Shown: one piece after another, positions 1 to 64,000 of the stretch
Position numbering within the stretch: the stretch's first letter is position 1
Layout of the letters: the number at the start of each line of letters is the position of its first letter
From: Arenicola marina
Lineage: Eukaryota; Annelida; Polychaeta; Arenicolidae
NCBI GenBank assembly: GCA_964019135.1
Contig: OZ025253.1
Span: forward strand, 6,515,059 to 6,579,058
Length of the DNA stretch: 64,000 bases
Direction: 5' to 3'
Translations under genes and position numbers: made by a program
Notes under the pieces: model-generated
Seen by the model: only the letters and a program-made list of their open reading frames with translations
The model's database searches: none
Told to the model about the DNA's origin: nothing

Positions 1-1028
1 GAGTTGTGCTTCCATTGAACTACACGTGACCTGACTAACTATACACCGGAAATCGGTGTTTACCCCGAATTCACCATACGTCTTCATACACCGATCCTTA
101 TCCACAGTGTGTGGCGCCTACACGACCACTGTTGACGGGTCTTTTTTTTCAGTCCACTGTTGTGCCGCTGCGGCACCAATACTGTTAAAACTCCAACTAC
201 ATGTTCGTCAATTAGTAACTATGGTAACGACAGGGTAACTACCACGTGCTTCGCGGGCGATGGTCGCGGTTTTATCGCCCGTTTGGACCATTGCCGGAAA
301 ACTACTTCCGGTCTTAATTGTCTCGACTGGATTCCTTGCTTAAAGTCTATCTACGCGGAGCGACACCTGGCGAATGGAAGAAGCGACACCTGGCGAATGG
401 AAGACCTGGCGAATGGAAGACTTGGCGATCATTATTGAGACTTTTTATTCCCGCCCAAACCATGTCAGTATCCAGTTAGTTTAAACATATTTTCATGCAA
501 TGCCTAAACAAATCCCTCTTGCTTATATATGATGCACAAGTAACAAGCATAACATTAATTAATCTTAAACATATTATCTCCTAAAGTAGCCAGACGTGGT
601 AAAGTAGTCATGCACTGCTTTATCAGTGTCCAACCTAATCTAATCGCGATCTGCACGTAAAGTGTACATCTTTAAATAAGATTGGCGAGTGTTAACGCTT
701 CGTTTCGGCCGACTGGTAAGGAGAACAAAAACTAAGGCAACCCGCCCCCATCAATGTCGAGCAGCGCGACATTTTGCCGGAGCAAGTGACGTGTATTGTG
801 ACCCTTCATGTGGCGCCGTCTTACGTTATAACTGGAAGTTATCTCGCGGAGGGAACTCTTCACATAAGAGGTAGCCTTCAGGGGAAACGCGTAAAACGAG
901 TATAACAGCCATAATGGGGATTACAATCGCATCTATTTATGTTTGAGATGATCACGCGCCTCCTGATTGGTCAATCGCGGACACACCTCCAAAAAGGTAA
1001 AGCAGCGTTCAAGGCCAGGCTGGGCGCT
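1..1028. other. Intergenic stretch, no gene seen
   Basis: I see no supportable gene. There is a short direct repeat at about 358-427 (three partial copies built on ACACCTGGCGAATGGAAGA). A segment at about 479-547 resembles the 3' tail segment at 1613-1693 next to the LINE remnant, sharing AAATCCCTCTTGCTTA, so it is probably another 3' end of the same LINE family. Confidence 0.6.
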
Positions 1029-1290
1029 CAGGGGCGGATCTAGGAATTTGCCAATGGGGGGGGGGTTGCTCTCTGAAAAGTTGCGACCGGGGGGGGGTGC
1101 TCTTTTTTTGCAAAGGGGGGCTTGCTCTCTGAAAAACTGGCGACCGAGGGGGGTGCTCTCTGGCTAAAACTTGCGACCAGGGGGGCGCTACTCGGAGAAG
1201 CCGACTTTAACAGTGTATGTTCAGGTTCCCAAAGGGGGGGGGGTTGCAACCCCCCTAACCCCCCCCCCCACCCTCCTGGATCCGCCACTG
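1029..1290. mobile_element. hAT-like miniature element with G-rich internal repeats
   Basis: The element begins with CAGGGGCGGATCTAGGA and ends with the inverted counterpart TCCTGGATCCGCCACTG. Termini of the form CAGNGGCGGATCCAGGA are typical of non-autonomous hAT-type elements. The interior is a degenerate tandem of G-runs alternating with TTGCGACC and GCTCTCTGAAAA. No transposase is encoded. A clear 8-bp target duplication is not visible, which lowers certainty about superfamily. Confidence 0.6.
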
Positions 1291-1612
1291 CCGCTTCCTT
1301 TAAAGTGTTTGTGCCGCGTAGCAAAAAATATACGATTGACCAATGCACATGAAAGATAAATATCATACAGCTAATATGATACATTGCTGCTATTTTTAAA
1401 ACCCAAACTCATGCCGCACGACCTCTTCAACGAGCACCACCCTCTTTCCATTTCTGAAAAGCATCGCGAATGAGCATCAGCGTGCGTGACGTCATTGGGG
1501 AACCAAACGATAGCGCGCACAGCGTGCCCACTGTAGAGCACTGTAAAGACCGCGCTTGAATAATGATATGATCGGGCGTCCATACAAGATGTTACCGATT
1601 GTGGGTGATGTT

Positions 1613-2027
1613 GGTTTAAACACATTTTATTTTTGCAATTAGGAAACAGGCAATGCTTATACAAATCCCTCTTGCTTACATGTGATGCACCAGTGACTTG
1701 GGCTTCCATACAACATGTTAAAAAGTAATGGTATTGATCCTCTCTAGGTGCGCCGCATATACACTGAGGATTATCTACTACGTGCATATCATAGATGTGA
1801 CCTTCTAATCCACTACAATTCATCCTCATTCGGGCATGGATAACATTAGTAAAGGGATTACCGAATGAATACAATTTGCTACTGTTCTGAGACATAGGAG
1901 CTTCAAGTTTCAGCAATGTTTCTTTTAATAATTTGGGGCCCTGAATGAGCCGTATGTTGTTTGGTAACTCATTCCAAAGCCTGATAGCACTTGGTAAAAA
2001 GGAATTATAGTGAGATGCAAGTCTCAC
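1613..2027 (-). pseudogene. LINE (non-LTR retrotransposon) 3' fragment: C-terminal end of reverse transcriptase polyprotein
   Basis: Read on the minus strand, about 2027-1700 encodes the segment that follows the reverse transcriptase domain in many animal LINEs: a YNSFLPSAIRLWNELPNNI block, an NVIHARMRMNCSGLEGH block and a cysteine/histidine cluster CICGAPREDQYHYFLTC. After the HYFLTC motif the reading frame no longer resembles the family, and the 5' nine-tenths of the element is absent. The stretch at 1613-1693 looks like the element's 3' end, since it recurs at 479-547. It is a dead 5'-truncated copy; I cannot assign the clade with confidence. Confidence 0.75.
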
Positions 2028-2121
2028 TATAAGTGTAGTGGGTGATGTTAATATTGCAGGCCCTACATATTGTAGGCCCTACAGGTGGTCTGATGCTGAG
2101 ACAGCCTGCTGGTCTCGCTCC

Positions 2122-2268
2122 GGTCGGCCTCCCGGACGCTTAAAGTGCCACCTAGCGAGTGGCGGGGTCGGCCTCCCGGATGATTGGAGTGTTACCTAGC
2201 GAGTGGCAGAGTCTGCCTCCCGGGCGATCGGAGTGCCACCTAGCGAGTGGCGCGGTCGGCCTCCCGAG
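2122..2268. repeat. 44-bp minisatellite, block 1
   Basis: About 3.3 copies of a 44-bp unit containing GGTCGGCCTCCCGGACGC and CACCTAGCGAGTGGCG. The same unit returns at 2706-2829, so an older array has been split by about 430 bp of unrelated sequence. Confidence 0.85.
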
Positions 2269-2705
2269 TTCGGGTATGCGAGCGGAGTAGTCGGACTCCG
2301 CGGAGTGCATAACCGAACGCTGAGATTGTGTTCAGATAACGCGGTCATGTGGTACATTTTACTCCAGAGTCTTACTCCCCACCCAGAGGAGGATCACGAG
2401 GATTTCCAACATGGCGTCCAGGCTCAACAATGCGTAAAAAAGATATAGAGTAGTACTTCGACCTGCCAGAAATCTGTAAATAATATTATGACAACTAGAA
2501 TAAAATAATGAACGCAACACGCATCCGTTGATTTTTTTTATTGTACTTTTTAAGGTTCTTCATGACTTGTGCAGTTCAGCAGGTGCAACATTCACGTGGG
2601 GAATTTGCGTTAGGTTAATATTGATCCGCCTATCAGCGGAAATCATGAGCGTGCATGCTCCAAATATCTGCGCCGATTACTCCGATCGCATATCCGAACT
2701 CAAAT

Positions 2706-2829
2706 CCGGACGCTTGGAGGGCCACCTAGTGAGTGGCGGGGTCGGCCTCCCGGACGCTTGGAGGGCCACCTAGTGAGTGGCGGGGTCGGCCTCCCGGACG
2801 CTTGGAGTGCCACCTAGTGAGTGGCGGGG
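2706..2829. repeat. 44-bp minisatellite, block 2
   Basis: About 2.8 copies of the same 44-bp unit as at 2122-2268, here with CACCTAGTGAGTGGCG instead of CACCTAGCGAGTGGCG (a CpG to TpG difference). Copies within this block are more alike than copies between blocks. Confidence 0.85.
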
Positions 2830-2914
2830 TTTGGGGGTCTCGATCTCATTCTCGTGGATGGGGCGGGTCGAAATCGAATCTAAAGCGAACCCCGAACCCC
2901 GAATGGAGACCACG

Positions 2915-3250
2915 CTTCAACAAGAACAGAGACCTGGCTTCAACAAGAACAGAGACCTGGCTTCAACAAGAACAGAGACCTGGCTTCAACAAGAACAGAG
3001 ACCTGGCTTCAACAAGAACAGAGACCTGGCTTCAACAAGAACAGAGACCTGGCTTCAACAAGAACAGAGACCTGGCTTCAACAAGAACAGAGACCTGGCT
3101 TCAACAAGACCAGAGACCTGGCTTCAACAAGAACAGAGACCTGGCTTCAACAAGAACAGAGACCCGACTTCAACAAGACGAGAGACCTGGCTTCAACAAG
3201 AACAGAGACCTGGCTTCAACAAAACCAGAGACCTGGCTTCAACAAGAATA
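2915..3250. repeat. 23-bp minisatellite
   Basis: About 14.5 copies of a 23-bp unit with core ACCTGGCTTCAACAAGAAC. Because 23 is not a multiple of three and the unit has no stop, open frames run through it; these are not genes. It is followed by pyrimidine-rich low-complexity DNA at 3287-3415. Confidence 0.95.
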
Positions 3251-3594
3251 AAGTGATATAATTCTGCGTTCAAACAGTACAACACACCCTATCCCCCCCC
3301 CTCCTCCTAGCCCCCCCCCCGCTCCTCCCCCTCCCCTCTTTCCTCCCCTCCCACTCTACCCGCGCCCCTCCCCCTCCCCTCTTCTCCAATCCCCCGCCCT
3401 CTCGCCTTCCCCAGCCAATCGCTATCACGAAGATTTCACATTCATGACTTGGTGAGTGTGAGTAAACAAGTTTAACAGTTTCTCAGTAAAACAATATGTT
3501 ATCTGGGCAACTTTATCGAGATCCGCCTTTGTAGGTGTCTACATTTAGGCAGTCTTTGCAAGTTAACCAGATGGATTAATGCCGCATTCTGTAC

Positions 3595-4612
3595 TCCACC
3601 TATAAAGCATCAATATTGCTCACAGTACTCCACCTATAGAGCATCAATATTGCTCACAGTACTCCACCTATAGAGTATCAATACTGCTCACAGTACTCCA
3701 CCTATAGAGCATCAATATTGCTCACAGTACTCCACCTATAGAGCATCAATATTGCTCACAGTACTCCACCTATAGAGCATCAATATTGCTCACAGTACTC
3801 CACCTATAGAGCATCAATATTGCTCACAGTACTCCACCTATAGAGTATCAATATTGCTCACAGTACTCCACCTATAGAGTATCAATATTGCTCACAGTAC
3901 TCCACCTATAGAGCATCAATATTGCTCACAGTACTCCACCTATAGAGCATCAATATTGCTCACAGTACTCCACCTATAGAGCATCAATATTGCTCACAGT
4001 ACTCCACCTATAGAGCATCAATATTGCTCACAGTACTCCACCTATAGAGTATCAATATTGCTCACAGTACTCCACCTATAGAGCATCAATATTGCTCACA
4101 GTACTCCACCTATAGAGCATCAATATTGCTCACAGTACTCCACCTATAGAGTATCAATATTGCTCACAGTACTCCACCTATAGAGTATCAATATTGCTCA
4201 CAGTACTCCACCTATAGAGCATCAATATTGCTCACAGTACTCCACCTATAGAGTATCAATATTGCTCACAGTACTCCACCTATAGAGCATCAATATTGCT
4301 CACAGTACTCCACCTATAGAGCATCAATATTGCTCACAGTACTCCACCTATAGAGCATCAATATTGCTCACAGTACTCCACCTATAGAGTATCAATATTG
4401 CTCACAGTACTCCACCTATAGAGTATCAAGATTGCTCACAGTACTCCACCTATAGAGCATCAATATTGCTCACAGTACTCCACCTATAGAGCATCAATAT
4501 TGCTCACAGTACTCCACCCATAGAGTATCAATATTGCTCACAGTACTCCACCTATAGAGCATCAATATTGCTCACAGTACTCCACCAATAGAGCATCAAT
4601 ATTGCTCACAGC
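3595..4612. repeat. 34-bp minisatellite
   Basis: About 30 copies of a 34-bp unit with core TATAGAGCATCAATATTGC followed by TCACAGTACTCCACC. Copies are nearly identical; the main variant is GAGCATC versus GAGTATC. AT-rich compared with the neighbouring arrays, and not related by eye to the 34-bp array in the TPI gene. Confidence 0.97.
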
Positions 4613-4910
4613 TGTCTTCGGGAAATAACAATCTTTGCCTTCTATTTTTGCATATGGCACTTCTTCCATGTTCCATGACAATCATTGTGTTACGTATTAC
4701 TCACGCCCTCCAGTTACTACGACAATACATTGTGTGGGCTTTACCATGAAAGATCGATCTTTTTTTATTCTAAAAGGTAACTTAATGATTGGCATTGTAG
4801 CCCAGTGGTCTGCACACAAATGCTAAATCAGGAATCTCCCGGGTGAGTGACTTGGTGAGTGACTCCCGGGTGAGTGACTTGGTGAGTGACTCCCGGGTGA
4901 GTGACTCCCA

Positions 4911-7900
4911 TGTCCATGTTAGACATCACCCGTCGTCCATGTTAAACATCAGCCGTCGTCTACGTGAGACATCACCCGTCGTCCATGTTAGACATCACCT
5001 GACGTCCATGTTAGATATCACCCGTCGTCCACGTTAGACATCACTCGTCGTCCATGTTAGACATCACCCGTCGTCCATGTTAGACAACGCCCGTCGTCCA
5101 TGTTAGACATCACTCGTCGTCCATGTTAAACATCACCCGTCGTCCATGTTAAACATCAGCCGTCGTCTACGTGAGACATCACCCGTCGTCCATGTTAGAC
5201 ATCACCTGTCGTCCATGTTAGACATCACTCGTCGTCCATGTTAGACAACACCCGTCGTCTACGTTAGACATCACCCGTCGTCCATGTTAGACATCACCCG
5301 TCGTCCATGTTAGACATCACTCGTCGTCCATGTTAGACATCACCCGTCGTCCATGTTAGACAACACCCGTCGTCCATGTTAGACATCACTCGTCGTCCAT
5401 GTTAGACATCACCCGTCGTCCACGTTAGACATCACCCGTCGGCCATGTCAGACATCACTCGTCGTCTACGTTAGACATCACTCGTCGTCCATGTTAGACG
5501 TCACTCGCCGTCCATGTTAGACATCACCTGTCGTCTACGTTAGACATCACCCGTCGTCCATGTTAGACATCACCCGTCGACCACGTTAGACATCACCCGT
5601 CGTCCATGTTAGACAACACCCGTCGTCCATGTTAGACATCACCCGTCGGCCATGTTAGACATCACTCGTCGTCCATGTCAGACATCACCCGTCGTCAACG
5701 TTAGACATCACCCGTCGGCCATGTTAGACATCACCCGTCGTCCATGTTAGACAACGCCCGTCGTCCATGTAAGACATCACTCGTCGTCCATGTTAAACAT
5801 CACCCGTCGTCCATGTTAAACATCAGCCGTCGTCTACGTTAGACATCACCCGTCGTCCATGTCAGACATCACTCGTCGTCCATGTTACACATCACCTGTC
5901 GTCCATGTTAGACATCACCCGTCGTCCACGTTAGACATCACCCGTCGTCCGTGTTAGACATTACCCGTCGTCTGTGTTAGACATCACTCGTCGTCCATGT
6001 TAGACATCACCCGTCGTCTACGTTAGACATCACCCGTCGTCCATGTCAGACATCACTCCTCGTCCATGTTAGACATCACCCGTCGTCCACGTTAGACATC
6101 ACCCGTCGGCCATGTTAGACATCACCCGTCGTCCATGTTAGACAACACCCGTCGTCCATGTTAGGCATCACCCGTCGGCCATGTTAGACATCACTCGTCG
6201 TCCATGTCAGACATCACCCGTCGTCCATGTTAGGCATCACCCGTCGGCCATATTAGACATCACCCGTCGTCCACGTTAGACATCACCCGTCGGCCATGTT
6301 AGACATCACCCGTCGTCCATTTTAGACAACGCCCGTCGTCCATGTTACACATCACTCGTCGTCCATGTTAAACATCACCCGTCGTCCATGTTAAACATCA
6401 GCCGTCGTCTACGTTAGACATCACCCGTCGTCCATGTCAGACATCACTCGTCGTCCATGTTAGACATCACCCGTCGACCACGTTAGACATCACCCGTCGT
6501 CCATGTTAGACAACGCCCGTCGTCCATGTAAGACATCACTCCTCGTCCATGTTAGACAACACCCGTCGGCCATGTTAGACATCACCCGTCGTCCATGTTA
6601 GACAACACCCGTCGTCCATGTTAGACATCACCCGTCGGCCATGTTAGACATCACTCGTCGTCCATGTCAGACATCACCCGTCGTCCACGTTAGACATCAC
6701 CCGTCGGCCATGTTAGACATCACCCGTCGTCCATGTTAAACATCAGCCGTCGTCTACGTTAGACATCACCCGTCGTCCATGTCAGACATCACTCGTCGTC
6801 CATGTTAGACATCACCTGTCGTCCATGTTAGACATCACCCATCGTCCACGTTAGACATCACTCGTCGTCCATGTTAGACATCACCCGTCGTCTACGTTAG
6901 ACATCACCCGTCGTCCATGTCAGACATCACTCCTCGTCCATGTTAGACATCACCCGTCGTCCACGTTAGACATCACCCGTCGGCCATGTTAGACATCACC
7001 CGTCGTCCATGTTAGACAACACCCGTCGTCCATGTTAGGCATCACCCGTCGGCCATGTTAGACATCACTCGTCGTCCATGTTAGACATCACCCGTCGTCC
7101 ACGTTAGACATCACCCGTCGGCCATGTTAGACATCACCCGTCGTCCATGTTAGACAACGCCCGTCGTCCATGTTAGACGTCACTCGTCGTCCATGTTAAA
7201 CATCACCCGTCGTCCATGTTAAACATCAGCCGTCGTCTACGTTAGACATCACCAGTCGTCCATGTCAGACATCACTCGTCGTCCATGTTAGACATCACCT
7301 GTCGTCCATGTTAGACATCACCCGTCGTCCGTGTTAGACATTACCCGTCGTCTGTGTTAGACATCACTCGTCGTCCATGTTAGACATCACCCGTCGTCTA
7401 CGTTAGACATCACCCGTCGTCCATGTTAGACATCACTCCTCGTCCATGTTAGACATCAGCCGTCGTCTATGTTAGACATCACCCGTTGTCCATGTTAGAC
7501 ATCACTCCTCGTCCATGTTAGACATCACACGTCGTCCATGTTAGACATCACTCGTCATCTACGTTAGACATCACCCGTCGTCCATGTTAGACATCACCCG
7601 TCGTCCACGTTAGACATCACTCGTCGTCCATGTTAGACATTATCCGTCGTCTATGTTAGACATCACTCCTCGTCCATGTTAGACATCACCCGTCGTCTAT
7701 GTTAGACATCACCCGTCATCTATGTTAGACATCACTCGTCGTCCATGTTAGACATCACCCGTCGGCCATGTTAGACATCACTCGTCGTCCATGAGAGACA
7801 TCACTCGTCGTCTACGTTAGACATCACCCGTCGTCCATGTTAGACATCACCCGTCGTCCATGTTAAACATCACTCCTCGTCCATGTTAGACATCACTCGT

Positions 7901-8916
7901 CGTCCATGTTAGACATCACCCGTCGGCCATGTTAGACATCACTGGTCGTCCATGTTAGACATCACCCGTCGTCTACGTTAGACATCACCCGTCGTCCATG
8001 TTAGACATCACCCGTCGTCCATGTTAAACATCACTCGTCGTCCATGTTAGACATCACCCGTCGGCCATGTTAGACATCACTCGTCGTCCATGTTAGACAT
8101 CACTCGTCGTCTACGTTAGACATCACCCGTCGTCCATGTTAGACATCACCCGTCGGCCATGTTAGACATCACTCGTCGTCCATGTTAGACATCACTCGTC
8201 GTCCATGTTAGACATCACTCGTCGTCCATGTTAGACATCACTCGTCGTCTACGTTAGACATCACTCGTCGTCCATGTTAGACATCACTCGTCGTCTACGT
8301 TAGACATCACCCGTCGTCCATGTTAGACATCGTCGTCTACGTTAGACATCACTCGTCGTCTACGTTAGACATCACTCGTCGTCCATGTTAGACATCACTC
8401 GTCGTCTACGTTAGACATCACTCGTCGTCCATGTTAGACATCACTCCTCGTCTACGTTAGACATCACTCGTCGTCCATGTTAGACATCACTCCTCGTCCA
8501 TGTTAGACATCACTCGTCGTCCACGTTAGACATCACTCGTCGTCCATGTTAGACATCACTCCTCGTCCATGTTAGACATCACCCGTCGTCCATGTTAGAC
8601 ATCACCCGTCGTCTACGTTAGACATCACCCGTCGTCCATGTTAGACATCACTCGTCGTCCATGTTAGACATCACCCGTCGTCCATGTTAGACATCACCCG
8701 TCGTCTACGTTAGACATCACCCGTCGTCCATGTTAGACATCACTCGTCGTCTACGTTATACATCACCCGTCGTCCATGTTAGACATCACTCGTCGTCCAT
8801 GTTAGACATCACCCGTCGTCTACGTTAGACATCACCCGTCGTCTACGTTAGACATCACCCGTCGTCCGTGTTAGACATCACCCGTCTTCCATGTTAGACA
8901 TCACCCGTCGTCTATT
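4911..8916. repeat. 4-kb 23-bp minisatellite
   Basis: About 174 copies of a 23-bp unit with core TAGACATCACCCGTCGTCC. Variation is concentrated at CpG sites (CCACG/CCATG, ACCCG/ACTCG/ACCTG, CGTCG/CGTTG). Longer blocks of variant order recur, for example around 5150, 5820, 6390 and 7210, suggesting duplication of multi-unit segments. A short introductory repeat of GTGAGTGACTCCCGG type lies just before it at 4842-4910. Confidence 0.97.
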
Positions 8917-10146
8917 TCAACCCATATGTGCAGAAATGTGGCTGAAAACGCCAGTGCACTCTGCTCTGGAGGCGTGTTTGTATGGTATAAGGTATGTTTT
9001 CAGTAAATAGTCACGGAGAGCGGGGGAGTTTGGATGGATTCCTGGGCCATATGCAGGTCCGCGACGAGTAACGCCGGTGATTCTCAGATCCACGAATCTA
9101 TCGCCATAGGGTCCTTTGTCAGACTGATTCACGGTGCGAATCTACTGAAAGTTTTGCCAATCTACGTAGATTCGATAAATCTATTGATTTATGAATGGCG
9201 TGGGATGGCGTTACATCTGTAGTTTATTTAACACACACACCCGGGATCTTCGGACTCCGCGAATGTATCGGATAACATTCTTCCTGAGTGACATAATATG
9301 TGAGCTATACTCAAAGCGGACCAGGCCAGAATACACGGACGTCGACTGCTCACACTTCGCCCCCCTCCACCCCCCATCGCCAGCCCACTTTCCTCCTCTC
9401 CCCTCCCTCCTCCCCACCCTACCCCCGGCCTGCCTGCGCTTTGACAACCGAAGTGGCGACGCAGTCAGCACCGCGTGAACTCCCCAGCGACGCGTGAGTC
9501 GAGACCACGTGCTGCGGCGGACTGGTGGGAGGGAGTGGGGGGGGGTGGCGGCGGACTGGTGGGAGGGAGGGGGGGGGGGGGTGGCGGCGGACCTTTGCAT
9601 GGGGTGGGGGGTCCGGTGGGCTGGAGTGGAGTAGGCTTGGGGTGGTGTGGGATAGAGTAAAGTAGGGTGGTGGTGGGCCTGGGTGGGGTGGGGTGGGCTG
9701 GGGTGGAGTAGAGTAGGCTTGGGGCTGGTGTGGGGTGTGGGGTGTGGGGTAGGGTGTAAAGTCGACCCAGGAGAGTGGCGGGCCCAGATTCGCTGCTATG
9801 TGGGTAAATAACCCGCCGCGTGCCACGAGCAGACTCTCTGCACTCACTGCACGGCGGCATGGTAACCTGGACAGAGGGGGGGGGGGGGTTCAGCCCAGGC
9901 GATATCGAAAAATAATAACATAATCAACATTTCAAATACGCATTTCTCAATCTGACAAATTAGCAAACTTTGGGGATCGGGAGGGAGGCAGGGAGATCTG
10001 CCAGTGATGGAGAGAATTGTCGGAGGGGAGGAGGGGGCGGCCTCGGTCCCCGTCCCCCCTCCTCCGCCCTGGGCATTATTCCCCACCCTAGCGGCCCGGG
10101 CGCTCACCGATAACAGGGGCCAGATCCAGCTCTCAGCCACGGATGT
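8917..10146. other. Intergenic, with C-rich and G-rich low-complexity sequence
   Basis: No gene is supportable. 9358-9430 is a C-rich tract on the plus strand; 9520-9760 is a G-rich tract with GGTGGGCTGGGGTGGAGTA-type imperfect repeats. Proline-rich open frames across this stretch follow from base composition. Confidence 0.6.
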
Positions 10147-13100
10147 CATGGTAACCCCTCACTGTGTCATGGGGAAACGTTGTCATGGGAACCCCTCACT
10201 GTGTCATAGTAACCCCTCCATGTGTCATGGGAACCCCTCCCCGTGTCATGGGAACCCCTCCCCGTGTCATGGGAACCCCTCCCCGTGTCATGGGAACCCC
10301 TCCCTGTGTCATGGGAACCCCTCCCTGTATCATGGGAACCCGTCACTGTGTCATGGGAACCCCTCACTGTGTCATGGGAACCCCTCCCTGTGTCATGGGA
10401 ACCCCTCCCTGTGTCATGGGAACCCCTCCCTGTGTCATGGGAACCCCTCCCCGTGTCATGGGAACCCCTTGATGTGTCATGGGAACCCCTCCCTATGTCA
10501 TAGGAACCCCTTCCTGTGTCATGGGAACCCCTCACTGTGTCATGGGAACCCATCCCTGTGTCATTGGAACCCCTCACTGTATCATGGGAAACCCTCACTG
10601 CGTCATGGGAACCCTTCATTGTGTCATGGGAACCCCTCACTGTGTCATGGGAACCCTTCACTGTGTCATGGGAACCCCTCACCGTGTCATGGGAACCCCT
10701 CACCGTGTCATGGGAACCCCTCCCTGTGTCATAGGAACCCCTTCCTGTGTCATGGGAACCCCTCACTGTGTCATGGGAACCCTTCGCTGTGTCATGGGAA
10801 CCCCTCACCGTGTCATGGGGAAACGTTGTCATGGGAACCCCTCACTGTGTCATAGTAACCCCTCCATGTGTCATGGGAACCCCTCCCCGTGTCATGGGAA
10901 CCCCTCCCCGTGTCATGGGAACCCCTCCCTGTGTCATGGGAACCCCTCCCTGTGTCATGGGAACCCCTCCCTGTATCATGGGAACCCGTCACTGTGTCAT
11001 GGGAACCCCTCACTGTGTCATGGGAACCCCTGCCTGTGTCATGGGAACCCCTCCCCGTGTCATGGGAACCCCTTGATGTGTCATGGGAACCCCTCCCTGT
11101 GTCATAGGAACCCCTTCCTGTGTCATGGGAACCCCTCACTGTGTCATGGGAACCCCTCACTGTGTCAAGGGAACCCCTCACCGTGTCATGGGAACCCATC
11201 CCTGTGTCATTGGAACCCCTCACTGTATCATGGGAAACCCTCACTGCGTCATGGGAACCCTTCACTGCGTCATGGGAACCCCTCACTGTGTCATGGGAAC
11301 CCCTCACCGTGTCATGGGAACCCTTCACTGTTTCATGGGAACCCCTCACCGTGTCATGGGAACCCGTCACTGTGTCATGGTAACCCCTCACTGTGTCATG
11401 GGAACCCCTCACTGTGTCATGGGAACCCCTCACTGTGTCATGGGAACCCCTCCCTGTGTCATGGGAACCCCTCCATGTGTCATGGGAACCCCTCCCTGTG
11501 TCATGGTAACCCCTCACTGTGTCATGGTAACCCCTCACTGTGTCATGGGAACCCCTCACTGTGTCATGGTAACCCCTCACTGTGTCATTGGAACCCCTCA
11601 CTGTGTCATGGGAACCCCTTATGTAACCCCTCACTCTGTCATGGTAACCCCACGCTGTGTCATGGGAACCCCTCACTGTGTCATGGGAACCCCTCACTGT
11701 GTCATGGGAACCCCTCCCTGTGTCATGGTAACCCCTCACTGTGTCATGGTAACCCCTCACTGTGTCATGGGAACCCCTCACTGCGTCATGGTAACCCCTC
11801 ACTGTGTCATTGAAACCCCTCACTGTGTCATGGGAACCCCTCACTCTGTCATGGTAACCCCACGCTGTGTCATGGGAACCCCTCACTGTGTCATGGGAAC
11901 CCCTCACTGTGTCATGGGAACCCCTCACTGTGTCATGGGAACCCCTCACTGTGTCATGGTAACCCCTCACTGTGTCATGGTAACCCCTCACTGTGTCATG
12001 GGAACCCCTCCCCGTGTCATGGGAACCCCTCCCCGTGTCATGGGAACCCCTCCCTGTGTCATGGGAACCCCTCCCTGTATCATGGGAACCCTTCATTGTG
12101 TCATGGGAACCCCTCACTGTGTCATGGGAACCCTTCACTGTGTCATGGGAACCCCTCACCGTGTCATGGGAACCCCTCACCGTGTCATGGGAACCCCTCC
12201 CTGTGTCATAGGAACCCCTTCCTGTGTCATGGGAACCCCTCACTGTGTCATGGGAACCCCTCACTGTGTCAAGGGAACCCCTCACCGTGTCATGGGAACC
12301 CATCCCTGTGTCATTGGAACCCCTCACTGTATCATGGGAAACCCTCACTGCGTCATGGGAACCCTTCACTGCGTCATGGGAACCCCTCACTGTGTCATGG
12401 GAACCCCTCACTGTGTCATGGGAACCCTTCACTGTGTCATGGGAACCCCTCACCGTGTCATGGGAACCCGTCACTGTGTCATGGTAACCCCTCACTGTGT
12501 CATGGTAACCCCTCACTGTGTCATGGGAACCCCTCACTGTGTCATGGGAACCCCTCCCTGTGTCATGGGAACCCCTCCATGTGTCATGGGAACCCCTCCC
12601 TGTGTCATGGTAACCCCTCACTGTGTCATGGTAACCCCTCACTGTGTCATGGGAACCCCTCACTGTGTCATGGTAACCCCTCACTGTGTCATTGGAACCC
12701 CTCACTGTGTCATGGGAACCCCTTATGTAACCCCTCACTCTGTCATGGTAACCCCACGCTGTGTCATGGGAACCCCTCACTGTGTCATGGGAACCCCTCA
12801 CTGTGTCATGGGAACCCCTCCCTGTGTCATGGTAACCCCTCACTGTGTCATGGTAACCCCTCACTGTGTCATGGGAACCCCTCACTGTGTCATGGTAACC
12901 CCTCACTGTGTCATTGAAACCCCTCACTGTGTCATGGGAACCCCTCACTCTGTCATGGTAACCCCACGCTGTGTCATGGGAACCCCTCACTGTGTCATGG
13001 GAACCCCTCACTGTGTCATGGGAACCCCTCACTGTGTCATGGGAACCCCTCACTGTGTCATGGTAACCCCTCACTGTGTCATGGTAACCCCTCACTGTGT

Positions 13101-14492
13101 CATGGGAACCCCTCACTGTGTCATGGGAACCCCTCCCTGTGTCATGGGAACCCCTCCCTGTGTCATGGAAACCCCTCCATGTGTCATGGGAACCCCTCCC
13201 TGTGTCATGGGAACCCCTCCCTGTGTCATGGTAACCCCTCACTGTGTCATGGTAACCCCTCACTGTGTCATGGGAACCCCTCACTGTGTCATGGTAACCC
13301 CTCACTGTGTCATGGTAACCCCTCACTGTGTCATGGGAACCCCTCACTGTGTCATGGGAACCCTTCCCTGTGTCATGGGAACCCCTCCCTGTGTCATGGG
13401 AACCCCTCCATGTGTCATGGGAACCCCTCACTGTATCATGGGAACCCGTCACTGTGTCATGGGAACCCCTCCCTGTGTCATGGGAACCCCTCCCCGTGTC
13501 ATGGGAACCCCTTGATGTGTCATGGGAACCCCTCCCTGTGTCATAGGAACCCCTTCCTGTGTCATGGGAACCCCTCCCTGTGTCATGGTAACCCCTCACT
13601 GTGTCATGGGAACCCCTCACTGTGTCATGGGAACCCCTCCCTGTGTCATGGGAACCCCTCCCTGTGTCATGGGAACCCCTCACTGTGTCATGGGAACCCC
13701 TCACTGTGTCATGGGAACCCCTCCCTGTGTCATGGGAACCCCTCCATGTGTCATGGGAACCCCTCCCTGTGTCATGGGATCCCCTCCCTGTGTCATGGGA
13801 ACCCCTCCCTGTGTCATGGGAACCCCTCCCTGTGTCATGGGAACCCCTCCCTGTGTCATGGGAACCCCTCCATGTGTCATGGGAACCCCTCCCTGTGTCA
13901 TGGGAACCCCTCCCTGTGTCATGGGAACCCCTCACTGTGTCATGGGAACCCCTTGATGTGTCATGGGAACCCCTCCCTGTGTCATGGGAACCCCTCCATG
14001 TGTCATGGGAACCCCTCCCTGTGTCATGGGAACCCCTCACTGTGTCATGGGAACCCCTCCCTGTGTCATGGGAACCCCTCCCTGTGTCATGGGAACCCCT
14101 CCCTGTGTCATGGGAACCCCTCCCTGTGTCATGGGAACCCCTCCATGTGTCATGGGAACCCCTCCCTGTGTCATGGGAACCCCTCCCTGTGTCATGGGAA
14201 CCCCTCCCTGTGTCATGGGAACCCCTCCCTGTGTCATGGGAACCCCTCCCTGTGTCATGGGAACCCCTCCCTGTGTCATGGGAACCCCTCCCTGTGTCAT
14301 GGGAACCCCTCCCTGTGTCATGGGAACCCCTCCCTGTGTCATGGGAACCCCTCCCTGTGTCATGGGAACCCCTCCCTGTGTCATGGGAACCCCTCCCTGT
14401 GTCATGGGAACCCCTCCATGTGTCATGGGAACCCCTCCCTGTGTCATGGGAACCCCTCCCTGTGTCATGGGAACCCCTCCCTGTGTCATGGG
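10147..14492. repeat. 4.3-kb 21-bp minisatellite with higher-order structure
   Basis: About 206 copies of a 21-bp unit with core TGTGTCATGGGAACCCC. The unit length is a multiple of three and has no stop in most frames, giving long spurious open frames on both strands. Rare variants mark two higher-order repeats: the GGGGAAACGTTGTCATGG variant at 10171 and 10817 (646 bp apart), and the TGTGTCAAGG (11161, 12265) and CCTTATGTAACCCC (11617, 12721) variants, both exactly 1104 bp apart. The last kilobase (13.5-14.49 kb) is far more homogeneous than the rest, suggesting recent expansion at that end. Confidence 0.97.
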
Positions 14493-14548
14493 ACGGTACA
14501 GGACGACCACGGTATGTGATAATATAGCTCAGGTTTCAACCATTTGTC

Positions 14549-14806
14549 CCGGAGTGTAAAGGACCCGCCGCCAGACCCGTTGCTGGAGGTCCCGGAGTGT
14601 AAAGGACCCGCCGCCAGACCCGTTGCTGGAGGTCCCAGAGTGTAAAGGACCCGCCGCCAGACCCGTTGCTGGAGGTCCCGGAGTGTAAAGGACCCACCGC
14701 CAGACCCGTTGCTGGAGGTCCCGGAGTGTAAAGGACCCACCGCCAGACCCGTTGCTGGAGGTCCCGGAGTGTAAAGGACCCACCGCCAGACCCGTTGCTG
14801 GAGGTC
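14549..14806. repeat. 43-bp minisatellite
   Basis: Six copies of a 43-bp unit containing GGAGTGTAAAGGACCC and CCGTTGCTGGAGGT, almost identical to each other. Confidence 0.95.
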
Positions 14807-14875
14807 CAGGACTCACATGTGCTGTGATGGTCGATTTCCTGGAGCCGATCACGACAGATGGCTGCACTCGGGCTT

Positions 14876-14985
14876 AGGTTTGGGATGTATTTTGCGTTTG
14901 GGTTATAGTTTGGGTTATAGTTAGGGTTATATTTTGGGCTAGGGTTAGGGTTAGGGTTTGGGTTGGTTCTTGTGTTTGTGTTTGA
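14876..14985. repeat. Interstitial degenerate telomere-like repeat (TTAGGG / TTTGGG / TTATAG)
   Basis: GGGTTAGGGTTAGGGTTTGGG occurs near 14940-14965 within a longer G/T-rich run of related hexamers and heptamers. TTAGGG is the usual telomere repeat of deuterostomes and many other animals. The tract is short, degenerate and internal. Confidence 0.7.
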
Positions 14986-15357
14986 GTTGCAGATGTGGTT
15001 TGGGTTTGACTCAACCACGGAATCCAGCCTACCACCTTTGTCCATACGTGACCTTGAGATTGACCGCGTCAAGTTGACCTCCCTCGCCCCCTCGCCCCCT
15101 CGCACCCCGGTCTCCCTTCCCCCCGCCCAGCCTCCCGCCGCCGCGTTGTCGAGGTAGGTGGGAGGGAGGGGGAGGGGAAAGGTCCACACGCCTGGGCTTT
15201 AGATGCCTGGAGGATGGGTTGTGTAGGGTGGGAGCCCGGCGGGGTTGAGTGGGATGTGGAGAGAGGTCGGGTGTCGGGCCACCCTGGACTGACCGTTGGT
15301 ATTGTACACGCTGGGGCCGAAACGCGGCACCGTCGCCGGATGAGGGTGAAGCACGCA

Positions 15358-16322
15358 GGGCTGAGGGCGGAGGGCGGAGGGCGGAGGGCGGAGGGCGGAG
15401 ATGGGGGAGAGGGTGTAGGGCGGGGGGCGGAGGGCGGAGGGCGGAGGGCGGAGATGGGGGAGAGGGCGTAGGGCGGGGGGCGGAGGGCGGAGGGCTGAGG
15501 GCGGAGAGGGGGGAGGGCGGAGAGGGCGGAGGGCTGAGGGCTGAGGGCGTAGGGCGTAGGGCGGAGGGCGGAGGGCGGAGAGGGAGGAGGGCTGAGGGCG
15601 TAGGGCGGAGGGCGGAGGGCGTAGGGCGGAGAGGGAGGAGGGCTGAGGGCGGAGGGCGGAGAGGGGGGAGAGGGCGTAGGGCGGGGGGCGGAGAGGGCGG
15701 AGGGCGGAGGGCTGAGGGCGGAGAGGGCGGAGGGCGGAGAGGGCGGAGAGGGCGGAGGGCGGAGGGCGGATAGGGCGGATAGAGCGTAGGGCGGGGGCGG
15801 AGAGAGCGGAGAGGGCGGAGAGGGCGTAGGGCGGGGGCGGAGAGAGCGGAGGGCTGAGGGCGGAGAGGGCGGAGAGGGCGGAGGGCGGAGAGGGCGGAGA
15901 GGGCGGAGGGCGGAGAGGGCGGAGGGCGTAGGGCTGAGGGCGGAGAGGGCGGAGAGGGCGAAGAGGGCGGAGGGCGGGGGCGGAGAGAGCGGAGGGCTGA
16001 GGGCGGAGGGGGCGGAGAGAGCGGAGGACGGAGGGCAGAGGGCAGAGGGCAGAGGGCAGAGGGCAGAGGGCAGAGGGCAGAGGGCAGATGGCGGATGGCA
16101 GAGGGCAGATGGCAGATGGCAGAGGGCAGATGGCAGAGGGCAGAGGTCAGAGGTCAGAGGGCAGAGGGCAGAGGGCAGAGGGCAGAGGGCAGGGGCAGAA
16201 GGTGGAGGGCGGAGGGCGGAGGGCGGAGGGCGGAGGGCGGAGGACGGAGGGCGGGGGACGGAGGGCGGAGGGTGGAGGGCGGAGGACGGAGGGCGGAGGG
16301 CGGAGGGCGGAGGGCGGAGGGC
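15358..16322. repeat. 7-bp satellite (GGGCGGA)n, block 1
   Basis: A purine-rich array of GGGCGGA units interrupted by GGGCTGA, GGGCGTA and GGGCAGA variants. It grades from GGGCGGA to GGGCAGA at 16030-16195 and back. It abuts the SINE fragment at 16322. Confidence 0.95.
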
Positions 16323-16476
16323 ATGTCTGTGTGGTCGCAGGATAAAAATCCCATGTCCTTCTTCGCAAAGAGTAGGGGGTTAACCCCGGGGGACATGGTC
16401 CCACTCTCCCTTCCCTCTCTCACTGACGCGATATGACCAAAGGTGGTTAAAGCGTCCACAATATACAACCAACCAA
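16322..16476 (+). mobile_element. tRNA-derived SINE, 5'-truncated copy (family A)
   Basis: The body matches two other copies in the window (22598-22810 and 52780-53003): TGTGTGGTCGCAGGATAAA, then CCATGTCCTTCTTCGCAAA, then GACGCGATATGACCAAA, then a tail built of ACAACCAACCAAC. The tRNA-like head with the B box is missing here; the 7-bp satellite sits in its place. Confidence 0.85.
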
Positions 16477-16481
16477 CGGAG

Positions 16482-16720
16482 GCGGAGGGGCGGAGGGCGG
16501 AGGGTAGAGGTCAGAGGGTAGAGGGCGAAGGGCGGAGGGCGGAGGGCGGAGAGCGGAGGGCGGAGGGCGGAGGGCGGAGAATGGAGAGTAGAAAGCGGAG
16601 AGGGCGGAGAGGGCGTAGGGCGGAGAAGGCGTAGGGCGGAGGGCGGAGGGCGGAGGGTAGAGGGCGGAGGGCGAAGAACGGAGAATGGAGAGTAGAAAGC
16701 GGAGAGGGCGGAGATGGCGT
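16482..16720. repeat. 7-bp satellite (GGGCGGA)n, block 2
   Basis: Continuation of the GGGCGGA array on the far side of the SINE fragment, with GGGTAGA and GAGTAGA variants. The SINE is thus embedded in the array or the array grew from both sides of it. Confidence 0.9.
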
Positions 16721-17570
16721 AGGACACGCGGACGCTGACGAACGCTGGACTGTCGGCGTCATGTGGCCACCTCCCCCGCCCCCCCCCCTCACCCTCCCCA
16801 TCCTACCCATGTGTGTATGCCTGCCGCCAGAAGGCCGAGCCGCGGGGTGCAAGGAGGGGGGGGGTGGGCGTGGCGGTGTATGAAGTGAAGGGTTGGCGGC
16901 CGCACTGTCCGTGGGTGGGCGGCCTGTCCGGGGGTCTGGCGGGCATCGACTCAGGCCGCTGGCCTAGCCAGGGTAAGGGCGGGGTTGTGGAGGGGTAGGG
17001 GCGGGTTTGTTGGGAGTGTGGGTGGGATAAGGGCAGCAGGAGGGGAGAAGGGGAGGTGGGGGCGTAGCGAGCGGCCTGGATTCGCGCCACGCTGCGGTGA
17101 GGTCGGCAGGAAAGAAGAGGAGAGAGAGGACAGGGGATGGGGAGGGGAAGGGCGGGGGGGGCGGACTTTGTCGTGATGGCGAAGTGGTGGCCGCCGCCGC
17201 TGGCACGGTGAGCTAAACCTGGTGTCGCGGTGGCGGGGTGGGGGTGGCCGTGCGGGCCGGGGCGGCAGGTGTGTGTGGGAGTGGCGGAGGCGGAGTGGGT
17301 GTGCGGGAGAGGACGGGGAGAGGGGTGGGGGTGGTTAGGCCGTGGCTTTCCAGCTGAGCGATGAGTCGCGCCGCCAAGTTTCCGTAACTGGTATTATTGC
17401 TTGCCTGGAAGCCTTGAACGCGCTGCCAGCGATGAGGGACGGCGGCGAGGCGAGGACTGGGTGGGTGGGTGGCGCTGGGGGTCGGGGCGCTGGGATTGGT
17501 GAGGATGGCGAAATAGGGCGTAGGGGAGGGGGGGGTTAAGTCTCCAGCGCGGATGTCTCAGAGGTGCGAG
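16721..17570. other. GC-rich intergenic stretch, no gene seen
   Basis: G-rich on the plus strand throughout, with short C-runs near 16775-16795. Open frames here show only compositional glycine, arginine or proline bias. I cannot support a gene, promoter or RNA. Confidence 0.5.
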
Positions 17571-17574
17571 ACGA

Positions 17575-19640
17575 CCGTCGGTGGCGGGGAGGGTCGGCCA
17601 TCGGGGTGGTGGGGAGTGTCGGCGAGTGGGTTGGCGGGGAGGGTCGGCCATCGGGCTGGTGGGGAGTGTCGGCGAGTGGGGTGGCGGGGAGGGTCGGCCA
17701 GTGTGGTGGCGGGGAGGGTCGGCGAGTGGGGTGGCGGGGAGGGTCGGCCAGTGTGGTGGCGGGGAGGGTCGGCCAGTGTGGTGGCGGGGAGGGTTGGCGA
17801 GTGGGGTGGTGGGGAGGGTCGGCGAGTGGGGTGGCGGGGAGGGTCGGCGAGTGGGTTGGCGGGGAGGGTCGGCCATCGGGCTGGTGGGGAGTGTCGGCGA
17901 GTGGGGTGGCGGGGAGGGTCGGCCAGTGTGGTGGCGGGGAGGGTCGGCGAGTGTGGTGGCGGGGAGTGTCGGCGAGTGGGGTGGCGGGGAGGGTCGGCGA
18001 GTGTGGTGGCGGGGAGGGTCGGCCAGTGTGGTGGCGGGGAGGGTCGGCCAGTGTGGTGGCGGGGAGTGTCGGCGAGTGTGGTGGCGGGGAGGGTCGGCGA
18101 GTGGGGTGGTGGGGAGGGTCGGCGAGTGGGGTGGCGGGGAGGGTCGGCGAGTGGGTTGGCGGGGAGGGTCGGCCATCGGGGTGGTGGGGAGTGTCGGCGA
18201 GTGGGGTGGCGGGGAGGGTCGGCGAGTGTGGTGGCGGGGAGGGTCGGCGAGTGTGGTGGCGGGGAGTGTCGGCGAGTGGGGTGGCGGGGAGGGTCGGCAA
18301 GTGGGGGTCGGCGAGTGGGGTGGCGGGGAGGGTCGGCGACTGGGGTCGTTGTGAGGGTCGGCCGAGGGTCTGCGAGTGGGGTGGCGGGGAGGGTCGGCGA
18401 GTGGGGTGGGCGGGGACGGTCGGCGAGTGGGTTGGCGGGTAGGGTCGGCGAGTGGGTTGGCGGGGAGGGTCGGCGAGTGTGGTGGCGGGGCGGGTCGGCG
18501 AGTGGGTGGCGGGAGGGTCGGCGACTGGGTGGTTGGGAGGGTTGGCGAGTGGAGGTGGCGGGGAGGGTCGGCGAGTGGGGTGGTGGGGAGGGTCGGCGAC
18601 TGGGTTGGCGGGGAGGGTCTGCGAGTGGGGTGGCGGGAGGGTGGGCGAGTGGGGTGGCGGGGAGGGTTGGCGAGTGGAGTGGCGGGGAGGGTCGGCGAGT
18701 GGGTTGGCGGGGAGGGTCTGCGAGTGGGTTGGCGGGGAGGGTCGGCGAGTGGGGTGGCGGGGTGAGGGTTGGCGACTGGGGTGGTTGGAGTGTTGGCCGA
18801 GTGGGGTGGCGGGAGGGTCGGCGAGTGGGTGGCGGGGAGGGTCGGCGACTGGGTGGTTGGGAGGGTTGGCGAGTGGGGTGGCGGGGAGGGTCGGCGAGTG
18901 GGGATGGTGGGGAGGGTCGGCGACTGGGTTGGCGGGGAGGGTCTGCGAGTGGGGTGGCGGGGAGGGTTGGCGAGTGGGGTGGCGGGGAGGGTGGCGAGTG
19001 GGGTGGCGGGGAGGGTCGGCGAGTGGGTGGCGGGGAGGGTCTGCGAGTGGGTAGCGGGGAGGGTCGGCGAGTGGGGTGGCGGTGAGGGTTGGCCGACTGG
19101 GGTGGTTGGGAGGGTTGGCGAGTGGGTGGCGGGGAGTGTCGGCGAGTGGGGTGGCGGGGAGGGTCTGCGAGTGGGGTGGCGGGGAGGGTTGGCGAGTGGG
19201 TTGGCGGGGAGGGTCGGCGAGTGGGGTGGCGGTGAGGGTTGGCGACTGGGTGGTTGGAGGGTTGGCGAGTGGGGTGGCGGGGAGGGTCGGCAAGTGGGGG
19301 TCGGCGTAGTGGGGTGGCGGGGAGGGTCGGCGACTGGGTTGGCGGGCGAGGGTCTGCGAGTGGGGTGGCGGTGAGGGTTGGCGAGTGGGGTGGCGGGGAG
19401 GGTTGCGAGTGGGGTGGCGGGAGGGTCGGCGAGTGTGGTGCGGGGAGGGTTGGCGAGTGGGGTGGCGGGGAGGGTCTGCGAGTAGGGTGGCGGGGAGGGT
19501 CGGCGGAGTGGGGTGGCGGTGAGGGTTGGCGACTGGGGTGGTTGGGAGGGTTGGCGAGTGGGGTGGCGGGGAGGGTCGGCAAGTGGGGGTCGGCGAGTGG
19601 GTGGCGGGGAGGGTCGGCGACTGGGGTCGTTGTGAGGGTC
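17575..19640. repeat. 2.1-kb 25-bp minisatellite
   Basis: About 80 copies of a 25-bp unit with core GGGGAGGGTCGGCGAGTGG. Strong strand bias: the plus strand is almost free of C apart from the GTCGGC core. The left part (17.6-18.3 kb) is built from larger alternating blocks with GGCCATCGGG and GGCCAGTGTG variants; the right part carries many single-base length changes. Long open frames on both strands result from the lack of stops. Confidence 0.96.
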
Positions 19641-19825
19641 GGCCTGAACCCCCCGGTCTGAGACCTATGCCACAGGAGGGCTTGGACACTACGGCCTTGA
19701 TCTTGAGGACCCCCACCCGAGTCCGCCTTATCTCTCGACGTCCAAAGGATTAAAACGTTTTTCGCTCAGCCTGGCAGAAAGCTTCAGGGCTCTTATGGGG
19801 GACCGCTGACCTTCCGCGGCCGCTC

Positions 19826-20066
19826 GCATGGTGACCCCGGGGTGGTGGTCTCGGGGTGGTGGCCCCGGGGTGGTGGCCCGGTGGGGGGGGGGGTGCCCGG
19901 GGGCGGTGGCCCAGGGGGCGGGTGGCCCGGAGACGGTGGCCTTGGGGGGTGGCACCGGGGATGGTGGCCCCGGGATGATGGGCCCGGGGTGGTGGCCCCA
20001 GGGATGGGTGGCCCCAGGGTGGTGGCCCTGGGGGTGGTGGCCCACGGCGGGGGGTGGCCCTGGGGA
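19826..20066. repeat. Short G-rich repeat (GGTGGCCCNGGG type)
   Basis: Imperfect repeats of GGTGGCCCCGGGGTGGTGG with variable spacing of roughly 15 to 20 bp. No coding potential is visible. Confidence 0.8.
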
Positions 20067-20094
20067 GGGGGAGGTCTACTCAATCTAGTCTAAC

Positions 20095-20320
20095 CTCAAT
20101 GCAGGTGCTGGGGTTCGAACCCACGACCGGCCTGCCACTGAGTCAGAGAGGCTCCCAGCGGCAAATAGTCTCCGTTCATGACGTAGGAGGAGGGGGGTGG
20201 TGGTCGGGGTGGGCTCACATACTGCTATCTGGGGGAGACTGGCGGGTTATCATTACGTACCGAACACCTTTGCACTGGAGCGCGGTGCGCTAACGGCTCG
20301 GCCACCGGGGACGCCCCCGG
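20095..20320 (-). mobile_element. tRNA-derived SINE on the minus strand (family B), with an internal insertion
   Basis: On the minus strand the head reads GGGGGCGTCCCCGGTGGCC, then an A-box-like GTGGCCGAGCCGTTAGCGC (near 20305-20289), and a perfect B-box type GGGTTCGAACCCC at 20121-20109. The A to B spacing is about 170 bp, far more than in a tRNA, so extra sequence has been inserted between the boxes. The head resembles the SINE at 29793. Confidence 0.7.
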
Positions 20321-20994
20321 CTGTGTGACACCGCAGGGTTTGGGGGGGGGGGGGGGGGCGGAGATGGGGAGGGAGACGGTTTTTGGTCGGTTGACTGGTT
20401 GTCAAGGTGATCAATTAGGGGAGAACCGCGGCGTCTGCGCGCGCACTCCACGCCACACCTGGTGTGGCTTGGAGGGACGCCGGCATTTTAAAAAACTGAG
20501 ATTAACACCATGCTGTCTGACTGTCCCCCCCCCCCCACCCACGCCCCTCTCATTGCCGCCAAATCCTCCCCCATCCCGCTCCCCCCCCCAGCACCCCCCC
20601 CCCTCCCCATCACCCCACTTCCCAGCCGACCCATTCAATCATTCCCGAAAAGGCAGATAAATTTTACATTGTGTTGTCGCCAGCGACGATGTGGCGATTG
20701 GTGGCGAAGGAGCGCGGGGGGGGGGAGGGAAGGTGGTGGGATGAGGGAAGAAAGGAGGGGGGTGCAGGTATGCCAGTCGGCAGACACACGTGGCACGTGC
20801 AGCGGGAAACGCTTCTGGTGGCACGCTGTAGGGGCAGCACCGTCGTCACCGATGTCACTAACTAACGGCCTCTAGCGGACGAGCCAGCGAACGAAATAAG
20901 CCATCAGCGACGGATAAGTCGGTCATGTGGTAGGATGGGCAGGCGGGGGGTGACTTTCCGAAACCTGACGAATGGGTGGAGAGTGGGTGTTTAG

Positions 20995-21170
20995 CAGGCA
21001 TTAGTTTTGGCAGTAGTTTTGGCAGTAGTTCTGGCATCAATTCTGGCATTAGGTTTGACGGTAGTTTGACAGTAGTTTTGGCAGTAGTTTTGGCAGTAGT
21101 TTTGGCAGTAGTTTTGACAGTAGTTTTGACAGTAGTTTTGGCAGTAGTGTTGGCAGTAGTTTTTGGCTGT
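20995..21170. repeat. 12-bp repeat (TTTTGGCAGTAG)n
   Basis: About 14 copies of a 12-bp unit, with TTTTGACAGTAG and TTCTGGCATCAA variants. Confidence 0.93.
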
Positions 21171-21267
21171 ACTTCATTCAGTAGCCAATGGCAGTATTTG
21201 AAGCGCCCAGCATTGCGAGAACCGATGTCCTGTGCACAACAACATACTGGCGAACCACCTCCCCCCC

Positions 21268-21535
21268 GAGCGGCTTCCACACTCGGACTGAGTGCGTCCT
21301 GCCGAGCGGCTTCCACACTCGGACTGAGTGCGTCCTGCCGAGCGGCTTCCACACTCGGGACTGAGTGCGTCCTGCCGAGCGGCTTCCACACTCGGACTGA
21401 GTTCGTCCTGCCGAGCGGCTTCCACAACTCGGACTGAGTGCGTCCCTGCCGAGCGGCTTCCACACTCGGACTGAGTGCGTCCTGCCGAGCAGCTTCCACA
21501 CTCGGACTGAGTGCGTCCTGCCGAGCGCTTGCACA
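21268..21535. repeat. 36-bp minisatellite
   Basis: About 7.5 copies of a 36-bp unit containing CGGCTTCCACACTCGGACTG. Single-base insertions occur in a few copies (for example near 21356 and 21425), shifting any reading frame, so it is not coding. Confidence 0.95.
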
Positions 21536-21539
21536 CTCG

Positions 21540-22228
21540 TTCGACAACTACTGCGACAACTACTGCGACAACTACTGCGACAACTACTGCGACAACTACT
21601 GCGACAACTATTATGACAACTAATGCGACAACTACTGCGACAACTACTGCGACAACTATTGCGACAACTACTGGCGACAACTACTGCGGCAACCATTGCG
21701 ACAACTACTGCGACAACTACTGCGACAACTACTGCGACAACTATTATGAGAACTAATGCGACAACTACTGCGACAACCATTGCGACAACTATTATGACAA
21801 CTAATGCTACAACTACTGCGACAACTACTGCGACAACTATTGCGACCACTACTGCGACAACTACTGCGGCAACCATTGCGACAACTACTGCGACAACTAC
21901 TGCGACAACTAATGCGACAACTAATGCGACAACTACTGCGACAACTACTGCGACCACTACCTGCGACAACTATTATTACAAATAATGGCGACACCTACTG
22001 CGACAACTACTGCGACAACTACTGCGACAACTATTATGACAACTAATGCGACAACTACTGCGACAACTATTATGACAACTACTGTGACAACTACTGCGAC
22101 AACTATTATGACAACCATTGCGACAACTAATGCGACTACTACTGCGACAACTATTACGACAACTACTGCGACAACTACTGCGACAACTATTATGCCAACT
22201 AATGCGACAACTACTGCACAACTACTGC
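21540..22228. repeat. 12-bp satellite (CTACTGCGACAA)n, running into an assembly gap
   Basis: About 57 copies of a 12-bp unit with CTATTATGACAA, CTAATGCGACAA and CCATTGCGACAA variants. The variants recur in blocks. The array ends at the gap, so its true length is unknown. Confidence 0.96.
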
Positions 22229-22428
22229 NNNNNNNNNNNNNNNNNNNNNNNNNNNNNNNNNNNNNNNNNNNNNNNNNNNNNNNNNNNNNNNNNNNNNNNN
22301 NNNNNNNNNNNNNNNNNNNNNNNNNNNNNNNNNNNNNNNNNNNNNNNNNNNNNNNNNNNNNNNNNNNNNNNNNNNNNNNNNNNNNNNNNNNNNNNNNNNN
22401 NNNNNNNNNNNNNNNNNNNNNNNNNNNN
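22229..22428. other. Assembly gap of 200 N
   Basis: Exactly 200 undetermined bases follow the 12-bp satellite. The round number suggests a placeholder length. Unique sequence resumes on the right side, so the array probably collapsed here. Confidence 0.99.
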
Positions 22429-22597
22429 CGACTTGTGAAGGCCGTGGGGTGGGGGTGGGGGCATTAGAAATACCTCAGATGTGCCAGGCTATGAAAACTT
22501 TTGATTCATTATCGTTAGAAGCGCGCGTCCTGCCACGGTCACTCAGTGACTTGGACTCACCCACCCTGACATTGGCAGTGGGTCCCCTGAACAGCAT

Positions 22598-22810
22598 CAG
22601 GGGGCGGCCCGGTAGCTAATGACACGTGGATCTGTGGTTCGCGCCCCGCTGCGGCCATGTCTGTGTGGTCGCAGGATAAAGTTCCCATGTCCTTCTTGGC
22701 AAAGAGTAGGGGGTTACCCCGGGGACATGGCTCCACTCTCCGTTCCATTTCCCGTTGACGCGATATGACCAAAAAGTGGTCAAAGCGTCCTGAATATACA
22801 ACAAACAACC
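22598..22810 (+). mobile_element. tRNA-derived SINE (family A), near full length
   Basis: Head with a weak A-box-like segment (CGGTAGCTAATGAC, 22609-22622) and a B box GGTTCGCGCCCC at 22636-22647, 20 to 30 bp apart as in a shortened tRNA head. The body matches the other two copies: TGTGTGGTCGCAGGATAAA, GGGGTTACCCCGGGGACATG and GACGCGATATGACCAAA. It ends in an ACAACAAACAACC tail. Pol III promoter geometry defines it as a SINE; it encodes no protein. Confidence 0.85.
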
Positions 22811-22834
22811 GCTGGCTCCCCTGAACGTTACGCT

Positions 22835-22935
22835 GGTTTCCCGATTATTCGCTTCGGTTCCTTGTTTCACTTTGGTTCCCTGATTATTCACTTTGGTTCC
22901 CTGATTATTCACTTTGGTTCCCTGATTATTCATTC
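22835..22935. repeat. 21-bp tandem repeat
   Basis: About five copies of a 21-bp unit containing GGTTCCCTGATTATTCACTT. It lies directly after the SINE tail. Confidence 0.9.
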
Positions 22936-23102
22936 TGGGTCCCACGACAATAACCTTCGCTAACCGTCACATTATATTTCGGCGAAGCCAGTTGTGAACG
23001 ATTCATGGTTGGGGGTGTATGGGGGGCGGGGAGGGGGGGCGCGAAATACATCTCGGGGCGGGCAGACCGGTGTGTGGGGGTGGAGGGTATGGGGCGGGAG
23101 GG

Positions 23103-23304
23103 TAAAGGCCATGATACATCTGGCAAAGTTTCGGTAACTTTGTGACCGAAACTTTATTTCCGAAACTTTTCACTGGTGTATCCTGAAATGTTTCGGTAAC
23201 TTTGTGACCGAAACATTGTTTCCGAAGTTTCAACATGTTTGAATTTGGGACACAAGTTTCGGACACAAAGTTACCGAAACTTTTTAGATGTATCATGGCC
23301 TTAA
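23103..23304. mobile_element. Miniature inverted-repeat element (MITE), about 200 bp
   Basis: Left end AAAGGCCATGATACATCT and right end AGATGTATCATGGCCTTA form terminal inverted repeats that continue through AAAGTTTCGGTAACTTTGTG. The interior has further copies of GTTTCGGTAACTTTG and its complement, so the element can fold on itself repeatedly. Flanking TA/AA is compatible with a TA target site with one change. It lies about 430 bp before the likely start codon of the next gene. Confidence 0.8.
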
Positions 23305-23732
23305 CGGGGGCGGGAGGGTATGGGGCAGAAAGGTAGAAGCGGGAGGGCGGGAGGGGACGCAGTTGTTGGAGTAGCTGAGCAGATGGTGCCGCGTTCTGTA
23401 TTTTTGCCGCTACGTGGTGTGTGTGGATGGGGATACGGGGGGATAGGGGGGTTGCGGGGGGGGGGGGGGGGAGGGGGCTGCACGCCGTTCCTTATTTTTG
23501 CCGTTGCCGTAAATGTTTTGCTGGTGTTGTACTCTGGCCTCTATTAACGAGTCGCTTCCGCCGACAGTCGCCGCGCGACTAAACCCCGTTGTGTTGTGTC
23601 GCGACCAGCCCGCGACCAGCCCGCAACCAGCCCTGACTGGACTCAGCGGTTGGTGTTCATGGAGTTTTTGGGCTCTCTTTTTTTTTTGGTGACTGATATC
23701 TCGCCTGGGTATTGTGTATTAATATCATAAAT

Positions 23733-26700
23733 ATGTCTCAGGAGTTAGTAGGTAAGAAAAAAACCCGCAAAAGTCAGAGGGTCAATGAAATTAAGGCTCG
23801 GTTTAAAACGAACTTGGGATGTAGTGAAGTAGTTATATGTGCCTACTACACTCGTGGTGCTTTGGTCTCCACTGCCAGAATCACGGGAGTCTGCAACTGG
23901 GAATTGTGCCCGAAAGTAGGGAAAGTGCGTATGCCATCATGGCATGAAAGAAATACTTGCAGACACACCGGGTACTTGCAGGTTGTCTTTTTGTCCTGTT
24001 GCGACACGCATAAGAAAAAAGTAGGGCGTTACTAAGATAGTTGCCAAGGTAGTCACTGGAAAATGGGAAAAGATGGATTATCCGAAGAGGCTGGGAGAAA
24101 AAAATAACCCTATACGGATACCGTTTGTTCAGTCAGCGAGGGATGACAATCAATCCAAGGCAACTTCTTATTGTGTTTGATTGAATATGTGTTATGATCA
24201 GTTGATTCACTCACGCGTGACCGGTGGAATTCGATGGTAATATTAATTGACTTTTTTCCCTTCTTCCGACAGAAACCCGTTGGAGATGGCGAGGATGGCG
24301 GTAACCCTGGCGTGACTGCCGGCGGGGCCTCCCTCCCAGCCCTCCCTCCCTCCCTCCCCGCGAGGGAGGCGCGCTCCCCGGCCTCCGCCGGCCTGGAGGC
24401 CCTCCTCCCCCCTGCTACCCCCGCGCCGACCGCGGCGGCGGCCAGGGAGGCGGGGGGAGGGGTGGGGGCGGGGGCTGGCGGCGGAGCGGTTGCCGGATGG
24501 TCGCTGCCTGTGTCTGGCACGCGCTCGGCGGGAGGCGGCGAAAGTACGGAACAACAGCAGCAGCAGCGAAAGGCGGCCGCTAAGAAACGGAAGCGTTCGA
24601 GACAGAAGTCTTGCGAGGCTGTTGGGGGCGGTGGCGCGGGGAGTGGGGGTGGGGGTGGTAGCGGGGGGGTCTGTGTCGGACCTGTCAACGGCGACAAGGC
24701 TGTTGTGGGTCCGGCGGGGCTGATGAAGATGGCGTCCGCCCTCGTGGGGGCCGGCGGGACCCCCCAGGGGGCCCTGGCCGCGCACGCTGGCGCCGTGCCA
24801 GGCTCGGCCGGCCTCGGCGCTGGTCTCGGGCCCAACGCACGTGCAGCGGGGGTGGTTCCCGCTGGGCAGGTGCTGCGTGGGGTGGGTTCAGGACCCAGAC
24901 CTGGCGAGTCGCCCACCACCTCCTCCTCACCATCCCCCTTCTCCCTCTCGACTACCCCCGGGGGGAGGCCCCATGTGCTGCCATCTCCTCTCACGGCTAC
25001 TGCCGCCACCCCCGCCGCCTGCCTCCTGGGGGGCGTGGGAATACCGGTCATGGCCACCTGCCGAGACCCTGCACCGGCCGCCCGCTCCCCGCACCTCACC
25101 TCCTCCTCCCCCTCCCTCTCCTCCTCCTCCCACTCCCCCGCCCCCTCCACCGCCACCGCCAACCAGGCCTCGGCTAGCAAGAACAACAAGATTCCCGCGG
25201 CTCTGCCCGGCTCCCTCCCCCTCCCCCTCCCCCTCCCTCTGCCCCTGCCCCTCCTCGGCGGCAGGAAACTGGAGGGCCGGCTGCCCGCAGCGGTCTGGCC
25301 CACCAGTCCCGCTCGGGATTATCGGTCCGGACAAAGCGCAGGCGTCGTCGGCCCGGGGCCCGCCGCGCCGGGCTCCAGCGAGAAGAGACTGCCCGGTAGC
25401 GGTAGCCGGGACTCCGTTACCAAGGCAACAACCCACGCCGAGCGGGAGAGAAAGACTTCCCGCTCCCCGACAGCCGCTGACTCAGAGCGAGACGGGGAAA
25501 CCAGGGCCGCAGCGACACCTAACGGGACTGGAACGGTGTCGCCCTCTAGCGATCGCGGTAGCGGTGACAATGGTGTTGACGAGGACGGCGTGGCGCTCAG
25601 GTGAGTGGACGTGAAATCCGTGGCGGTGCTGGCGGAAACATTGCACGGGCTCGTTATGAAACCTTAATGCCGTTCCCTCGAAAGCAAGAAGAACGCGGTT
25701 CTAGAAACCTTCCCATAAGATAAAGCTTTATTATTCATCGTGATGGCGCGTCTGGGCAATAGTTAATTCAAGCATTTTTATATATAGATTCGGTGTAACA
25801 GCTCCAATAAGAGCTACATCATTCATAACGCGAAGTCATTTCGCTGTTACCTCATTAATATAAGATTATTAATATTTTTATAATTATTGCTGTCGTGCAG
25901 CCCCAGGAAGGAGGCTCGGCTGACGTCCATCATTGCCGAGCTGAAGAGCTACAAGAAGCAGTTGATTGAGCGTATCGAGGGCGGCAAGGCGGACGAGAGC
26001 TGGGACGACCCGGCAGAGTACGGCGCCATTCGCCAGACGGCGCTGCAGACGCTGGCGGAACAGGCGGTGCGACGCCGGGATTCCGACGACTCGCAGGGTC
26101 AGTCACGTGACAATGATGGATTATCCGTATTTTCCATTGCATGGTTTAATAATGGCGATAGCTTGTGGCGGTTTGCTGAAGAGGATAAAGCTTTGCTTTA
26201 ATAATCAATCATGGGCTCCGGGCTCAAAACTGTTATAAGTTGAAGGCCTATGGATTTATTTTCATGATTTGTATTGTTAATGTTAATTGAGTGCCAAATG
26301 TTTGTTGAGCACTACATGTTTATTGAGCACCAAATGTTTATTGAACAACACCAATCTTACATCCTTCTCTCCTACCCTTCCCCGCAGATGGAGATGACGA
26401 GAGTAGCAGCGGCGACGAAGCAGATGGGGAGGAATCTGCGAAATGCCGAACTCTGTACCAGCTGCTATCAACGGGAGCGACGCCGAAAGGGAGCGAAGGC
26501 GGGATCGGCAATGGCAAGGTCGTCGTCAACGGCACGGTCACCCCACCCGTTGCCGCCGGTGGTGCCGGTGGCGACGCCGAAAGACGTCACGGAAGCAGCA
26601 AGAAGGACAAGATTAAGTCCGGCACCGCCGATAAGAAAGGAAATGCCTGTGAGAAGGAGAAGAACGCTGCCATCGGTGCAGTCAGCGCGGCCGCGTCCAG

Positions 26701-27688
26701 CGCAACGGCTATCAGTACTTCCGGTGTGGCACTTCCGGCGGCGTTGCCGTTGCCGAGCAGCACACCCGGCGTTATGCTGCCGGCAGTGTTGCCGCCGCAG
26801 CTCTTGTCGGCCTTCCCTTACTGCCTGCCTCCCCCGGGGTACATCTACCCCCACAGCCTGGGGCTGGTCCCCACCGCGGGGCTGTTGGCGGGCGCCACCA
26901 CCCCGGCCTCCACCGTCACCACGGCCGTGTACTCGGGATCCATCCCCTTCTCCCACCCGGCCTCCGTGGCCTCCGCGACGGCGGCGGCTGCGGCGGTGGC
27001 TGCGGCGGCGGCTGCGGCGGCCAAGAACAAATTAGCGCCGTCGGTAGCGGCGTCGCCGTCACCACTGACGTCGCCGGCCAACAGCGCCCTCAAGCGGCCG
27101 AAGCCTAGTCGCGCGGCGCCTTCCAAGTCCCGACGTCCCAGCGCCGACGACAGCGGCAGCGGCGGCAAGAAGATCGCCAACAGCAATAATAACAACAACA
27201 ACAATAACAATAATTACAGCGTGAACAATTACAACACCAAGGCGCGCCATCCCGGAAGTCTCCCGCAGCCAATCGCCGCTCAGAACAGCGGCCACGTGGA
27301 GCATGCGCGACCGGCGCACCAGCACCGCCATATGACGGATCCAAAACGAGGCTACAGCGGCACGGGCGACATCAAAAACCACGCGAGGGCCAATAGCCAA
27401 TGGTTTCCAGGGCAACCGGCGGCGCGCGTGCCCATGACCGGCGGTGCCAAGGAGGCGGCGACCCCCCATGTGCCCCCCTCCCCGCTGTCCCTGGCGGCGC
27501 TCCCGGCCCATACGGGGCTGGTCTACGACAGCTGCGGGGCGCTGGATCTCAGCGTCCGGAAGCGCAAGTCCGGGCCGGCCAGCCACGTTCTGCCGCCCGG
27601 CAAAGCACCGCGTCTGGAGCCGGAGGCGATGCTCAAACACTCGGAGGGGGTCGTTCTGGATCTCAGAAAGCGAACGATCCACACTTGA
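23733..27688 (+). CDS. Unidentified low-complexity, probably nuclear protein; four exons, first one tentative
   Basis: I do not recognise this protein. Firm exons are 24273-25600, 25901-26097 and 26388-27688 (stop TGA 27686-27688); the splice phases 2 and 1 join perfectly and give 941 residues. The first exon is tentative: ATG at 23733 with two phase-compatible donors of the form AAA|GTAGGG at 23916 and 24021. In order the protein shows a basic patch (KKKTRKSQR), a Gly/Ala/Pro/Ser-rich stretch with QQQQQ and a nuclear-localisation-like KKRKRSRQK, a predicted helical stretch in exon 3 (from KEARLTSIIAELKSYKKQL to about QTLAEQAVRRR), an acidic Ser/Asp run, an Ala run, an Asn run, and near the C-terminus ALDLSVRK (27539-27562) and VVLDLRKR. 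ALDLSVRK fits the PxDLSx(K/R) CtBP-binding pattern with A for P. A transcriptional co-regulator is inferred only from composition and that motif. Confidence 0.7.
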
Positions 27689-29792
27689 ACCACCTAGTCT
27701 GGATGCTATTGTATTATTCCCCGATCAGTTGGACCTCTGAGGGCATCGTTGTGTCCGGGGCGCCCCCATGTGAACAGTCATGGAACCGTGGCCACGTGAA
27801 CTGGCGGCTCCAATTGGACGTTAATACAGTTATAGCGGCCTGGATTTGCGCCATGTGACGAGCGTGAAAAATATATACAGTCTCGCCGTATGGAGGAAAA
27901 TGATACGGCTCTCGATTGTTTACGTTTGGCGACACTCGATTCGATTTACCTCTCGTGGAAAAAGGTTCTTGAACTGTTAAAAAACGATCGAAATATATGC
28001 TGTAAATGGCCGACCTCTGTTGACAAACGGCAAAAACATCGCGTTCCCTGGTCGTCTATGTCTGTTATTGCTATGGAAATAGGACATTGAAACGATGCAT
28101 TCCTGATCCGCTGACCCGATGCTCTCCTGGCACACACGCCAAGTAGCTTAGACGAGGTTGTGCAGACAACAATTGTTTGTCTTCTCCCGAGGTTGTGCAT
28201 GTGTCAACGATCGCATCGAGAAGACAATTCTGAGAAAGCAAAATGAACAGTGCGTTTGTCGAAGAAAATCCCACGTTTCTCGAGAACAGTATTGCCTATC
28301 GACATGATATGAGATTACACTTGGCTTGACTCGTGACGTCATTCTAGGTGCACGTAAGGACACTGTTGACAGTATAGGTAGTGCGGATCTCTGGTTGGGT
28401 TCGTCATTATGACGGTGTGAAGACGTTACAACGTTACCGAAACGTTATTCTCACAACGTTGTCACAACGTTGCCACATCGTTACCAGAGATGACTGTATA
28501 TATATATATATATCTACCATGTGAATTCAGTGGCTAATTAGATGCTTCGATCTCAAACCGTACAAAGCCGTCATGCTTGCTGTCAGATGCAATATCGTCG
28601 GGCTCTTTCAGCTATCAGGTACTCTGGTTACAAAATTTACTGTATGCTATATTCAACTAAGGTTGCTATTTCGATGCTAGTCCACTATATGCGCTCTTCT
28701 AGGGCTCCATGGCGGGGGAAATCAGTTTTTTTATTCTACAATTCGTGTCTGGTATTTGTATAGATAGCAATGAAAAAGAAGATTATGTATATCTCACTAT
28801 ATAACAGGACTTTCTTGCGATCATTCCCTTGCAAGTGATGCAAGTGTTTTTTCTACTTATTTCTTCTAACATTTCATAGGGTACTCATTCACGGCGCACT
28901 TTACAAGGACAAAGCGCACCTTCGTCAACTCTCGCTGTCGCTCATCGTTCTAACCGGTGTGCAACCGCGCGCTAATTAAGCCGTGGCGCAGAGACGCTGG
29001 TTGTTCATGAATATTCGTATTTTCATACAAACTGGTCTTGTATAGATGGAGGCCCAAGTGGAGTACGTAAATAAGCATGGTTGTCCTTTTCTCATTTTTT
29101 AGATTTCCGATGGTGCTATGGTGATTGATAATCGTGGTGGAAACTTCGTTTCCTTCCTTATAGGTGTTCGTTGTAATGCAACATTTTGCAAATTTAATTA
29201 TTCACCTTTCATCCTTGTATTTCCATTCTTCTTGATAACAAAATCATGCGTAGTTCTTCGTATAATACACGAAGCAAAGTATAGAGGGAGGAGCCGGGGT
29301 TGGGGGCGGGGGGAGTGTTTTTGGGGGGGGGGTAGTGTGTTGGGGGGGGGGGGGTGTCCACGTTCTAGTGTTGGAAATCTTCAGCATTGTGGGTGGAGAG
29401 AGAGCTAGAAATCATCGGTAAACTGGTAAATTAGACTAATCTAGATCACTGTCTCTTTCTATATAAATACAGTAGGGTTTCTATAAATGCCAGATTGGCG
29501 TTTTCTTTTTGATATTTTCGTGAGTACCTTAAAGCCTATCCAAGGTGGTTTGACGGCTTGTTGATGGCTGAGTGCATGGTCATGTTAGATATATCGTAGA
29601 CATTTTCTCAAGGATATTTTTGCTTTTCATCAGCTTGTAGCACACAATAAATGTTTGTGTTTGTTCACAAAATATGCAAGTTGGGTTTTAATGATTTATT
29701 GCTGTGATACGTAAATGTCGTTTGTTATTGCACGTCACTCGATCAAGGGCTAGAACACTTCTTTAATTCAAGAAATACCCTAGACACCTGTG
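27689..29792. other. Likely 3' UTR and intergenic sequence of the unidentified gene
   Basis: No further coding exon is supportable. 28390-28490 has several short palindromes built on ACGTT/AACGT, followed by a (TA)n tract at 28497-28512. 29285-29355 is G-rich. A plausible poly(A) signal lies at 29646-29651. Confidence 0.5.
29646..29651 (+). promoter_or_regulatory. Candidate poly(A) signal AATAAA
   Basis: AATAAA followed within 10 bases by a GT-rich GTTTGTGTTTGTTC, the usual arrangement of a cleavage/polyadenylation site. If used by the unidentified gene it would give a 3' UTR of about 2 kb, which is long but possible. Confidence 0.35.
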
Positions 29793-29900
29793 CGGGGCGC
29801 CCCCGTGGCCTAGTCGGTAGCGTGTTCGGCTATTGTCGAGTGTGCTCTGCTGGGCAAACCCAACTGGCCGGTTTGCGATTTGAATCCAATCTGTGCAAAC
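29793..29900 (+). mobile_element. tRNA-derived SINE head (family B)
   Basis: Starts GGGGCGCCCCCGTGGCC, with an A-box-like GTGGCCTAGTCGGTAGCG and, about 60 bp later, a decayed B box in GGTTTGCGATTTGAATCC (29871-29888). The head matches the start of the minus-strand SINE at 20320. The 3' end is not clear; the element may extend toward about 30180. Confidence 0.6.
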
Positions 29901-30942
29901 TTATATGGTTGTACAAGAGACATATTGTAAAGTTACATTAGAAATGGGGATTCCGTAATTGCTCACAGCTTGTTGGGCAAGTGGACGATTTCTCTGTGTA
30001 CCAAAGTAAAGAAGCCCTCAGCAAATCTAGCTACCAATTCTGACTAAAGACAACAATAATAGTTTTTAACCTTTTTTTATTAAATCAAATACTGTTGAGA
30101 ACGGCAGGTGAATGGCAGTTATTGGGGTTAGATTCCCCGTCCAGGAAGGGTGGTTTTATCACAGACAGGGATTTATCAATCTCAGTCATAAAAACACTTC
30201 ACTAATCATGGCAGCGGATACCAACATTGTACACCAACTGCATTTTATTTGGATTAGGATTAATCTGGTACAGATGCCAGTCACCAGTCGACAGAGCCTC
30301 ATAACGTTACCTAATTACCAGTCATTCAAGGTCATGAATGATCTTACTTTACATCCAACCAATCAATGACGTCATCGAGTAGACAACAGCAAAACAACAA
30401 ATGGTAACCCTTGACAACCCAATGCTGCCCATGGCTGAGGGAATTCCCCACTTGGCTACACGCGACCACAGTTGATTTGTCTATGCACCGATGGGGACGT
30501 TATGATAATATAATCCGGCGACAGGATGGTAAAATGTTACAGAAAAACACGAAATAAATAGAACATTTAAGTAGAGATCGGCAACAAAATGAAAGAGAAA
30601 TCACTCAGGCTGGATGGGTTGGGGGGTGTGGGTGTCAGGCAAACTGTAGTGCCCGGATGTGGCGGTCGCGACTGCTATAAATTTTCAGTGAAACTTACAT
30701 CCAACTGAACGATGACATTAATCAGCATACGATCTTCACGCAGAGGCTGCACAGGGACGTTGTGAATGGACAGAGCGCAGATATAGCGGCCTCCCACAAC
30801 TTAAAAACACCACATCCTGAAACAAATAGAACACAGGGCGATAATAGAGTAGAAAGCCGGCGCGACGGACGCTGACTGACGTCGATGGGCGTCATAACTG
30901 TGAGCAGCACTACAGCGGGGATGGAGAGAGCGGGGGACGCGT

Positions 30943-43501
<12,559 letters not shown>

Positions 43502-44255
43502 GGTGATCTGTTTAATGCTGGAATTTAGTTCCTAGCTGGTAAATCGTAGACCGTCTCGCTCGTCTGACAGCTGAAAGCCGGTAGCGGAGTTGGCATGCGA
43601 TGTAGGGTTTCGTATTTTCAAATAATGTTAGTGTATTTTAGCCAAATGATAGCCACTTTAAACTAAAGAAAAATAACGCGGTTGTAATGAAATAAATTAA
43701 TAAGCCAACAATCAAGGTGAATGACCGTTGATGTTTTAGATGAAAAAATCACACTCGTGAGATCACTCATCATTTTCGGATTATTTTCCCAGCATGCATC
43801 ATACTTCCCGCAATTTACGGACGGACGCGGGTTTGTTTACAGCTAAACAGCCAGGGGCTGAGCAGTGGAAAAACTAAACTTCTACTGTTGACAGTAAATG
43901 AATTAACAGTTTTCACGTTGAATGCTACCCTGCACTTAAGCAGTTAAGTGGTCCGTCAATATTGCTGGTAACGATATCCTGATTTCCACACTTGAAGCAC
44001 TTCGAATGCAAGCCAGAACGGGTGGCCGAACGGGTTACCCTGTTAAACAGTAGGCTGTTCCATTAGTGATTACTAAGACTTACTGTCTTACTACTAAAAA
44101 AAAGTCAAAGTCATAAATGCCGTAGACTCACGTTTTGACCCATATTTTCGGCGAATTTGGCGCGATCGCTCTAAAAATCACTGACCTGACAAAGCAACCA
44201 TGTGCAATTTTAATGATACCAAACTTACGTGTGTACTGTGAGCTTATCCTTTTTT

Positions 44256-44497
44256 AAGACACAAACAATATTTCTCCGTGCTGACACTCCATTGGCACGA
44301 AACGCAGTTTCGTAAACATACTAAAGCACACGTCATACAATGACGTAGTTGCCATAGCGCCGAACGTGCTCTGAGCTATATTTGCACCAGCCACGCGCGC
44401 CATGGCAACAGCCTTTCATTGTCTGTGATTTAGTCTATTTGTCACAAAGTGTCTGCTGCCAATGGAGTGTCAGCATGGAGAAATATTGTTTGTCTTA
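44256..44497. mobile_element. Foldback / inverted-repeat element, about 240 bp
   Basis: The left end AAGACACAAACAATATTTCT..GTGCTGACACTCCATTGGCA is the near-perfect reverse complement of the right end (TGCCAATGGAGTGTCAGC..AGAAATATTGTTTGTCTTA). The similarity continues inward at lower identity (ACTAAAGCACA against the complement of TGTGATTTAGT; GTTGCCATAGCGC against the complement of GCGCCATGGCAAC), so almost the whole element is one imperfect hairpin centred near 44378. Confidence 0.75.
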
Positions 44498-44971
44498 CAG
44501 GTGATAGGTGTATGTGCACCCTGGCTACGCATCAATATGCCTACTGGCAGGGGTGGTAGCAGAGGAAGCAGGAGAGGGGTAATTAAAATACCAGGCAGAG
44601 GGGGAGGGGGTTTTCTTTCAAAGGCCACCCCATAAACAACTGACCAACCAAGCCCTGACACAAAACCTTGGCTTCTGCCACCTACCCCCCTCATCTACTA
44701 CCCTTCCCCTGCAGCCAAATTGGCCAGATTGAAGCATAGCCAGTGTGCATGTGGACCTATATGTATACCTATAATATACCTTATTATAATACCCCTTACC
44801 ATCCCCCCACCCTCCATTGCTTTACAGTGACCGTGGCATGTACTAATTCACATTGGCATAAATGCTACTAGCATGCTAACAAGTGCCCTTAAGGGCCTGA
44901 CAACCTAAATCAGATTTGGCAGCATTAACAGCCATGAACGGGTAATACACACTGGCCCTAGGATATCCATC

Positions 44972-45250
44972 CTGGGCTCGCGTTAGCATTCGCCAATAGC
45001 CATTTGGCGAGAAAATTCGGGATTTGGCGATAAGAACTTCCTGGACACTCACCAAAATGGCGAATATAAAATTTCAACTACAAACACATTTTTTTTCATG
45101 TTCACATTACATGGTAGATCTACTACATTCGTCTCCAATTATGAGATTTATAACGAATTTATAACCAATATATTTGGCTAATTTTGGCTAATGTTTTTCC
45201 ACGGAATTAGCCAAATTGGCTAATGAAAAAAATATCCTGGCGCAAGCCCA
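44972..45250. mobile_element. MITE-like element with short terminal inverted repeats
   Basis: Left end CTGGGCTCGCGTTAGCAT and right end ATCCTGGCGCAAGCCCAG are imperfect inverted repeats. The interior alternates CATTTGGCGA, TTTGGCTAA and AATTGGCTAATG motifs. CCATC next to both ends may be a target duplication. Confidence 0.55.
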
Positions 45251-45918
45251 GCCATCCCATTGATCAAGTGCCTGTGGCACGTCACAAAGATGGCTCATAA
45301 GAGCTGTCTAGTAGTATCAGTCAGTATTGAAAATACCTGCAGCCTTATTTCCTAATGTGCTATAACATATTTCATTGACTAGTCTTAAGGTCGAAAGCGG
45401 GTGGCGCCTAGCATATTTTTGCAGAATCAAATTCAGCATTTACATGAATACTGTGCTGTACATGTATAGTGTTTTGTAAGTAGAAGTACAGTCTATAGTC
45501 AAATCATAAACACTAAAAAAGCTTCATGCTGTATGAAATTTCGACTTTACATGATTATAACCATGCAAATACATTTTGCCCAAAACACTTTAGCTCTTTG
45601 TATTATGTGAACCAATGCATGAATATATCTATTTCTTGATTCATGCTTGCTATTTCTTCCTCATCATTTTAATGTGTATATATCTATTTTTGTTATACAA
45701 ATATTTGGCTCCAAATATTTTTGTAATAATGATAGCTTGAGTATACAAGTATATCAGTGTAAAACTGTGTATATATTTAAAATAATATGTACCTGTAGCA
45801 AAGTTATGGTAAATATATGTATTAATATAAAAGATATGTATACCTAGTATTTCTGCAATGTATTTCTCTATGTAATGGTTTTTTTAAATTGCAGGTGTGG
45901 AGCAACCTAAGCTGCAAA

Positions 45919-48900
45919 ATGCCACTTCAGTCAAGGAGTAGACAAAATCAAAAGAGAAAATCATCATCTTTGGAAATTGAACAAACAGAATTAACTGATG
46001 ATAATATGTCAAAAATCAGTACTAGACAATCTATCAAAATCAGAAAGATTGAAGAAGAGAACAAGGCCAGGAAAAATGATAATTTAATCCCAACAAAAGG
46101 TGAAGCTGCGAAATGTGACTCTGAGAAGCCCTGCAAAGACCTGAAGAAGCTGGATGGACAAGCAAATAACAAGAAAATGAATGCAAAAGCCACAGAACTA
46201 AATGAAACATGTTCAAAGCACTATGAGGGTGATGATATTTCCACAAGATCTACATTGTCCTTTGACTTGTTTGCAAGGATATATCACCATAAACACTCAA
46301 CGCAAGCTGTTTCACCTATGACATATAGAACTGCCACACAAAGTTCACACCAGAGCATAAACATGGCACATTTGTTGGAACATGTGGTGTTGGGAAGAAC
46401 TATTCAAAGGAAACTAAAACAGGTGCCTCATATGGTTGATGGTTGAATTTGGATTCAGTCTGTAGATGAAGTTACAAAAAGCTGATGAACAGTGCTCAAA
46501 TGAACCCAAAATTCGCCCAAATATTGATGTGCATCTATCAGTATTAATACAATTTTTGTTTATATATGTATATTTTTAGCATGCAGATAACGGATCATTT
46601 ATGTATAGTTGATATCACAATTCATCTAATTTAATAATGGAATGACTATGACGATTATGCTCGTTCCATATCTGAAACGGGTGTAGCTTCTACGTTTCGA
46701 AGCTGGAACTATGACTATGTAAGCTCCTAATGTTGTGGCGTTTCACTTCAGTCGTTGTCATCTCCGGTCACCAGCATTGTGAGGGAGCTGCAGCTGTTCC
46801 GAACGGCGAGTCCGTTTGACAGACGCTGTACAGCCATGGAGTGGCACCCCTCCAACCCCAGACTGCTCGCGGCGGGCTCCAAAGGGGGTGACGTTATCGT
46901 GTGGAACACGGAATCCATACATAACGATGTCTTTATACCTGGAGTAAGGCTGGAACCAGTTTACCTTTTTACCGATGTACCGTTGTTCTTTTGCATTTAA
47001 TATTGAACACGGAATCCATACAAAGGTATGACAGAAGGTTTGCACTGGGAAAGGATCTTTTATGCTAGTAAGCGATTTTAATCGTGTCTGATTGAAAACA
47101 TGGTGCAAATACTACATATCTGGTATGGATAAAGATGTCTGTATTTTAAGCGTAATTGCCTCTACTGTCTTGGTTCACTATTGATGTTACGTGGTCTCGT
47201 TCGGTAAGTAACGGGGACTGAGCAGAGTCGAAGGAGATTAGCATAAAAGTTCGTATTTCAAACGCTACTGAACGGGTTTGCATTGTGGTTTCCTCCACTT
47301 TCCACAAATGATGGTTTCGTTGTGTCCCCCACAGACCGGTCCGGGAGGCTCTATACAGGCCTTGAAATTTCTGCCAAACGACCACAAGAAGCTGGTCACT
47401 GCGTCCATCGACGGTACTGTGACGGTGCATGACGTCACAGACAAGCCTAGGGATGTCCTATTGGACACCATGAATTACATGAAGTAAGTAGGGTCAGTTG
47501 CGAAGTTCTGGCCGTTCACAGCACTTCACACCTTTATTACTTTATAACGGCTACGAGGATAGTATTTCGCGTTGTTCTTTGAAATACATGTATGTGTGGG
47601 AAATAGTGTTCATAATATTTAAATTGCTGTTTTGACATATATTCTGGTTTACCCGATCTTTTTACATATAATCTGGTTTACCCGATCTTTTTACATAAAT
47701 ATACAGTGCGCACCACTTGTCGCACTTGGGTTAATCGCAACTTCCGCTTAACCGCAACAATTCTAAAATCCAAACGCCATTTCCTATACATTCGGATGAT
47801 TGGCATTGAGCAACGCGCCGCAGGTTTCAATAAGACAACTGATGAGTGCGATGATGTTCATAATCAAAGAAGTATGCCTAATCTCATTGCCCTGCAACAT
47901 GTAAACTGTTCGGGTCCTCCCTTGATTATGGAGATGATAGGACGAGATGTTGCTTATGCAAAATTCATTGCGACTTTCATGAAAGATTCATGTGCAATGA
48001 AATGTGTCTAATCCCTTTGTTCTTGGGTTGTTTGTCACGCGCTGTGATGTAAGACGTTATAACATATAGGATGCTGCTGTCGCCTATGGACTGCAGGCAC
48101 CAAATACGGCTTCACTATACGATCATGGCCAAACAATAAGGAGGCTACGGCGAATTCGAACAGTTTTACAACTTAGAAGCTGACATCCATGAGTCAGTGA
48201 CAGCCAAAACCAAACAGAAGATGATTACACACTGTTTGATCGATTGAGCTAATCGTCAAAATATTTTTTTTCAATGACGAGCAGTGTTTATGATGCATGT
48301 TTAGCGTATACATGTGTATCTGAAGCGTATATAACCCCAATACGTGTACATGTATATACATGTAAATGTTATTCATTCTGATAAACTTCGGTTAATTGCA
48401 ACTTTTTTGCTGACAAACGGAAGTTGCAATTAAGCGTAGTGCACTGTATATATGTATTCAGACACGCATTGTGAAACAGCAACTCCCTGCTGACGGACTG
48501 CCAGCATGGCTTCATCAATGGAAGGGTCTGCATCACGAACCTGTTATCTGTTCTCAACGACTATACCATGGCCACAGACAAGGGCCTGCCGCTTGACGCC
48601 ATTTACTTAGACTTTGCGAAGGCATTTGACACAGTACCCCATTGTCGATTACTAAGAAAACTGCAGGGCTACGGGGTGACTGGCAATGTATTGAGGTGGT
48701 TAGGCATTAATGACCTACCAGAATCAGTGGAATCCAGTTGCTGTATGTTCGCAGACTATACAAAGGTATATCGAACAGTTGCTAGTGAGGACGATCAGAG
48801 GTGCCTGCAAAATGACCTTGATAGTCTGTCTGACTGGTCCGCCTCGTGGCAGTTGAAGTTCAATGCTGGCAAGTGCAAAGTTATGCATTTGGGCAGAGCC

Positions 48901-51900
48901 AACGGGCAGGCAACCTACAAGATGGGATCAGCAGCAGGAGAGGTTACCCTCGAAACAACAAACATTGAGAAAGATCTGGGCGTACATTTTGACCCCGCAC
49001 CGAAATTCTCCCACCACACTGAGTTACAGGTCAATATAGCCAATCGTTTGTTAGGCCTAATCAGACGTTCTTACGAGTACTTGGATACGCAGTCTCTGAA
49101 ACTATTGTACAGATCCCTGGTGAGACCACATCTTGAGTACTCTGTTTCCGTCCCCAATGCTAATTCAAGATCGGAAATTTATTGAAGGAGTTCAAAGGCG
49201 AGCTACAAGGCTTCTGGTCGACTTGCGAGAAAAAACATTCGAGAAGAGGTGTGGAAGTATCTCCATGGGAAATACCAAACAAACTGCCCGCTCAAGTTAC
49301 AGGGTGAAAGCAACACAAGGGGACACAGCCTAAAGCTAGACAAGGAGGCATGCAGGACAGAATTGCCCCAACACTTTTTTCCCTTCGAGTAACCGAAACC
49401 TGGAACTACCGGAAATGTAATAACGGCCCCCCTCACTGTATTGTATCAAGGGAAGGTTGGACACAGTCTGGCGACAGCACCTCTACACCCAAGACTTGTA
49501 TTTTCCCTCCTCAGTAAATCAATAAATCCTCCAGTCCTGCGGTATGTTTTGCACAGATATAAATGTAAAAGCGTTGCTTAAAAGCCACGACCAGCTGATA
49601 GGCTTCCAACCTGACTGTACACCTGTATCAGATGTATGTATGTATGTGTGACTTGCGTGACGTACATCACAAGTATATGGCAGGCCAAACATTTCATTAT
49701 TCCCGATTTATATTGTAACATATTTGCCTGTAAGACGTCAAGTACCGTACCTTAAAATGCGACATGTTATGCATCTGCAGGCACTGGTACTGCAGTCTGG
49801 ACGTGAGCCGCAGGCGTTCTCTTCTCGTGACTGGAGACAACCTCGGAAAAATGACGCTTTTATCCAAGGAGGGGAAACAGGTTGGCGTTGTATATGTTTT
49901 TCGGGTTAAGACGGCGGATAATTACATTGTGGACAGATGCAAACGTTAATATGCCTGTTGTGCTATGCTACAGATAATGCATACAGCTATTCACCACAAA
50001 CTAATAAATAAGATTGTTGCATTTATTAAAGGAACGATTAAAAACAAACAAAAAATCTGTCTGACAAGGATCAAATACTGATGTAATAAGATAATGTAAT
50101 GTAGCAACATTTTCCTGATAATTGAGTTGGAGAACCTATCGTTTGAGTATTGTTTTTCGAAATAAAAAATCCTGCAGGTCTGACATAGGGTCAAATACCG
50201 ATTTATATAAAAGGATTTATATTGATGAATTGCGATGATTTGGAGAAGCTATTGATTGAGTACTGATGTTAAAATCATTTTCATCTCTGCCAGATCTTCA
50301 ATCTGAAAGTTCACAAGCAGAAGATAACGAACACTAAGTTCAGTCCGCGAGAAGACTGGTTGTTGTGTTCGGCGTCTGTGGACCGATGTGTCATGCTGTG
50401 GGACATCCGCATGCTGAAGGACAAACACAGCGCCTTGGTGACCTTGAAACACGACAAAGGCGTCAACTCTGGTAGGTTGCCATGGCGACTACACGTGACG
50501 CGCTGTGACAGTATTGCGCTGAGTGACAAGTCGGGATATTATTTAGAGTGCAGGTACCGTAGCTAAATAATGTAATATTTAATATTTTTCTTCAGTTTAT
50601 GCATGCTCCAGTTACATACAAAACTGGGGACCTGAATGTACTGAAATTAGAAGGCACTATGATAAAAATGAGATGTTGAAGTTACAGTCTCGAAACACTC
50701 GCCGCATGTGCATTGATGCCATGAAAAATTGTTCATATAGGGTTCTAATGATGTTTAAATGTGACCTAACCTCAGAGAAATCTACCAACAACTTCCAATT
50801 CACCCATGTTATTCGTGCTGTGTTTCGCGGGTGTCAGCGTACTTTAGTTTGACGAACGGCTGTCGACTGCTGACGACTGACCAGCACCACGAAATCCGAG
50901 TGTACGACACTGCCTCCTGGACCCTGGAGCGGATTATCGACCACCCCCACCGCGTCTTCCAGCACATCACGGCCATCAAGGTATCGCCCAACTAACCAGC
51001 ATACATCAGGGAGATCAGTCCAACGCTTCAGGTTTGGTTCTGAATACTAATCCCGTACGTCGGGATAGCTCCTTACTACGTTGATCCTTCCTAAATGAGT
51101 GACACAAACAGTCCCGGTTGCAGTTGTCCTTCACAAGGCAAAGAAACTAAGCCATGGAGTGATGCAAGAAACTCACATTAACACACGTAATTTACCATGA
51201 TATGAATATATGCTTTTTATTCCCATATACACAACTTCTACACATCATATCAATGTTGAAATGCGGTTGCACGTTGGCCCCGTTTCTTTCTTGTTATTAA
51301 CAATGACGAGCCTTAATCCCCATGATACGGAGACTTTAGACCTGCGTGACACGCTGGATTGGTTTGAACGCACAGCTACATTCAGATACGTTCAGGCCAT
51401 ACTTTGTTCCTTTCTCTTCAGGCCCAGTGGCACCCTCTCCACGACCTGATCGTGGTCGGCCGGTACCCGGACCCCAAGTTGCCGGGGCACACAGAGGGGG
51501 AGAAGAGAACAATAGACGTGTTCTGTGCCGACAGTGGCGCCCTCGTGTGTCAGTTACAGGACCCAGGCGCCACCGGTATCGTCTCGGTCAGTCGCGCTTC
51601 TTTTTCTTTCTTTTTTCTTCGAGAAAAGGCTTTCTACGCCGAGAGGTGTGATAGTGTACATATATATATATATATGTACACTATGTCTACAACATGGGGC
51701 AAAGATAAGTTCCGGCCCATAACTTAACTGTGTATCATACTTTAGGTGTTATTTCCAATACATAAGTACCACCGATAAAGCAACCACCTGTATATGCCAC
51801 CATCACGTGGACGGGTCAGCGAGGCGCATGCGTAAGATCAAGAGAAAAATCCAAGACACTCTCCCCTTTTCTATTTTCGAAACTATGCAATAACAGTCTA

Positions 51901-54068
51901 GCAAATAGGGCCGCCTGATAACTCAGTGGCCACTCGATAGCTCAGTGGCCACCTGATAGCTCAGTGGCCACCTGATAGCTCAGTGGCCACCTGATAGCTC
52001 AGTGGCCACCCGATAGCTCAGTGGCCGCCTGATAGCTCAGTGGCCACCCGATAGCTCACTGGCCACCCGATAGCTCAGTGGCCACCCGATAGCTCAGTGG
52101 CCACCCGATAGCTCAGTGGCCACCTGATAGCTCAGTGGCCACCCGATAGCTCAGTGGCCACCCGATAGCTCAGTGGCCGCCTGATAGCTCAGTGGCCACC
52201 AGATAGCTCAGTGGCCACCCGATAGCTCAGTCGCCACCTGATAGCTCAGTGGCCACCCGATAGCTCAGTGGCCGCCCGATAGCTCAGTGGCCGCCTGATA
52301 GCTCAGTGGCCACCCGATAGCTCAGTGGCCACCCGATAGCTCAGTGGCCACCTGATAGCTCAGTGGCCACCTGATAGCTCAGTGGCCACCCGATAGCGCA
52401 GTGGCCACCCTTATAGCTCAGTGGCCACCCGATAGCTCAGTGGCCGCCTGATAGCTCAGTGGCCACCTGATAGCTCAGTGGCCGCCTGATAGCTCAGTGG
52501 CCACCTGATAGCTCAGTGGCCACCCGATAGCTTAGTGGCCACCCGATAGCTTAGTGGCCACCCGATAGCTCAGTGGCCACCCGATAGCTCAGTGGCCACC
52601 CGATAGCTCAGTGGCCGCCTGATAGCTCAGTGGCCACCTGATATCTCAGTGGCCACCCGATAGCTCAGTGGCCACCCGATAGCTCAGTGGCCACCTGATA
52701 GCTCAGTGGCCGCCTGATAGCTCAGTGGCCACCCGATAGCTCAGTGGCCACCTGATAGCTCAGTGGCCACCTGATGGCTCAGTGGCCACCTGATAGCCAA
52801 ACGGCACGGGGTTTGGAGGTTCGAGCCCCGGTGTGGTCATGTCGGTGTGGTCGCAAGATAAAGATTCCATGTCTTTCTTCTCAAATAGTAGGGCGTTACC
52901 CCTGCGGACATGGCTCCGCTCGTCTATTGCTTTTCCCATTGAGGCGATATAACCAGAATTGGTCAAGCGCCCTGAATGTACAACAAATTAAACCAACCAA
53001 CAGTCTAGCAAGCGCTTTAAAAATATGTCTATTTTGACTGCATTTAATATATATTTGAATTTTTTGTCATCGGCAACAAAATGTGAGACAAAAAAGCTTA
53101 AGGGAGTTCCGTCGTGATAGCCACTTCCGGGAGGGGGCAAGGGGGGGGTGGGGTGGGGGTCGTGTTCTCAGATCACGAAGAAGATATTTCGCACTCCGGA
53201 GGAACGTAAATACCCCTTGCCACCCCCCGGTTCTATAGCCGTGTAAAATAGGATGATGGAGCGGGAACGGCGCTTCTTCATCTTTGGATGGGTGTCATCC
53301 GTCCGGTGGCGGTAAATGACGGATTGGCAGATGATGTTATCGTAGCTGAGGTGGTCTCATTCATTATGCGGGATGTGCGGCTTGCAGCGACACTAGCCGA
53401 GATCATACTGACACACAGTCGTCGCATCGCTGTCCTGTCGTTGGGTCTTCGCTATTCTCTATAATATAGCTATTAAGTAATCATGCTTATTTTTAGTTTC
53501 GGATATGGGTACAAGTGGACGGGGTAGTCCAATTCACTATCGAGATAATGTTCTGATACACTCTTTTGTCTGTTTGTTATCCAAATAGCTGAATGCATTT
53601 CACCCGAATGGAGACTCCATGGCATCATCAATGGGTAATTCAAAGGTTCTTCCATCTCGCTATAAACTTTTGATTATTTAACTTTAAAATATCACTGAAT
53701 CAAGCTGTTGTCTAATTACTATTTAAACTTATCTGCAACGTGGCGTAAATCTAAATCAGCAAAAAAATTAAAACGAAAGTGAAAGTACGTATTCCATGAT
53801 GACAGGCTTTTGTTTTTAAAATTCACACGCAGGTGTCAACATTTTATTGTGGAAGAGAGCGGAAGAGGTAGAGAGTAAACAAGCCGCGCTAATAAAAGAT
53901 CTAAAAAAGTTTGCCGCCGACGCCAACGGGACGCCCTCAGGTCAGTCTGATCGAAGCTCAGGTTCAAGTTCAAGATCGCGTTCAAGACAGACGAAGGAGA
54001 CCAAGACAAAGAAAGCCCCATCGACTGACACAGAGAAGCTAAAAATGAAACTAAAGAAGAACTCTTAG
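45919..54068 (+). CDS. DDB2: DNA damage-binding protein 2 (UV-damage sensor), complete, nine coding exons
   Basis: DDB2 recognises UV photolesions in chromatin and, with DDB1-CUL4-RBX1, starts global-genome nucleotide excision repair. Coding exons: 45919-46422, 46752-46943, 47335-47483, 49781-49880, 50294-50471, 50838-50980, 51422-51586, 53589-53634, 53833-54068 (stop TAG 54066-54068); every join is in phase, giving 570 residues. Diagnostic blocks: [37 protein letters not shown], a DDB1-binding DWD-type WDIR (351-354, with the Arg whose human counterpart is mutated in XP-E) and the lesion-probing loop [10 protein letters not shown] with FQH at 415-417. The protein is longer than human DDB2 (427): the basic N-terminal exon has 168 residues and may hold the DDB1-binding helices in [17 protein letters not shown], and a C-terminal tail of about 60 residues is Ser/Arg- and Lys-rich. 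A TTG upstream of ATG 45919 lies at the splice acceptor and is not a start. Confidence 0.96.
47704..48446. mobile_element. Tigger/pogo-like non-autonomous DNA transposon in DDB2 intron 3
   Basis: Flanked by TA on both sides (47702-47703, 48447-48448). The left end CAGTGCGCACCACTTGTCGC and the right end, read inverted, CAGTGCACTACGCTTAATTG share the CAGTG terminus and the downstream AATYGCAACTTCCG block. The right end is near-identical over about 50 bp to the left end of the MITE at 41721. The 743-bp body has only short open frames and no recognisable transposase. Confidence 0.8.
48475..49260 (+). pseudogene. CR1-like LINE reverse transcriptase fragment, internally deleted
   Basis: The frame from about 48489 encodes QHGFINGR, then [12 protein letters not shown] (motif A of the RT domain), then jumps directly to [10 protein letters not shown] and FADYTKVYR. 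The block with the motif B glycine (QGSVLGP region) is missing, a deletion of about 40 residues, and the catalytic FADD reads FADY. The downstream [17 protein letters not shown] and [14 protein letters not shown] blocks follow in order as in CR1-type LINEs; the frame ends with a stop at 49185 and [13 protein letters not shown] follows in another frame. A dead 5'- and 3'-truncated copy, sense to DDB2. Confidence 0.88.
51912..52790 (+). repeat. 19-bp minisatellite derived from a SINE A-box (DDB2 intron 7)
   Basis: About 46 copies of the 19-bp unit GATAGCTCAGTGGCCACCC (variants CACCT, CGCCT). Each unit contains TAGCTCAGTGG, which matches the RNA polymerase III A-box consensus (TRGCNNAGYNGG) of tRNA genes. 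The array runs without a break into the head of the intact family-A SINE at 52780-53003, so the unit appears to be the A-box part of that SINE amplified in tandem. Confidence 0.95.
52780..53003 (+). mobile_element. tRNA-derived SINE (family A) at the end of the A-box array
   Basis: The last array unit forms its A-box region (GGCTCAGTGGCCACCTGATAG), followed by a B box GGTTCGAGCCCC at 52818-52829, then the family body (GTGTGGTCGCAAGATAAA, GAGGCGATATAACCAGAA) and an ACAACAAATTAAACCAACC tail. The A to B spacing is close to that of a tRNA gene. Same family as 16322-16476 and 22598-22810. Confidence 0.88.
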
Positions 54069-57012
54069 ACTCAGACATGTTTCAAAATGTAAGACGGATT
54101 GGACTCTGATTAACGGTGGTTGATGACTGCTCAAATGATAAACAAGTATGTATATGATACATTGTGTGTGCTTCTTCCTGGTTTCATGTTTGCTAAGTTT
54201 TATACATTCTATACACGTTCACAAGAGTTTCGATACTTATATGTTGACCAGGTCACACCAGTTAAGTGTTCAACTGACCCATTTTGGTTTTATTTTGTAC
54301 AAAGAGCCCAGTCGTGTTTATCGAATTAATGTTGTGCTGTGTAACCTGTTACGTTTTTGGCAGGACTCTATAATGGAGAGTATAATGGAGTCAAAATAAA
54401 TACAAAGGAACCCATCCGCTATGGTAAGCTGAGGAACAACTTGGCTGGTGCATGGTGGGTAATGATGGCTAAGCTAAGAGCTGTTCAGGAAACTTGTGAT
54501 GTAATACCTATTAACTCCCAGAGATTTTGTTTATGCTGGTTTCAGACTATTTTTTGTAGTTACTTTTACATGGATTACAAATATAGATCTATTCCGGTAT
54601 ATTCTTACTTACATGCAGTCTTGTAGGACCTGATGCCGACAGTAGTTTTTCAGTTGACGCATAAATGTAATTATGTTGATAAATAAGGCGATATAAGCAG
54701 TTTAAATCTATTTTTTTATTAATCTGTTACCGACGAGATTATGAAAAGTGGATGTGTTCATACCTGTTATAAATCCTATTAAATACGGTATAAAAAAAAG
54801 GTTCATTCCACTATTATTTGTCATTCATACTGGACCGTTCGTCAACAGTCGACACAGAAAGAACCAAGCGATTCATACTTTATGCGTTTATTTTGGTGAT
54901 TTGAACGCATCAAATTTTACAAAGCAAGAAACGAACACGGGTAACGAGATATATAGGAATGACCTGGCGTATTACCCAGTTAATAACACGGGTAACGAGA
55001 TATATAACAATGTATTTACATATTCTGGCAAGAGCTATTATCGAATCACCTGTTTTTCTCAATTGACTGCAGCCCATTCTGACGCCAGGTCCCGGATAAA
55101 CCCAACCCTTACTCTGAGAATGGGTACCTTCGAAACTTATCCTACCCTCCCCTAAACCTCGGACAGGATATGAGAGACTTGTGCGGAGATAAACCATCTC
55201 GCACTCTAACCAATGCCATATGCATATCTACCATACAGCAGCATGGCTGTTCATTGGTGTTTTGTGATATCGCACATGTACTTCAATCTTAACTATCTTG
55301 TATTTTCCTCTACGTGATTGGTGTGAACTACGCGCCGAGACAACACAGTTGGTGATTAAATATTATTTCACCGCCCGCTGAAAAGGTCTTAGCGGTGCGT
55401 TGGTCTGTTGGGTCAAATCTGAACTAACCCCGGGATAACAACGTGAATAATGTCAACCGTTTAGCACTTCATCGATACAAAGGACATCGTTAATGAATGT
55501 ATTGCCATATGAACCTTGAACTTATGAAATATAACTTCCGAGTGAAATATGGTTAGATGGCCATAATTACACGAAACAAGAGATGCCATCGAAGTGGAAA
55601 TTATCTGCAAGAAGATAAACTGCGAACGTGAGATACAACAAGGTACATCGTTGATGAATGTGTTGCCAAATGAACATTCAAGCCCGGAAATATATATACC
55701 GAGTGAAACCTTGCCAAATAACCATTGACCCGGGGACAAGAGGTACCGGTACCTTCGAAAGCGATCCTGTCTGCCCAGATATAGACTGTAACAGGTCGTG
55801 CATTTGAAGTTCGCAATGGATTTCTTCAGATATTAGTATACTCCCATGAAATGTCACCTATTGATTATAACTTTGTACAAATACTAAATAACGTATGTTT
55901 TCCGTAACAGTAGTAATAAACAACAAGGCATCGGAATAGCTGCCTTATGTTCGTGTATGTATTGCCAAATAATATAACAAACGAGTTTAAATATAAACTT
56001 AAATGAGGGGAAACTCAAGCTTAAACGCGTCAAATCTAATTGTAAAAAAAACAATCTGGGTTAATATAACATTGTTTCCAGCATTTGTAAAAGAGTAAAT
56101 TTAAGAATCACTTGCCGTCAAAAGTCAACAAAACAAATTAAAGCTGTGAGATACGCATTCGGAGCTTCAGACCACCTTGTGACCACCTTTAGACCACCTT
56201 TTGCTCTACACATGGGGACATCTGATATGAGACCATCCCCTGATGGTCAAAACTAAAGCTACTGACTCCGTATAACGAGGTTACCAATATATTCATGGCA
56301 AAAAACATGGCGGTAGAAACGAAAAAAGCTAAACTACTACGGCATGGTATGCCACATGGAGGGTCTGATACAGTAATCAACGAACCTTGTAAGGCACGGA
56401 AACATTAGGATTGAAAGCATCGAGATTCCTGCAACCTATTGCGATGTCGAATGTCGAATTTCTAACTATTAATTACGAAAAAAACCTTAATATCAATGTA
56501 AGCTAGTTTCGACGAATCACCGGCGTAGCAAATAACACACAGAAGGCATTGGACTTCAACTTAACGATGTCTTGTATGAGCTCGTGCGATTACCCATAGG
56601 TACATACGTATTACATGGTTCAATGTACACAATCGACGTATAAATCTAAGCACCAAATCTAATCGCATGCATGCATTTGACTCATAATTTAAATATATTG
56701 ATTTATCAACCTAATAAACCTGTGCTCCGGCCGATTCAATTTCAATGTATAATCTCTCACACACGTCTTATTATGGCAAGTGGCATTGACGTTCTGATAT
56801 TACTACCGTTCTTACATCTCGGGACATCTCACCAGTCCATGTGTGCGAAAGAAAGAATGGATATTTGAGGCCACCTTAGAACCCACATGGCACATGGGCC
56901 TCTCCTAGCCTCCTGGGATAAGGACATGGCGATATGTAGAACGACCCCAGACGCCGGTGTCACCAGCTGGTAATGATACAGCGAGAAGCGCGGTCAGACG
57001 CCATCAAATGGT
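54069..57012. other. DDB2 3' flank and intergenic region before the SDR gene
   Basis: No gene is supportable; open frames are short and without family resemblance. AATAAA at 54395-54400 is a candidate DDB2 poly(A) signal 330 bp after the stop. A direct duplication of ACACGGGTAACGAGATATAT lies at about 54937 and 54988. Segments at 55487-55550 and 55648-55712 are a diverged direct duplication (CATCGTTAATGAATG..CCGAGTGAAA against CATCGTTGATGAATG..CCGAGTGAAA). Confidence 0.5.
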
Positions 57013-60000
57013 CTATGATGCTTTCTTGGTGTCCTGTCGGTGGTGAAAATTCTCCATGGTACGGTCGACGCCCGTGAAGCGATGCAGAGCCAGCAGTGCC
57101 TTTTCGGGAATGAGGCTGCAGAAAGAAAATAGTGAGGAACGGAGGACCGTATGTAATGGGTATGATCGTATGAGCTAGGGGAGGGAACGTTTCTTTCAAA
57201 TGCAACAAATATGTCAGATAAATTTAAAGATGGTATGCAAGAACTGGGTATTGTGTTTATAGGTAATAAAATCTATTACTTCGCTGCATATAATTAAATT
57301 TTATTCCAGGAAATTTTATGGAAATCAGGCTTGTAAGATATTGAAAATATAGAATCACACCGGTGTGTAAGTCGCGGCGTTTTTTCCGCGAGCGACTCCC
57401 GCAAAGATGGAGAAGTACATCTCCCCGTACGACCAACCTGATATAGTCAGGTGCCTACATAGCAGCAATTACGGCAATTAAGTAATGAGTATCACTAAAA
57501 CTACAAAAAAAATGCGCCGGCGTCGCCCCAATATATTATCACTATTGTCTGCTCGATTACGACAGTGCGCACCGCCCCAATATATTATCACTAATGCCTA
57601 CTTGATTACGACAGTGCGCACCGCCCCAATATATTATCACTAATGCTTGCTAGATTCCGACAGTGCGCACCGCCCCAATATATTATCACTAATGTCTGCT
57701 TGATTACGACAGTGCACGCCACTCCAATATATTATCACTAACGCTTGCTTGATTTCGACAGTGCACGCCACCCCAATATTTATTATCACTAATGTCTGCT
57801 TGATTACTACAGTGCACGCTACCCCAATATATTATCACTAATGTCGGCTTGATTACGACAGTGCGCACCGCCCCAATATATTATCACTAATGTCTGCTTG
57901 ATTACGACAGTGCGCACCGCCCCAATATATTATCACTACCGCTTGCTTGATTACTACAGTGCGCACCGCCCCAATATATTATCACTAATGTCTGCTTGAT
58001 TACGACAGTGCGCACCGCCCCAATATATTATCACTAATGTCTGCTTGATTAAGACAGTGCGCACCGCCCCAATATATTATCACTAATGTCTGCTTGATTA
58101 CGACAGTGCACACCGCCCCAATACATTATCGCTAATGTCTGCTTGATTACGACAGTGCGCACCGCCCCAATATATTATCACTAATGCTTGTTTGATTACG
58201 ACAGTGCACGCCACCTCAATATATTATCACTAATGCCTGCTCGATTACGACAGTGCACGCCGCCCCATTATATTATCACTAATGCTTGTTTGATTACGAC
58301 AGTGCGCGCCGCCCCAATATATTATCACTAATGCCTGCTCGATTACGACAGTGCACGCCACCCCAATATATTATCACTAATGTCTGCTCGATTACGACAG
58401 TGCACGCCACCTCAATATATTATCACTAATGCTTGTTTGATTACGACAGTGAGCGCCGCCCCAATATATTATCACTAATGTCTGCTCGATTACGACAGTG
58501 CACGCCAGCCCAATATATTATCACTAATGTCTGCTCGATTACGACAGTGCACGCCACCCCAATATATTATCACTAATGCTTGTTTGATTACGACAGTGCG
58601 CGCCGCCCCAATATATTATCACTATTGTCTGCTCGATTACGACAGTGCACGCCACCCCAATATATTATCACTAATGTCTGCTCGATTACGACAGTGCACG
58701 CCACCCCAATATATTATCACTAATGCTTGTTTGATTACAACAGTGCGCGCCGCCCCAATATATTATCACTAATGTCTGCTCGATTACGACAGTGCGCGCC
58801 GCCCCAATATATTATCACTAATGTCTGCTCGATTACGACAGTGCACGCCAGCCCAATATATTATCACTAATGTCTGCTCGATTACGACAGTGCACGCCAC
58901 CCCAATATATTATCACTAATGCTTGTTTGATTACCACAGTGCGCGCCGCCCCAATATATTATCACTAATGTCTGCTCGATTACGACAGTGCACGCCACCC
59001 CAATATATTATCACTAATGTCTGCTCGATTACGACAGTGCACGCCACCCCAATATATTATCACTAATGCTTGTTTGATTACGACAGTGCGCGCCACCCCA
59101 ATATATTATCACTAATGTCTGCTCGATTACGACAGTGCGCGCCGCCCCAATATATTATCACTAATGTCTGCTTGATTACGACAGTGCGCGCCGCCCAAAT
59201 ATATTATCACTAATGCTTGATTACGACAGTGCGCCCCCCCACCCCAATATATTATCACTAATGCTTGATTACGACAGTGCACGCCGCCCCAATATATTAT
59301 CACTAATGCTTGTTTGATTACGACAGTGCGCGCCGCCCCAATATATTATCACTAATGCTTGTTTGATTACGACAGTGCGCGCCGCCCAAATATATTATCA
59401 CTAATGCTTGATTACGACAGTGCGCCTCCCCCCCCCCAACCCAATATATTATCACTAATGCTTTTTTTTATTATGACAGTGCACGCCGCCCCAATATAGT
59501 ATCACTAATGCTTGTTTGATTACGACAGTACGCGCCGCCCCAATAGATTATCACTAATGTCTGCTCGATTACGACAGTGCACGCCAGCCCAATATATTAT
59601 CACTAATGTCTGCTCGATTACGACAGTGCACGCCACCCCAATATATTATCACTAATGCTTGTTTGATTACGACAGTGCGCGCCGCCCCAATATATTATCA
59701 CTAATGCTTTATTACAACAGTGCGTGCCGCCCCAATTTTATTATCACTAATGCCTGCTCGATTACGACAGTGCACGCCACCCCAATATATTATCACTAAT
59801 GCTTGTTTGATTACGACAGTGCACGCCACCCCAATATATTATCACTAATGTCTGCTCGATTACGACAGTGCGCGCCGCCCCAATATATTATCACTATAAA
59901 TGCCTGCTCGATTACGACAGTGCACGCCGCCCCAATATATTATCACTAATGCTTGTTTGATTACGACAGTGCGCGCCGCCCAAATATATTATCACTAATG

Positions 60001-62743
60001 CCTGCTCGATTACGACAGTGCACGCCACCTCAATATATTATCACTAATGCCTGCTCGATTACGACAGTGCACGCCACCCCAATATATTATCACTAATGTC
60101 TGCTCGATTACGACAGTGCACGCCACCCCAATATATTATCACTAATGTCTGCTCGATTACGACAGTGCACGCCACCCCAATATATTATCACTAATGCTTG
60201 CTGATTACGACAGTGCGTGCCACCCCAATATATTATCACTAATGTCTGCTCGATTACGACAGTGCGCGCCGCCCCAATATATTATCACTAATGCCTGCTC
60301 GATTACGACAGTGCGCGCCACCCCAATATATTATCACTAATGCTTGTTTGATTACGACAGTGCGCGCCGCCCAAATATATTATCACTAATGCCTGCTCGA
60401 TTACGACAGTGCACGCCACCCCAATATATTATCACTAATGCCTGCTCGATTACGACAGTGCACGCCACCCCAATATATTATCACTAATGTCTGCTCGATT
60501 ACGACAGTGCGCGCCGCCCCAATATATTATCACTAATGCCTGCTCGATTACGACAGTGCACGCCGCCCCAATATATTATCACTAATGCTTGTTTGATTAC
60601 GACAGTGCGCGCCGCCCAAATATATTATCACTAATGCTTTATTACAACAGTGCGTGCCGCCCCAATATATTATCACTAATGCCTGCTCGATTACGACAGT
60701 GCACGCCACCCCAATATATTATCACTAATGTCTGCTCGATTACGACAGTGCACGCCACCCCAATATATTATCACTAATGCTTGTTTGATTACGACAGTGC
60801 GTGCCACCCCAAGTTGTAATAGCCACTGACCACTTGATGATGTTGTTGAGGAACATGAGTCTGGGGATGATGACCATGCGCTGGTTCCGCAGGATTGAGT
60901 CCACGGTCCTCCACGCCACGTAGTCCTTGTCCAGAGCAGGGAACAAGCGCGGGAACCTGCGCATCGTGAAACACCGTCAGCCATGCCAAAGAAGTATACT
61001 GAGTGATCGGTTGCTATACATTCATGTGAAACACAATTAAAGGTATGACATCAACAGTTATCGACCAATGGGGCAATTTGGGTTTATCTTCTGGCTATAT
61101 CCCGCCAATAGAGACCCTGGAATTCATACACAAGGGGAGTTGTAGGGCGCAGTAAGCTGTATGTGCGATATCTTTGCATAACCTATGTATTATGATATAA
61201 ACTCAGAAATTGATGAAGCGCTCCTACACAAATATGTTTTCCCCATTTCGTTATATATTATTCCCTTTTATCTAAGCATAACAATGTACTTGAAATGTCC
61301 CAGTGCTTCTGCATAGGTCTCAATAACTGCTTATCGTGACATAAAATGCCTGCTTTAGGACCCAAGGTAATATGATGTATGACAAGCAATATTCTTATAT
61401 TGATCATCTTTTGATAAGAATTGACCTGGTACGATGTCATTTCACTAAGATCTCGTAACTTTTGCTCGTAAAATATAAAAAATGAAGAATGATAAATTCA
61501 TCATAAATATATGATATATTTAAAGTTGCATGTCGAGCTTTTTCCCGCCAAAACTAATGAGGTCAAAATACAAATAACAATCAGTCCTTGAATCGTTCAA
61601 GATTTCTTTTGTCTATACTCCACCCATGCCAGACTGCCAAATAGTGTGTCTTAGCTATGCCCGTGATATCAATTTACCACAAGTTTTCATCTTAGTGGTA
61701 AACGTCATCAGTTTGTGTGCTTCGCGATGCTTTGGTATAAGTAACCGTGCCGCGACAGAGTTCTGTGGTGTCCGGGGATAGACAAGTTTGCCACACCACT
61801 CGACATGCAACTTCAACATATTTAAAAATAATATTGGTGGAAACCAAATTGCGCGAGGATGACTGCCCCCCAATAATGGCCGTATAACGCTTATTTCCGT
61901 GGATCGTCAACCTACGATCTGTCGTTAAATTAGCATGTAAAATTAAGATATGGTTACGAGCTCGCAATTCTTAGTGAAACGATCCCAGGTTTCAGGTGAG
62001 TTAATTAAGAGACGACGCCTACTTACCGCGTCGTACAACCAGCAAACATATCTGTGTTAATCAAATAAGGGTGGACTGACGTGACGTGGACATTGTTCTT
62101 GCGTTCCTTCATTATCTCGATGGCCAAGGATTCCACGAAGCCCAGCTGACCGAACTTGGATGCCACATAGTCCGCCGCACCGCTGAGCCCCATCAGACCC
62201 AGGACTGAGTTCATGAAGACCAGGTGTCCGCAGTTCTTCTCCAGCATCTCCGGCAAGAAGGCCTGCGTGGTCTAGGAGTATAGAAGTTGAAAGATGCATT
62301 AATTAGGCCAACTGCGTTCACGTATGGACCAGATAAATCTAACCGTGAGAGCTCCTGATAAAAAGGCGAGAAAGATATGTGGGATCAAATTATCTGGAAA
62401 AAGAAGTGACATACATCTTGAGATTGGATTACATGGACCACTGTGTGTTTTGTTCGCACATCCACAAAACAATTTCGTGAGATATTAGGATTGCTGTCTA
62501 TAGGCATACATCACCTTGAATATATTGCCATACTTTTCTGTCAAAGAGGCCTTCAGGCGTTAAATCAATATATAGCAATGCAAGTTTCACAACAGGTCCT
62601 ACCCAAAAGACGGCCGTTGTGTTGACAGCAATAGTTTTCTCAACCTCTTCCTTGCGGCTTTCTAATATACTGTTTCCAAAGACAACACCTGCATTGTTTA
62701 TCAACATGGTAACTGGGCCAAATTTCTGTTTAACTTCTGCAGC
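57013..62743 (-). CDS. Short-chain dehydrogenase/reductase, SDR16C / retinol dehydrogenase type, 3' part
   Basis: NAD(P)-dependent oxidoreductase, probably acting on retinoids, steroids or other lipids at the endoplasmic reticulum membrane. Minus-strand exons: 62743-62603, 62271-62027, 60956-60831, 57115-57013 (stop 57015-57013); phases fit and give the last 204 residues. Visible family marks are the NNAG motif (MLINNAGVV), NTTAVFW|TTQAFLPEM, the catalytic Ser in MNSVLGLMG and the YxxxK pair in DYVASKFG, then SVHPYLINTDMF. The C-terminal block FPRLFPALDKDYVAWRTV..IIPRLMFL..RFTGVDRTMENF resembles SDR16C5, RDH10 and HSD17B11. The 5' exons with the TGxxxGxG cofactor loop lie beyond the right edge or in the last 1.2 kb unrecognised. 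Intron 57116-60830 is mostly minisatellite. Exact substrate cannot be told. Confidence 0.92.
57513..60812. repeat. 3.3-kb 49-bp minisatellite in the SDR gene intron
   Basis: About 67 units of 49 bp with core AATATATTATCACTAATG, then CTGCTCGATTACGACAGTG and CACGCCACCCC. Variants include GTGCGCGCCGCC/GTGCACGCCACC (CpG-centred), CTGCTCGATT/CTTGTTTGATT, and several shortened units near 59210, 59405, 59705 and 60635. The array ends only about 18 bp from the splice donor of exon 60956-60831. Confidence 0.97.
60957..62026. other. SDR gene intron, nothing recognised
   Basis: AT-rich intron between the exons at 62027 and 60956. No repeat, transposon or RNA is supportable by eye. Confidence 0.5.
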
Positions 62744-62873
62744 CTACAATGAATGAATAATAAATATTTATAATAACACTGTCGAAAACAAGAGATTTTT
62801 CTCATTTATAGGTGGACTATATTTTATATATACATAGGTTTTTTGTCTTATTTGTATAAGAACATCAGTTAGC

Positions 62874-63845
62874 GGTCTCACTTTATAGCGAAAAGACAGT
62901 ATCTTGCGAAAAGACAGCTTAAATGCTGATAAATCCTCAGTTGAAGCTGCTGATCAAGCTGATTGGGTTTCCCTGCCTTTACTGCTCGCAAGAATAAAAT
63001 ATATATTGCTTAATCGGGTTTATAGATATTGTTTAACAAATATTTCAACACGGACCCCGTTCAGCGATCGGTGGGCTGCCGGCATGTTTGATCGACACTT
63101 GCCCGTTACCTCACTTACTTGGCGTAATCTGTCGCGTGCAGTCGGGGACGTCAGTCGATGTGGCGACAGACGAAATCAGGTTGCTAATAAATTCTCTGTT
63201 GAAGTTACTGATCAGACGGATTGAGTTTCTAATGTCTTTACTGCTCGTAAGAATGTTACAAGTTTTTGGCGACTTTTTTAAGTCGAAGGGCGATGTGCTG
63301 CCTCCATGTTTGATGTGCAATGTGACATACATGTTTGCGTTATGAGGTCCGTTACGCGACAATTTAATCGGCGTCAATGGAACATGTATCGCTTTAAAGT
63401 TTTCTTGTTAAGTGTCTTTTCACGGCCTGGCCTTCATATCATGTCTTGCCTATAGACAGACTTTAATGCCTTAAGTGTCTGTTCGCAGCGATACCTGTCC
63501 CATTTACGCCCATTAAATTGTCGCGTAATCGACTTTTCACGAAAAGACGGCAAAGGACCTAATAACAGAAACATGGATGTAACATCATTTGTCGCGACAA
63601 GTTACGCCATTTAGTGATGCAACGGGCAAGTGTCTACCCAACATGGCGGCAGCCCAACTGTCGCTGAACGGGATCCGGGTTGATATACCTTTTGACGATT
63701 GATACACCTGGTTAAACAAGATATTTTTTCATTGTTATGAGACATTTGAAACCAAATCAGCCTGATCAGCAACTTCAAATCATGATTTATTGACAGTTAA
63801 GCTGTCTTTTCGCAAGATACTGTCTTTTCGCTATAAAGTGAGACC
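62874..63845. mobile_element. Foldback element, 972 bp, with near-full-length inverted arms
   Basis: The outer 49 bp are perfect inverted repeats, starting GGTCTCACTTTATAGCGAAA on the left and ending with its complement on the right. Inward, both arms stay alignable: GATAAATC..GTTGAAGCTGCTGATC against the complement of GATCAGCAACTTCAAATC; CCCGTTCAGCGA..GCAT near 63058 against the complement of ATGGCGGCAGCCCAACTG..GAACGGG near 63641; and TTACGCGACAATTTAATC near 63352 against the complement of ATTAAATTGTCGCGTAATC near 63511. Arms are therefore about 480 bp with a short centre near 63400-63450. It encodes no transposase. No clear target duplication is seen. It sits in the SDR gene (probably an intron). 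Confidence 0.85.
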
Positions 63846-64000
63846 TTTCAGGTTAAGAAGTATTAGTACAATTATATTATTTATTATTCTATCAATGAGA
63901 CTAACATGAACCATGGAGCCCAAATAAATAAATACTGAAATCATTGCTTATTTAAATGTATTCAATTTTCTTAGATAAAGTGTTTTTACCCTCTCAAATA

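Follow-up and report, generated by a model that had tools for sequence, protein, structure and literature searches.

An intron of the DDB2 gene in Arenicola marina holds a tandem array of 46 full 19-bp units that runs directly into the body of a tRNA-derived SINE, and a single target-site duplication encloses both. The best explanation, to which we give a probability of about 0.9, is that a SINE copy inserted into the intron, that it had or later acquired a short head, and that hybrid 19-bp units grew in place from this head, with no role of Pol III needed. From the sequence, we infer that the array most likely has no function and is an inert minisatellite.

Array and host intron

The window, by which we mean the whole 64,000-nucleotide stretch of DNA that was analysed, was searched with TRF, which reported a period of 19 at 51909-52797 with 46.7 copies and 93% matches. 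By TRF and unit parsing, the array (51909..52783, on the plus strand, as is every feature of the element given below) consists of 46 full units with the consensus GGCCACCYGATAGCTCAGT; 45 of these are 19 bp long, and one, at 52403, is 20 bp. A terminal partial unit, GGCCACCTGATAGCCAAACGG, follows at 52784..52804 and is the element's own internal motif, which reads GGCCACCTGAGAGCCTAACGG in the SINE majority. The sequence-only reading had counted about 46 copies of a 19-bp unit with an A-box-like word, and this count stands: TAGCTCAGTGG, which we take to be an A box by its consensus, occurs exactly 38 times within the slice 51909-52797. The last A-box-like site of the array, TGGCTCAGTGG (52775..52785), lies 32 bp from the B box. 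Minisatellites consist of highly similar tandem units of roughly 10-100 bp, and length polymorphism is typical of them but not obligatory. With 46.7 copies of a 19-bp unit at 93% matches, the array has the units of a minisatellite.

Variation among 45 units is concentrated at two positions. Position 5 is A in 36 units and G in 9, and position 8 is C in 23, T in 21 and A in 1. At all other positions, variants appear in at most 2 of the 45 units, and 9 of 765 sites differ. The order of the variants gives no visible block structure that would record a pattern of growth, and a higher-order repeat within the array was rejected: the longest repeated block is 3 units, as compared with a mean of 3.6 in shuffles.

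The array is the only one of its kind in the assembly. A two-unit pattern, searched at up to 3 mismatches in the 867-Mb genome, gave 44 matches, all 44 of them inside the DDB2-intron array, and no second 19-bp two-unit locus was found at this threshold. Occurrence of the array at loci free of SINEs had been set beforehand as evidence against its descent from a SINE head; the pattern is found at no other locus.

The intron spans 51587..53588 (about 2 kb), with GT/AG boundaries read from the sequence, and the element lies in the sense orientation of the gene. The upstream exon (...GATGIVS) ends at 51586 before GT, and the next exon, which encodes 16 protein letters, begins at 53589 after AG. When three flanking exon pieces were joined into one peptide, it matched 8 distinct PDB sequences, every one of them named DDB2, with a best E value of 1.2e-26 over the whole query, in agreement with the assignment of the intron to DDB2 in the sequence-only reading. 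Two other coding-like regions were seen by eye in the window. An open frame at 48475-49185, which lies among DDB2-like frames upstream of the array, resembles a LINE reverse transcriptase fragment, and frames at 39310-43531 on the minus strand resemble triosephosphate isomerase exons.

A SINE enclosed by one target-site duplication

Exact copies of the 13-bp sequence AACAGTCTAGCAA lie at 51892..51904 and 52999..53011, and these are its only occurrences in the window (two on the plus strand, none on the minus strand). We interpret them as the 5' and 3' copies of a target-site duplication. The whole retroposed element between them (51905..52998) is composed of an amplified SINE head, a SINE body and an AACC-type tail, the latter two at 52805..52998. 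The element had previously been delimited as 51912..53003; its true extent is 51905-52998, plus the target-site duplications. Since array, body and tail are all enclosed by the duplication, the array is part of a single inserted element and not an older array next to which the SINE inserted.

The proposed continuity of the array with a SINE that has a single B box is borne out by the junction, where the last unit runs into the SINE body. The one B box, GGTTCGAGCCC, is located at 52818..52828, and its identity, like that of the A box, is presumed from the promoter consensus. An additional sequence at 52794-52804, TAGCCAAACGG, 13 bp from the B box, also fits the A-box consensus. Neither ARAGORN (bacterial setting) nor Rfam found a tRNA in the window. 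Target-site duplications at both ends, A and B boxes (by their consensus) and membership in a dispersed high-copy family identify the element as a tRNA-derived SINE.

This SINE had been described as intact, but its A box is joined straight to an internal GGCCACC motif (CTCAGTGG^CCACCTGA), and it lacks a 28-bp segment that is present in the 21 long-head copies that we aligned, which are long-headed by selection.

Parent SINE family and short heads

The family to which the element belongs is abundant: the genome contains 2814 exact copies of a 22-mer from the SINE head. For comparison, we aligned 21 long-head copies, namely L004 and 20 of 39 further long matches, which were the best-scoring ones bar two. 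As the best matches to one long-head copy, these sequences are long-headed by selection and biased toward well-kept copies. Their majority head consists of GGGGCCGCCCCGATAGCTCAGTGG, then a 26-nt segment, GTTAGAGCGCTCGCATTGAGTGCTCT, and then GGCCACCTGAGAGCCTAACGG and the B-box region; most of the copies have AACC-type tails (by eye). Presence of the A-box word in the SINE head at other loci had been set beforehand as a check. TAGCTCAGTGG is exact in 19 of the 21 copies, so the word is not absent from the SINE consensus. Together with the enclosure of the array by the target-site duplication, this result bears out the earlier suggestion of a local amplification from the SINE head.

From 52783 onward, the window SINE differs from the majority of the 21 copies at 27 of 199 sites (13.6%), versus 2.0-6.5% for the comparison copies measured against their own majority. 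While the body is diverged by 13.6%, the target-site duplication is perfect (13/13), and this fits poorly with a very old insertion. Other SINE copies are present in the window at 22623-22805 (81% identical) and at 16319-16472 (77% identical); the latter begins where a 7-bp array (15357-16322) ends.

The missing 28-bp segment has TGG triplets at its ends. For the majority form of the 28-nt segment, folding gives a stem of 10 bp (-15.7 kcal/mol, z -5.1), and the segments of four single copies gave z scores of -2.4, -2.1, -3.9 and -1.4.

Short heads that are not amplified exist elsewhere in the genome. A pattern that spans the short-head junction gave 1275 matches at up to 3 mismatches, many of which are not short heads; 5 are exact, including the window's own. 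We inspected 9 of the 17 non-window matches with 0 or 1 mismatch, and all 9 are short-head SINEs, as the junction pattern by which they were chosen selects. Loci L044-L046 share flanks and are near-duplicates, and therefore the 9 represent 7 independent short-head loci. By eye, L042 and L044 are each flanked by a separate target-site duplication. A second 19-bp unit was found in none of the 9 loci, each taken as 3 kb of sequence.

Origin of the 19-bp unit

In the short head, GGCCACCTGAGAGCC comes immediately after GGCCGCCCCGATAGCTCAGT, such that two similar motifs lie about 19 bp apart. When the one extra C of the head is gapped, positions 5 and 8 are the two among the first ten at which the joined motifs differ. 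Given that the array units vary mainly at these same positions, the array probably arose from an imperfect dimer of the joined motifs.

These observations suggest the following course of events. A tRNA-derived SINE copy would have inserted into the DDB2 intron and generated the 13-bp target-site duplication. The copy either had or later acquired a short head, which lacks the 28 bp that otherwise separate the A box (AGTGG) from the internal GGCCACCTGAGAGCC; this hairpin segment may have been lost by slippage between the TGG triplets. Such a deletion would bring GGCCGCC.CGATAGC and the similar motif GGCCACCTGAGAGC to a spacing of about 19 bp. Hybrid 19-bp units could then arise if slippage or unequal exchange took place between the two motifs, and these units would have expanded in place to 46 copies.

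A different order of events is that the SINE RNA already contained the array and that the whole was retroposed together, in which case the locus would be a copy of an amplified source element. Enclosure of array and body by a target-site duplication is equally expected from such a history. However, a pair of such units at up to 3 mismatches was found nowhere else in the genome. Moreover, the units are nearly identical (9 of 765 sites), as opposed to the 27 of 199 sites that differ in the body, and expansion or homogenization after insertion is thereby favoured. We therefore consider retroposition of an amplified element improbable and prefer growth of the units in place.

We also examined whether the head resembles itself at the periods that arrays adopt. 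In the short head, offset 19 ranks first, with 11 of 17 positions identical, but this is not above chance, as 49% of the shuffled sequences score 11 at one offset or another. For a long head with CGCC, offset 30 ranks first, and for the majority long head (CGCA), it is tied at 10 of 17 with four other offsets. Because shuffles often reach equal identity, the idea that head self-similarity sets array periods is unproven and is offered only as a suggestion.

Other tandem arrays and the Pol III question

Arrays of SINE-like words recur in this genome. Pairs of TAGCTCAGTGG within 42 bp number 349. At least 11 loci, including the DDB2-intron array, have two or more pairs, and some of these have only three or four units; this count comes from 100 of 349, 100 of 219 and 58 of 58 matches listed. 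At least six single pairs were also seen among the matches listed. Unit lengths differ among the A-box-word arrays, for example, 38 bp at C2:5.20 Mb, 27 bp at C4:45.33 Mb and 24 bp at C7:11.40 Mb. The sequence GGTTCGA is absent from the 291 and 361 bases fetched at the ends of the 27-bp C4 array, which indicates that no visible SINE body with a B box need accompany an A-box-word array.

Two further arrays derive from the same SINE head (loci L069 and L071, among the matches listed): one with a 29-bp unit at C6:44397814-44402503 (44.40 Mb) and one with 29/30 bp at C10:19704934-19706567 (19.70 Mb). Each runs straight into the SINE body. The C6 array is made up of two similar blocks about 3.0 kb apart.

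Words from other parts of the SINE also occur in arrays. Pairs of the B-box 11-mer number 469 in the genome, and the first 100 listed fall in three arrays of putative SINE descent, at C1:3.69 Mb, C2:27.48 Mb and C2:57.42 Mb. The last of these extends at least over C2:57416576-57420226, with a 40-bp period, GGTTCGAGCCC in every unit and at least 89 pairs. An 11-mer from the 3' SINE body, CATTGACGCGA, forms 74 pairs, which are distributed over a 31-bp array at C13:36.08 Mb (C13:36079822-36082498; 55 pairs), a 38-bp array at C14:28.21 Mb (C14:28209272-28210308; 16 pairs) and three single pairs. By eye, the 38-bp C14 unit is SINE body sequence throughout. Reversed patterns, used as controls, gave 89 matches on one strand with the A-box word, 2 with the B-box word and none with the body word; as the first of these numbers demonstrates, even an 11-mer without meaning may turn up in an array. 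We tentatively read the recurrence of A-box arrays as a consequence of the abundance of SINE and tRNA sequences.

The B box is the main determinant of stable TFIIIC binding, and Pol III transcripts end at TTTT. At extra-TFIIIC (ETC) sites, TFIIIC occupies a B box and Pol III is absent. Against this background, we considered the earlier suggestion of a cluster of weak Pol III/TFIIIC contact sites in the intron, in the form of a proposal that such a cluster is functional and has an effect on DDB2. Such a cluster might be imagined as a landing strip, in which the one B box would anchor TFIIIC and the 46 A-box-like sites would serve as alternative or weak contacts. Array length might then tune local Pol III occupancy and thereby the elongation or splicing of the DDB2 transcript. 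The 38 exact copies of TAGCTCAGTGG, the sense orientation of the array within the intron and the recurrence of A-box-word arrays across the genome are all compatible with a cluster. On the other hand, the element has a single B box, where stable binding would mainly rest, and its body contains a terminator-like TTTT run (52931..52934) that appears at these columns in none of the 21 aligned copies. Neither the single B box nor this run points to a strengthened Pol III unit. Because arrays of the B-box word and of the 3' body exist in the same genome, A-box content is not what makes arrays, and selection of a Pol III cluster for its A boxes was rejected. The proposal was thus not upheld: as far as the nucleotides can tell, a functional contact cluster is very unlikely, and we attach an equally slight probability to the landing strip. 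Our literature search for a paper that joins extra TFIIIC sites, the A box, the B box and a tandem SINE found none. A Pol III role would have been surprising, and it is not supported.

The window itself is rich in tandem repeats, with TRF intervals over 44% of its length. The long minisatellites have units of 34 bp (235 copies, 31352-39239), 21 bp (10144-14493), 23 bp (174 copies, 4912-8912) and 49 bp (67 copies, 57520-60812). This crowding is what might speak for a pre-existing minisatellite with a SINE inserted alongside, or for a chance junction, but the unit is SINE head sequence and the target-site duplication lies outside the array (unless that repeat arose by chance), which leaves this explanation with almost no probability.

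Relation to known SINE-derived repeats

The array, which we explain by growth in place from a short SINE head, belongs to a known kind, the SINE-derived tandem repeats; its readable seed and the recurrence of related arrays are what make it interesting. Bois et al. (1998) reportedly described a mouse VNTR derived from B1, and Jurka and Gentles (2006) are said to have described human minisatellites derived from Alu. In the available portions of later sources, Alu and B1 minisatellites are attributed to slippage or unequal exchange between short repeats (PMC9659126, PMC6947457), and 7,276 of 31,472 human minisatellites are counted as TE-derived, with repeats that can come from any TE region (PMC3389668). 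Like these mouse and human examples, as cited in the same portions (PMC9659126, PMC6947457, PMC3389668), the DDB2-intron array expanded within a SINE. It differs in its SINE and its unit, and its seed appears after the loss of a head segment.

A closer parallel in architecture is provided by the squamate sSats of Vassetzky et al. 2023 (PMC10702118). According to the part of that report available to us, these are tandem repeats formed from part of a tRNA-related SINE, and a longer terminal unit extends through the SINE as far as its end. Most variants are of independent origin and come from different parts of SINEs, and it is uncertain whether SINE-derived satellites are restricted to squamates. 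The DDB2-intron unit likewise is SINE-derived, and its terminal unit continues into the SINE. In contrast, the sSats have units of 67-215 bp and a subtelomeric preference, whereas the array described here has a 19-bp unit drawn from the head only and lies at one locus in an intron. This locus is at 6.57 Mb of a 46.5-Mb contig. The sSats derive from Squam1-3 SINEs at many loci, and the A. marina SINE is likened to these by architecture only. We do not file the array as an sSat, because its two-unit pattern is found at one locus only.

Xenopus Satellite 1/OAX and Hydromantes Hy/Pol III are also tandem DNAs that are said to have a tRNA-related origin (PMC9659126, PMC10702118). In the portions of these sources at hand, the Hydromantes unit is about 200 nt and the Xenopus unit is long, as compared with 19 bp here, and both are judged inconclusive examples (PMC10702118). 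Unlike either, as they are described there, the DDB2-intron array has its parent SINE present and bracketed by a target-site duplication.

The locus offers a readable minisatellite birth, in that the parent SINE, the unamplified short head elsewhere and the final array are all found in one genome. With other arrays from the same SINE head and body also at hand, this genome could be used to test what sets the period and the place of new tandem repeats.
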